This document shows, in pieces, positions 1 through 64,000 of a stretch of 64,000 nt of DNA. Under the pieces are notes generated by a model. That model saw only the letters and a program-made list of their open reading frames with translations. It had not been told where the DNA came from and searched no databases. Source of the stretch: Zygnema cylindricum. Its lineage: Eukaryota > Streptophyta > Zygnematophyceae > Zygnematales > Zygnemataceae. The stretch spans positions 124,001 through 188,000 of the forward strand of contig JBBHKE010000985.1 in assembly GCA_037447655.1 (NCBI GenBank), written 5' to 3'. Position 1 is the first letter of the stretch; the number at the start of each line of letters is the position of its first letter. Both the position numbers and the translations under genes were made by a program.

Positions 1-1395
1 ACCATTCAGGATGAGACTAAGCTTTTTCTCACACACTCAAATGCTCTAAAAGGTAAATGGATTATAGATTTTGGAGCGTCTCATCATATGTATAATGACA
101 ATTTTATTTTTTCTTCTATCACAACAATACAGAATCCTCGACGAATTGTACTGGCAAATGATAAAATTATAGAGACCATTCTAATAGGGGAAGTTAAGTT
201 ACGGTTACACTGTGATACTGGTAGCCATGAGGGGCATCTAAAAGAAGTTTCATACTTACTAAGTTTAAAGCATATCCTTTTAAGTGTTAAGCATGCTGTA
301 AGGAGTGGACTAAAAGTCGAATTTGAAATAAAGAAAAATGAAAGGTGTGAAATCAAAAGTAAGGGGAAGCTAATCGCTCTTGGATATCAGAAAGGAAATC
401 ATTTTGCTCTATGCTTGGATGATGAAGATGCAGAGTTGAATTTCAGCAAAGAAGCGCAGACTTTAGAGTTATGGCATCAACAATATGGTCATTTGGAAGA
501 GCACAATCTTAAACGACTCATCGAAAAAAAGATGGTCCGAGGACTTGACAACGTCAACGCCAAAGACAACCTTAAGGTGTGTGAAGGATGTGCTTAAGGT
601 AAGCAAAGAATGCTGCCTTTTCATAAAGATGATAAACCCAAACATAGAAAGAAGCTGAAGCTTATTCATTTTGACTTGATCGGTCCTCACCCCTTAAGTC
701 CTTAAGGTTCAAGATTTTTAATCACGTTTACGGATGAGTGTACTAGAAATGTATTGGTGTACTTTATGATATCAAAAAGTGAAGCCCTTAAGAAATTTAG
801 AGAGTTTAAAACCATTGTAGAAAACCAAAGAGGAGAACAGATCCAGATTTTAAGGTCAAATAATTCGGGGGAATATACCTCTATTGCTTTTAAGAAAAAC
901 TACAAAATTTGAGGGATACATCAAGAATTCACAGTAACATATAGTCCACAGCAAAATGGAGTATCTGAAAGACTTTACCGAACTTTGGTTGAAATTGCAC
1001 GTTGTTTAGTACATAATGCAAAACTAAGTCAAAAACTATGGGCTAAAGCTATCTTTACTGGAGTTTATTTGACGAAATCATTCTCCAAGTACTTATATAA
1101 AAGGTGTTACACCTGAAGAAGCTGGGTCAGGCTTTAAACCAAATGTTAAACATTTTAGAGTTTTTGGAAGCAAAACCATTGTTCACATCCCAGAACAGAA
1201 TAGAAAGAAATTTGACAAAAAGAGTTGGACACGTGTCTTTGTAGGTTATGATACAAATAGAAAAGCTTACAAAATTTATGACCGAGTTACAAAGAAATTT
1301 TATATTAGCCGAGATGTGACTGTAGATGAAAGGAAGGAATGTAGTTCAAATGTGACAGGTAGTTTGGACCCTTGGTATGAAGAACCAGAGACTCT
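1..1395 (+). pseudogene. Copia polyprotein relic: protease, pre-integrase finger, integrase
   Basis: Reading in one frame from base 1 gives the protease-to-integrase part of a Ty1/Copia polyprotein. An aspartic-protease motif (WIIDFGASHHM) lies near base 60, the pre-integrase finger (WHQQYGH and CEGC) at about 470-595, and the integrase core at about 660-1000. It is dead. In-frame stops are TAA at 595-597, TAA at 703-705 and TGA at 910-912, and the frame shifts near 1095-1103, after which the text continues (GVTPEEA, RVFGSK). The protease triad D-S/T-G reads D-F-G, and the second catalytic Asp of the integrase (normally LRSDNGGEY) is Asn. The third catalytic residue, Glu in NGVSERL, is kept. 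The 5' end lies outside the window. Confidence 0.9.
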
Positions 1396-1445
1396 CACTG
1401 TTCCCTTTAATAATAAAGAACACTGCTCCCTTTAATAATCAAGAA
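1396..1445 (+). repeat. 25-bp tandem duplication that shifts the Copia frame
   Basis: Bases 1396-1420 and 1421-1445 are two near-identical 25-bp copies starting CACTG and ending AAGAA, with two mismatches. Twenty-five is not a multiple of three, so the duplication alone explains the change of reading frame between the integrase part (frame 2 here) and the reverse-transcriptase part (frame 3) of this relic. Confidence 0.9.
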
Positions 1446-2404
1446 GTACTGGAAAGTGGATCTCCACAAACATCAGGAACTCCAAGTAGAGAACATGAAG
1501 TGAAGCCTTTGTCATCGACGCCAATTTCTACCCCAGTTCAGACTTCCGTCACCCCCCGTGGAACATCAACCTTCCAATCGTTACCGGTGGAGAAGTTATC
1601 AACACCACAACCTTCGCAAATAATAACCTCTCCGAATCCGATTCAACAATCGAGATTGAAGGTAACCCCTCAAAGAGCATCTAATTGGATACGTGCTAAA
1701 CCAAAACGGCTTATTGAAGAAACGGGAGATGTGGGTTTAGCTTTTTGTTTTATGGCTGCAGAGGGGGAACCTCAAACTTTTCATGAAGCTTTGGAGAGTT
1801 CTAATTCTGAGAAATGGAAAGAGGCAATAGAATTGGAATATGACTCACTAATAAAAAACAAAACTTTGACTTTAATAGAACGCCCAATAGAGAAAAACAT
1901 TGTGGGGTGTAAATGGGTATTTAAGATTATGAGGAAGTCACATGGATCAGTGGAAAGATATAAAGCGAGGTTAGTTGCTAAAGGGTATTCCCGAGAAGAA
2001 GGGGTTGACTACACTAAGACTTACTCACTTGTAGTGAAGTTTAATATTATTAGAAGTTTAATAGCCTTAGGGGCAGCAGAGGGAATGCAGATGCATCAAT
2101 TAGATATCAAAACTGCATTTCTTAACAAGAATTGAGAGGAATAAGTCTACATGGAACAACGAGAAGGCATGGTAGAACCAAGAAAAAAAAACATGTTTGG
2201 CTATGTTGATGCCGATTGGGGAAGCGACCTCGATACAAGGAGGAGCACTATCGGTTGAATTTTTACATGTTCAAGAGGATTATCAGTTGGAGAGAAAAAG
2301 TTGAATATAAACTTTTGAAATTTGACTTTGTAATCAGCTCAAAGGAGATGGTCCTATTTAGTGTGGACAATTGATAGTCAGCAAAAAATGACTCAGAGAG
2401 GGGG
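1446..2404 (+). pseudogene. Copia reverse transcriptase start fused to RNase H by internal deletion
   Basis: After a Ser/Thr/Pro-rich linker, the N-terminal part of a Copia reverse transcriptase is clear: KWVFKIMRKSHGSVERYKARL, then VAKGYSREEGVDY, then QLDIKTAFLN with the first catalytic Asp. A TGA at 2133-2135 follows. A few residues later (VYMEQREGM at about 2148-2172) the sequence jumps to RNase H (GYVDADWGSDLDTRRST at about 2200-2255). The fingers, the YVDD motif, the thumb and the connection are therefore deleted. A purine-rich run (2394-2404) abuts the LTR and would be the polypurine tract. Confidence 0.88.
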
Positions 2405-3046
2405 TGTTAGCATTTCTGCGTCCATTTTCAGCTAAGTACCAGAAAGTCAAAGCTAGTCAGAGTTGCGTGAGCAAGAAGTTAATGTGACGTGAAAATCAAT
2501 CAATCGGAGTCCTATTAGGTATATGTACGGTTGAATAGATCCTATTAGGTATATGTTTGGTTGAATAGATGTATGTCACGGTACAGTTTAAGGTACATTT
2601 TGGTTAGACGTCAAGCATACATTGCGTAGACGTCAATTTTTTATGAAACGTAGTTGTCTGCTTGTATTGTACGGCAAGTTAAGTCGTCGCAAATTTTGAG
2701 TATGTGTCACATAATCAATTATGACCGTTGATTTGATTACGTAGGTCACAAGTTAAAATTGTACTTCTTTACGTGAAAGACAAGTAGCGTAGCACCTACG
2801 TCATCTAGGTACACAAAAATGTACTCATGCTTCACATTGAAAATTTAATCATCAATCTACTGAATGATTCTCTCCATTTTTTTTTCTGCTGCTAATTCTG
2901 CTCCGAGTGCTTATTTTGTCGTGTAAGTAATCTATCTTATTTCTTGTTCAGTCATTAAGCTTGTCTTCTTATATAGATAATTGTTTTCCTTAGCTTCCTA
3001 TCTTGTAATTAATCGATCCTATGGCCACTTTTTCAAAATCTCAACA
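2405..3046 (+). repeat. Copia LTR (family 1), 642 bp, shared by two elements
   Basis: The repeat begins TGTTAG right after a purine tract and ends CTCAACA right before an initiator-tRNA-Met primer site, so both ends behave as true LTR termini (TGTT...AACA). Its reverse complement is present as a solo LTR at 47370-48007. Internally it holds a 30-bp tandem duplication (2511-2540 and 2541-2570) and a TATA-like TTATATAGATA near 2970. It serves as the 3' LTR of the relic on its left and as the 5' LTR of the gag fragment on its right. Confidence 0.92.
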
Positions 3047-3378
3047 TGGTATCGGAGCATTAGGTAAAATCACAGACATCCAAAAATTTAATGGTAGTAA
3101 TTATTTACTATGGAAAGCTAAGATGACCCGTATTCTAAAATATAAGAATTATTGGGGTATTGTAGCACGTAATGAACCAAAACCTAATGAAGCTTTAATG
3201 GCAGCAGGATATGATAGAAGGGAATAAGAGGCTGCGACATTAATTTTTTTAGTGGTGGATGACAGTCAACTTTTACACATAGTTGAGTTAGAAAAACCTA
3301 AAGCTATGTGGGATAAATTAAGGAATGTATATGAGCGTACTAATTTGTACAACACAATGCAATTAAAAAACAATTTAA
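3021..3378 (+). pseudogene. Copia Gag N-terminal fragment with primer-binding site
   Basis: The reading frame opens at an ATG 26 bp before the LTR end and runs through the primer-binding site. It gives a Copia Gag N-terminus: KFNGSNYLLWKAKM, then EKPKAMWDKLRNVYERT. A TAA at 3225-3227 interrupts it, and the same frame continues beyond (EAATLIFLVVDDSQ) until it is cut at about 3378, where LTR sequence resumes. The primer-binding site TGGTATCGGAGC (3047-3058) differs at one base from the TGGTATCAGAGC that pairs with the 3' end of initiator tRNA-Met. The zinc knuckle and all of pol are missing. Confidence 0.85.
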
Positions 3379-3573
3379 TTCTCTCGAGTTTTTTTTTCCC
3401 TGCTGCTAATTCTACACTTACTGCTTTTTTTTCGTGTAAGTAATCCATCTTCTTTCTTCTTCTGTAATTAAGCGTGTTTTCTCATATAGAGAATTGTTTT
3501 CCTTAGCTTCCTGTCTTGTAATTAATGTCTTGTAATTAATCGATCCTATGGCCACTTTTTCATAATCTCAACA
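3379..3573 (+). repeat. Truncated copy of the family-1 Copia LTR (3' part)
   Basis: The sequence matches the last ~180 bp of the LTR at 2405-3046, from CTGCTGCTAATTCT to the terminal CTCAACA. It carries its own 14-bp tandem duplication (3513-3526 and 3527-3540). Its copy of the in-LTR ATG frame has a TAA after five codons. Confidence 0.88.
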
Positions 3574-4935
3574 CCTTTGATGAAGACTTTGGTGCGAAAA
3601 AGTAATATGAGGCGTTGCAAATACAGAGCAAAACGGCAACGTAGCATTCGGTTTTCTGTCGTTGTTCATATCGAGACAAAAAGCGGATGACAATGTTGAT
3701 TATGCAGGAAAGGACATGTGGAATATAATCCCGAATGCCTTTTAGATAATGTAAGCACACTTAAAAGTACAAGAATTTGAGTAGGCAGAAAATTTGAAGA
3801 GTTCAATCGCCAATTGCAGGTATGACTTATTAGTAAAAAATGCTAGTAAAATTTCGAATACTAATATTGTTTCAGGTTTTTTAAGCTTTCGTGTTCTACA
3901 TTTTTTTTCTTTTTTTGGTGAAATGTATTGCTGATTCTTTTATGCTAAATGTTTGTTTTACGGTTGTAAGTTCAAATATATCATGTTTCAACTGAAGTTA
4001 TTGGTAAAATGGAGTGAAATTGTCTTTTTTTGTTCTCATTTACTAAATCCCTACATTTTGTTATGATTTGTCTACATATATGGCTTCAGATAGACCATAA
4101 TAAAACACCAAGATCCCCAACAATGGGTGAGACAAAACTTATTGTTCAGCCTTTCATTGTGTAAGCACATTTGGTAGAGTCAGAATTTATTAAGACACTT
4201 GAACATGAGAAAAAATGGGGTTTGTTGATGAAAATTGTCGTGTAAACAAGCAAATATGAGGCCGCTGATTTGTTGAAAAAAACCATTAATGACGAAGCGT
4301 AATTTCCGCCGTAAACTTATATGATCAAATCACACTAACGTCAATTTCACAAGTTGTAAGTTTGAAGCGTCTTTATTACAAAAACTGGGATGGAAAAACT
4401 GTTTGTGTACAAAAAGGGTAAAACTGAAAACAAACATTTGGAGACTACAAGGGTCACAAGAGAGTACGTTACGCCTAAAAATTGAAATTAAACAAAGCAG
4501 TACTAACCACAGCAAAGAACCAAAATAAAATTACTATATTTAGACCTCCTACAAAAAAACAAAACCTAGACGAGTCTACCCACAAACAAGCTAAGGTCCA
4601 CATCCTGGAAAAACATGGATGTGGACCGGGTCCCTTGGTGGAATATTTGTAAAACCTCGCCTGTCATCAGTTAGTTTGCTTTAGTGTGTAAGTTTAGTTG
4701 CTACTTTAAACTTGTCCGTATAAAACCGTTAAGTAGTACCCTAACAAATGTCGTTCTCCCAAATTGCCTCCTAGTCGAATAGGAATATTTACAAAATAAT
4801 CAAACGCCTCTAACGATTTGGTTTGTAAGGTAACTGCGCCAAAGGTGGCGTGGACTTGCAATTTAATTTCCTAGGATATGAAGGTCCTAAAATAATTACC
4901 CAAACTTTGAAATCGTATGTGTTTTTGTCAAAGGA
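3574..4935. other. No recognisable gene
   Basis: AT-rich, stop-rich sequence on both strands. I see no protein motif, terminal repeat or tandem array that I can support. Confidence 0.5.
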
Positions 4936-4939
4936 CCAT

Positions 4940-5460
4940 GGACGAATTCCCCTTTGATACTTTAAGCGCGATCGCCTTTATTACCCTTGTTATTTCGTCC
5001 TTTTTCACTTAATTAACATTAAGTTGGCCACATAGATTGGAATTATTACGTTCACTTTTTAATTGTTGCAAACTAAGTGATCTGATTGAAACTTAGCAAA
5101 TTTTTGACTCTGCGAGTACTTATCGATCTTGATGTTCCAAAGCCTAGGTGATTGCTTTAGACCATAAAGCGCATTTGAAAGTGCCTTATGATCTGGATAA
5201 GTTAGATTTGGCGGTCTAAAGAGGGAAGTGAAGATTGATAAAGAGCGCTAAAAACCAAACGACTTCGTTTGCAACATGTAGGCAACCATATACTCCGCCT
5301 TATTGCAGAAACAACCTATGCTAGTTTTTTTTTTCAAGACCAACAAAAAAGTGGACTACCCAAAAAAAAAACATAAGGTAGTGGTAGACCGACAAGGAAG
5401 ATCATCATGGCCCTATCGGACTGGACAACGCCATTGAGAGTGGGCAAAGCCAAAAAGACC
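4940..5460 (-). pseudogene. Scrambled Copia relic: RNase H followed by reverse transcriptase
   Basis: On the minus strand, about 5460-5190 reads as Copia RNase H: PYVFFLGSPLFCWS, a stop, then KAEYMVAY and NEVVWFLALF in another frame. Directly downstream, about 5190-4950 reads as reverse transcriptase: ALYGLKQSPRLWNIKIDKY, then IPIYVANLMLI. In an intact element reverse transcriptase precedes RNase H, so this is a rearranged or chimeric relic. The YVDD active site reads YVAN. Many stops and frame changes are present. Confidence 0.72.
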
Positions 5461-5829
5461 AGTGATGTTTTAAGAACGAACCGCGTGTCACTTGGCAACA
5501 AATTTCCAACGAAGGAAATCAATACAGACCGTAACACTTGTAATGGTTCACGTAAAAAACAAAACAACGAACCAAATCGCACTATACCATACCATATAGA
5601 TCCGTTAAACATAATTTTTGTGTGAGTTATGTGACATCACACTATGTTGTAGTTTGCACGAGGTTCACGAATCAGTTCCAATTTCAAGTTCAATTTAGCG
5701 TTAGCATCACCAATTTGGGAATAGAAACGCAATCCTATAGTTTAACCATGACTCTCATTTTCGCTCAAAAAACATTACAAATTTTCCAATCTCACAAAAC
5801 GTCTCTCATCTGCTGACTCGGATGTGTCA

Positions 5830-6230
5830 AACGAGGTGTAAGCGAGGCAAAGGGATTTGGTGTTTTCCAAGCAGTGGCACCAAGGTGATTAGGACACAGG
5901 AGCTACAAAAATTGGCTAAATTTAATGAAAACGGTAGCAATGTTAGGAGGTGTGATTAACTTTGCATAAACGATAACATCAACCATAAACAGTAAGTGCC
6001 GTGAAAGGTAGAGGATAGAACAATATCAATGGGGGGGAGTAAAGGAGCACTGGCATCTATCGGAGTAAAGATGGAAGAACAGCCAGCCATGCCAAAATGG
6101 TCCAAAAGGTAGGAGTTGAATGTGTTTTGAGAGAAAAAAAGTGTTTTAGCAAAGTAATTGCGGATAACTTGAATGCTCAAATAATAGGGTAGTTCTCAAA
6201 GGTCATTCATGTCGTAGTGACTACGAAGTA
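5830..6230 (-). pseudogene. Copia reverse transcriptase C-terminal relic
   Basis: The minus strand gives DMNDL, an in-frame TGA, then ELPYYLSIQV, FFSQNTF and LLDHFGMAGCSSIFTPI. This is the thumb/connection signature of Copia reverse transcriptase (F-x-M-x-D-L-G-x-L-x-Y-x-L-G ... F-G-M-x-x-C ... T-P). The TGA replaces the conserved Gly. Similarity fades below about 5850. It may belong with the fragment at 4940-5460, since order and strand agree for the RNase H part. Confidence 0.7.
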
Positions 6231-6299
6231 ACATTTCAATCTCGCAATTTTGTGGGAGAGAAGGGCACAAGATGAAGAAACAACATAACAGAACAAGCA

Positions 6300-7260
6300 A
6301 AATGTTTCACGAACAAACAATAATTAATGAACATAAATACTTGCCTAACCTAAAACATTGGTGGTAATCAAAACCATACTAGCCTTTTGACTTAAATCGA
6401 TGGATAAGCAATTTGAAAAATAATCTTTTAATGTTTACATTTTACTAGAACGCTTTTACTTTTAGGTACCTTTTAATTATGAAAAAACCATTCAAAATTT
6501 TGTTTTGCATGTAGTTTCTTTCATATTTAGCATTGTCCAGATTTTGTCCAGAAATTGGTCAAAACAATATATCGAATGTTATATTTTCCATGCCGGTCCA
6601 TAATCCCAAAGCTGCATATGATATCGCTTAAAATTATTCATCGAGGAATATCCATGTTAGCATTTTCACCAATTTTTAGACTACTCCGGATGTTCACATA
6701 ATAAGTGGCCAAAGAGTAAAACTCACCCCAACTTATTTGCATAACTTAATTTCTAATCATTATCACTATTAGAAGGAATTAAAACCGTTATAATATAATG
6801 TGGGGACTCAATGAAAAGAAAAAAAAAGAGGCTCAAGTCCACACCATTTTAAAAATATACTTTAGTTTAAACCTGAATTTTAAAAATCATGGAATAATAT
6901 TCTTGACGTATCTGTAATAAAGACACCCAAAAATAATTATCCTACAAAACACTATTGCAACTGTCGTGGAAGACGAATAAAAAAACAAAAGAAAAAGCGA
7001 AAAGTCTCATAAAAAAAAAAAAGTTCATAACACAAAATATTTGATTACCGTGAAGCAGTATTATCATCCAAAGTACGACTGGCGTCTTGACTTAAAATCC
7101 ATACTTAAGATCGTACACTCTCAAATGCTCACACTTATAAGGATGATTCAATTATCATTGTGAGTATTTGTTACATTCTCCAACCGATACTTCTTTTAAA
7201 AACAAAAAAAATCCACTTCATTCACGTTGCGATCTTTTCTTCCTCAAGGGAGTGTACGAG
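6300..7260. other. No gene seen; right part matches 49.0-49.45 kb
   Basis: AT-rich sequence without a supported reading frame. From about 6780 onward, patches resemble the segment left of locus B (for example GTCCACACCATT against GACCACGCCATT, and a shared GACTT-AAA-ccatac block). Confidence 0.45.
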
Positions 7261-7263
7261 GAG

Positions 7264-7545
7264 GTGGTGATTTTGAAGAAGATGAGGGAGAGGGACGAAG
7301 TGGAGGTGGGGGAGAAGGGGGGGAACGAGAAGGAGGAGGGGAGGGAGAGGAAGGAGGTGAGAAGGAGGAGGAGGGGAAGGAAGGGAAGGAGGAATGGAAT
7401 GGAGGAGGGGGGAGGAGGGGGGGAGGGGGAGGATGAATGGATGAGGGTGGAGGAATGAAGGAGGGGAATGGAAGGAGGAGGAGGTAGGGGAGGTGGGATG
7501 GGATGGAGGGAGGGGAGGAACGAGGAGTCGGTTGTAGGTTTCCAA
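7264..7545. repeat. Purine-rich tract downstream of the EGF exon in locus A
   Basis: Almost pure G/A on the plus strand. Read on the minus strand it encodes Pro/Ser-rich text in all three frames, ending SSSSKSPPPRTLP. Locus B has a related tract at the same place (49480-49745) with clearer KSPPPRHP units. Either a proline-rich hinge is encoded after the EGF module or both are only low-complexity DNA; composition alone cannot decide. Confidence 0.4.
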
Positions 7546-8650
7546 CTACAAAACCATGGAGAGGAGAAGATTTAGTGTCAATCGTACTGTTTTTTGACAT
7601 AGGGAAAACAACAGTTTCTCAAAAATTAGACTTCATTGACTGTCCCAATATGTATGTAAAGACAATATTCAATTTTTATCTTTGCATGTTATTTTACTTA
7701 CAACGAGACAATTTATGACGATTGAGGTTGAGAGGAAGACAGAGAAAATAATAGGTAAAGGTGGAAAAGGTGGGGGCAAAAAGTTGAAGTTGGGGAACCT
7801 GAGAAGCTTTAGATGACAAAAAGATGTGAGGAAAGCTGATTGGTGCTAAATTAAGGGCTTTAGACAGAAGTGCAGAGAGGATGAGATGAATTAACAAAAG
7901 ATAAAATCTATATGGGTATCATTTTATGCATAAAATGGATGGATTACCGTTTGATTTAATGCCATTTTTCTAATGAAAGACTCTAGACGTTCTAACTTAG
8001 TTTGTACATATGTATATATATATATATATTTTTTATAAGATACAAATACAATACAGTTTTGATCGTATTGTTGTTAATTACAACTTCAAATTGTTTATTT
8101 TTTTGCCCCCCAAAAAAATAAAAAATAATATATTAACTTGATTGCGTTGTTGACTACGAAAACTCAGGGAGCAAATAAAAATTATCATATGTGCACAGGT
8201 GCCACAAAAATTAAGGTTCATTTTGTCATATTAAATGTTTGCATATTACTGTTGTGTTTTTTTTTTCATAATATGGAAAACCAAATTTCAAAATTTTGAC
8301 AGTTATTTAAATTGTCAAACATTATTTTTATCTTCCCATGTAGATTAGCCGATGTGGTGACTGTTTTACAAAAGAAACATCATTTAATTTTCTAAACGTT
8401 CAATTTATAGTCGACGTTAACAAATATATCTCATCAAATAGACGGAACTCATAACTCGGAGATTCTTTTTATGTCTTTCATTAGAATAAGCCTAATAGAT
8501 CAAAATTAATATCATTGACAAAAACTGTCGTGAACATGTTATGAGCTTTGAACATGCATGAAAATAAATGAAAGAAAGACAACAAACCATTGTTATTTTT
8601 GTGGATAATATAATGGTTACTACTTTGCATTTTGTCAAAAGAGGACATAC
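7546..8650. other. Downstream non-coding region of locus A
   Basis: Conserved in patches with 49900-51415 of locus B, but the shared blocks have stops in all frames in one or both copies, so I do not call exons here. A short (TA)n run lies at about 8008-8030. Confidence 0.45.
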
Positions 8651-8928
8651 ATTCGCAAATGAACCTGCTCGCCTGATTGTTGTATCCTTTATTGCATGCG
8701 CATAATGGCCCCTTTGTGCCATTAGTGCAGATACCGTTTCCCCCACAGGGGCCTCCTGGTTGAGTCGCATTACAAAACGCGTCACAATCGCTTTTACTTC
8801 GCTGACTAGAGATGTCGCACAATGATGGGAGGTTAGAGCCAAATAGGCAATTGTGTTGTATCTCGTAACAAGATGGGTGCCCGTTGACTGTGATTATCGG
8901 CCCGGTGAAGAAGTTGTTATGAATTGTC
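8651..8928 (-). CDS. Locus A terminal exon: half LRR, Cys cap, EGF-like module
   Basis: The exon starts after GTTTACAG with one base that completes a Leu codon, matching the phase of the LRR exons. It ends before GTATGT in phase 1. It opens with NNFFTGPI, the front half of an LRR, then a cap with paired cysteines (PSCYEIQHNC, then SLCDISSQRSKSDCDAFC). An EGF-like domain follows with spacing C-x8-C-x5-C-x8-C-x-C-x12-C, including PGGPCGGNGIC and CACNKGY. An open frame from an ATG at 8948 runs through the exon, but the acceptor inside it and the match to locus B favour an internal exon. The paralogous exon at 51416-51693 has exactly the same length. Confidence 0.82.
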
Positions 8929-11900
8929 CTGTAAACGTGGTCCGCCATTGTAAAAAAAAACTAGTCGGCAAGCCATAAAAATCAATGATTACCCCTCTAA
9001 AAAATACGTAGAAATGCGTAAAATGATATATAAGGATGCGTCAATAGTGATTTATGTACAATAAAACACGTAAAAAATATATGACACCAAACCTTTTCAT
9101 GTCACATAGTTTTAAATTTAGTTTTTTTTACTAAATATAGTTACTACACGTGACATGCTCATTTGACAATAAGATTGATAAATGGAAGTTTTATTAGGAA
9201 TCATAAAAGGCGTGTTTATGATCGTTTTTTTTTTTTTTATGCCCATTTTTGGAATAGATATGTCATATAAAAATTTCAGCTCTTAAATTTGCTGTCTGGA
9301 CAACTAAGAGACTTGGAAAAACCGTAAGTTAACCGTTTTAAATGGTGGAGTTCAAGTAAAAATAAAACAAAAGTGAAGGAAAAACATATTGATTAATTTT
9401 CATTTTTCACCTAAAAAAACATCATATGTTGGAAAGATATACTTGTTAAAACACACAATGTGGTGTAATTCGTTTGGGAACCAACCATCAATATTTTTTT
9501 ACACTTTGACAGGTAATAATATCCAAATAAACAAAAGGATAGAAACATGTAAAGCCAATTAAATAAATAAAAAATCGCTCAAAAATGGAGAATAAAAAGA
9601 TACAGGATACCATATAACAAATTTTGTAACAAATTTTTGCCATTTGAAGCACAATTTGGATAAGTAGCGAAACTATATATATTTCTTACAATAAGTATTT
9701 GATGGATGTGAGTTGATAGAAGGACGATGGAATGCCTCCAGTCAACTGGTTGAAAGATAGATCTCTGTGACAAAAAAACCGCAAAAACCAATCATAAAAA
9801 AAAAACGAAAAAATCTCAAACATCAATGGAAATTAAAAAAATACCAATTTTCCATACCATTATTTATTTACTACTATTTTTATTATTATAATAATCATTT
9901 TTGTTGATATTTTTTATGATCTGAAATACACCTAGAGATTTGGAAATTAAAATTGCAGAAAAACAAACAATATAATAGTATTTATAATAATATTATTGGC
10001 AAAAAAAATAAAAATAATAATAATAATTGTGCCAAAATAGATGAACATATAATATTTATATATAAACGATAAAAAAAACAACAAAGCGAAAAAAATAATT
10101 TACATTATATGGTTTTTGTCACGCTAATGCCGCCCCTCTTTCTCTCATTGCACAAAAGAAATTATCGGCAGGGTATTGTAAAAAAAACCACTAAAATACC
10201 AAATTTTGAATTACAAATTTGTGAACCCACAAGTTATCCATTGATATCTAAACCAATCATGAACCCAAAACCCCAAACCACAACTCCACAGGCCCCTCTG
10301 TCGACCTTTGATCCTCTCTTCCCCAATCACATCACTTAACTTGAACTTTCTACAACTTCTTTTTTGAGAATAAAAACGAAAAAATAAATATAGAAAACGC
10401 ATTTTTTGACTTTGATGCGGTGACGTATTTTTTTTTTAAAATAAACCATTTTAAGACACACTTTTAATGCGTAACATAAAAATAGTGTTCATGTGTCTTA
10501 CAAAACTTCTAAGTGTGTCAGTTGACCGATGGACGATGGAATGCTTCCACTCAACTGGTTCTCACTCAGCCACCTGTAACGCCGAGCATTCACAAAATTA
10601 ATAATAGAAAAACAAATTAAAGGAAAATTAAAGATCGAGGGAGAAAAAAACATTAAACTACGATTTTCCCACTCAAGTCCTTCTGTTTTGACCCCTTCAC
10701 TTCTCCGCCTTTTTTTGCTAAAGGTTGCGAGACAATTTTTTTGGATTTATGAAAAAATAAAAAAACGTGCTATCAACGTAATCAGTTTTCAACATAGTTA
10801 ATAGATAAAAAAAAATGAAATAAATACAATCCTTCTAAATCAGGTTAAACTTTAAATCAAAAGGTGCAGGTTTCTCTAATATCTCTTTCACAAATACATA
10901 TGAATATGATTATATATACATATGTAGATATTTTATGTCATATCTCCCTTACACCCTCCCTTTGACTTCTTGTCTGTTATTCATTGGTCACTAAAATTGT
11001 ATGTGTTTTTCATTATGAATTTTTTAACATTACTACTATTGTTACAATTATTTTAAATGATACTATAACTTACATTTTTTTTGTTATTGCTATCCTTGTT
11101 GCTATTATCAATCTTATTAGTGTTACTATTATTTATGATTTTTATCGTACATTTGGAAGAAAGTCACACCTAAATATCTAAAATATTAGACTATGATTTT
11201 TAAAATGAAAAGAAAAACAATAATAAGAATAGTAATAAGAATACAATTATATTAAATAATAATAATATTTGTGCAAAACGAAGAAGTAAATCAAATAATA
11301 GTAATAAAAAAGTAGAAGACAAAAATAATTCACACCAAAATATTTTTGCCACACTCGTCTCACCCTTCTTTTCCCCATTGTACAAAAGTAACAATCGGTA
11401 AACCAACATAGAAAATTCATGGAAAAATAAACGAAAAATAAACATTTGTTTATTGCAAGGCTTTTACTCCACATCTAATTCAATCGCTGTACCATCTAAT
11501 CCTCTCCCTCCCTCTCTCTCTTACACATCAATTAAATTTTACATCTAATACCATGTTTTTATATGTATAAAACAAAGGAAAAAAAGAAGGATTTTTTTTT
11601 ACAAGATTAAAATACCTAATAACTGGAATAAGTTGTTAAGTTTTGATTATTTTTTTCCGTTAAATATTGCTTTTATTTTATTTATTTTTCTCATTAATTA
11701 TATGATGCTATACTTTGATATTTACATGTTTTTCATATTGATTTTAAAATACAATTATTAGTGTTGTGTATCGGTTAAAAATTTATCGCGATAACACCGA
11801 TACCAAAAGTTATCGGTTATCGAACGGTCAAGGTCCCGATATATCGGTCAGAGACCAACAAATTCCATATTGGCGATAACTTTTAAAAAATGTAGTATGC

Positions 11901-14776
11901 ATACAATAGAACTATATAACATACTGTATTATATTATTTACTTTATATAGCGTGGTATGTCCCATTATGTACCTGTTCCGTATCTGTTTAACTAAAATCT
12001 ATTACGGACAACGCAGCACATAAACGTCAATAAATTTAAAACAATACTTCATAGTTCTAAAACTATAGTATTGAAACGAACAAATTAAATTACATTGTAA
12101 AATTTTAATCAAAAATTTTCTAAAAACATACGTACACGAACAGATCAAACGAGCACATCTGTCAAACTGCTGCCATTTATTGCAGCCTACTGCCACCATC
12201 TTTTGACGATTAAGGGGCACTTATTTGAGGAAACATTAGTTTTCTATAAAAAAGTAAAAATATATATTTATTCATTGTGGTTTTTTACCAAAATCGGGGG
12301 GAAGGGGGTCCGCGGCACTTCCGGGGAATAACACGTAGAGTTGTGTACTGGCCGTACATTTATCTGTTGATTATTTTTCTTGTCCGTATAGCTATTCCTA
12401 TTTGTATTACCCATGATCCCAATAAGGAATCTAAAAAAAAGCTTGCATCTTCAAAATAGAAAATTGAATATCTAAAAAGTAATACACGAAATAAACCTTA
12501 AACAACTCTTTCAACTCTCAAGTACACTGTTAATAGTTATTAGAGTTAAAGGATTTTTTGCCACTTAAAACATATTTTCTCCGTGCACACCGGTTGGATT
12601 GTCAATCGGAGACCCCCAATAGAAAGGTGAGAATCTTGGCTTCCAATAGCAACTATCGAATGGACAATCCGACAAGTGTGTACGAAGAAAATATGTTTTA
12701 AATGGCGAAAAAAACTTCAACTTTAATAACGATTAGCGGTGTAGTAACGTATACTAACATTTTTACGATCCTCTATGTGGTAAATTTTTCTTTTTAAGAA
12801 CAAATTATAGTTAAAGTTCATTTTTTTTTCAACATAATAAGCGTGTCATGTGCCTCACAAGGCTTGGAGGATGGACGATGGAATGCTTCCACTCAAGCCA
12901 CTTCCTCTTCCTTTAATCCTCTCTCCCCCTCTCCCTCTCCAACTCCCCACCTCCCTCTCCCATTCCCCTCTCCTTGCCTTTATCCCTCTCTCACCCTATG
13001 TGTCTTACAAATAAGAGAGGGATGTCATCCGACCAATGGACGACGGAATGATTCCACTCAACTGATTTCGTTGTAGCGATCTGTGACACAATATTCGTGA
13101 AACCAATCACAAAGTAAATTGATAAAAAATATTATTTGGGGAAAAAAAACATCATGATTCTAGAATTTTCATGTAAATAATCGCATTTGATCACATGCCT
13201 TCTCCCTCCCTCTGCGCCTCTAACTTTTTTCTCGCTCCAATTTGAAACTCAATTTTTCCGTTTTGGTTAAAAAAAAAAAAAACTGAAGTTAAAATGACTA
13301 ATGTTCAAGAGCATGAATAGTAAATAAAGAAAAAAAATATTTCTTGCACCTCGTCCCTTTTTCTTTCTCTATCTTGCTTGACACATATTACTCCATTTCA
13401 AATGACAAAAATAAACAAATACAACAAAAAAGAATTGGCAAAACTAATAACAAAAAATTACCAAGAATTGGATGAAAGAAAAACAGTTGCATTTGTTAAA
13501 TGCAAAATATTTAATCCAAGTAATTTCAATCACAATCCCCTCCTCTCCCACTCCCTCGGCTGGAACTCGCCCTCCCCTCTCCTCATTTAAAATTTTTATA
13601 ATTATTTTATTTTTTAAACGTAAGGAACTACTACAATAAAAATCGTACTATTAACGATAGAAAAAGAAACCTTAAATGTCAAGATATTGATTTTTGCTCA
13701 TTTTTTTCATTCAAAGTAGTTTTTTATTTTCGGAAAAGTTATTAATTGTATTTAGAAATGGTTGTTTTTAATTACAATGCTACAACTTTTTTTTTCTCAT
13801 CGGTAAATACATGGAAATTTGTTATTTGATATGATAAATAATTATTATTTTTAACTTCTTTCTTATTATTTTTTATTTATAACAAATTATACATTATTGT
13901 TGTTATTTGTTTTTTTGTCATTATTTTGATTATACTTGTTGCTGTTGTTTTCCCTCTTGATTTACATAAAACATTTTATTATATTTGATATACAATGGAA
14001 CAATATTAAATAATGTTAATAAATAAAATAAAATATCAATAAATATAATTTATAAAAAATTGGAAAACCAACGAGAAAACGAAATGGTTTTTAAGCATTA
14101 GAAGAAGGCAAAATTTATTGCAAATTGTAATATTTCCTTATGCCATAACTCTACAAGGATTGCCTCCTCTCCCATCCCTCTCTCCCCCCACTCACTTTCC
14201 TTTCGATAAAAAGATTAAAAAATCCGCAAAACCAATAAACAAATAAAAAAACCATTAAAAAAATTAGGAGAAAAAAAATGCGCAATAATTAGGTGTATTT
14301 TTGCCACATAACTACGATCTCATTTGCGATTTATTTTCAATATATAAAAAGAAAAATACACAAGGAGAAAACGAGACCCTTTCTACTTTTTCTTATGTGT
14401 AGGTCTTAAATTAAAAAAGAAAGAGACTCTAAAAATAATATATCAAACAACCGTAATACAGAAATGAAAAATAAAAAAAAGCAAAACCTGTGTCCTCATC
14501 AAGAGAAATAACTATTTCAAGTATCTACAACAAATTGGGGTTAACAACAAATTGAGGTTTAAATCAAATTGGGGTTAATAACAAATTGGGGTTAATAACA
14601 AATTGGGGTTTTACAAACTGGGTAAGAGAAATTATATTTGCAAGATAACAAATTTATTTGAAGTTCACTTTGGATACCATTACAAAACTATTTAGGTATC
14701 TTACAATTCTTTGAGGGATGTGAGTTGACCGATGGACGATGGAATGCTTCCACTCAACTTGTTGTTTTGTACAAAT
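8651..14776 (-). CDS. Locus A: multi-exon LRR-EGF gene (partial)
   Basis: From its 5' side, the minus strand carries LRR exons at 14776-14705, 13080-13009, 10573-10502 and 9764-9690, then a 278-nt exon at 8928-8651 with a cysteine cap and EGF-like module. Each exon is preceded by an acceptor (mostly TGTCACAG) and followed by GTAAG, and all LRR exons keep the same phase (2-2). Splicing them in order keeps one frame in the LxxNxLSGxIPSSIGxLTSL register typical of plant-type LRR proteins, which bind peptides or proteins at the cell surface. No signal peptide, membrane or kinase exon is recognisable, so both gene ends are unknown. Introns carry a MITE and a hAT end. Gene or pseudogene status needs RNA data; the exons themselves look intact. 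Confidence 0.75.
9690..9764 (-). CDS. LRR exon A1 (75 nt)
   Basis: The exon lies between GTCACAG and GTAAG and encodes one repeat with DLSFNQLTGGIPSSFYQLTS. It has one extra codon near its 3' end compared with the 72-nt siblings and keeps phase 2-2. The right-hand flank (GGTTTTTGCGG on the minus strand) matches the other cassettes. Confidence 0.78.
10502..10573 (-). CDS. LRR exon A2 (72 nt)
   Basis: It is exactly 72 nt between GTTACAG and GTAAG and encodes WLSENQLSGSIPSSIGQLTH followed by LEV. The downstream intron start shares the GTAAGACAC-ATGAACAC block seen next to other LRR exons. One full 24-residue repeat, no defects. Confidence 0.85.
11756..11900 (+). mobile_element. hAT-like element end inside locus A intron
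   Basis: Starts TAGTGTTGTGTATCGG, the same 16 bases found at 26186 next to a hAT transposase relic. It continues with TATCG-rich short inverted motifs and the shared GAACGGTCAA block (GAGCGGTCAA at 26249). The other end is not identifiable. Related diverged ends occur at about 57470 and 62435. Confidence 0.5.
12523..12743. mobile_element. Foldback MITE A (subfamily I)
   Basis: Flanked by TA on both sides, with inverted ends CACTGTTAATAGTTATTAGAG and CTTTAATAACGATTAGCGGTG. Inner arms also pair (AAACATATTTTCTCCGTGCACAC with GTGTGTACGAAGAAAATATG), so nearly the whole element folds back. It lies in an intron of locus A. Confidence 0.82.
12854..12894 (-). pseudogene. Truncated LRR exon in locus A
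   Basis: The minus strand retains only LSGSIPSSI followed by LQA and a GTGAG donor. The 5' third of the exon and its acceptor are replaced by pyrimidine-rich DNA. The flank with CGTGTCATGTG matches intact cassettes, so this is a broken copy rather than chance similarity. Confidence 0.7.
12900..12995 (+). repeat. Pyrimidine-rich tract replacing the 5' part of an LRR cassette
   Basis: CTCCCTCTCC-type low-complexity DNA sits exactly where the acceptor side of the exon at 12854-12894 should be. Similar tracts stand beside most LRR cassettes in both loci. Confidence 0.7.
13009..13080 (-). CDS. LRR exon A3 (72 nt)
   Basis: It is exactly 72 nt between TGTCACAG and GTAAG and encodes SLQRNQLSGIIPSSIGRMTS followed by LSY. 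Residues before the conserved Asn differ from its siblings while the IPSSIG scaffold is kept. Only 115 bp separate it from the truncated copy at 12854. Confidence 0.85.
14526..14612 (+). repeat. 17-18 bp tandem repeat in upstream intron
   Basis: About five head-to-tail copies of a unit close to AACAAATTGGGGTTAAT, with small variations. Confidence 0.8.
14705..14776 (-). CDS. LRR exon A4 (72 nt), most 5' exon seen in locus A
   Basis: It is exactly 72 nt between TGTCACAG and GTAAG and encodes FVQNNKLSGSIPSSIGQLTS followed by LKE. The acceptor flank reads GGATGCTTGTGTCACAG on the minus strand, almost the same as in locus B. More 5' exons must exist if this is a complete gene, but I find none up to 16 kb. 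Confidence 0.85.
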
Positions 14777-16684
14777 CTGTGACACAAGCATCCGCAAAAC
14801 CAACAGTAAAAAAAACTTGATTTTTTTATTTTTTTATTTTAATTTCAAATTTTCATTCAAACAAAATCATATTTTTTAGTATAAACCCCTTTATCCCCCT
14901 CCCTTTAGCCGTTCCCCAACCCCCGCCACATTCCGCGGACTGACAGTTTATCAATCATTTTTTCAATATTAATAACAAAAACGAATAAAAAAACTTCACA
15001 AGTGGAAATAATTCCAAAAATGGAAAATGTTTATTGTCAACAAAAAATCCAAATGTAAAATTTATTTTATTGCTCTTTTTTTACGGAAAAATAAACAGTT
15101 TTCCAAAAAAAAACTTGCCATAATTATAAATGATTAGGTTCAACTATTAACATTGTTTTTTTGTTATTATCATTTGAAATGTTAACCAATTTTTATGATG
15201 ATCTATTACTAATGACTAATATTAATCAATCTTTTTGTTATTCGTTATCCGTGTCACTATTATTGTTATTATAGTGACTACCGTTTTGTGTTACTTTTTA
15301 TAGATGATCGCTATAATTGTTTATTATTTTTATTATTAGTCGTTTTGTTATTATTATGATTATTACTGTTACTGTTTAAATTAGGAAGGTATTTTCGAAA
15401 CACTGATCTCATCACTATTTTTAATATTATCGTCAATATTATTACTATTTGTAATATCACTAGTATTTATCATCTTAACTATACAGCTGGAAAAGAAATC
15501 ACACCTAAATATTAACAAAAAAACTCGCATTTTAAAAGTGAAAAATAGACAATAATAATACTAATAATAATATTTAATAGTAACACTAGGTTACTAGCAA
15601 CAACAGTAGTATGAATACGAATACTTAAATTTGTGCCAAAAAAAATAAAAATACCACATCAATAATAAAAATAAAAAATTATATAAGCCGCCTCATTTCT
15701 ATATTCGACTCCGTTAAACATGTGCGCTATATGTATAGTAGTATCCCAGTTAGTCGATAGCCTGCTTAGTTAAAATCCTGTGAAAGCCTCCATCAAGAGA
15801 AACGGAGAATACCTTCAAAGCCATTTTTTTGTGCTACAAGGACATGGCCAACAACCCGAAGTGCTTGAAAAATATACCAGCAAAAAGCGAAAGGCTTATA
15901 AAAACAAAAGATTGCTTTAAAAGCAGGGAAGCGGCTATCTTGCTTGAGATTTTCAAAATTCTTAGAAACCATTTGAGGAAACAACTGTAAAGTCACAAAA
16001 ATAGTGGCTTGGCGATGCAAGAAAGGTACCTTTGTCAAGCACAATCTAGATGATTTATATTCCAATAAAACATTAGTAAGTTGTGAAATGCTTGAGGCCC
16101 CTACCTGTTGGTATTATCTCATCATTGTAAGCATATGCGATTTACATAAAAAAACGTTTTTATTTTTAGTCCAATGTTTGCATTTATGATTATGGCACAG
16201 CAAATTGTAGAGGGATTAGTTGTAGTGCATAAGCCATTTATTATGTTGCACAAATTGTCAGGTAGACAAGATGTCCGAAAATGCATTTTGCTTATATAGA
16301 ATCCAGTTGCAAGCTTTCATTGGGCAACACGCAATTTCCCACAAAGAACCTAAGATTCCTAGTGTGCGAGGAAGAATCCTTAAAATTCCCTTGTTAAACA
16401 AAAATGCCAAAAATCTTTAAGATTTTACTATTCTTGTTAAGGGAAATTTAGCGTCCGTTTCCCCTATTATTTTCACCTGAATTCTTACATGTGTGTTTCA
16501 CCTTTTTGTCTTTTTTATGCCTGTTTATAGCTATTTGCTTTCTCTACACGTCCCATAGGATGTACAATCATATTTCTTCAATGTTTAGTCTGATTAGATA
16601 GCTACATTAGATTTGATCTCACTTACCTTTGTAGGTCACCGCCTTAAAAAAACCCGTAAGAATCAAATAGGTGCTCTCAATTAA
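14777..16684. other. Upstream region of locus A; one unidentified 90-codon frame
   Basis: Mostly AT-rich and non-coding. A minus-strand frame at 15793-16065 (90 codons) is the only one of note. It resembles no family I know and has no splice or promoter support. Confidence 0.35.
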
Positions 16685-17400
16685 ACAAAAGTCGACGGAT
16701 TAATGGATAAATATAAAGTTTGTTTGGTGGCAAAAGATATGTCGCACGATGAAGGCATTAACTCTACTGAAACTTATGCCTCTCTCGTTTGTTTGACATA
16801 TATTTGTACTCTCCTTGCTTTGGCTGTTGAACATGATTTTTATGTTTATCAAATAGATGTTATAAATACATTTTTGACTGGTGTTATTTTCGAACATATG
16901 GTGTTATTTTCGAACATATCTATATGCAACAGCCTGATCTGATGAGCACAGTTTCGGTTTTTTATATTAAGTTTGTCATCTTGTGAAAATTATCTACTGC
17001 TTCAAGCAATCTACTTGTGTGTGGAATCACAACGTTTATGTCATTTCGAGACAAAAAAGGCCTTACTGGTATCGATGTCAATCTAAGTGTCTAATCATGT
17101 GACTCTGGCGACTCTCTTATCATTGTGTCATTTTTTTTGAAATAACCTTATCGTTTTTGGACCCGCTATCTCTAAAATTTCCGTGGTCAAATCGTTACTT
17201 CCGGGTCTTTTGACATGACTGACCTTGGCAAACTCACCTATTATTTAGGCTTTAAAGCTCTTTGCAATCGCTCTACCCAAACTCTTTGTCTCTCTCAATA
17301 AACCTTCATCCCTAACAATTTGGACCGTTTTGGCATAGAATCCTGCGCCTCCATATCCGCTCTCTTAAATGCAAATGAGGACACTCCCTTAAATGCAAAT
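16685..17400 (+). pseudogene. Copia reverse transcriptase relic
   Basis: The frame starts near TKVDGLMDKYKVCLVAKD and continues EGINSTETYASLV, CTLLALAVEHDFYVYQIDV and NTFLTG, all standard Copia reverse-transcriptase text. After a 20-bp tandem duplication that shifts the frame it resumes with IYMQQPDL, and later gives FDMTDLGKLTYYLG, TLCLSQ and LDRFGIESC. The YVDD segment is unrecognisable. No LTR was found on either side. Confidence 0.82.
16881..16920 (+). repeat. 20-bp tandem duplication that breaks the Copia frame
   Basis: Bases 16881-16900 and 16901-16920 are identical except for the last base. Twenty is not a multiple of three, and the expected protein text (VIFEHIYMQQP) is disrupted exactly here. 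Confidence 0.92.
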
Positions 17401-17411
17401 GGTCCTCTCTT

Positions 17412-18894
17412 TCTTACTACTAACACTCTTCTCTCTCCCTCTCTATCTCTCTCCCTCTCTATCTGCTACAATGAGCTTCGTGGTCCGCACCGCATGTATC
17501 CAATGTAAGCCACCCAACCGGGCATTGCTTCCAAAGTCCCAAGTTTAATAATTTTTTGCAATTCCCCTCTTTTGATTATTTTGTTTCCCTAAATGTGTTG
17601 TTCGTTACACGTAAGGCGCCAATTTTTTTTTGCCTTACTCCTCTTTTGGCTCCACTGCTCTCATACAGCTTGCTCCATACAGCTTGCTCCAGTACTAAAG
17701 TGATATCCAATGCCATTATTATAGGAAGGAAGTTAAGGATGGCAATCTTCAGTTTCTAAATGTGAAATCCACGGATCAAGTGGTGGAATATCTCACAACA
17801 TCTATTCATCACCCCCATTTTGTAACATCTTCTCTGTCACTTTCTCCGTCTCCTTCTGCATCTCCTTCTCCCTCCCCCTATCCTCTTCTTTTACGTATGT
17901 GTCCTTCGTTTTTTTTCCATATTCTTTATCGTCCCTTTTTCCATCTCCTTTTCCTTCTCTTTCTCTTTTTCTTATCCTTCTCCTCCTCTTTCCCTTCTCC
18001 ACCTCCTTCTCCTCCTCCTTATTCTCCATTTCCTTCTTTTTCCCTTTCTCTTTATCCTTTTCCTTTTCCTTCTTCTCCTCCTCCTTCTCCTTCTCCTTCC
18101 TTCTCAATCTCTTTCACTTCTTTCTCCTTCTCCTCCTCTTTCTTCTTCACCTTCTCTTTCTCTTTTTCCTTCTCAAACTCCTTCAAATTTTTCCTTATCC
18201 TTCTCCTTCTCTTTCTCCTCCTTCCTCTCCTTCTCCTCATCCATACTTTTAACGTTATCCAAATCCTTCTCCTTATCTTTTTCATTATCCTTATTGTTAT
18301 CATTCGTCATCCTCCTCGCACTCGTGCTCACTCTCCCACTCCCTCTCCCTCTCCATCCCCCTCCCTCTCTCCTTCTCCCTCTTCCTCTTGGATCTCCCCC
18401 TCCTGCCCCCTCTCGTTCAACCTCTCCCTCTCCCTTTCCCTCGCCTTCTCCCTCTCTCGCCCTCTTCCTCCCCCTCTCCCTCACCCTCGCTCTCTCTCGC
18501 GCTTGACCTCATCCTCGCCCTCTCCCTCACCCACGCACTCGCCCTTGCCCTCGCCCTCTCCCTCTCCCTCTCCATCTCACTCGCCCTCGCCCTCGCCCTC
18601 ACTTTCCCCCTCGTCCACCTCAACCTAGCCCTCTTGGCGCTTGACCTCGATCTTGACCTCGAACTCGCCCGCGTCCTCGCCCTATCCCTCTCCCTCTCCC
18701 TCTCCCGCTCCCTTCCCACTTCCCTCTCCCCGTCCCTCTACTTCTCCTCTCCCTCTCTCTCTATATTTCCCCCTCCCTCGCCTCCTCCCTATACCTCCCA
18801 CTATCTCGCTCCTTCTCACCCTCTCCCTCCCTTTTGACTTCTCTCCCTCTTGCCTTTTTTCCCTCCATCTTCCTCCCCTCCCTATCTCTCTTTG

Positions 18895-18928
<34 letters not shown>

Positions 18929-18945
18929 GCACTAAACAAGTGCTC
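17412..18945 (+). repeat. Long pyrimidine-rich tract
   Basis: The plus strand is almost entirely C and T from about 17815, grading from CTTTTCCTTCTCC on the left to CTCGCCCTCGCC in the middle and CTCTCTCTCT at the right end. Long frames through it (Ser/Pro/Leu on plus, Arg/Glu/Lys on minus) are composition artefacts. Confidence 0.9.
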
Positions 18946-19555
18946 AATTGGTGTCCCGAATTTGCTAGCCGCATGAAAACTCATCCTTGATGAGATCCAC
19001 GATCACCCATACGTGTGGAACATACTTTTCGTGATTTTTGGTGGCCATCGATCCGCGAGGTCATGGGAGGTTGTCTTCATGCATGAAATTTTATGGGAGG
19101 AATGGGTTTTTCACAGTTTAAGAAGTTTAAGAAGTTTAGTTTCAGGAATAATTTGACCTTCTCCGTAAACTTGGTCTAGTGTGGGTTGTTGCCCATTCAA
19201 GATCTCTAGGCTGTACTCAATATTCATGGAAATAGTGCACTTTTTTGCAACGACATCTGCTGTTGGAGGGAAAGTGAAATTCTATGGGCTCCATTGCCAC
19301 ACAGAATTTGCATATCCAAAGAAGCTTATCTAGATAGTGCCGACTCCAAGTTCATACAAACCCAAATGAATGACACCTTGACACTTAGAATCCCAATACA
19401 ACTTCACCCTTGTGAAAATAAGACTTCTGTGTGCTTAGTTCCACCACAAAATGCAAAGCTTAAACATGTGTTTTGGACAATATTCCCCACTTTCACTTTC
19501 CCACTAAATAAGTGCCACCTTGGCAAGACAAATCCTCTAATCGACTACACCCTTG
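18946..19555. other. No recognisable gene
   Basis: Ordinary-complexity sequence. An 88-codon plus-strand frame (19294-19560) matches nothing I recognise. Confidence 0.4.
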
Positions 19556-19876
19556 TGTAGTCTAGACTCTCTTGTGTCCGCAGCAAAAAGAATCACTGAA
19601 TGTGCTCCCTTGGGTAGTAAGTTATGTTTGGTCAAAGATGACCTTTATAGTTACTAACTCTCTTAGAGAGAGGTACCTAAATATCACGAAGTCTTGGTCT
19701 GCCTACTCACGACTACCTACTACTAATCCCTAGTCCGATAGGAACACTATATAGTACAAGAAGATATAATGGGAGATGTACTTATTGTACGGCCATTGTA
19801 ATACATGGTCTACAAGGTGACACCTGTCAAATCGGAAGCCATGGTTCCTCCTCCCATCTTCTCTGGTATCTAATAA
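19556..19876 (+). repeat. Possible Copia LTR (19556-19814) with Gag start at 19841
   Basis: A 259-bp segment begins TGTAG and ends CTACA. Twenty-six bases later an ATG opens MVPPPIFSG, the usual start of a Copia Gag, which stops at once. No second LTR copy or convincing tRNA match is visible, so this is a tentative element end. Confidence 0.3.
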
Positions 19877-21480
19877 TGCGACGCCACGTGGAACCGCGTG
19901 ACGCTATCTTCGAATGCCGCCAAAATCTCACTTCGCGTGGCATCTACAATGCCGGCCGTCCGATCAAAACATGTTTTACACGGTTTAGATTCGCGTAGAT
20001 GCATGAATTGTTTCTCTTCGTTAGTTTGGTTTTAATTAGCTGTCCTGTTAATGTTTATATATCTTTGAAACCTATTACGTGTATCGTTTTGATAACGCTT
20101 TAGTGGAAAAGGCGTATCACTACACTTCTATAGACCTTGGTGCAAATCCGGTCTAGAGCAGCTTTTAGTTATATGTCAGTTTGTCTAGGAATTCTCTACC
20201 TGGACACTTTTAAATACCTACTGTACCAAATATATCTCAAAGTTGATTTAATCTATAGGCTAAAGCTAACCGCTACCAAATTTAATGGCTAGTAGGTACC
20301 TGGATAAAATCCTGGTTCCGTTAGGCCTTTTTTGGTACAAACTAAGTATTAGCCTATTCTCTGTCTCCTTGGACATTATAGACAGCCATGGCTCTAGCTC
20401 TCTCTCTGGTCTTCAGTGACTGCAACAAATATGGGGATTGGAGAGTTTGAGCGAGAAGCATGCTCCCTTTGTTAATTTACTCTATTTTTTTTTCTAATAC
20501 AGACCTAGAAAATACATCAATTTCAACAGCCACAATATTTATCTACCAGTAAATATCGTTTTACATTGTACAAGGATTCTTCAATTGCAATCTGCACTCT
20601 TGAATGTTGTTGTGCCATTTTTTGCCGGCACCAGGTGGCTATTTCCATCTACCTTTTGGTCGCTTTTGTTCACCTTTTTTTTTCAACTCAAATTGATGAA
20701 ACTCGCATATTCAATGATAATAAGATATTTTTTGAAAAGTTCACCGAATCTTTTTTTCTATCTGATCGAATTTACATTTTTGTCAAAATTGAAATAACCC
20801 ATCGTTTAAATTTGTATTTTTTAAGACCGTTTGAATTTAGTTTAAAACATGTAATATATGGTAATATGTTAAAAAGTTTATTTTCTACATCTAGTCTAAA
20901 CTTTGGAAGTTTCTAGCTTTTCTATACTATAAAATTTGATGTTTCTCTCTCGTTTCATTGGATGACTATTCTCATTTGTTTGTGATTTTTAAAATTAACT
21001 TTTATTCAACCTAGTTTTACGTCCACATATCAGAGTCTTGTTCTGTTTCGGTTCACGTGTATTATAAATTGGAAAAAACATAACTCTATCGATTGTAGGG
21101 GAAGAAACAAAATTTGTCTTCCACGAATATCTTGCTAATATTTTAATGGATACTTCCTGATTTCATCAAAAGATTATTTGAAGACACAAACGACATCATT
21201 CCAATTCTTAAGTTTGACTTATTAAAACACTTCCTACTCTTCCTTTACAAAACTTCAGATAGAAAATATGTATTTCTGTTCATTTTTTCTACTATTATCA
21301 AGCAAATACCCATTTTCTTATGTTTTTTTGTGTAGAATATGTAAGAATCCCTCTCAAGGGTCACTCACAAGTATTCCAATCTTGTAAGATTCCCAATCGC
21401 CGGAGAAATTCTTCCCGCCAATCGATGATCGTTTAAGAACCTGCATCACCCAACCATACTGATTACGTTCTGGTTAGGAA
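19877..21480. other. No recognisable gene
   Basis: AT-rich sequence. A 116-codon frame at 20566-20916 is Phe/Leu/Ile-rich and unrecognised; I do not support it as a gene. Confidence 0.4.
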
Positions 21481-22065
21481 CACGATTCTTTTATTCTCTC
21501 CTTCCTCCCCTCTCTCCCCCCTCATTCTCTCCCTTCTCCACACCCGCTTCCTATTTGTTCACAAACAAGTTCCAGTATTCCTCACTCAACAATCCTCTTT
21601 TCCTTGCTCGTAAGTCGACGTAAAGTTACCCCACTCCCTCAAACCTCCCCTCTCTCCTTATTCATGCTAAATATTTTTTTGCACCTTGCCTTGTCAAGCC
21701 CCCCTCCAAAAATCACTTTGTCTTCCTCCCACTCCCTCCCCTCCTCCCCACCCACGCCCTCGCACCCCCAAATGCCACCCGGGGGGAGGGGTTGTGGAGA
21801 GAGAGAAGAGAAGGATTAGGGGTGACGAAGGGGGGACGGCATCTCTCTTCCCCCCACCACCGAGAAAAGAATATCTCCCTTGACATTCCTCTTCCCTCAC
21901 CCCTCTAAATCCTTCAACTCCCTTCTCTCTCCGCCTTTCTTCAAGAAAAGTTCAAATTTCCATCGGGGACATATTATAGTGTGGTACTTACGATTTCCTT
22001 CGTTTCTCTTCCCCCCTTCCCCTTTACCCTCTCCCGCCATCTATCTCCCGCCAGTACCCCTTTAA
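21480..22065 (+). repeat. Interrupted pyrimidine-rich tract
   Basis: CCCTCTCCC-type runs alternate with short ordinary stretches. A purine island (GGGGGGAGGGG region, 21778-21838) sits inside. Confidence 0.7.
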
Positions 22066-22129
22066 GCCTCGCCAAGGCCCAAGCATTCATTAAAAACCCA
22101 TCGCAGCAGAGGGTAGAGCTGACTACAAA

Positions 22130-22285
22130 TAATATTTCAGTGCCAAATTCAGTGCGAAATTTAGTGCACCCGTCTATAACTCAAATTTCAACGTGAAAAA
22201 AAATCAAATTTAGTGCGTTATTTAGTGCGAAAATAGCGTGCATCTGATCAGCAATCAAATTTCAATGAAAAATTTAGTGCGAATT
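22130..22285 (+). repeat. Irregular cluster of AAATTTAGTGCG motifs
   Basis: At least five close variants of AAATTTAGTGCGAA occur within about 150 bp, irregularly spaced and separated by other text. They are not a simple tandem array. Confidence 0.65.
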
Positions 22286-22659
22286 TCATAGCGGATCTGT
22301 CACGTCACATGAGCGATAATCACTCACAATGCAAACACGCGACCGTCATCGTCGCATCGGATGGGCGCTGCATCCAACTCGTAGTGGTAGAAAATATCTC
22401 CATAACATATGCTTGGGGGAAACCAGTACTTGATCGAGAGGGCCAACCGCATCGCATCCAAAGCTGACCTTGCGACAACAATACATTATTGGTATGATCA
22501 ATTAGTAATAAATGTTACTATTATGATCATCATAACAGTATGTATAGCATTGTTGTGAACTATCAATAGTACAATAAATATTATTTAGTATTATTGGTAT
22601 GATAGCACCAAAATTAAGAGACGTGTGGGAGGAGAAAGTCACTACAGGAACGCTCACCT

Positions 22660-24075
22660 ACCTTAGGTGGAAATGGGAGGTCAAAGGAGGGGGGAAGGTA
22701 GGCGAAAGGAGGGGGAGGGGGGAAAGGGGGGCGAAAGGAGGGGGTAGAGGGGAAGGGAGGCGAAAGGAGGGGGGCAAGGGAAAGGGGAGGGGAAAGGAGG
22801 GGGCCAAGGCAAAGGAGGGGAAAGGACGGGTGATAGGGATTCGGAGGTGAAAGGAGGGAGAAAGGGTGGCGAAAGGAGGGGGAGGGGGAAAGGGAGGCGA
22901 AAGGAGGGGGAGGGGGAAACGGAGGCGAAAGGAGGGGGAGGGAAGAAAGGAGGCGAAAGGCGGGGGAGGGGGGAAAGGGAGGCAAAAGGAGGGGGGAGGG
23001 GAGAAGGGAGGTGAAAGGAGGGGGAGGGGGAAAGGGAGGCGAAAGGAGGGGGCCAAGGGAAAGGGGAGGGGAAAGGAGGGGGGCCAAGGCAAGGGAGGGG
23101 AAAGAACAGGGGATAGGGATAGGGAGGTGAAAGGAGAGAGAAGAGAGGTGAAAGTAGGGGAAAAATGAGGTGAAAGGAGGGGGAAAAGGAGGTGAAAGGA
23201 GGGGGGAAGGAGGTGAAAGGAGGGAGAAAGAGAGGTCAAAGGAGGGGGGATAGGGAGGTGAAAGGAGACGGAAAGGGAGGTGAAAGGAGGGGGAAAGGGA
23301 GGTGAAAGGAGGTGGAAAGGAGGGGGAAATAGAGGTGAAAGGAGGGAGAAAGGGGGGTGAAAGAAGGGGGAAAGGGAGGTGAAAGGAGAAGGGAAGGGAG
23401 GTGAAAGGAGAAGGGAAGGGAAGTGAAAGGAGAAGGGAAGGGAGGTGAAAGGAGGGGGGAAGGATGGTGAAAGGAGGGGGAAAAGGGAGGTGAAAAGAGG
23501 GAGAAAGGGAGGTGAAAGGAGGGGGAAAGGGGGGGAAAGGAGGGGGAAAGGGGGAGAAAGGGGGGTGAGAGGAGGGGGAAAGGGAGGTGAAAGGAGGGGA
23601 AGAGGGAGGTGAAAGGAGGGGGGAAGGGAGGTGAAAGGAGGGAGAAAGACAGGTGAAAGGAGGGGGGATAAGGAGGTGAAAGGAGGGGGTAAGAGAGGTG
23701 AAAGTAGGGGGAAAGGAGGGGGAAAGGGGGAGAAAGGGGGGTAAAAGGAGGGAGAAAGGGAGGTGAAAGGAGGGGAAGAGGGAGGTGAAAGGAGGGGGTA
23801 AGGGAGGTGAAAGGAGGGGGAAATGGAGGTGAAAGGAAGGAGAAAGGGAGGTGAAAGGTGGGGGAAAGGAGGGGGAAAGGGTGGTGAAAGGAGGGGGAAA
23901 GGGAGGGGAAAGGAGGGGGAAAGGGAGGTGAAAGGAGGGAGAAAGGGAGGTGAAAGGAGGGAGAAAGGGAGGTGAAAGGAGGGAGATAGGGAGGTGAATG
24001 GAGGGAGAAACGGAGGTGAAAGGAGGGAGATAGGGAGGTGAAAAGTGGGAGAAAGGGAGGTGAAAGGAGGAAAAT
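22660..24075 (+). repeat. G-rich 22-bp minisatellite
   Basis: About 1.4 kb of tandem units close to GGGAGGTGAAAGGAGGGAGA plus AA on the plus strand. The left part (to about 23080) uses longer units with GGCGAAAGG, the right part 22-bp units with GGTGAAAGG. Because 22 is not a multiple of three and the units lack stop triplets, very long Pro/Ser/Phe frames appear on the minus strand (up to 490 codons); I treat them as artefacts. Confidence 0.92.
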
Positions 24076-24318
24076 ACTTACTGTCTTGCTGTGCCATGGG
24101 TCCATCGTAGTATCCCATTACAACTGCCACGTGTCACGCTAAGATCAACACCGTCACAGTGACCATGTTGGCAACCATGGCCCCAGATTATTCGTGACAC
24201 GGACACAAGAGCTTGTTACTGACCACCACGTGGCAACTTCAGTGAAGAAAAGCTGGCAATTCAGTTCGATTAGGGTTTTGAGTTCGTGTGGAAAATCGTC
24301 TTTCAAATGTGCACACTG

Positions 24319-24536
24319 CACCGTGAATCGCTATTAGGGTTAATGTTTTTTTTCGCCACTTCAAACGTCTCTTTTCCGTACATCCATGTAGGTTTCTGGA
24401 TCTGACGGTTGCGATTGAAATGTAAGATTATCACCTTCCGATTGGCGGTCTCCATGTGAAAATCCGAAAGGTGTGTACGGAGAAAAGATGCTGTGAGTGG
24501 CGAAAAAATCATTAACACTAATTGCGATACACGGTA
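24319..24536. mobile_element. Foldback MITE B (subfamily I)
   Basis: Ends CACCGTGAATCGCTATTAGG and CACTAATTGCGATACACGG are inverted. The inner arms (CGCCACTTCAAACGTCTC and CTGTGAGTGGCG) also pair, as in the copies at 12523 and 29941. The flanking TA is kept only on the right. Confidence 0.75.
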
Positions 24537-24539
24537 TAC

Positions 24540-25945
24540 TGTACTGTACCGTACAGCAACTTTGTGAACGTCTGACCGAAAGAAACGAGTGCCCTTTAGA
24601 GTTGATAACACTAATTCAGTCGCGACAATTTTTGGCCTAAAATCATAAAAGATTTGTTAGCAGCGCTATTAAAGGAAGTGGACTCAAATCAGCCACGTCT
24701 GGTTGCCCTCAACTAGTACTATATTCTAATTACGAACTAACTACAAAAAATCCTAAAATACGACACCGTATTTTTCTTTTTCAGTATAAATGGGACAAAA
24801 TAGCCTTACAAAAAAAACGTGTTGGTGCCAAACTGGCGGTTCACTGTTTTGTCGGCTCGAATTTTTTGTCTTTTCCTGCTTCCCACTTCAGCGTCAGCAA
24901 TATTTATTTTTTTATCCGTCGTCAGCAAGATTTTTTTCAGCTTTTTATCCTACGTAGGCAAGTTTTTTCTGTTTCCTTGTCCGACGTCAACATATTTAGT
25001 TCTAGATTGCTCAAGGCGGCCGCATTCGTATCGAAAAAACATTAAATCTCTCAAGTGTGGGAGCTATCCGCACGTGTGACGACAGCTGCGCTCGTACATC
25101 GATGTCAACGCGGAATCCCGAATATTACTTTTAGTTGAAAGTTTGACTTTCGTTGAACAATGCTCAATGCACACCTTTCAACCTTGTTTGGACAATCCAC
25201 GTCAGCCCACTCGGTATCACCCATAGTTCAAAAGTAGGCGTTTTTTTGTAGGCCTTTTGTAGGCCGCCTTTAGCGTAAACGGGCTTTCCATGTGATCTTC
25301 GCTACTTTGATCAGCGACCATCCGATCGTCCGAATCTGACGATAGTCCAATCATAAGTTGTGTTATGGGATTTTCATGTGATCTTCTTAGATGGCTACTT
25401 TGATTGGCCACCGTCCGATCTTCCAAATCTGACGTTTTAAATAAAAAATACCTCAAAACTCACAGAAAAATAATTTATTGTCCGAATGTTTTTCAAAATT
25501 TAGACATGACGTTTAATTATTTATCGATCGATGTGCAACTCAACCCTGTTACTATTTCTTTTCATTTTGCGACCAATACAATATAGGTCTTAAGGTCATA
25601 TTGTATGTTTTGCGTACAATAGGCATATTGTATGGGCCTACTTTCACCTACTTTAAAACTATGGTATCACTTTAGATTGTCACCATAGGCATGGAAATAT
25701 TGGATTTGCGGCCATTCAAAAAATATTCGTGTCCTCGTTCGCCACCCCTACATGCCCGTACATTCTTGGGGAATATTCTCTTCAATCTTCAGGTTAGGTC
25801 TTTTGGCGGACCATAATAACGTAACGGTGAGTCCATTACAAAATTTGTTCGTATTGTAGAAAAGCATACGATTGCCCATATATTACGCTCATAAACTACA
25901 GACTCTTGAACCCAAAGTTTAACTAAAAATACTACCTTTTCTTTT
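24540..25945. other. No gene; diverged direct repeat at 25289-25440
   Basis: A block starting CATGTGATCTTC occurs at 25289 and again at 25375, each followed by a shared GTCCGAATCTGACG-like stretch, giving a diverged tandem repeat of about 86-95 bp. Nothing else recognised. Confidence 0.55.
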
Positions 25946-25948
25946 CTC

Positions 25949-26179
25949 TACACTGTGAGTCGCTATTAGCGTTAATGACACTATTTGCGGTCCCCTTTTT
26001 TTTGACCGAATTTGTCAAATAAAATTATAAATTCTAATTTGGAAAATCCTAAATTCCTTATTAGAGTCAATGATTTCCTTGAAAATTCCCAAATAGCATT
26101 CATAAGGCTATTTGTTTCATAACGCTATTTGTTTCATAGCGCTATTTATTTCATCACGCTAATAACGATTCACGGTGTA
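25949..26179. mobile_element. MITE C (subfamily II)
   Basis: Flanked by TA, with inverted ends CACTGTGAGTCGCTATTAGCG and CGCTAATAACGATTCACGGTG. The interior differs from subfamily I but resembles the copy at 55319 (shared AATTCTAATTTGG/TTCCTTGAAAATT text). Confidence 0.82.
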
Positions 26180-26185
26180 ACAGTC

Positions 26186-26910
26186 TAGTGTTGTGTATCG
26201 GGTACAACATTATCGCAATAAATCTCGTATTAAATATATTGAATATCGAGCGGTCAAAAGGCTTGATATATTGAAAACAATTCAGGAGCTTCCACGCCGT
26301 ATTTGTATTTTTTCAATTTTTTTCCCCTTATTCAAAATTGTTGTCAGAATTGTAGCAATATTATGTTCCGAGCAAGGTATCCAAGTAAACATACTCGGTA
26401 GACCTTCAACCACACACATGTTAGAGCTACTGTCGGTCACAAAAACGCAATGATTTTCTAAAACAACAAAATCGGGCATTTTAAATTTGGTCAAAAAGAT
26501 TTTGAAAGTCGTTAAAAGGTTTTCATTGGTATGTTATTCCTCCGGAAAACGATCGACTTGAAGCATGCGTGCATGAAGTTTGAATTTATTGTCAATAAAA
26601 TGAGCGGTTACTAACATGAATTAGGATCTTTTTATTGTCACGCTTCAAATATAGGTTTTAAATGCGATAGAAATATTGCTATCAATATTTTCTCTAAGTT
26701 TTGGTTTGATCAAAGTACAAATATCTTTGGCGTAAGATAAAATATTGTTTCCTACGCTATTCACGGACGGGAGTAGGTGGTCGATGTCAACACTTTTGTT
26801 GGACAAAACACCAACATCAAACAACGCTTGACAAAATGCGTGAAAACCAGGGGAAAAAAGAGATAAACAATAAGAAAATATCTTACAATTACTAACCATG
26901 ATCAATAAAG
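26186..26910 (-). pseudogene. hAT transposase relic with one element end
   Basis: The minus strand reads as the middle of a hAT-family transposase: GFHAFCQALFDVGVL, AKDICTLIKPKLRENIDS, then after stops MLVTAHFIDNKFKLHARMLQ, and FVTDSSSNM with the expected acidic residue, followed by PCSEHNIATILTTILNKG (the usual histidine-containing helix). The C-terminal dimerisation domain is absent. About 50 bp further on lies TAGTGTTGTGTATCGG (26186), which recurs at 11756 and probably marks the element end. The relic is therefore internally deleted. Confidence 0.7.
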
Positions 26911-27073
26911 AAGATTTCTACCAAAACATTTATTATTTTTTGGAAAGACAAATAAAAAACAACGTGACAAAAAAATAGTAATAACAAAAGAAAATGAAGT
27001 GTACACATAAATTATTACGATTATAATAATTACAATTTGTTGTGTGAAATTGACATAAAAATTTGACATATTT

Positions 27074-27268
27074 GTGGAAACATCGTACAAAGTGCATAAT
27101 TAACACTTTACAATCGAGAACGATTTGCTACCCTAATATTCTAGTAATATCCGAGAAGTGAATAGTGTTTGTGGAAATATCGTACAAAGTGCATAATTAA
27201 CACTTTATTATCAAGTACGATTTGCTACCCTAATATTATAGCATTATCCGAGAAGTGAATAGTGTTAG
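27074..27268. repeat. 97-bp tandem duplication
   Basis: Two head-to-tail copies starting GTGGAAA(C/T)ATCGTAC at 27074 and 27171, with about 90 percent or more identity by eye. Confidence 0.88.
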
Positions 27269-28140
27269 TACCTTGTCAAATTTGCGACGCTAATCGTGAT
27301 GTCACATCACGTGCCACATCATCCAATTTTCGATAGTCAAGACTAGTCAAGAGGGTTTGTCGTCAAACTCTGACAGATCTGTACAATATACGTACTATTT
27401 TGTACATGATGACGTAGGCGCGTGCGCCAAACCAAGATTACGTGTGCGAACATACACACTCTATTATTTCCGTCTATCAAAATCTTGTAGGAGACTCGTT
27501 GCCCTCGTTGACCTTTACGTCATTGAACTATAGAACCACAAATTGTTACCAATGGGTGAGAAAAACTGAAAAACACTTTCGTGAAAATTTGCAATTTTTA
27601 AGTTTTTTGTTTCACCACTGTATACCGATGTGTTGAACTGCTTTTCCATTTGATAATCTATTATCTAGGTTATTTAAAATTTAGCAATGTGGTGAAAGCT
27701 ACGAAAAGTGTCCTTTTTGTTATCTGACCTCAGTGGTCCGTATTTGATGATTTTTGTGTAAAATAAAGTTCTAGGTACAAATTAATGTACGGACGACTGT
27801 TTTGGGATCTGATTATCATACAAATTGATTCTCGTACATCCGGGTTATTGTTCACTCGAATGGTTGTATGTACTGTTTGTAAGAATAATTGTACATAATT
27901 GTAATCGTACAGTTTTCGGTCAATTATTGGTTTGTATCGATTTATCAACGTTCATTTGTGAAACCAAAGGTCGCTATAATCATAATTTTTGATATCCGAA
28001 TCCGACATTTTTTTTTTTAATATGAACACTCGTAATCTGCTCGGGTTATGTCACGCTCCCAAATTGTTACCCAAAACCCGATACACATTTACAAAAATAA
28101 TAAGTTAACCAAAACTAGATTTTAGGCAACTACCCATACC
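27269..28140. other. No gene; partly related to 37.3-37.5 kb
   Basis: The block with AAATTTGCGACGCTAATCG (27279-27297) is an inverted match to CGATT-type text near 37400. No coding potential recognised. Confidence 0.4.
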
Positions 28141-28144
28141 GTAA

Positions 28145-28442
28145 TAAGTACAAAATGAACGGCACAAAGTGCAATAATGTCGGATATTATGGATAGTACA
28201 AAACTGAAGTGGAACATACCTACGAAGCCTTCAATTTTTTTCGTCTTTTACTTACTCGGACGCACCCAAATTTGTTTTTTTTTTCTCTTTATCACCCTGC
28301 CAAACCAGGCCGACACCCAAAATTTAGCACCCGAATCCGATCCGGATATGACGCGGCTCGCTGGGTACGGATCATGTACGGATTTGGGAAAAGATTGGGT
28401 ACAGATTGGCATACGGGTTTGGGTACCCAATTGCGACCTCTG
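28145..28442 (-). mobile_element. Dispersed element, CAGAGGTCGCAA family, copy 1
   Basis: Read on the minus strand it starts CAGAGGTCGCAAT, passes a GGGT/GGATCCGG-rich part and ends with TTTTGTACTATCCATAATAT. Other copies lie at 37159 (+), 40540 (-) and 40877 (+). The CAG-type end and size suggest a non-autonomous hAT-like element, but no target duplication was established. Confidence 0.6.
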
Positions 28443-28456
28443 CGGTAAATAATATA

Positions 28457-28652
28457 AATATCAAATGCCGAATGTTGCGGTATCGGTAAACTGACCCGAT
28501 ATTAACTCATGAATTTATTTCATATATTACCAATTTGTTATTGTATCGGTAAACAATAGAAATATCAAATGCCGAATGTTGCGGTATCGGTAAACTGACC
28601 CGATATTAACTCATGAATTTATTTCATATATTACCAATTTGTTATTGTATCG
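28457..28652. repeat. 104-bp tandem duplication, nearly perfect
   Basis: The segment starting AATATCAAATGCCGAATG at 28457 repeats at 28561 with almost no differences, so it is recent. It abuts the element at 28145-28442. Confidence 0.92.
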
Positions 28653-28714
28653 ATTCTGAATTCATTGAAATCTTCTATTACCAATTTTGTCTTCTATCTA
28701 AAATTAGTCGGTTT

Positions 28715-29685
28715 CCTTCACCCTCCCCGAAATTCTTCTCCCTCCCCTCGCCCGCTTCCGCTTTCCCCTGCCCGCCCTCTTTCAAATTCCTTCCCTTTCT
28801 CCCTCATCTCGCCTCGCTCCATATTCTCGTGCCACCCTAATTCACTTCCCTTCCCTTCCCCCTTCCCTTTGTCCACGCCCGCCCCTTTCACTTTTGCTCT
28901 CTCTCCCCTTCCCCCTATCCGTCTTATCTCCTTCCTCATCCTTCCAACCACCACAACCACCACTGAGGGGGATTCAATGGATTGAGTTGGGTCAAAAGAG
29001 GGGCCATGGAAAGGAGGGAAAGTTATATTAAGGTGGAGAGAGAGAGAGGAGATCCTTAATCTTAAAATTCCCTACTTTAAAGTTCTCTCCCTCTTCTTAT
29101 ATCCCTTCCCTTATATCACTTTCTATTGAATCTTTTGGAAGCTACGAATCAAGAGGAGAAGGGACCCCTCTTACATCCTTCCTCCATCTCCGTTCCCCCT
29201 TTCCCCTCCTCTCTCCCCCCCCCTCACTAATTCCCACATCCAACTTCCCCTCCCCCTCCCACTCCCCCTCTCCCGCTCATCTCTCTGCCTCCTATTCCTC
29301 TCTCTACCCCTCACCCTCTCCCTCTCCCACTCCCTATCCCTCTCCCTCCCTCTCTCCCTCTCCGCTTTCTCCCCCCTCTCTATATTCTAACTCTTCTTCC
29401 TTCCCATCTTTCTCTCCCTCCCCTTCTCCCTTCCCATCTCCCTCTTCCTCCCCTCCTCCATCCCTCTCACTCTCTATCTCCCTCTCTCTCTGTCTCCCTC
29501 TCCCTCTCCCTCTCTCACTCCCCCCTCTCCCTCTCTAACTCCCTCTCCCTCTCCCTTTCCATCTACCTCACCTTCTCCCTTCTCATCTCCCTCTCCCTCC
29601 GTTTATCCATTCCCATCTCCCTTTCCCTTCCCCCCCCCCCTCTCCCTCTCCCTCTTCGTTTCCCTCTGTCCCTCCCTCCTATAGT
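28715..29685 (+). repeat. Two pyrimidine-rich tracts split by a short purine island
   Basis: Pyrimidine runs at 28715-28965 and 29165-29685. Between them lies a short stretch with GAGAGAGAGAGG (29037-29050). Long frames here are composition artefacts. Confidence 0.85.
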
Positions 29686-29940
29686 TGTGGGCTAAAACGA
29701 CGCAACAACAGATGACAACCGTAAGATCAGAAACATAATCGCTGCGGTTTGGTCACACATGTCAAAGTGTTGCGACAAAAAAAAAATTGTACTTGCAAAA
29801 CCGGGCCTTGGATGATCCAATCCGCACCGGACAACCGAATATCGGCAGTATCCAATGCTCTTACCACAAATATCCACATTATGGACGACGTGTATTTGTC
29901 ATCTCCTGTGTAACTTAAGTGCCGCTTGTTTGCCTGAAGG

Positions 29941-30160
29941 TACACTGTGTATCGCTATTAGTCTTCATATTATTTTTGTCACTTAAAACATCTCTTCTAC
30001 TTACACACTTTTTTAATCTTCACATGGAAACAACCGATCGAATGGTGAAAATCTTGGTTTTAAATCATGACCGTTCGATCTATAATCTGACAAGTGTGTA
30101 AAGAGAAAAGATGTTTTAAATGGAAAAAAATATCTGACACTAATAGCGATACACGGTGTA
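29941..30160. mobile_element. Foldback MITE D (subfamily I)
   Basis: Flanked by TA, with ends CACTGTGTATCGCTATTAGT and ACTAATAGCGATACACGGTG, which are almost perfect inverted repeats of about 20 bp. Inner arms (AAAACATCTCTTCTACTTACACAC and GTGTGTAAAGAGAAAAGATG) pair as well. Confidence 0.87.
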
Positions 30161-30342
30161 GTATATTGTAGTGAAACTGAAGCGTCTTACACTAAATAAA
30201 AGTGCAAAATATAGCGGAAGCATTAAAAACAATCACACGAGAGAGAGAGTCCACGGAAGCCAATATATCTCATATAAGTTTTTCCCCATAAAAGTTAAGG
30301 TCCCCTCTCCCTGTAAGCTTCAATAAATAATACTACAAACGT

Positions 30343-31179
30343 TGTTGTTCTACACCACCGGTGCAGGTGGAGGAGCAGCAGTAGTAGTAGAAGTAGACAT
30401 GATACACTCTCAGAAGCTATCAAGAATCCTACCAAACAGCTGTTTTTAAGTGATCACCAATTCTTATACAAGCATCCAAATCTCACAAAACTCTATCAGA
30501 ATATAGAGTAACATAAACACTGACAACTCCCAAAGTTTCAGCACAATTGACCCAACAACACTCAAGATATAATACTCAGAAGTTTCCCAAAAACTGTTTG
30601 CAGTTTTACTACTTCGAAGTCTAGATACATAAAAATGTTCTAAGTCCTAAGTCTTATACTTTCGGTGTTCTACCGCCGATAACAGTGTACCTGAGAGGTA
30701 CGTCCAGAATCAACCCACCTACTGAGATCTACGTGTTCTTGATCGTGCCAACCCAATCTATCATTGTACAGTCAATATTACTCAGAATCTATATTAAGTT
30801 ACTGTACAAATACTTGTCGGCTAAGTCATTTGTGATACTCTTATAAATCTCGTCCGTTGACTAGATTCATATTAATCGCAGCCGCGTTGTCCCGTACCGG
30901 ATCACATTTATATCACCCGCGGCTGCGCTGTCCTGCACCAAATCATATCCAAGATAGTAGCAGCTGCGTTGTCTGTACGGATCTTATCCAAAGTGACTGC
31001 AGCTGCGTTTGTCCTGTTAGTATCGCAGCTTCGTTGCTACGCTGCTCTGCTGCTGCGCTGCTGCGCAGCTCTGCTGTATAGCAGCTGCGCTGCTCTTCCG
31101 TATAGCAGCTGCGCTGCTGTCTGTATAGTTGCTGCGCTGCTGCACTGCTCTGAGACTAAGAGCTTTCCAAAAGACAACA
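30343..31179 (-). repeat. 3' LTR of the 30-36 kb Copia element
   Basis: On the minus strand it starts TGTTGTCTTTTGG and ends GTAGAACAACA. The first ~200 bp (30960-31150) are packed with GCAGCTGC/CAGCAGCG words. A TATA-like GATATAAATG lies near 30905-30920 on the minus strand. It is about 31 bp longer than the 5' LTR, the difference falling in the GCTGC-rich part. Confidence 0.94.
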
Positions 31180-31190
31180 CTCCCCTAAAG
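31180..31190 (-). other. Polypurine tract of the Copia element
   Basis: CTTTAGGGGAG on the minus strand directly abuts the TGTTGTC start of the 3' LTR, the usual position for plus-strand priming. Confidence 0.8.
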
Positions 31191-31273
31191 CTTTAGACTC
31201 AGTATACCAGCGCACTGCGGTGAAAAACTAGCGCAGTATCGCAGCATAGCAATATAGCAGTGCAGCAATTCAA

Positions 31274-34200
31274 CTATTCACTTAATCCCATTGCTTCCCT
31301 ACAATACTTCAGCTTAGGAGCAGGAAGAGCTTTAGTGAGCATATCAGCAATCATTTTTGCATCTGGTAAGTAACATAATTTAATCACTCTAGAGAACACT
31401 TTTTCTCTTACAAAGTGTAATCGTACATCCATGTGCTTGCTTTTGAAGTGATGACTCGGGTTAGAAGCAATGGCAATGGCAGCCTGGTTATCACACCAGA
31501 TCACCTGTGGACCAACTTGCATGTATCCTAGTTCTTGTAACATGGATTTTACCCATAAGAGTTCTTTGAGGGCCGAGCTTGCTGCCATATATTCCGATTC
31601 CATTGTCGATTGTGCTGTCACCTTTTGAAGTTTGCTGCTCCAGCAGCAAGTACCGTTCCCAATTTGTAGAACGAATCCCGTGGTAGATTTCCGGCTTGGC
31701 ATGTCGCCATAGCTTGCATCACTCCATGTTTGCAGCTTGACTTCTCCTTCGCCTAGAGTGAGTTTGAGATCTTTAGTTCATGCCAAATATCTTAAGACTC
31801 TCCTTGCTGCATCCACATCAGATTTTCTCGGATTTTCTAGACTCCTACTCAGTACCCCGACTGCTGCAGCAATATCAGGACGGGTACAGTTCATGAAGTA
31901 TATTAAGCTTCCCACTATCTGTCTATAAGGTATTATTGCCATAGGATCATTCTCCCCTGATTCTAAATACTCCCTAACAATAACACCTGGTTCTGTCTCT
32001 TCTCCCTCTAACTTCTGCCGAAACTCCATTGGAGTTAAACACCGTTTTGCCCCCCGCATTCCGTACTCATCTAACATGTTTCCAATAGCCTCTTTTTGAG
32101 TCAATTTTATTATTTTCTTATTTCTGTCCCTCTCTACCTGGATACCCAAAATATATTTTGCCTCAGCGAGGTCTTTCATCTCGAACCGTGAGTTTAGAGA
32201 AGTTTTGATTTTGTTAATTTCAGCCATTGATTTGCTAATTAATAGCAAATCATCTACATATACCGCTATATACACTATCCCATTTTCACGCTTTAGAACG
32301 TAGACAGAGTGATCAGAACTTATCCTTTGAAATCCTAGACTAGTCAAGAATTCATCAAGCTTTATATTCCACTGTCTTGGGGCTTGTTTCAGGCCGTACA
32401 AAGATTTTAGCAACTTGCATACTAAGTGCTCTTTTCCTGGTTCTACATACTTTTCAGGCTGCTGCATGTAAATGGTCTCTTCTAGTTCTCCATGCAAAAA
32501 GGCCGTTTTTACATCCATCTGATGAATTTCCATATCTTCTATAGCAGCTAGGGACAGCAAAATCCTAACTGTTGGAAATCTTACAACCGGAGAAAATGTT
32601 TCTTCAAAATCGATTCCTTCCTTTTGATTGTACCCTTTCGCCACAAGTCTGGCCTTATAGCGTTCAATGGTGTTATCGAGATTTAACTTCACCTTGAATA
32701 CCCATTTGCTGCCGATTGCATTTCGGTATGGAGGAAGGTCCACGAGCTCCCATGTTTGAGCCTCCATGATCGACTTCATTTCGTCGTTTGCCGCCTCAAT
32801 CCAGTGATTCCGCTCTGTTGATGAGAAAGCTTCTTGGATGGTCAAGGGCTCCCCTGAGACTGCCAAGTAGGCAAAGTGAGAGCTTGCTTGCAGGCGGCTG
32901 CTTGATCTTCTTCCCCCCGGAAATTCTGAGGCTGAGATCGTCAGATCCCGCGCATTGCGCTGATTGCGCTGGTTGTGATCCGTGTCTTGCTGATTGCGCT
33001 GGTTGCGATCCGTGTCTTGCTGATTGCGCTGGTTGCGATCCGTGTGTTCGTGATTGCGCTGGTTGCGTTCCGTCTGTATGGACTGCTCTTGGTCTGTCTG
33101 GACCCGAAGTTGGTGAGGAAGTTGGAGGAAGTCTGATTCTTGAGTCATTACCGGAGTTTGTGGAATCTGCGGGACAAGTTCCTGCATGCAATCTAAGATG
33201 ACATACTCCTGTACTTTTTGTTGCCTTTGCTGCTCTGTCATTTGAAATAAATCTATGGAGTCTAGTTCATCCTTAACAATGATGTTTCTAGCTACAACTA
33301 TTTTCTGCTTTTCAAACACAAAGACTCTATAACCTTTCGAGTGATCGTCATATCCTAACAGAATACCCGGTAATCCCTTCGGTTCCATTTTCCATCTATC
33401 TGTAGACGTATCCAATATAAAGCATTGACTACCAAAGACCTTGAAATGGCTAACATCTGGTTTACTACCCGTCCAAATTTCGTAAAGAGTTGTTTCTACC
33501 GATCTTGATCCTATCCTATATTTAATATAAACTGCACAATTTAGAGCCTCAGCCCAGAATTTCGGATCCACACCTTTATCGGCGAGCATAGATCTAGAGC
33601 TTTCAGTGAGAGTTCTATTCAGCCGTTCCGACACCTCATTTTGTTCCGGTGAATATGGAACAGTCAGTAGATGACTAATGCCTTCCTTGAGTAAAAAGGT
33701 TTCAAACTCTTTTGATGTATATTCACCACCATTGTCTGATCTGAGCTGCAAAATAGATGAATTATGAAGTTTTTCAGCCCATGCTTTATAGTGTTTGAAG
33801 TGACCAAACACTTCACTCTTCTCCTTCATGAAGTAAACTTTTGTAAACCGTGAGAAATCATCTATGAAGGTGACCATATATTTCATTCCTCCGGCAGAAG
33901 GAACCTTCGCCGGACCAAAGACATCCGAATGAATTTGTTGTAAAAGTTTGGTCGACCGATGCTCAGACTCGTTAGGAAATGGCAATCTGTGGATTTTGCC
34001 TAAAGCGCAACCATCGCAAGTTTTGACCGGCCCATCTGTGATTGATACACCCTCTATTTTTCCAGCAACAACCATTTTTTTCAAACTATCATAGTTGACA
34101 TGGCCTAATCATTTATGACACAACTCATCTGAGTGCAAAATACCGGAGTACAAAACATCATTTTCTTTTGTATTAGCCATATCCATGCGATACATCTTGC

Positions 34201-34630
34201 TACTATCTCTTGTACCTGTAACCGCAACCTTGCCGTTTTTGCTAACAACCTGCCGACCATTTTTCAAACTGACCTCAAAGCCTTTACTCTCAACCAACGA
34301 CATAGAAAACAGATTTTTCTTAAAGTCAGGCACAAATAAGACATTGTGAAGAGTCCTTTCAATTGGTTTTCCATCCACATCAACTAGCAAGAACACATCA
34401 CCCATTGCACGAGTTTGGACACTCATTCCACAAGCATAATAAATATTTTTCTCCGGCGTTGCTTTCAGATTTTTGAAGATGGCCTTGTTCCAACACATAT
34501 GCGCTGACGCTCCTGTATCCATAATCCATCCAGGGTCCTTTGCGCCTTCCATTACTGCCGCCATAGCGAATAGATCTGTGTCGTCCTCCTCAGAAAATGT
34601 CAGAGTCTCGTCCTGGAGTGATGAAGAAGC
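31274..34630 (-). pseudogene. Copia Pol: protease, integrase, reverse transcriptase, RNase H
   Basis: A single frame, continuous with Gag, encodes all enzymes. Protease: WIMDTGASAHM, active site intact. Integrase: CDGCALGK finger, catalytic D54, D117 and E153 counted from the Met at 34084 (a D-D-35-E pattern). Reverse transcriptase: QMDVKTAF with D524, YVDD at 609-612. RNase H: SDASYGDMPSRKSTTGF, ESEYMAASSA, CDNQAAIAIA. The frame ends at TAG 31274-31276. Interruptions are in-frame TGA at 34109-34111 (position usually Arg in the HKxLGH motif) and at 31778-31780 (usually Gly in RYLxGT). Between integrase and reverse transcriptase lies a Gln/Asn/Arg/Asp repeat region. All catalytic residues survive. 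Confidence 0.93.
32961..33080 (-). repeat. Four 30-bp in-frame repeats inside pol
   Basis: Units at 32961-32990, 32991-33020, 33021-33050 and 33051-33080 encode ten-residue repeats of the type TDRNQRNQQD in the linker between integrase and reverse transcriptase. The length is a multiple of three, so the frame is kept. Confidence 0.93.
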
Positions 34631-35398
34631 TCAAAACAGTGCATTTCCACGAGGTGTAGGCCTCGTGAAGCTTTTGTAAAACTGACTTTGTTGCCATCCC
34701 GGCCTGTATAAACCTGTATCGTTAGCTTGTTTAAGTTTAGGACAGAATTTGTATCCATGACCTCTCTCACTACAATAAAAACATGCATTGTTGGATTTTC
34801 TATTTCCCCCCAGATTAAACTGTCTCAATTGGGTAAACTGATTACTTTGCTGATTAAATTGACTTTTCTTTCCAAAGTCTGAATTAAAAGCCTCTACTTG
34901 CTCAACATTGAGAATATTAGATGTAGCTTCCTCCTCTAGTAAAATATTGATTGCTAACTGCAAAGTCCAGCTAGCCTTATCTTTCTGTTTGAGCATGTCA
35001 GATGCTCTTTTCATACTACGAGGGAGACCCCGCATGAGCAATGCTGCCTGTTGAAACTGAGGGAACACCCCACCGGCACAAGCATGTGCATCTACAAGAA
35101 TACGAAATTTGTTAGAATATTCAACCATTGTACCGCCAGTGTACTTATAGTCCCAAATTTTTCCAGCCAATAGAAGTTCTTCCTGAACATTAGCCTTTTC
35201 ATAATCACTTTTAATGGATTTCCAGATATCAATAGCTTTTTTCATTTTTATCCGAGACATAGCTAAGTCCTCAGATATACAAAATTTCAAAATAGAGCGA
35301 GCCTGCGTATTTTTCTTAGACCATGACGGATCAGATTCATCCAAAGAACCATCCAATATATCCAAAAGATTGACATTTTCAAAATGTGTCTCCACCAT
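34631..35398 (-). pseudogene. Copia Gag of the 30-36 kb element
   Basis: From the first in-frame Met the frame gives 255 codons. It holds the UBN2-like Gag core (ILKFCISEDLAM, KAIDIWKSIKSDYE, LAGKIWDYKY) and a zinc knuckle CFYCSERGHGYKFC (C-x2-C-x4-H-x4-C). It stops at TGA 34631-34633, after which the same frame continues into protease. Gag-like text also extends upstream of the Met (IPIFSGDKYVYWAD), where an in-frame TGA at 35444-35446 precedes it. An ATG at 35447-35445 lies one frame away, so the original start was probably lost to a one-base shift. Confidence 0.88.
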
Positions 35399-35452
35399 AT
35401 CCGCCCAGTAAACATACTTATCCCCAGAAAAGATAGGAATTCTTCATAACAA

Positions 35453-35462
35453 GCCCATAACC
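35453..35462 (-). other. Primer-binding site for half tRNA-iMet
   Basis: Immediately after the 5' LTR the minus strand reads GGTTATGGGC. This is complementary to the anticodon arm (GCCCATAACC) of initiator tRNA-Met, not to its 3' end. Drosophila copia, yeast Ty5 and Volvox Osser are known to use this internal half-tRNA priming. Confidence 0.8.
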
Positions 35463-36268
35463 TGTTGTTCTACAACCACCGGTGCAGGTGGAGGAGCAGC
35501 AGTAGTAGTAGAAGTAGACATGATACACTCTCAGAAGCTATCAAGAATCCTACCAAACAGCTGTTCTTAAGTGATCACCAATTCTTATACAAGCATCCAA
35601 ATCTCACAAAACTCTATCACAATATAGAGTAACATAAACAATGACAACTCCCAAAGTTTCAGCACAATTGACCCAACAACACTGAAGATATAATACTCAG
35701 AAGTTTCCCAAAAACTGTCTGCAGTTTTACTACTTGGAAGTCTGGATACATAAAAATGTTCTAAGTCCTAAGTCTTATACTTTCGGTGTTCTACCGCCGA
35801 TAACGGTGTACCTGAGAGGTACGTCCAGAATCAACCCACCTACTGAGATCTACGTGTTCTTGATCGTGCCAACCCAATCTATCATTGTAAAGTCAATATT
35901 ACTCAGAATCTATATTAAGTTACTGTACAAATACTTGTCGGCTAAGTCACTTGTGATACTCTTATGAATCTCGTCCGTTGACTAGATTCATTTTAATCGC
36001 AGCTGCGTTGTCCCGTACCGGATCACATTTATATCACCCGCGGCTGCGGTGTCCTGCACCAAATCATATCCAAGATAGTAGCAGCTGCGTTGTCTGTACG
36101 GATCTTATCCAAAGTGACCGCAGCTGCGTTTGTCCTGTCAATATCGCAGCTTCGCTGCTGCGCTGCTCTGCTGCTGCGCAGCTCTGCTGTATAGCAGCTG
36201 CGCAGCTGTCTGTATAGTTGCTGCGCTGCTGCGTTGCTCTGAGACTGAGAGCTTTCCAAAAGACAACA
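35463..36268 (-). repeat. 5' LTR of the 30-36 kb Copia element
   Basis: Starts TGTTGTCTTTTGG at 36268 and ends GAACAACA at 35463 on the minus strand. It differs from the 3' LTR by about two dozen substitutions, a one-base indel near its inner end, and a ~31-bp shorter GCTGC-rich region (36150-36240). Confidence 0.94.
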
Positions 36269-36273
36269 AACGT

Positions 36274-37158
36274 AACGTCACTACATCAAACTATAAAACC
36301 ATACAAAAACATAAAGCGCGCACCAAGCACCGACCAATCAAATCGCGTCTATACCCAAAACTACATCGTAGTAAATTACTACACATTCGTACACTCACAA
36401 CGTACAAAGAAAAAACAAAAACGTACACATCAAATGACAACTGAATCTGGTCGTCGCAAAACCAAATCTACGCGAGAACACAAATCAACACAACCACCTG
36501 AAGACCTTAATGACAATAAGCCAACCAAGACCACACGCTTGACGTAAACACAAATTAGTCGGCCGCACGACAGACAACGACGGCAGATTACAACTTTGAT
36601 TCTAATAGTAACAATGGCACCGCCGACGTTGACGGTGATGTGTTTGATTTTTCTTTTTAGGAAACGATTGTGGCGTGATGCGTAATTTGTCCTTCGTGTA
36701 ATCATTTGTACGAATCAATCGCTACAGCTTATCCGCCGGAATTACATAAAGCGAATTCGAGAAAAGTTTGGAAAGTTTTAATCGACAAACTTTGATACTC
36801 TAATACAATTCCGAAGTTCCAAACTTAAATGTCAGGGCTACGTTCCACTACGGTATCCGTATTTGTAGAAGTCGAAAGGGAAAAAAATATTTTCATAGAG
36901 GTACAAGGCGTTTTAGACCCACGCCTAAAACGTTGTAATAATAATGATATATGCGCATGGAACAATTGCAAATAATTATAAAATGCATTTACCGACTTTG
37001 GGTTCATTTTAAAGTAAAAATACGAAGAATTCAAATATATTTAATCAAAAATGAAAAATTATACGGGAACAGACGATCGAAACGAAACTACAGTAGCGAC
37101 GACCCTGCTGCGTTGCTAGAAAAGTGAACCAGCGACCAGCAAAGCTCGTCCTTATTGT
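36274..37158. other. No recognisable gene
   Basis: AT-rich sequence next to the retrotransposon. A plus-strand frame of Lys/Thr-rich text (36218-36547) starts inside the LTR and is not supported. Confidence 0.4.
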
Positions 37159-37400
37159 CAGAGGTTGCAAGCGGTTAACCGAAACCGTGACCGACCGTTA
37201 ACCGACCGCCCACGTCGGATTCAGAACGGATTCGGTGGCCAAATTTGTGGGGCCCGTCGGATTCGGGCAATTGGTTTACAGAAAAAAAAATTGGTTACGG
37301 TTGGGTAAGAAAAGGTGAAAAGTAATGCAAATTTTGTACTATCCATACAATCCAACATTATTGTACTTTGTACTCTTGGTATCGTGGAAGTAAGTGACAT
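37159..37400 (+). mobile_element. Dispersed element, CAGAGGTCGCAA family, copy 2
   Basis: Begins CAGAGGTTGCAAGCGG, continues with CGAAACCGTGACCGACCG and GAACGGATTCGG, and reaches TTTTGTACTATCCATACAAT and TTGTACTTTGTACTCTTGG. It matches 40877-41125 in the same orientation. Confidence 0.68.
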
Positions 37401-38611
37401 CATGATTAGCGTCGCAAATCTGACACTGTACTTACACCATTCATTTTGCAAATCTTAATGGAAGATAAATGCTGCAAATCGTACTCTATTGTAAAGTGTT
37501 AGGGTAAGTCTGCATGTAATCGGTACATTGATAAAGTATTTTAGACTGTAGTAAATAATATACATACTACTTTGAAGAGCGTCCGTATGTGCAAAAATGA
37601 AATCGGAACTTTTAAATGTGACGGCTATAGACGTAGGTATAGCTTGTGACGATTGAAGCTGACTACGAAACTTGCGACGATTAGTGACGCCAACAAAAAC
37701 AGCGGTAGTGGTAGACGTCTACATTTTTGTGAAATTGTAGATGTTTTGGGTTTGGTGACATTATGACGTCATCCTCACTTGTGACAAAGTTGACATTGCC
37801 ATGGTTTCTCAATTTCGTTTTTTCTACTTTTCTCTCTCGATTTGCCATTAAAAAAAAACCTAAAAAATTTAAAGATTAATATTTTTAAAAGATCTTTCAT
37901 TTTATACTAATATTGTCGTGTATCATTCTAAAAAGTATAAGATAAAAGCGACGGTGTGAGAGGGAGAGGGGAGAGGCGACGACGGCCCAAAATTTTGCAA
38001 AAGACCCCATGAATGAAAGTGGAGGTCTAAGACCCTTGCAATTTTTTTTCCGTACATGCGCATGAAGGGCATGGATAAAAACAGCGAGTACTCTCCCTCG
38101 TCCTAAAATTTTCACACTCTTGTGGTACGTGCGCTGGTCGTTTTTAATTTGCTGTTCGGGCGGTAATTGAACTAAAATCACTCCCTCGAGGTGATTAAGG
38201 ATGAAGATTTTTTAGGCTGGATTCTCTTGGGCGGGGGTCAAAAAGAGGAAAACGCCAAAAGGCGTTCACATGACGACAAACACGACGTACATCCAAAGTA
38301 TGAATTGACGTTCACTCTACTTTGGTAAAAATGTTTTTCTCGAACGACTAAATTTTTTTGTCAATGTTCCCTGAATATTGTGGCAAAAAGACAAAGAAGA
38401 TTAGATATTGAAATCCATGGAGACGTACCCTTAATTATGCACTTTATGTGGTGTTTCCAAAAATACATCAAATTATTATGTCAATATCACGAGACGGATC
38501 GTAATTATTGGCTTACTCATACGTCCGACATTATTGTAAAGTGCTATTTATGCGTTTTTTTCCGTGTTTCCACAAATATATAACATTATTATATCAATGT
38601 CATGCGACATG
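37401..38611. other. No gene; diverged ~110-bp direct repeat at 38430-38605
   Basis: GTGTTTCCA-AAATA-AT and TATGTCAATATCACGAGAC near 38451 recur in diverged form near 38562 (GTGTTTCCACAAATATATAAC). A 94-codon minus-strand frame (37897-38181) is unrecognised. Confidence 0.45.
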
Positions 38612-39115
38612 TACACCGCGAATCGTAATAAGAGTAGAGAAATAATTAGAGTAAAAAAAAAAAAAGTTATTAGAGTTATTAACTCTATTTTAGGTAATTA
38701 ACCCTTTTAGAAAAAAAATTACTCTAATTTATCAATAACTCTAATTTGGGCGTAAATTTGGGCGCTGAATATATCTACTGTAAATTAGGTACATCTAGAG
38801 AATCTGGCAAAATGTACGCGTCATTATGACGTTTGCACAACGCGGTTGTTAAAACTCAATTAAATGATAACGGGTTGTATTAAATCATTATTTGTATTTT
38901 TTTACTTAATAAAGTACAATTATGCACGGTTAGACAACGACCGTACGCCACACCATGTAAAATAACACTGTATTAGAGTTATTAACGTTCATTCAAAAAA
39001 TACCTTAAATAATGTAAAGAATAATTAAGAATAATATACTCTGTTTAGGGTAATAAAGTCGAAATTTGGGGTGACAAAATTAGCGTACATAACTCGAATT
39101 ACGATTTGCGGTGTA
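38612..39115. mobile_element. MITE E (subfamily III, ~500 bp)
   Basis: Flanked by TA, with inverted ends CACCGCGAATCGTAATAAG and AATTACGATTTGCGGTG. The interior is longer than in the other copies and rich in GAGTTATTA/TAATAACTC words that pair with each other. Confidence 0.75.
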
Positions 39116-40540
39116 GTGTTAACAAATAAGTAGAAATCAAACTATTACGTGAATTTCCCACAATAAATTGTAATTAATGGCTTACTCACATGTTTCAAAC
39201 AATAAATCGATAAATTGAATTGCTATTTAAGTTAGAAAAACTCGACCACAATTCAAACAAAACTTAGTCAAACACCAAAATAAAGATATACATCCTTGCT
39301 TCCTTTAAAACTGAAATCCAAAACGAACTTCAAAAATAAAAAAAAGGTGAAATTACTTAGTATTACCTAGTGAAAGAAAGGAGTTGGGGGGGGGGGGGCA
39401 AAGTTGGGCCTTCATGAGTATCATATTGTCGCGTCTCTCTTAGATCCCCGACAAAACAAAAGCTTGAAATAATTGGGGTATCGAAAACCGAAATTGAAAG
39501 CACCAGGGTCAAACTTCGAGAACCCGCAAACGACCTCGGTGATGACGTTGATTTCAGAATTCATAACGCATAACAAAAAACCGAAAAACATTGCAAAGTA
39601 TGGAAGGTTTCCACTATTGTTTTGGTGAGAGCGATGAAAAAAATGAGGTTTTTATTACCAACCACAAAAAAACGCTCATTAATGATTAAATGAAAGGTTG
39701 TTTTGATTTAAAATTAACGAGCGACGAAAGATTGAACTTTAACATGCTTGAATGGTGGAAAAATAGATAAAATGTACGTGCGAAAGATGGAGGATTTCCT
39801 ATTCTAGCTGGTGTCGCTAGAGCTATTCTATCTATTTTGGCTTTTAGCTCCATGTCCAAATGTAATTTTTTGGATGTCAGGAACACGATAACAAATAAGA
39901 GGAGCTCACTAGCGGCTTCAATTGTTAGTGATCTTTTCTGTGTTAAATCCAACCGAGAGCTTTTAAATGCATAGTTTTTTTTTGTTTTGTTTTCCAATTA
40001 TTGTTATTTTATCAGTATTAGTTATTTTGCTTGTATTTTCTTTGAAATTTTTTGTTCTACTTCACAATTTTTCTAGAGTTTTTTTTTTTTTTGACCGAAA
40101 TTCTTATTTTTATCAAATTACGAAAACTTTGTTTTTATACCAAATTTAGATATATGGAATTTGTGCATTTTTTAAGTTTGAGGTTGAGAGTTCGTATTAT
40201 AGAATTGAAAATAGGACAGGGTTGTGATTTGTTAATTTTTTTATTTGATACTACAAAATATTTTTTTAAACATAAATGTAAGAGTTACACGCAAAATTAC
40301 GAAAAAAACTCTTGAGGGATGTGACAGTCCAAGAAAAAAAATATTCGTAAAGTGAGATTGCAAAAAGACAAAATAGTAAAAAAAAGAGGTACACGAACTG
40401 TTTTTTTGCAAAGGGAGATGTACCACTACACCGCTCACTGTTGTTAGTGTTAGTAAGCCGCTACTACTTATAGCCAAAAATCACAAAATATAGCTAACAA
40501 CATTATTTAAAGACGTAGACTACAGGGTGCCACGTCTCAT
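39116..40540. other. No recognisable gene; 13-base poly(G) at 39386-39398
   Basis: AT-rich sequence with long T runs (40081-40092). A 103-codon minus-strand frame at 39686-39997 has ordinary amino-acid composition but matches nothing I know. Confidence 0.4.
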
Positions 40541-40733
40541 TAGACAGTACAAAATATCATTTTTTTTGGTTTTTTGATTGACTGACCGTAACCGACCGTT
40601 TTTCTTTTTCAGGTGAATCAATCGACCGCAACCGCCTGACCCTCAAAATTTGGCAACCGAATCCGTTCAAGATCCCGCGCGGGCGGTCGATTAAAAGTCG
40701 GTCACGGTTTCAGTTGACCGTTTGCGACCTCTG
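40540..40733 (-). mobile_element. Dispersed element, CAGAGGTCGCAA family, copy 3
   Basis: On the minus strand it starts CAGAGGTCGCAAACGG and carries GAAACCGTGACCGAC and GAACGGATTCGG before TTTTGTACTGTC. It lies 144 bp from copy 4 in the opposite orientation. Confidence 0.68.
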
Positions 40734-40876
40734 ATTGGTGCATGTTATGTTGGGATAATGGGCGAATCGACATTTGCCGAAATCGTGCCGTTAATGGTTT
40801 CGTTCAGTTCAGTTGCGCTTCATTAGTACTTTACTTTATGTCAGTTTTACTTGTACAATTGGTTCGGTACCTTTAG

Positions 40877-41125
40877 CAAAGGTCGTAAACAGTCAACCGA
40901 AACCGTGATCGACCTTAAACCGACCGTCCGCGTCGGATCCGGAACGGATTCGGTTGCCAAATTTGGCGGGCCAGGCAGATTCAGGTAGTTGATTCACAGA
41001 AAATAAAAATATCCGTTACGGTCGAATAAGCAAAAAAAGAAAAAAAATGAAAATTTTGTACTGTCCATACAATCCAACATTATTGTACTTTGTACTCTTG
41101 TTATCGCGGAAGGTATACGGGAGAT
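40877..41125 (+). mobile_element. Dispersed element, CAGAGGTCGCAA family, copy 4
   Basis: Starts in diverged form (CAAAGGTCGTAAACAG) and aligns through TCCGGAACGGATTCGG, CATACAATCCAACATTATTG and the GTACTCTTG-TATCG block to copy 2. Confidence 0.68.
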
Positions 41126-41490
41126 GTACTACTAATTTTATACTTATTCGGGTACGGACAGGTACGGGTAGTCGCGAGAAATCGAGTTTCGATTAACTTT
41201 TATTTTCGTAAACGCGTTTCGGTTAACGGTTAACAATTTTGGAGGGTGAAATAACCCGTTCAGGCGTTGGGTACTCTGATTTTGAGAAAAAAACAACAGT
41301 TGGTTTCGGTTATCTAAAAATTTTACCTTTGTGGCCTCTAGCTACAGTAGTTCATTAACCAGTGCCTCCAGAACCATAACCCTCAAAGAGTCGGGCCAGC
41401 GTTAAATCAGCACCGTTGCCAAGTCAGGGCCAGCGTTAAATGAGCGCCATCGCCAATTCATCGTCATCCCCTTACAAACCCTTGGCCCTA

Positions 41491-41640
41491 TTACAACATT
41501 TGAAAACTAAATAATGACAAATTTACAGTTGAAGCAAAAAATGGTCCATTTTACAACATATGAACATTGAATTGTGACAAATTTATAATTGAAGCAAAAA
41601 ATGGCCATGTTACAACATTTCAACATTGAATATGAAAATG
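41491..41640. repeat. ~60-bp tandem repeat, 2.5 copies
   Basis: Units start TTACAACAT(T/A)TGAA at 41491, about 41552 and about 41611, and contain GAAGCAAAAAATGG. Confidence 0.8.
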
Positions 41641-41754
41641 CACAATTGAATCGAAAGTAAGCCAATTTTATATTAATGTGAGGGAAATGGCTCATTTTAC
41701 ACATACAAAGAGGCTAAAGTCAATTCGTATACGGCTATCTCCATTATCTCTCTA

Positions 41755-42467
41755 CTCCAAATTTATGTCATCCATGTTTTCATCAAAGTCCTCTTTCACT
41801 ACCTCCCATTCCTCTTCTTCCTATAGTACCATAGCCTCCTCATAGCTGAGATCAAGAGTCTTGTGTGCTTATCCGAGATTGTTAAAGACCCACACCAAGT
41901 CATTGGCCCTCTTAGCTGTCATCCTATTCCGTTTTTTAGAGTGAATATAATCATAGGTTGACCAATTCCTCTCACATGAGCTAGCAGCTGAGAATTAGGA
42001 AAGGACTCTAAGTGCTACTTTCTGCAAGATAGGGGTCACTGCCCAAAACTCCTGCCACCATTTCCACCACTTCCACCCGAGCATCTTCTTACCACAAGCT
42101 TTTGTGACATCCCTCCCAAAAACACCCTCAAATCCTATATACTTAGTCAACTCATTGTAGGCTTTGCCTTGGTCATCCACATTCGGTACCTTCCTCTCAA
42201 GAAAAGCCTTCCATGACTTTCTTGTTTGAATGCTACCCATAGGCAACACTTTGATATTCTTGATCGACTACATAGCCGGCTACATACATGGGGCTACGTT
42301 CCACCTCCCATCTGGCTAACAAAGGTGTCTTCATCTCCTCCAAAATGTGCACTCCTTCGTAATTTTTCACTCCTCCATTGGTGGAAATATTATGTAAATA
42401 TTGACCAATCATGTAAAAACCATAATGAACTTTACCCACATTTGGGAACCCTTTGTCACAATTCCTC
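41755..42467 (-). pseudogene. hAT transposase C-terminal relic
   Basis: The minus strand reads VRLMRNCDKGFPNVGKVHYGF, RWEVERSPMYVAGYVVD, a frameshift near 42235, SWKAFLERKVP, LGWKWWKWWQEF and LQKVALRVLS, a TAA at 41995-41997, and then the same frame SSCERNWSTYDYIHSKKRNR, MTAKRANDLVWVFNNLG. This is the classic plant hAT end with its dimerisation domain. Further stops interrupt the tail, which ends at TAG 41755-41757. The 5' part is replaced by a purine-rich tract at 42480. It probably belongs to a different hAT lineage from the relic at 26.2-26.9 kb. Confidence 0.85.
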
Positions 42468-42479
42468 ATTAGTCGCACT

Positions 42480-43090
42480 GAGGGTGAGAGAGAGAGAAAA
42501 GGAGATAAGGCGAGTGGCGGAGTAGAGTAGAGGGAAAGAGAGGGCTTGGCGGTAGGAAGAGGGGGTGGGGGGTTTGGAGGTGATAGGGGGAAGGGAAGGG
42601 TGGAAATGGGGGAGAGAGGGATAAAGGGAAAAGAGCGGGTGGGGGAAAGGGGCAAAAGGGACAAGGAGAGAGGGAGAGGGGAAGAGCCATAAAGTGGGAG
42701 ATGGGGAGATGGCGCGAGGGGGAAAGTGGGCGAGGGAAAGGAAGAGAGAAAAAGGGAGAGAGAGAGGGGTGGGAGGGATAAAGGGAGAGGGAGAGGAGAG
42801 AGATAAAGAGGGGTGGAGGAAAGAAAAGAGAGAGGAGGCGAGAGAGGAAAACAAGGAGGGATAGAGGAGAAGGAAAGGGAGGTGAAAAGGCAATAAAAGG
42901 GCTCGGGTGAGATGGATTAGGGAAAAAAAAGGGAGACAGTGGGGGGAAGAGAAGTTGAGGGAGAGATAGATAGCGAAGGGAAGGAAAAAAAGGACACCGG
43001 GGGAGAAAAAGAGTAAATGATGGGCGGAACAGGGGGAAAAAAATGCAGAGAGATAAGAGGAAACGAGGATGAGAGGGGTAGATAGAACCT
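42480..43090 (+). repeat. Purine-rich tract
   Basis: GAGAGGGAAAG-type low-complexity DNA, directly abutting the truncated hAT transposase. Long Pro/Ser frames on the minus strand are composition artefacts. Confidence 0.88.
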
Positions 43091-43099
43091 AGTTATTGT

Positions 43100-43600
43100 T
43101 TGGTCTGAGAGTCAAAAAATGTGGAGTTCAATGAAAACTTATTATAGATAGTGAAAGGGGCTAACGCGTCCAAACGAGCACAAGATTACGACAAGGAGAG
43201 TTATTATGACGACGTCACGAGAGAGGTAGAAAAAGTTGTGTTAGAGGAAGGAACAAAGAAAAAACAAGACAACTGGAGATGATTTCGAAGTATTGTTACT
43301 AAAGCTTACCAGCAACGATCAACAAAAAGACAAGGTCGTCGCTAAACCATCTATGTGCACCAACAATATGTCATTACTAAAGAAGTTTTTGGAGAATGAG
43401 CGAGAGGAAAAAGGCATCTCTAATTTTGTTAAAAGCTTTGAGGTTAATATTTTTTATACGGAGGATTTTTTGAAGCCTAATATATTTGAGTGTTGATAAC
43501 ATAAGAAACCAATACAAAAAAATACATTAGAAAGCGGTAAAGAGGATTTTTAGGTAATTGGCACGAACTCTTGGTCTTTGGTTTGTTTATGGAAAAATGA
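43100..43600. other. No recognised gene before the Copia relic
   Basis: A 67-codon frame (43293-43496) has ordinary composition but no recognised motif. It may be a decayed upstream part of the following relic. Confidence 0.35.
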
Positions 43601-43604
43601 GCGC

Positions 43605-44060
43605 TGTTAAGTTGTTGTGATGCTCTTTATAAAGGTGATCATGATACGATGAGGCATATGTCAAGATACATTTTTTTACTTGCAAAAAGAGCAATCTCAT
43701 GGAATTTACGTTTGCATCCTAATGTTGCACTATTATCTAAAGACGCTGAGTATATAGTTGCATGTCATACTGCCATGAACGCTACGTGAATCAATTTTTT
43801 TTTGTCTAGAGTTGGTGTGAAAAAAAAGTACATAAAAATATTGAGTTATAATATCCTATCTGTTGCACTTACTAAAAAACTTACTTTGAATAAACTTACA
43901 AAACACATCAAAATTCATTGGAATTTTGTTTGCAACTTAGATTCAAAAAAGGAAATCGAATTTTTATTTATACCTACGTAAGATCAAATTGCAAATCTAT
44001 TGACTATGTAGCATTGGAGGAAGTTTATGACATTGGGAAGAAATTTGCAGGCAAGGATTA
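43605..44060 (+). pseudogene. Copia RNase H relic
   Basis: A continuous frame gives CDALYKGDHDTMRHMSRYIF, LLAKRAISWNLRLHPNVALL and SKDAEYIVACHTAMNAT, then TGA. After frame changes it gives TKHIKIHWNFVCN, KKEIEFLFIPT and DQIANLLT. These match the RNase H block of the Copia relic at 63.0-63.7 kb and the usual family pattern. The catalytic Asp before the KG-D-x-D segment is retained, but the frame is broken. Confidence 0.8.
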
Positions 44061-44104
44061 ATAGAAATCTTTGTTTTTTATGAGGTGATTTAGTACTGGG
44101 GAAA

Positions 44105-44650
44105 TGTTGGGGAAATGTTAGGAAATGATACGGAGCACTATGTTAGGAAATGTTAGGAAATGTTAGGAAATGATACAAAGCACCTTTAAGCGCCAAAGGG
44201 CGCCAAGAGGGCGTCAGTAGGGTGCTCTAAGGTCGTATGTGGGGCGCGTGCGCCGTTTCGGCGATGATAGGGCGTCAAGCTCATTGACGGCGACATAAGA
44301 CCCGTTGATGTCTAGTAGTTTAGTCGATTTACAGTTTGTGTAGTCTATTGGTCAAATTAAGACATTTTGGTTTTGTCGGTTCAATTTACTTCGATTAGTT
44401 ATACTTTGTCAAGTGAACACAACAAGCGTAGCTATTGTCGGTCCCATAGAATTGGGAGGTATATCCAACTAGTTGTTTACTCTATTCGGATTGCAAACGT
44501 TTATAATTTTTGGATGTTTAGTTATTTGGTACCTTTTAAGGAGGGCTAGATAGGAGTGAAGTGAAGAGAGCTTTTTGTTGGACGTTTTATAAATACATCG
44601 AGTTTTGGAGGAATTTTATTGTGATGGATATGTTTTGTATTTTTTTGTTT
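44105..44650 (+). repeat. Probable 3' LTR of the preceding Copia relic
   Basis: TGTTGG at 44105 follows a short purine run at 44097-44103. It is followed by tandem TGTTAGGAAA units (44105-44172) and, further on, a TATA-like TTTTATAAATACATC (about 44587). The 3' boundary is not determined and no second copy is in the window. Confidence 0.4.
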
Positions 44651-46470
44651 TGCCTCTTTGAAGAAAAAGGGTGGCTTTTCAATATTTTTTGATAATCGAT
44701 ACAATATCTATCCACAAATGTATCATGATCGTTATCAATCTAATAACTCATGTCAATATATCCTAATTTTATCATGATGGTAGCCTTATCGACATATCGT
44801 AACAAATCATTGATTCTCGGTAGGTCAAAAAAAGTTACAGATAGAATATCGACAAGAGGCTTCTATCTACAAGAGGCTCTCCATACAGATCACTAGTTTT
44901 TATTATTATCCCTCCCTCCCTCCCCTGCTCCCCTAGCTTCTCCCACCTTTGCCCCACTCTCCAACGAAAGACTCCACTGTTCATCCCGCCCAAACTCGCC
45001 CCCAATCTTCCCCCACCTTTTTCACTTTTCCCACCCGTCCCACCCTTTCCACCTCTCCCGCCTTGCCCGACACCTCATCTCTACACACAGACACTCACAC
45101 ACGCTCACATGTTTTAACAACTATGGGAAGTGTACTTGTTGCAATTTTTAAGTTGGAGGTATTAAATAGATTGCACACGGATTATTGTGTGTATAAACTA
45201 TATTTCGTAGAGATATCGTACTATCACATCATGTTGCAATTCACGTTAAATATCAGCTAATATCGATATTTTCAGAAGTTAAAATATGGATATATTGACT
45301 CGATATTGTGAAAAAATTGACCTAAAATTGGTTCAAAATTAGCATTAGGGTGTCACTCATTCCTTCATTTCGAACTTGCTTGTGGATCTCTAATTTGTAA
45401 AGTCCACTTTTTTATCCACACCTTTCTCTTCTATCCCCTCCTCCCACCCCCGCCCTCCCGTTTTTTTTTTACCTCCCCTCCGCCGCTCCGCATCCCTCTC
45501 TGCCCCACCACCCCACCCCTATAACATTCCTCTCATAACCGCTTCTCTACGACACCACCATATAGCGAAAAAACTTAGGCTGGAGGGACGAGAGAAAAGT
45601 GGTTGGAGGAGAGGAGGGAGAAACTTTAGGATAGAGCGGGGCGAGGTTCCAAATATTCTAAGCAACCCAATGCTACTTCCTTACCCCGACACTTATTGCC
45701 TAACGGAGTTTTTCAACACAAGGAAATGATACTTTCACATTAACGTAAAAGTTATTTTTTAGTAGCCAAACTCATTGAAATTTTGGTGGATCACAGTCTT
45801 GATGGAATCCTATGCAAAATTTTAGAGCATTTGACATAGTGTAGTGAGAGTTATGGTTGATTAAAAAATGCCAATTCGGTTAAATCTACAAACTAGCTTA
45901 AGAGTCTGCTGAATTTCCCAAGTCCTAAGAGTTATTTTATACACACGAATTCTTCTACTATATCATCAACCGGTCAATAACTGCTAAAGTTGTTCACACT
46001 TTAGGTATGTCTAAAACACAATAACTATATCTGGTGGAAAAACCTATGATTCACACAAACTTTTAATGCGCATGCCGACAAGTTGTACAATAGAGAAATG
46101 TTATGCCGAAAAACATAATTGACCTCTGACGAAATCCTCTTCGTCATGTGGTCCTCTGAGAAATGTATAAACAAATCGCAATCGCCAACGTGTAAATTAG
46201 TTGCATGAAGTTATTCCCGGTGTTTCGGGTGTTTACTGTAGCGGCTCGATCACTGTTTTGTTTGCGGATCGGTTGACGATTTTTAACGTCAAAAGAAGCC
46301 GACATTCAGCTAAATCCGCTGTTGCTCTCAGGTGTGTACTTCTATTCCTACGGGAACCTTTGTACTATTACTATGTATCTGCTATATATTGTGTATCAAT
46401 ACACAAAATCTTCCTCTCTTACAGATGGAAGCTACTTTTCAACAAGAGGAAAATATCTTAGGATGGTGGG
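44651..46470. other. No gene; pyrimidine patches at 44900-45080 and 45430-45540
   Basis: Ordinary AT-rich sequence with two short CCCTCCC-rich patches. The TATCGATA-rich stretch at 45210-45310 resembles the hAT-like ends elsewhere but is too diverged to call. Confidence 0.4.
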
Positions 46471-46474
46471 TGGG

Positions 46475-46760
46475 GTTGGATTCAGGACGTGAGGGAGGAG
46501 ATGGAGGGGAAGAGAGAAGGGGAGAGTGAGATGGAGAGGGAGGTGGAGAGGGAGAGAGAGGGATAGTGAGGGAAAGGAGGAGATTGAGGAGAGAAAAAGA
46601 TAGGGTGATAGTCAAAGAAAGAGGGACAAGGAGAGGGAGAACGAGGGGGAGGTGGAGCGGGAGAATGAAAACGACAGGGAAAAGGAGAGGGAGAGAGAGA
46701 ATCAAAAGGGAGAGGAAGAGTTAAAAAGCGGATGAAGAAAGAGAGAGAGGCAGGGGTAGT
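46475..46760 (+). repeat. Purine-rich tract
   Basis: GAGAGGGAGA-type low-complexity DNA. Confidence 0.85.
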
Positions 46761-47248
46761 GGGAGATGGATTATTTAGCTTAGTCTCAAGATTGGAGATA
46801 ACATCAAGATATAGTAAGTTGTTTTTCGTTTATTAAATTTTTTAATGTTTATTTATGTATTGACTTCTTAATTATCTACGGAGTGAATTTTGTTTTTTGG
46901 TTTTATTTGTGTGCAATTTTTTACATTTCTTTTTTATCATCAAAGGTTTCTGTTTTTTATTTTATTTTTATGGAGTTTGAAATGATTTTTTAGGGTTTGT
47001 ATTTTTACAACCTTTAACACGGTCGTGGATTTAGGATTTTGTTAAAACTAACTTGTCTTTTTATTCTGTTGTTTTTTCAATTGCTAAATTTCCCTTTTTG
47101 GTTTTTCGATATTCTAAAGCACTTCATTTTTTTGTTCTCTCACTGTCCTCCCTTCATCACAAATCTTGCATCTTCCCTGCTTTCAAGATTTATATCTTTT
47201 ACTCTCCTTCTATCATTCAACCACCGGCACTAACGGCCCCTGGTAGAG
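46761..47248. other. No recognisable gene
   Basis: T-rich sequence, no supported frame. Confidence 0.4.
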
Positions 47249-47377
47249 CCTCTTTCTGTCTCACTCTTGTTGAGAGAACTCATTCATTTCTCTCGCCCTC
47301 TCCCTACCTCTCCCCTTCCCCCTCCCCCCTCCCCCTTTCCTCCTCCCTCCCCTCTTTCTGTCTCACTCTTGTTGAGA
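47249..47377. repeat. 27-bp direct duplication spanning the solo-LTR insertion edge
   Basis: Bases 47249-47275 and 47351-47377 are identical. The second copy contains the target duplication ACTCT plus the first eight bases of the LTR (TGTTGAGA). The first copy contains the same 13 bases without an LTR after them. A pyrimidine tract (47290-47350) separates them. Confidence 0.85.
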
Positions 47378-48012
47378 TTCTGAAGAAGTGGCGATAGGGT
47401 CGATCAATTACAAGACGGGAAGCTAAGGAAAACAATTCTCTAAATGATAAAACAAAGTTTAATTACTGAACAAAGAAGGAAGATAAATTATGAACGACAA
47501 AATAAGCACTCAGTGCAAAAATAGCAGCAAGGAAAAATTGTGGAGAGAATCATTCAGTAGATTGATTGATTCATTTTGAGCATGAGTACATTTTATATGT
47601 GTATGTGACGTAAGTCCTACGCTACTTTTGTATCACGCAAAAGAGTACAATCTTAACTTGTGACCTACGTAACCTTAATCAACGGTTGTAATTGACTACG
47701 TGACTTTTACTCAAAATCTGCGACAACTTGACTTGCCGTACGGTACAAGTAAGCGACTAAGTTTCACCCAAAACTTGACGTCTACGCAAAGTATGCTTGA
47801 CGTCTATTCAAAATGTACCTTGAACTGTACCGTGACATATATTCAATCGTACATACACCTATTCAACCGTACATATAACTAACAAGACTCCGGTTGATTG
47901 ATTTTCACGTCACATTGACTTTTCTTCACGTAACTTCTCTCTCACGTAACTTTGACCATGTTTGACTTTTAGGTCTTTCGCTGAAAATGAATGCAGAAAT
48001 CTTTACAACTCT
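47365..48012 (-). mobile_element. Solo LTR of Copia family 1 with target duplication
   Basis: Bases 47370-48007 (638 bp) match the reverse complement of the LTR at 2405-3046 along their whole length and have the same termini (TGT...CTCAACA on the minus strand). ACTCT stands on both sides (47365-47369, 48008-48012), the 5-bp target duplication expected for Copia. No interior is present, so it arose by LTR-LTR recombination. Confidence 0.93.
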
Positions 48013-48099
48013 CTATCCCTGTCCGACTCTCTTTGGTATTGTCCCTCTTATTCCATTGAACCAACGGTAGCAGTGGCCCTTGGAGCCAGAGCCCAGGAA

Positions 48100-48620
48100 A
48101 GCAGGTCGTGCGCCCTCTCTCTCTCTCTCTCTCTCCTCCCATTTCCCTCTCCCTCTCCCTTTCTCCTTCTCTTTTTTCTCTCAATGGGTTTCCACACCTG
48201 ATTGTGATCAACCTTTACTCTAGCAGTGACGGTTGAGGAGCAAAGTAGGGTTGCCCTCACTTCCCCCTCTCTGGGCGCCCTCTCTTTTCTCCCTCTCTTG
48301 CTCCCTCTCATTGCTCCCGCTGCTTGCCCTTTTCCCTTGCTCCTTTTCGATGCTCCCTCACTTTCTCCCTCTCCTTATCGCCTTTCTCGTCCTTCTCTCC
48401 CTCCTCCCATTCTCTCCCTTTCCCCCTCTTCTTGCTCCCTCTCCTCATTTTTCATATGTGTATATATGTGTATCTATATATACATGTATATACATGTGAG
48501 TACGTATATACATTATATATATGGATATAAATATATGTAATATATACATATATGTATATATGTATATATTTATATGCATATTTATGTATATATATATACA
48601 TGTAAACATTATATGTATTG
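48100..48620 (+). repeat. Pyrimidine tract followed by alternating TA/TG tract
   Basis: 48110-48450 is mostly CTCTCCCTC. From 48455 to 48610 the sequence becomes TATATGTGTATATA-type alternating purine-pyrimidine DNA. Confidence 0.85.
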
Positions 48621-49000
48621 TAGAAAGTTGTCGACGACAAATAGGTACTAACGTAAAACAATTTAACAGTTAAAATGCCCTACTTACAAATGGAAATCAG
48701 ATTCTTCGAATGTTTTCTGTGCTCAAACGTTTGAAACCAAAAGAATGGATGTATTACCAAAAAGTTAAAAAATTTCTTAAGCGTGTAGTTCCCGTTATAT
48801 TCAATATTGTTATCTGATTTTTGTCTCGAGGTGGATAATAATAGAATATTGAGTGATGTGTTCTTCTTCTCGACCCACTTCCATATCGCAAAAAAAGGTT
48901 TTTACATATTACAAGGCTGAAAGGAAATATTCCCACATTGTATGTGGGATATTGGTGTTTGATCACGATCACTACTTAGAGGCAGAGATTTACATACATT
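48621..49000. other. No recognisable gene
   Basis: A 72-codon minus-strand frame (48754-48972) is unrecognised. It lies downstream of locus B and could hold a 3' exon, but I see no family motif. Confidence 0.35.
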
Positions 49001-49479
49001 ATAGTAAAACATAAAGAATCAATTAAATGAAATAAAAATGGGTCAAGACCACGCCATTCAACAAACTTAACTTAGCCGAAACTTGATAAGTCAAATTCAT
49101 AAAATGTGTAAGATGAATGTTTAAAGGTCTTTGTGAAAAACATCACTAAAACGATGTATTGGAAAATATTGTTCGAATTTCAAAATAATAATAAATAAAC
49201 GTTCAAAAAAAAAAAAAAAACTTGTCGAGCTCAGAGACTTGACTAATCTGAATTCATATTAGCAATTGAAATAGAACTGACATGTTGACTTGAAAGCCAT
49301 ACATACAATCAAAAATGCATCCACCAAATTATTTTTCTTTTCAAAGGCTTTTACATTAAGTATGCTTAATCATCGTCTTTCTTTTGTTGTGTTTCCAACC
49401 GATATTGGTTCCAACAACAATTTATTCCATTTTTCCACGTTTTACTTTCTACTTCCTCAACAAGGAACGGGCACGAGGT

Positions 49480-49745
49480 GGGAATTTTGGAGGAGGTGCG
49501 GTACGAGAAGGTCGACGAGGGGGATGGGGATTTTGAACGAGGTGAGGGAGGGGGGAGGCGAAGAGGAGGGGGGTGACGAGGAGGGGATTTTGGAGGAGGA
49601 AAGGTAGGACGGGGGCGACGAGGAGGTGAGGTAGGACGGGGGTGACGAGGAGGTGGGCCTTTTGAACGGGGTGAGGGAGGAGAGGGGTGACGAGGAGGTG
49701 GGGATTTTGGAGGAGGAGAGGGATAAGCAGAGGAAAGAGGAGGCG
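49480..49745. repeat. Purine-rich repeat downstream of locus B EGF exon
   Basis: Repeated GGGGATTTTGGAGGAGG-type units. On the minus strand one frame reads KSPPPRHPSPPSPRSKGPPP and similar, an extensin-like Pro-rich text. Whether it is an exon is uncertain: no clean acceptor/donor pair was identified, and the equivalent tract in locus A is far more degenerate. Confidence 0.4.
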
Positions 49746-51415
49746 GCTTCATCACTACAAAACAATTGTGACAAGAAGACACAAGAATATTTTTTATCAA
49801 TCATTCTGCTTTTTAGTTTACAAACAAATGAAGAGGCAAGATCAAATAAACGAGGATGTGGTTGTGGCTTCACCACTACAAGACCATTAAAGAAAGAAGA
49901 GAGAAGAAATGCTTGTTGTCAATCATAGTGCTTTTGGCAAACAAAGAACTATATTTTCTGAAAAATTCGACTTTATTGATCATCCTAGCATAAATTATTG
50001 AGATAGTGATCATTTTCGTTTTAAAACATATCACGTGTAGTAAAGATTTAGAGAAAAAAAAAAAAATCTGGTGAAGAAGGTGGGGCTAAAAGGTTGAAGT
50101 GGATTGACATGAGGAGCCACTGATGGCCAAAAGATGTGAGAAACGTTGATTGGTGGAAAAATGGGGGTGCAAAGAGAATTGCAACAAAGATGAGTCGAAC
50201 AAACAAAAGTTAAAAGATATACGGGTAAGTTTAAGGCTAATACATGCATGAACTACCTTGTATTTCAATGTTTTTTTTTAATGAAAAAAATAGTTCACTT
50301 TAAATGTTTTGTATTACTTTGCAATGAACATAATCTTTTTATAAATACCATTTATTCGAAATTGTGAGAATTTGTCATAAAATACAAATCTTATTGTTTG
50401 AAGTTTAACCTTTATAAAAAGTTACATGTTTTTTATTTTTATGACCCTATTGAAAAAAAAAATCAGGGATATAAAATAGAATTGCAAATGTCTACACATG
50501 CCAAATACCGTTGAAAAATTTAACAAAAAAGTAAAAAAATAGCTTGCATACGGTTGTGTAAGTAAAGATTATTCCTATAGCTATGGTTGTCAACAAAAAA
50601 AAAGTCTAAGAAAATTTTGAAAAGAAAAAAAAAAAAACAAAAGACAAGATTTACCCAAAATTGTGGTTTCTTCAAGTTTGTGAGTGTGTTTTACATTGGA
50701 TTTCGCTTAATTTTACGATAATTTTATAAACGACAGTTTTTTTTCACAGACTAAGTTCATAGCAACTTTGGGATTTCATTAGGATAAAATTTCGTTTTAT
50801 GTGACATTTGATCTTAGTTTACGCTCCAAAGGTGTTACAAATTTTCATGCGCTATATTTGAATGCAAATGGAAAAAAACTAGTTAATTTGTTAATAAAAC
50901 AATCTCTTTAGATATTTAAAAATAAGATAATTTAAAAAAAATTGATCTGTTGTCGTTTTAAAAAAAATTGGAAAAAAAAACAAATTCGAGTTAAATGGAA
51001 AATTGAAAAATCGGTATGTTTATGAGCAAAAAAAAATTGAACACCCGGAAAAGAATTTCCCCATTAGTAAAAAAACTTCACGGATTAAAAAATGTAACCA
51101 TATAATTGGATGTTTTGTTTACGAAGTCAGAGGAATTGGAAACACTTATAAACATGGTGTGCACAACTAAAAGCCAAAATTTTGGGAGCTCCTTTAAAAT
51201 CTCAAACATTGACTTTATCTTCCCTCGTATATTGGCCGATTATGGTTGTTGCTTTATACTAATTAGGTCCTTAAAATTCCAATTTTAACTTTTTGTTGTG
51301 AATATTTTATTGGTATACGACATGCATGAAAATGAAAGAAAAAAAATCAGTAAATCGTTCGTATTTTTCAAAATAAATATTGCATTAGCTTGCATCTTGT
51401 TGAAGGTGGATCTAC

Positions 51416-51693
51416 CTTTGCAAGTAAACTTGCTAGCGTGATTGTTGTATCCTTTATTACATGCACACGATGTCCCCTTCGTGCCTATGGAACAAATACC
51501 GCCTCCCCCACAAGGGCCTCCTGGTTGGGTTGCATTGCAAAACGCGTCACAATCGCTTTTACTTCGTTGATCACTTGATGCACATTCGGTTCGGAGGTTT
51601 GGGCCAAATAGACAATTGTTTTTTAAATCGAAACAATAGGGAAGCCCGAAGTAAGTGGTAACCATCCCGGTAAAGTAGTTGTCACCAACAAAG
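51416..51693 (-). CDS. Locus B terminal exon: half LRR, Cys cap, EGF-like module
   Basis: It starts after ATTTACAG and ends before GTAGAT, in the same phases and with the same 278-nt length as 8651-8928. It encodes VGDNYFTGMV, a cap with LPYCFDLKNNC and TECASSDQRSKSDCDAFC, then an EGF-like module with PGGPCGGGGIC and CACNKGY; all cysteines are at the same spacing as in locus A. The stretch QRSKSDCDAFCNATQPGGPC is identical in both copies, whereas the introns around it have drifted, which suggests selection on the protein. Confidence 0.83.
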
Positions 51694-54600
51694 CTGTAAA
51701 TATGGTCCAACATTTTATCAGAAAACTACCCGGCAAGCAATAAAAATCCATGGGTAGACGTATAAGAAATAAAAACATTTGGGGAGGAATCCACCTTGAT
51801 TCATCTACAAAAATACTGAAAAAAGATGCGTGCTCTAGACTTCTTAGATATCAACATCATAATAATATTTTTGCTTATTACTGTAATTATTTTACAAATT
51901 AATTACTCATTTGGCATTAAGATTGATTAATAAAAATTTCATCAAGTACATAACAATATTTTCATAACCGATATATTTTGTTTTTTATAAGCAATTATCA
52001 AACCATTAGGTTGTAAGAAAATCGACTCTCTTGGTTTGTTGCTTGGACAAATAAAATAACTTTAGAAACACCTAAAATGATTTTTTTAAATGTTAAAATT
52101 CCAATTGAAAATGAATAACTATAAAAAAAAAAGTAGAATAGGCTATTTTTAATTTATTACACTAGTAAAATCATCTACAATAGTATGTATTATTCACAGT
52201 AAAAAAATGTAGTGTAATTATTTTTAGAACAAACAACCAGCATTTATACACGAACTGAAAGAAAAAATGTAAGACACGATACCAAGTTGCTTTTTTAACA
52301 ATCCCCTCCTCTCCCTCTCTTTGCTAGCCAAAAAAATAACAATCCACAAGAAATAAAAGGAAAGTAACCTATATAAAAAAAAGTAAAAACAGAAATACAA
52401 TTTTCAAATGTGATGTCTGCTCATCAGATTCTACCACTTGCAATGCCCTCACCCGCTTACGCCCTCTTTTTCATCAGTTTCATAACGAAATATATTTGAA
52501 TAAAATAAAAAAATAAAAAAATAAAGAAATGAAACACTTTAAAATAACAAAAGTGAAATATAACTATAAAAAAGAAAAACCTCATATATAGACGATGAAT
52601 GTCAAAATGGTTTTTTTTTACTATATTTTTCACTAAAGATTCAAATGTCATTTTTAAAGATCTAACGTCTATTGCCATCCCCCCTCTTCCCCACTGCCAC
52701 CTTTCACGCCCTCCTTGTTTTTGCCCCCTCCCATTTCTCTCGTTCTTTCCCTCTTCCCTCTCTCCCCATCTCCCCCTCTCCCTCTCTCCTTTTCATTCCC
52801 TCACCTTTTTTTTTTTTCAACCTCCATCCCTCCCCGCATTCCCCTTCCTCCCCCTCGGACCATCCCTATATCGGCCTCTCCCACCCCCTCCCATTCTCAC
52901 TCGCCTTCTGTCTCCCCCTATCCCTCGCTTCCCCCCCCTCGCTCTCGCTTTCTCAACTTTTATAAGTAACACAACCAAAGTGTCATGTGACTTACAACCA
53001 TTCAAGAGATGTCAGTAGACCGATTGTCCATGGAAAAATTACAGTAAATTGGTTGTTATTTAGACCTCTGTGACAATAGGCATCCATAAAACCAATACAA
53101 TAAAAAAAAAACAAATATCATAATAATAAAAAAAAAAAACATTTACAATTTTCAAACATACAATCGGATTTGTTTACATGCACCCCCTCTTACCCCCGCT
53201 ATCATTTTCACAACTTTCCCTTCTTTCACCTCCTCCCCACTCTTCCCTTTTCCCCAATATTGCATTGCCACCATCTGTCGCTTAATTTTTCCAGTTTTAT
53301 CAGAAAAATAAAGTTCATAAGTTTTAATTACCAACTGTAAAACATTAACTTTTGATTATAAAGTATTAATGTTTAATTGTTAAATATCAATCATTAATTA
53401 TCATATATTAAGTATCAATAATTAAATACCAAGTTTCAGTTATTGGTTATGTATTATTGAAAAAATAAAGTATTCACGATTATTTATTTAGTATTGATTA
53501 TTAAGTATTATATTAGAATAATTGATTATTAAATATTAAATAGTAATTATTAAGTATTAAATAAATATTATGTTACTTATTTAGTATTTAACAAAAAATA
53601 TTAAATATTAAATTTTAATTAGTAACCATTAAGTGTTGATTATTTAGCTGTAGTTATTATGTATTAATTATTGATCAATAATTATAAACTATTAAACATT
53701 CAAAATAATATTTTACTTCTAAATTTTTATCTGTAAGTATTAAGTATTAATTACTAAATATCGATTATTGATTATTATGCATTATTACTTAGTATTAAAC
53801 ATTGAGTATTGAAGATTAAGTAATAAGTAAAAAAAATGTCTCTACCTTTACTTCTCCCTCCCCAAAAGCCTCTATTACCATCTCTTCCTCTCTCTACGTC
53901 TCCTCTTTTCCTATTTTCCCTACCTCTATAACACCCACTCCCTCTCTCCGTGTCTCCCACTCTCCCTCTTCCCTCTCCTCTTTACCACTCCCCTTAACAC
54001 CCTCTCCTATCACTCTCGCCCTCTCTCTACCTCTAAACTTTTTCCCTCTCTCTCTCTTCTCTCTCTCTATCCCTTTCCCTCGTCCTCTCACTTCTTCTCC
54101 TCCTCTCGGCCTCTCCCTCTCTTCCCATATCCTTCACCCCTTTACCGTTTTTCCCTCTCGTGCCCCTCCCCTCTGCCTCACTTTTTATGCATAACACAAT
54201 CAGAATGTCATTTGTCTTACACGTATCGGAGGGATGTCATTTGACCGATAGACGATGGAACGATTCCACTCAACTTGTTGTAATGTAAATATCTGTGACA
54301 ATAGATACCCATAAAGTCATTCAGATTAAAAACACTAGAATGAAAACAAATATAAAAAAAAAAAAAACAATTGTTTACAATTTTCAAACACACAATTGCA
54401 TTTGCTGACCAATTCTCTCTCTTCTACCCCCACTTGCCTTTCTTCCCCATGCTTCTTTGGCACAGTTTGTCATTTATTCGTTCCATTTTCATAAAAATAA
54501 AATCATATTACTTCAATTTTTCTAGTTAGTTTTCAATATATAGAAAAATAACAAATGGTTCGAAAAAGTAAATATATATATATATATGTATATATTATAT

Positions 54601-57600
54601 ATATACACATATATATATATATATTACAAATATCTATTATTAATATTATTGTAATTATTATTATTGCTTTTAATATTATTATGATTATGATTATTTTTAT
54701 GATTATTATTTCTAATATTACTTATCATTTTTAAAAATCTTTATTATTTCTATTTTTATTATTATTGTTTATTATCTTTATTATTAGTTATCGTGATTAT
54801 TTACATAGCTATTATTACTAGTATTATATATATGATTATTACGATTAACTATTAAAGATTGACAAACAAATAACTACTTTTCAATTATAAGTTATAAATT
54901 ATCAGCTATTAAATATCAATTATGAAATATTTGTTATTATTTACTATCAATTATCTATCTTTAATTATTAATCATCGGTTACTACTTGTTATTGCGTCTT
55001 AAGTATGAATCATGAACTATTGATTACTACGTGTGAAAATTAATTATTAAGAATTGACAATTGATTATTGATGATTAACTATACAATACTAAGTGTCGAT
55101 TGTTAAGTATTAATTCGTGATTATTAATTTTAAGCTATGGATTAATAAGTAATAAGCATAGAATAATTTTTTCTGTGATATTGAGTTTTAGGTGTTAATT
55201 ATTTGATATAAACAGTTAACCATTAATTATTGATTACAAATTATTCAGTATCAATTATAAGTTGGAAATTGTTATGTGTTAAGTATTGTCGATGAAGTAT
55301 TAACTGTTGATTATTAAGTACACCGTGAATCGGTATTGGCGTAATGAACGCTATTTAAGGTACCATTTTTTTTTTTTAATTCTCAAATAGAATTATCCAC
55401 ACTATTTAAAAAAGAACCTAATTTCTAATTAGAATAAACGATTTCGTTGAAAATTTCCAAATTCTCAATTAGCGTAAATGACGGTAATTGTTCCTACACG
55501 CTAAAGAAACCTTTACGCGAATAACGATTCACGGTGTAGCTTTCATTAATTCCTAAATTTTAGGTTACAAGTATTAAGTATTAACTATTAATTATCACTT
55601 ATGAGGGTATTAATTATCAATTTTAATCATTGGACATTAAATATAAGGTATTTCGTTATTATTGTCACTTAATTATTGAGCAGCAAATTTCAGTTCAAAA
55701 GTTTTAAGTACTAATTATAGAATAATAAATATTACTTATAAAGTGTACAAATTATGAATTGCATTAAATGTTAAGTATGTATTGTTCATAACTAATTACA
55801 ATTATTAAGTAAAAATTTTTAAATATAAAGTAATATGTATAAGTTACTGCATGTTAGTTATTAAATTTGAAGTATTAAATTTTTATGATAAGTTATTGAT
55901 CATAGATTAGTAGGTATTAATCGTTAACTGTTGATTATTAATTATAAAGAATAAATTATTACATTTTATAAGGTACGTTTGAAGTATTCATTAATGATAA
56001 TTACGTATTGATATTGAAAAATAAGTAACACGTACTATTTTTATTAGTTATTAAATATTAATAATTAAGTATTGATTTTTAAATATCAATTATTAAGTAA
56101 CTAGACCTACTCCCTCTCCCTCTCCCTCTCCCTCACCCTCGCCCTCACCCGCAGCCTCTCCTCCCCCTCTCCCTCTCCCTCTATCACCTCTCTACCTCTA
56201 TCTTCACCTCTCTCCCTTTCACTCTCGTCTTCCCGCTCTTCTCCCTTCCCCCCTTCGGCCACTCTCTCCCTCCCTTTCCCCCTCTTCCCTTCTTTTTTTC
56301 TCTCTTTCTCTCCCACTCTCTCATTTCCTCCATCTTTCTCTCTCTCTCTCTCTCTTCCTTTCATTTCACCCCTTTTCCCGCCCTCCCTCCCATTCTCCCT
56401 CACTCTCTTGTTCCCTCTCTCCCTCCATCTATCCCTTTTCCCCCTATGTTGCCCTCCCTTCCCCCCCTTCCTCTCTTTTCCTCTCTACCTCCATCTCTCC
56501 CTTTCTCTCCCCTTCTTCCCCTATCTCTCCCTTTCTCTCTACCCCTATCTCTCCACTTCTCTCCCTCTCTAGCCCCCTTACTTGCTCCTCCCTCTCCTCT
56601 CTACCCTTCCTGAACCTTTCCCTCTCCCCCTGCTTTTAATCTCCTTTTCCATCTGTCCCTCTACCCCGATCCCACTCCTATCCACCTCTCCTCACCGTAT
56701 ACCCCTCTCACCATCTCCCCTAATTCCTCTGCACCCTTCCTAGCTTCCTCCTCTCCCACCCTCGCACCCCCCCCTTCCTTATACCCTCCCCTCTCTCTCC
56801 CCCTCTCCCTCCCTCTCCCTCACCGCTCTTCCGCTCTCTCTCTTTCCCATTCTCCCCCTATTTTTCACCCTTTCCCCTCTCCCTTCGTCCCCATTTCCCC
56901 CTCCTCCTCTCCCCCCTTCCCCTCTCCCATCTACCCCTCCCCATCGTCTTTTGCCGCCCTCTCCTTCTCCCCTTGTCCCAATTCCTCACTCTTTCTCCTC
57001 CGGATCCCTCTCTCCATCCTCTCTTCTTCCACCGCCCCTCTCCCCATATTTTTCTCCCCATTCCCCTATCTACAAAAACGTTAGTGTGCCATTCTTCTAA
57101 CAATTTTGTAATAGGGTTATTTGATACAATTATATACTAATAGTGATGCAATCATCCAAAATGTTCTTTCCAGATTTAGCTTTGCGGAAAAATTTAGACT
57201 TCAATAAATTTTGTATTAGAGTAATTTGATTGCACTATGTAAACTAGTGTGAAGGATTATGAAACCAAAGAGTGTAGACCTCTAAAAAAAATTGATGAAA
57301 GCATTGTGTAAACTGTTGGAAAAAAACATCTCCTAGTTTCAATAATCCTTTTCATCATTCACCTTCTAAACCAAACTTCCGCCTCCCCAGCTCTCACGTA
57401 GATATTGTCTTTCCCTTTCCCTCTTTCTCTTTCCACTAAATAGACATTTTTTTCTGTTAGTGTTGCGTAGTAATAAAATTCAACGGTGATACATCGCCAT
57501 TTTGGTATATCATAATATCCGGAAGTCCAAAAATTGACATATATCGGTTTTGCCGATAAATAACCAATATTAGTTTTTTAAATAAAACATTTCAGATGTA

Positions 57601-60600
57601 CGGAATATGCAGAATTTGAATAAGGTACGGAATGCACGGAGTGTAGGAGTGGAAGAACTGTATAGACGGTACATTAAGGATAGGATTTTTTAGGGAGAGG
57701 CCTCTCGCTCCCTCCCTCTCCACCACTTCCCTCACCCGCTCTCCCCCTCTTCCCTCTCAATCCCTTCGTCTTCCCTTTTGCCCCTTTCACCTTGTCACCC
57801 TTTATCTCTCTCTACCTCTCCCGCTATCCCTCTATCTCCCTCTTTCTCTTTCCCCAACTCTCCCTCTCGCCGATTTCCCCCCCCACATTTGATTAGTAGC
57901 CCTCTCTGTCGAACCCGCATCTCCTCTTGCTTCCTTACCCTTTTTCGATATAAATTCCTGTAAATTTTTATAATAATGTTTCCCTCAATAAAAATCAAAA
58001 TCATGAATGAAAGTAAAATTTTGATTTTTTTAACATTTAATGCGGTAAACTATTGTTTGCAAAAAACCATTTCCGTTTAGACCACATTTTTTATGCGTAA
58101 AACAACCATAGTGTCATGATCTTACAAGGTTTGTAGGGATGTCGATGTAGGGATGGGATGGGATGTAAGGGTTATTGAGTATTCATTATCAACTACCACT
58201 TACAAATTATTACTTATAAATTTCTAAAATATTAATTATTAAACATTTATCATCAATCACTAATTATTGACTATTAATTGATAATTATTATACGGTAAGT
58301 TTTAATTATCAACTATAAAGTATTACTTATCAAGTATGATGTATCAATTATTAAATATCGAATTTCAGTTATTGGTTATATATTATTGAAAAGTAAAGTA
58401 CTCATGATTATTTATTTAGTATTGATTATTAAGTATTATATTTAGAAAACTGATTATTAAATATTAAACAGTAATTTTGAAGTATTAATGAAGTGTGGCT
58501 TATTCAGTTTTAAATAAAAAAAATTGAATGTTAAATTTTGATATTAACTATCAAGCGTTAGTTATTACGTATTAGTTATTCATCAATAATTATAAAATAC
58601 TAAATATTAAATGTTGTTTTTTACCTATAAATTATTCTCACTAAGTATTAAGTATTAATTACCAAACATCAAATGATGATTATTATGTATTAGTACTAAG
58701 TATTAAATATTGAGTATTGACGATCATGTAATAAGTAAAAAACAATGTCTCTACCTTTGCTTCTCCCTCTGCATCCGCCTTTCCTCCCATCTCTCCCTCG
58801 CTCTACGTCTCCCCTTTACCCATTTTCCCTATCTCTATAACACCCACTCCCTTTCTCCGTGTCTCCCCCACTCCTACTTTTCTCGCCTATTTTCCCTCTT
58901 CTTTTAACACCCTCTCCTATCACACGCGCCCTCTCTCTCCCTCTCCACCTTTCTACCCCTCTCTCGCTTCTCTCTCTCCATCCATTTCCCTCGCCCTCCC
59001 TATTTTTCTCCTCTTCTCGGCCTCTCCCTCTCTTCTCACGTCCTTCACCCCCTTACCTATTTTCCCTCTCGTGCCCCTCCCCTCTGCCTCACTTTTTATG
59101 CGTAACACAATCAGAATGTCATTTTTCTTACAAGTATTGGAGGGATGTCAGTTTACCGATGGACGATGGACGATTCCACTCAAGTTGTTGTAATGTAAAT
59201 ACCTGTGACAATAGATACCCATAAAGTCATTCAGATTAAAAAAACACTAGAATGAAAACAAATATAAAAAAAAACAAAAACAACTGTTTACAATTTTCAA
59301 ACACGTAATTGCATTTGCTTACCTCTCCCCTCTCTTCTACCCCCACTTGCTCTCCTTCCCTTTTACATCTTTGCCACATTTTACCACTTGTTGTTTCTAT
59401 TTTCATCAAAATAAAATGATATCACTTAAATTTTAATAATTAACTTTCAATATATGGAAAACAAAACAAATAGCATAATTTTATACCATAAAACTATTTC
59501 CAAAAATATATAAATATTTATTATTGTTATTATTATTATTATTATAAATAGCTATTTTTAACATCAATGTAATTATTATTATTACTTCTTATATTATTAT
59601 AATTATGATTGTTTTTATGATTATTATTTATAATATTACTCATCAATTTTTTAATCTTTATTATTTCTATTTTATTCATTATTGTTTATTGTCTTTATTA
59701 TTGTTTATCATTATTATTATTATTTTACATGTTTTTATTACTAGTAGTATTTATATGATTATTATTATTAACTGTTCAAAATTGAAAAATAAATAACTAA
59801 TTTTCAATTATTAGTTATAAATTATCAGCTATTAATTATCAATTATGAATCATTTATTATTAGTTATTATCAATTACCTATTTTTAATTATTAATCATCA
59901 GTTATCACATGTTATTACTTATTGTTACGTCTTAAGTATGAATCATGAACTATTGATTACTAAGTGTGAAAATTATTTTTTAAGAATTAACAATTGATTA
60001 TTGATTATTAATTATACAATACTAAGTGTCGATTGTCTAGTATTAATTCGTGATGATTAATTTTAAAGTATCAATTTCTTAGTAATAAGCATAAATTTTT
60101 TATTTTTATTCTTGAGTTTTAGGTTTTAACTATTTAGCATAAATAATTAAACCATTAATCATTGATTATAAATTATTGAGTATGTGTTAAATATTTGACT
60201 ATAAAGTATTAATTGTTGATTTTTATTAACTCTTAAATTTGAGGTTACAGATATTAAGTATTAGTTATTAATTATCACTTATAAGGGTATTAGATTATCA
60301 ATTTTAATCATTGGAAATTCAATATTAAGAATTTTGTTATTATTAATTTTTAATTATTAAGCATTAAATGTTAAGTAAAGAGTTTTAAGGACTAATTAAA
60401 GAATATCAGATATTACTTATGAGTTGAGTAACGACAAGGCATTAAGTATTAATTGCTCAATATAAAGTAATGTGTATGTTATTACATGTTAATTATTAAA
60501 TTTGAAGTAAATATTTATGATTAGTTACTGATCGTAAATTACTAAGTACTAATTGTTAAATATTCATTATTAATTATCAAGTATCAATTATTACATATTA

Positions 60601-62676
60601 TTAGCAACGTTTTAAGTGTTCATTAATGATAACTACGTATAGATATTGAAAAGATAATTAATCAACATTAAGAAATAGTTTTTACGCATAAACTACTAAG
60701 AATTCATTATTACAAATCAAAAAATAATAAGAAACACTTGTAATTCGCTATTAAATATTGAATATTGATAATTAAGTATTGATTTTCTATTATCATTTAT
60801 TGAATAATTAAACCAGCTCCCTTTCCCTCACCCTCGCCCTACGCCTCTCCTCCCCCTCTCCCTCTCCCTCTCCCTCTCCCTCTCTTTCACCGCTCAACCT
60901 CTATCCCCCCTATCTCCCCCTCTCTCTACCTCCCTCCCCTTCACTTTAGTTTTTTTCACCCCTTTCCCTTTCCGTCTCCCACTCCCATCTTTCTATCCCC
61001 TATCGTCTCCCCCTCCTTACCCCTCTCTCTCACGCTTACTTTCTCTCAACCTCTCTCACTCTCTCCCTCTTTCCTCTCTTCCTCTCTCCCTTGTTTTGTC
61101 TCTCTCTCTCTCCGTTTCTCCTCCTCACCTTTCCCTTATTCTCCACTCACGCTCTCCCCAACTTCCCATCTCCCCAGCTCTTCATCTCTCCCTCTTTCCT
61201 CCTCTCCCTCTCCCCCCCTATCTCTGCACTTCACTCCCTCTCTCGCCTCCCTGTTTGCTCCTCCCTCACTCGCTCTGAACTCCCTGCCCCTAACCCTCTA
61301 CCTCTCCCATTTACCCTCCCTCTCAATCCCTCCCTCTCCCCCAATCCACTCCAATCCTCGCATCCTCCTCTCCATCTACCCCTCTCCCCATCTCCTCTTA
61401 TTCCTGTGCACCCTTTCTAGCTTCCTCCTCCCCCCCAATTGGCCCTCCCTCTTCCTCAGATCCTCCCCTCTCTCTCTCCCTTTCCCTCCCTCTCCCTCAC
61501 CTACTGTTCCACTCTCTCTTTCTCACATTCACGCTCCTTTTTTCTCCCTCATTCCCTCTCCCTTCGTCCCCATATCCTTCTCCCCCCCTTCCCCCCTCCC
61601 CCTCTCCCATTTACCCCTCCCCGTCCTCTTTTCCCGCCCCCTCCTTCTCTCCTTATCCCACTTCCTCACCCTCTCTTCTCCGGTTTCTCTCACCGTCCTC
61701 TCTTCCCCCACCGCCACTCTCTCATCGTTCTCCCTATTCTCCTCCCACACACCCTCATCCGTCCACTCCCCTTCCCCCTTTACCTCAGCCTTTTCATATC
61801 CCTCTTCCTCTTCCTATCTATCTCTCCCTCTAACCCTTCCTCTCCCCCTCTCCCCCTCTGCCCCCCTCCCCGCCTCCTTTAATCCTCTGCCTCTCTCCCC
61901 TATCCTTCTCTCGCCCTATCCCTCTCTCCCTCTCTCATCTGCTTAGGCTCTCACCCTTACCTCCTCTCCCCCTCTCCCCTCTTTCCTTTCCCCCCTACTG
62001 TCCTTCTCTCCCTCTACCTCTGTCCTCTCAACAAACAAACTACAAAACCGATAGTGTGACATTCTTTTGAAAAGTTTGTAATTAAGTTATTTTATACGAT
62101 TACACACTAATAGGGATGCAACCATCCAAAAATGTTCTTTCCAGATTTAGCTTTGCGGAAAAGTTTAGACTTCAAGAAATTGTTTATTAGAGTAATTTTG
62201 ATCGCACTATGTAAACTAGTGCGAAGGAGGATGAAACCAAAGAGCGTAGACCTCTAAAAAAAATTGATGAAAACTTTGTGTAAACTGTTGAAAAAAATCA
62301 TCTTCCAGTTTCAATACTCCTTTTCATCATTCATCTTTTAAACCAAATTTCCGCCTCCCCAACTCTCGCGTAGATGTTGTCTTTCCCTTTCAACCTCTTT
62401 CTCTTTCCACTAAATAGAAATTTTTTCTTTTAGTGTTGCGTAGTAATCAAATTCGACGGTGATACATCGCCATTTTGTATATCATAATATCCGGAAGTCC
62501 AAAACTTGACATATATCGGTTTTGCCTATAAATAACCGATATTATTTTTAACCATTTAGACCAACTTTTTGATGCGTAAAACAACCAGAGTTTCATGATC
62601 TTACAAGTTGTTTAGGGATGTCAATTGGCCGATGGACGATGGAACGCTTCCACTCAACTGGTTGTAAGATATATCT
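51416..62676 (-). CDS. Locus B: multi-exon LRR-EGF gene (partial, tandemly expanded)
   Basis: From its 5' side, the minus strand carries LRR exons at 62676-62605, 59202-59132 (71 nt, broken), a remnant at 58150-58126, 54293-54222 and 53067-52996, then the 278-nt Cys-cap/EGF exon at 51693-51416. Three LRR exons are exactly 72 nt in phase 2-2 with TGTCACAG-type acceptors and GTAAG donors. Introns are 1.3-5 kb and filled with pyrimidine tracts (on plus) and AT arrays. The order and phase match locus A, so the two are paralogues. The middle part has been enlarged by tandem duplication. If exons 59132 and 58126 are skipped, one frame is kept throughout. The expected product is a secreted or cell-surface LRR-EGF protein; no signal peptide, membrane or kinase exon was found. 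Confidence 0.72.
52996..53067 (-). CDS. LRR exon B1 (72 nt, diverged)
   Basis: Exactly 72 nt between TGTCACAG and GTAAG. It encodes GLNNNQFTVIFPWTIGLLTS followed by LEW: the core Leu/Asn/Gly positions are kept but the IPSSIG segment has changed to FPWTIG. Open frame and splice sites are intact despite many substitutions. Confidence 0.82.
53840..54180 (+). repeat. Pyrimidine tract beside LRR exon B2
   Basis: CTCTCCCTC-type DNA lying just downstream (in gene sense) of the exon at 54222-54293. It has a close counterpart at 58745-59095. Confidence 0.85.
54222..54293 (-). CDS. LRR exon B2 (72 nt)
   Basis: Exactly 72 nt between TGTCACAG and GTAAG, encoding YLHYNKLSGIVPSSIGQMTS followed by LRY. 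Its last two bases are GT instead of TT, which makes the junction codon Val rather than Leu. The duplicated partner is at 59132-59202. Confidence 0.85.
54560..56100. repeat. Degenerate TTAATTATTAAG array (unit 1)
   Basis: More than 1 kb made of short words such as TTAATTATTAAGTATTAA in irregular order, almost without G or C, beginning with a (TA)n run at 54571-54620. The same kind of array is at 53330-53835, 58160-58740 and 59420-60805. Confidence 0.85.
55319..55538. mobile_element. MITE F (subfamily II), absent from duplicate unit 2
   Basis: Flanked by TA, with ends CACCGTGAATCGGTATTGGCG and CGCGAATAACGATTCACGGTG. The interior resembles MITE C (25949). The matching position in unit 2 (about 60220-60230) reads straight through without it. 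Confidence 0.85.
56105..57065 (+). repeat. Long pyrimidine tract (unit 1)
   Basis: Nearly pure C/T on plus, hence G/A in the sense strand of locus B. Its counterpart is at 60810-62030. Confidence 0.9.
57474..57580. mobile_element. hAT-like end relic within the duplicated unit
   Basis: TTAGTGTTGCGTAGTAATAAAA and GACATATATCGGTTTTGCCG resemble the TAGTGTTGTGTATCGG ends at 11756 and 26186. The same relic is present at about 62435-62550, so it predates the tandem duplication. Confidence 0.4.
58126..58150 (-). pseudogene. Truncated LRR exon at the duplication breakpoint
   Basis: Only the last ~25 nt of an LRR exon (with GACATCCCTAC and the GTAAG donor) remain, preceded on the minus strand by TCCCATCCCATCCC and then AT-array DNA. 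The downstream flank with GGTTGTTTTACGCATAAAAA matches the intact cassette at 62605, so the exon was cut when the two units were joined. Confidence 0.78.
59132..59202 (-). pseudogene. LRR exon B3 with 1-nt deletion (71 nt)
   Basis: Flanks, acceptor (TGTCACAG) and donor (GTAAG) are the same as for exon B2. One base is missing in the segment encoding IVPSS (GTTCCATC in B2, GTCCATC here), so the exon is 71 nt and would shift the frame if spliced in. Either a pseudo-exon, skipped in the mRNA, or a sequencing error. Confidence 0.82.
60810..62030 (+). repeat. Long pyrimidine tract (unit 2)
   Basis: Nearly pure C/T on plus for 1.2 kb. The 147-codon and similar frames inside are composition artefacts. 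Confidence 0.9.
62605..62676 (-). CDS. LRR exon B4 (72 nt), most 5' exon seen in locus B
   Basis: Exactly 72 nt, encoding DISYNQLSGSVPSSIGQLTS followed by LNN, with donor GTAAG. Its acceptor reads TTTTTATAG rather than TGTCACAG, the only copy to differ. The flank GGTTTTGTGGATGCCTAT is the standard cassette flank. Confidence 0.83.
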
Positions 62677-62679
62677 CTA

Positions 62680-63030
62680 TAAAAATAGGCATCCACAAAA
62701 CCAATTATAAAAACAAAATTTAAATAAAAAACAAACATCGAGGGAGAATAAAATCTCATTTACAATATTCAAAACTCCTACTTGTTTATATGCGGCCGCC
62801 CTTCCCTCTCTTTTTAACATCTTCCCGCCTCCTCCCCAACTCCACTTCCCCCCTTCCTTCCACCCTCCACCTCAATTTTTCTCTTATCGAAAAAAAAAAA
62901 AAACCATAAATCACCATTTTTTAATTTTACAAATAAAATCAATGTATAAATAACCAGAATTTATAACCAGAAACTAATGCCAGAAATAAGTAAAATCAAA
63001 TTCTAATGGTCGATGCAGAAAAAAAAAAAA
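62680..63030. other. Cassette flank and AT-rich spacer
   Basis: Contains the conserved upstream flank of the LRR cassette, a short pyrimidine patch (62800-62875) and poly(A) runs at 62888 and 63018-63032. No gene. Confidence 0.5.
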
Positions 63031-63034
63031 AACC

Positions 63035-63691
63035 TTGGCGGTTGGTAGTTTAATGTATTTGAGTGTAGGCACGCGTCCGGATATTGCGGCCGCGGTGTCA
63101 GTTGTCACTTGTTATTGCAACGCTCCAAAAAAGAATTATTGGGAGGCAATGAAACCGATATTTTGCTATTTGGTTGGTACGATCGACTTTGGCTTGGTGT
63201 ATGCGTCCAAAAGGGACTCTTTGCAATGTATCGGTTATTGCGACGCAGATTGGGGTGGAGATTTTGACAGTGGAAAATCCACGTCAGGGTACGCATTCAT
63301 TTTGGGCGGCGCGGCAGTATCTTGGAGTTCGCGGCTTCAACCTACGGTTGCGCTAAGTTCCACGGAGTCAGAGTACATGTCTGCATGTCATACTGCAAAG
63401 GCATGTGTGTGGATCAAGGAGATGCTTGGTGAGTTGGGCGTTGTAATTGGTTTCTTGCGGATTCTTACTGACAGCATGAGTTCGATGGCGCTTGAGAAAA
63501 ATCCGGTCTTTCACAAGCGAACAAAACATATTCCTATCCAGTGGCATTTTGTACGCAATTTGGTTGTTGCGAAGGAGATTGAGTTTACGTACATGCCGAC
63601 TTTGGAGGAGGCCGCAGATATGTTGACTAAGGCGGCGGTTTATTACGTACTTTTACGTGGACGACCTAAGTTAGGTTTATTTTCAGTTTGA
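63035..63691 (+). pseudogene. Copia reverse transcriptase end and RNase H
   Basis: An open frame of 218 codons without an ATG at its left edge: AVGSLMYLSVGTRPDIAAAV (end of reverse transcriptase), then CDADWGGDFDSGKSTSGYAF, WSSRLQPTVALSSTESEYMS and TKHIPIQWHFVRN (RNase H), ending in TGA at 63689-63691. Catalytic Asp and Glu are present. The frame is intact but everything upstream is missing; the break falls at a 14-15-base poly(A) run. Bases 63690-63718 hold two purine runs, the second abutting the LTR. Confidence 0.9.
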
Positions 63692-63718
63692 GAGGGGGTT
63701 TCACAATGAGAGGGGAAT

Positions 63719-64000
63719 TGTTAGGATCTTTGTGAAACGGCGTCTCAGTTTTGTTGACGCCCATTATTATTATATCGTTTTTGTTTTCTCTGATTTAGTT
63801 CATTAATTGGTTTAGTTGCTTCAGTATTCCTAAGAATATTGTTTTCTTTTATAAAATCCACGCTGGCCTTCACCTTCTTGCCGATGCACTTTCAGCATCG
63901 CGTGGAAATTTTATCTTTGTAGAAATATTCCAAGACCTGTGGATTGATCTTTTATCTTCCAGACGACGGTCTTTCACTTTGACTGATCACCCTTGTTTAA
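63719..64000 (+). repeat. Start of a Copia 3' LTR (cut by window end)
   Basis: TGTTAGGATC follows the purine run GAGAGGGGAAT directly. A TATA-like TTTTATAAAATCC lies near 63848. It is different in sequence from the two other LTR families in the window. Confidence 0.75.

Follow-up and report, generated by a model that had tools for sequence, protein, structure and literature searches.

The window, as we call the whole 64-kb stretch of DNA analysed here, carries two paralogous loci, A and B, and locus A is probably one gene of a large family, encoding secreted, probably wall-associated LRR proteins diversified through symmetric-exon duplication and selection. By sequence, LRR cassettes are followed by a cap/EGF exon and then by a C-terminal module, proline-rich at loci A and B but papain-like at some other loci. 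In such proteins the LRRs would recognise a range of external ligands (from microbes, mates or the wall), the proline-rich tail would anchor the protein in the wall, and symmetric-exon duplication together with selection would diversify the receptor set. One-LRR, 72-nt, phase-2 exons are already known from brown-algal ROCO genes, as PMC11378527 describes; new here are the lineage, the scale and two layouts, LRR-EGF-proline-rich and LRR-EGF-protease.

Structure of loci A and B

The first-pass annotation had described locus A as four exons (72, 72, 72 and 75 nt), each encoding one LRR and all in phase 2-2, within the range 8651..14776. With their boundaries re-read, all four stand: they lie on the minus strand, each is bounded by an AG acceptor and a GTAAG donor, and where one cassette joins the next the divided codon encodes Leu. 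The range does hold the four cassettes, but the gene extends past it on both sides, and its starting position, 8651, is the final base of the cap/EGF exon (8928-8651).

22328..22468, minus strand: exon read as an LRR N-terminal cap (N-cap), 141 nt, phase 2 at its end
21369..21440, minus strand: first LRR exon, 72 nt, phase 2-2, diverged in sequence from the cassettes; located by the exon finder, boundaries checked
14705..14776, minus strand: cassette A1, 72 nt, one LRR
13009..13080, minus strand: cassette A2, 72 nt, one LRR
12831..12896, minus strand: relic cassette (nhmmer E = 9.5e-11); 3' part of the exon and downstream flank, without the 5' part
10502..10573, minus strand: cassette A3, 72 nt, one LRR
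9690..9764, minus strand: cassette A4, 75 nt, one LRR, one codon extra
8651..8928, minus strand: cap/EGF exon, 278 nt; Cys-rich LRR C-cap and EGF-like module; enters in phase 2, leaves in phase 1
7244..7545, minus strand: last exon, proline-rich tail with stop; acceptor and frame read

The N-cap exon of locus A is weakly similar to that of another array, C39a (E = 0.004). Within the 64-kb window we found no signal-peptide exon, and no Rfam families or tRNAs. Locus B has the following parts.

62605..62676, minus strand: cassette B1, 72 nt
59132..59202, minus strand: cassette B2, 71 nt; a copy of B3 minus one base and out of frame (or an assembly error), inside the tandem duplication
58073..58156, minus strand: relic cassette (nhmmer E = 1.3e-12); B1-like exon 3' end and flank, at the duplication junction
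54221..54292, minus strand: cassette B3, 72 nt
52996..53067, minus strand: cassette B4, 72 nt; conserved Gly lost
51416..51693, minus strand: cap/EGF exon, 0 differences from the paralog on contig C741 over 280 positions
49366..49754, minus strand: last exon, proline-rich tail
53372..62549, no strand: tandem duplication; 53372-57577 pairs with 58301-62549 in three alignments of 71-90% identity (self-BLAST)

This duplication measures ~4.9 kb, and the C741 paralog is single-copy there (10 kb of C741 compared). A search for an N-cap exon of locus B found none, and locus B itself may be a pseudogene.

Scale of the family

Searches of the assembly (352.8 Mb in 2,689 pieces) returned 817 matches to the LRR exon core, as opposed to 2 for a reversed control. 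The full acceptor-donor pattern gave 273 matches against 12 for its control, the C-terminal EGF core 136 against 0, and at least 40 copies of the cap/EGF exon were scored. With exon length left free between 63 and 84 nt, 75 of 78 LRR exons in the loci examined measure 72 nt. At 14 of 16 EGF-core places (contigs C20-C236) the 15 kb upstream hold a same-strand LRR core; downstream the count is 0/16. The exon finder gave 75 hits, 68 of which entered the codon counts; left out were duplicates where loci overlap, two hits judged to be chance, the 75-nt exon and the first LRR exon. In the open-licence literature searched, no description of this LRR cassette family was found.

Predicted product

A database protein of another organism, P0001 (323 aa, from contigs no longer than 1,671 nt), carries every module in a single frame: a signal peptide, then an LRR N-cap, LRRs of 24 residues, the Cys-rich cap, an EGF-like module and the proline-rich tail. 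The length of its LRR units is that predicted by the exon boundaries in the window. Its N-cap matches that of C39a (E = 2e-7) and has no match to the locus A N-cap exon at E <= 5. Among the matches scored (124 of 8,382 candidates), P0001 is at most 67% identical to this genome, and 9 of 131 genome matches to it contain a stop. Against 5.8 billion proteins, a longer query of the C-terminal region retrieved one homologue, the locus A C-terminal query none, and P0001 only itself.

The cap/EGF exon is conserved in 13 aligned loci and gives weak EGF-type Pfam matches. Downstream of the LRRs and this exon, the frame in the window loci ends in a proline-rich exon with a stop; other loci and P0001 have a comparable exon. 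Pfam, extensin included, has no match in the tails of loci A and B, and by reading there is one SPPPP in the locus A tail and none in the B tail or P0001. Neither a kinase nor a GTPase was found by Pfam in 20 downstream frames (10 of 26 at A, 10 of 47 at B), out of 73 frames at the two loci that reach 50 aa.

Unlike the window loci, some other arrays continue into exons for a papain-like protease. In arrays C39a and C39b the cap leads in phase into a next exon on the same strand, and Pfam Peptidase_C1 is matched in two exons; before the presumed catalytic-Cys exon no AG acceptor was seen, and a joined LRR-EGF-protease product was not found. Among close protease copies (contigs C1-C236), 7 of 14 have a same-strand LRR core in the 15 kb upstream and 0 of 14 have one downstream; with a limit of 35 kb the counts are 8 and 2. 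More distant protease copies have none in either direction (0/6). In four cases the protease stands 10-12 kb past the EGF core and could be a separate gene. LRR-EGF-papain as a single intact gene is a possible reading of these arrays, not a proven one.

Constraint and variation in cap and LRRs

The cap frame is open in all 14 loci read, with a median dN/dS of 0.52 over 78 pairs, and locus B and its C741 paralog have 0/280 cap differences as against 3.9-9.4% in introns. In the LRRs (68 exons), pN/pS is 1.18 at five exposed positions, 0.55 at the rest and 0.27 in the structural core; these values are uncorrected and partly saturated. Positions 15, 18 and 19, outside the strand, also exceed 1, and one exposed position stands at 0.87. 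Given this and the saturation, relaxed constraint could mimic part of the signal. LRR variation concentrates on the predicted ligand-facing positions, and since it peaks at these presumed binding sites, the family lends itself to studying how exon duplication diversifies receptors.

Flank similarity and array growth

TGTCACAG stands upstream of three of the four locus A exons, A3 having CGTTACAG instead. It occurs six times in the window (three at each locus) where 0.85 are expected, a number reached in 0/100 shuffles. A nucleotide profile built from the eight cassettes with their flanks (A1-A4, B1-B4) and run on the window recovers all eight at E < 1e-34, together with two copies that are broken, at 12896-12831 and 58156-58073 (E <= 1e-10), and no other place in the window below E = 0.1. 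An exon-only profile marks one more weak place, 4953-4915 (E = 0.046).

Cassettes had been claimed to share their proximal ~50-150 bp. The similarity does exceed that of shuffled flanks, but its length is nearer 50-100 bp. In the 50 bp nearest the exon on its upstream side, the 99th percentile of shuffles is exceeded by 58% of the 206 pairs within loci and by 19% of the 1,624 pairs between loci, so the flanks are more alike than random ones; downstream the values are 52% and 27%, and at 300-350 bp 1-2% of pairs exceed that percentile, which is background. Owing to sequence ends, these counts cover 61 of the 68 cassette exons, and the motif and co-variation results below cover 65. What the loci have strongly in common are the last 8 bases upstream of the exon (TGTCA at -8 to -4 in 42 of 65) and the donor, GTAAG being nearly fixed. 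The inverted motif, TGTCA before and TGACA after the exon, was considered as a pairing or recombination signal and rejected, as only 7 of 65 cassettes carry both halves.

Are the flanks themselves the substrate of exchange, as the first-pass annotation had proposed? Short flank homologies would then cause unequal crossing-over, by which single cassettes are gained, lost or swapped, and flanks that are more alike than chance, most so within a locus, with ~50 bp still alike on each side between loci, are what such a process would leave. Both readable junctions, however, lie outside the proximal flanks: in the junction alignment of the locus B duplication, mid-exon is joined to AT-rich intron, and two near-identical arrays (C39/C775) have 7.6 kb in common at 97.5-99.5% and then differ, breaking in an intronic CCAATG minisatellite. 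Moreover, repeated blocks reach far past the flanks, and within loci the exon and its two flanks vary together (r 0.39-0.43, each reached in 0/999 permutations; computed without the 8 bases adjoining the exon), from which it appears that cassettes mostly move as larger blocks. We regard flank-driven exchange as rather improbable; with two junctions read, it is weakened, not closed. The same low probability attaches to the view that flank similarity is a selected splicing signal only, uninformative on array growth. The common TGTCA and the nearly fixed donor fit such a signal, but one acting genome-wide does not predict the excess of within-locus over between-locus pairs, and the co-variation holds without the exon-adjoining bases. 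As far as the sequence can tell, the short flank similarity marks common descent via block duplication, which, perhaps with some gene conversion, would make the flanks of neighbouring cassettes alike. Arrays have been altered by duplicating blocks with one or more cassettes, as the repeats themselves show, and introns would diverge as distance from the exon grows. That symmetric one-LRR exons with homologous flanks are gained and lost is borne out by the duplication at B, the two relics and the 24-residue units in P0001.

Could the loci instead consist mainly of duplicated exons in decay, with little function left? An out-of-frame B2, two relics, the Gly loss in B4, the N-cap exon missing from our search of locus B and the stops in P0001 matches all point that way; the open cap frames, a dN/dS of about 0.5, the unchanged B-C741 cap and site-specific constraint in the LRRs speak against it, and we think it unlikely. 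Least credible to us, and very improbable, is programmed rearrangement or combinatorial splicing that varies cassette order between cells, as suggested for brown algae. Phase 2-2 exons can be skipped or joined in any order, and C39 and C775 are alike before they differ, but the inverted motif brackets few cassettes, and the C39/C775 break falls in a minisatellite, where assembly errors are likely.

A wider reading, built on the family of secreted LRR proteins diversified by block duplication, we put forward tentatively, as possible though doubtful: in a green alga, a still-shuffling stock of about a thousand interchangeable one-LRR exons, spread over the genome, may feed at least two kinds of secreted product, wall-held LRR-EGF-proline-rich proteins and an LRR-EGF-papain 'sensor protease', the arrays having exchanged blocks recently (97-99.5% identical). 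If true, a large, fast-changing recognition system (immunity, or self/mate) would exist close to land plants, its exon design convergent with brown algae and Tetrahymena. For those two groups, rapid receptor evolution has been proposed to build on symmetric one-repeat exons, and the same design, at scale, in probably secreted green-lineage proteins with exchangeable ends would have arisen again in a third. Array content, breakpoints and binding-face variation could be compared between strains, a natural experiment in how receptor repertoires grow and in whether algal relatives of land plants own a diversified recognition system.

Relation to known systems and lineage

Brown-algal LRR-ROCO GTPases with shuffled LRR exons were reportedly described by Zambounis et al. 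2012. The comparison with brown algae made in the first-pass annotation holds for exon design: in PMC11378527, too, one LRR is encoded per 72-bp phase-2 exon, exons are duplicated and variable positions lie on the concave face. A figure of that paper has 62 LRR exons as compared with our 817 core matches. Unlike those intracellular GTPases, the genes here belong to a green-lineage genome and combine plant-type LRRs with a cap/EGF exon, ending in either a proline-rich or a protease module; no ROC-COR GTPase was found downstream of the LRRs in the 20 frames at loci A and B. Tetrahymena arrays are similar in having very many equal-length LRR exons between phase-2 introns (about 50,000 in 10 species, with ectopic recombination proposed for their growth, according to the portion of PMC6564038 consulted), but those ciliate exons are 90 bp long, of another LRR type and, in that portion, without a cap/EGF module.

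Among plant proteins, LRR-extensins (LRX) share LRRs, a Cys-rich region and a proline-rich tail with this family. The layout is complete in P0001, with signal peptide and N-cap; in locus A all modules but the signal peptide were read, the N-cap being weak. Differences from LRX are the EGF-like module between cap and tail, tails (in the window and P0001) without a repeated Ser-Pro4 extensin domain, and the split LRR exons, which land-plant LRX genes are not known to have. Single-LRR 72-nt exons are known in some plant LRR receptor-like kinases and receptor-like proteins, which have the same LRR type and provide the best PDB matches (GSO1, FLS2 and others); unlike the kinases, the window loci have a proline-rich end and no kinase in the 20 downstream frames. 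LRX2 (structure 6qxp) matches a profile of the last LRR plus cap with 72 bits. The cap alone, considered as an LRX hinge, had no LRX match up to E = 10, nor did a 13-sequence profile up to E = 1.

The RuBisCO large subunit was not found in the assembly, as expected if organelle contigs are absent. LHC genes place the host in the green lineage and rule out a brown-algal origin, so the brown-algal comparison is limited to exon design. By these genes the host is a green-lineage alga, probably a streptophyte: PF00504 has 88 matches in the assembly, and one complete frame matches chlorophyll a-b binding proteins, LHCI-2 best (E = 1e-150) and LHCII-type chains next (E = 1e-125), the closest of which we take to be land-plant entries.

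Gene structure and family size

The assembly searched spans 352.8 Mb in 2,689 contigs, the window being C734:124001-188000. At locus A, the first-pass annotation had placed four exons of 72, 72, 72 and 75 nt, each encoding one LRR; coordinates, splice sites and codon split agree, so this observation holds, and it extends to a family found across the genome. The LRRs of these cassettes, A1 to A4, are of plant type, and a leucine codon is divided 2 + 1 bases across the junction of one cassette with the next.

Features of locus A and locus B (window coordinates)
22468-22328, minus: locus A N-cap exon, weak assignment, from reading outwards from the cassettes
21440-21369, minus: locus A first LRR exon, from reading outwards
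14776-14705, minus: cassette A1, one LRR, 72 nt, AG acceptor, GTAAG donor
13080-13009, minus: cassette A2, one LRR, 72 nt, AG acceptor, GTAAG donor
10573-10502, minus: cassette A3, one LRR, 72 nt, AG acceptor, GTAAG donor
9764-9690, minus: cassette A4, one LRR, 75 nt, AG acceptor, GTAAG donor
8928-8651, minus: locus A cap/EGF exon (Cys-rich LRR C-cap and EGF-like module), next after A4 by reading
7545-7244, minus: locus A last exon, proline-rich, from reading outwards
62676-49366, minus: locus B, exon order from the LRRs onward as in locus A

The locus A N-cap exon weakly resembles that of C39a, an LRR array elsewhere in the assembly (E = 0.004), and is not matched in similarity search by P0001, a database protein from another organism; P0001 does match the C39a N-cap (E = 2e-7). 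Reading outwards from locus A turned up no signal-peptide exon. Locus B has one further cassette just beyond the window, at ~65.3 kb in window coordinates. Another cap/EGF exon lies on the opposite strand at ~197.3 kb of C734 (L013 9269-9460), ~9 kb outside the window; the only cassette found in stretch L013 belongs to locus B.

How widespread is this design? TGTCACAG occurs 6 times in the window against 0.85 expected, and a profile built from eight cassettes with their flanks recovers all eight there, plus two broken ones. The whole-genome cassette search that the annotation had proposed returned 273 acceptor-exon-donor matches versus 12 with the reversed pattern. The LRR exon core gave 817 matches versus 2 reversed, and the EGF core 136 versus 0. 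When exon length was left free (63-84 nt), 75 of 78 exons measured 72 nt. Since 46 of 48 core matches at the examined loci fall in one-LRR exons, and the core is present in only 46 of the 78 exons, the genome total may be near 1,300, a rough figure, as some loci were picked by a related pattern.

Encoded protein and predicted exposed face

Queried against a set of 5.8 billion proteins, the cap region found one good match, P0001 (E = 1e-29, 63% identity), a single frame of 323 aa whose contigs are no longer than 1,671 nt. It runs from signal peptide and N-cap through 24-residue LRRs and cap to an EGF-like module and a proline-rich tail. Because the genomic exons here sit hundreds to thousands of bases apart, P0001 is best taken as the product of a spliced transcript in a related organism; the matches scored in this genome reach at most 67% identity to it. 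It could instead be an intronless gene copy in its own organism, since longer open frames on four contigs of the present assembly (C456, C565, C1170, C2124) match its LRR and cap parts at 41-45%. These frames are uninterrupted by introns and may belong to intron-poor relatives of the cassette genes.

In all 14 loci read the cap frame is open, though 9 of 131 genome matches to P0001 contain a stop. Median pairwise cap dN/dS is 0.52 (13 loci, 78 pairs, range 0.31-1.18). Locus B and its paralog on C741 differ at 0 of 280 cap positions; elsewhere they differ at 4/72 in B3, 7/72 in B4 and 3.9-9.4% in introns. Five LRR-exon positions presumably face outward on the concave strand, as the known LRR fold would have it. 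Among 68 exons these show a joint pN/pS of 1.18 and 2.9-3.6 bits of entropy each, versus 0.55 for the remaining positions and 0.27 for the structural core; these are raw proportions, with synonymous sites partly saturated. Values above 1 also occur at positions 15, 18 and 19 outside the strand, and one exposed position has 0.87. The pattern fits a diversifying surface and is no proof of positive selection. Ligand recognition is a likely predicted role of the family.

Flanks and array change

Flanks of 61 cassettes were compared in 206 within-locus and 1,624 between-locus pairs, the threshold being the 99th percentile of two-base-block shuffles.

Pairs above threshold, within versus between loci
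Upstream, first 50 bp: 58% versus 19%
Upstream, 50-100 bp: 16.5% versus 8.1%
Upstream, 300-350 bp: 1.9% versus 1.5%
Downstream, first 50 bp: 52% versus 27%
Downstream, 50-100 bp: 13.6% versus 3.2%
Downstream, 300-350 bp: 2.2% versus 1.4%

Exon scores are almost alike (60.6 within loci, 58.2 between). Within a locus, similarity in one flank goes with similarity in the exon and in the other flank (r 0.39-0.43; 0/999 permutations each). That the flanks are homologous among cassettes, and more alike than random introns, is borne out by the shuffle comparison; this excess and the co-variation point to cassettes inherited together with their surroundings.

Do these flanks also drive recombination, as had been proposed? 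Locus B holds a ~4.9 kb tandem duplication, and in the C741 paralog (92% identity over 7 kb; 10 kb read) the corresponding cassettes are single-copy. At the duplication junction in locus B (~58146-58273), AT-rich intron runs straight into mid-exon sequence of B1 type, leaving a relic cassette. The arrays of C39 and C775, two other contigs, have at least 7.6 kb in common (97.5% identity overall, 99.5% in the last 3.4 kb), and this identity stops in an intronic CCAATG minisatellite, beyond which they diverge; that break may be an assembly error. Neither junction read lies in a proximal flank, and these two junctions give the flanks no support as recombination substrate. In the C683, C39 and C333 arrays, aligned blocks of up to ~1.7 kb, several with cassettes, are repeated ~1 to 30 kb apart. 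Exon shuffling stands as block duplication, seen at locus B and in these repeated blocks; its flank-driven form is weakened by the two junctions.

Arrays followed by protease exons

C39a and a second array, C39b, end in a related but divergent cap exon followed by papain-like protease exons (Peptidase_C1, E = 3e-20 and 1e-6). This cap exon exits in phase 1, which the following exon fits; those of loci A and B likewise exit in phase 1, so C-terminal ends could be exchanged. On contigs with complete match lists, a same-strand LRR core lies within 15 kb upstream of 7 of 14 close protease copies and downstream of 0 of 14 (8 and 2 of 14 at 35 kb); for EGF cores the counts are 14/16 and 0/16. An intact LRR-EGF-protease fusion remains putative, because both protease loci read lack a normal AG acceptor before the presumed catalytic-Cys exon. 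LRR arrays are followed, at L019 2637-4765 and L020 7143-9178, by exons of the papain-like protease and by one more EGF-like exon. The protease family numbers at least ~110 close copies.

Comparison with known systems

The chlorophyll a/b-binding family has 88 matches in the assembly, and one complete frame matches LHCI (E = 1e-150) and LHCII (E = 1e-125) chains, which puts the assembly in the green lineage, where it is probably that of a streptophyte alga. Brown-algal ROCO genes (PMC11378527) have the same exon design as our cassettes, and Tetrahymena 90-bp exons (PMC6564038) the same logic. Frames scanned downstream of the window loci contain no GTPase or kinase. The layout is LRX-like, resembling plant LRR-extensins, and an LRX1-like protein has been reported among the proteins secreted by Penium, a streptophyte alga (PMC6027541). 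We do not class the family as LRX, because the cap by itself shows no significant LRX likeness, an EGF module intervenes and the tail is no clear extensin.

Repeats around the loci

An LTR retrotransposon with Copia-like frames on the minus strand lies between the loci (30343-36268; direct repeats ~93% identical, 98% over the first 300 bases), and a Copia-like plus-strand fragment (62990-63691) in the intron upstream of B1. A ~225 bp self-complementary element, resembling a miniature inverted-repeat transposon (MITE), occurs at 12522-12746, 24299-24548 and 29940-30163, one copy being inside the A2-A3 intron. An inverted repeat pair, 79% identical, has one member downstream of each locus (2412-3046 and 47370-48000). 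Long purine/pyrimidine-biased low-complexity tracts (17699-18976, 22614-24133, 56097-57140, 60804-61946), several in locus B introns, yield long Pro/Ser-rich frames that are probably meaningless.
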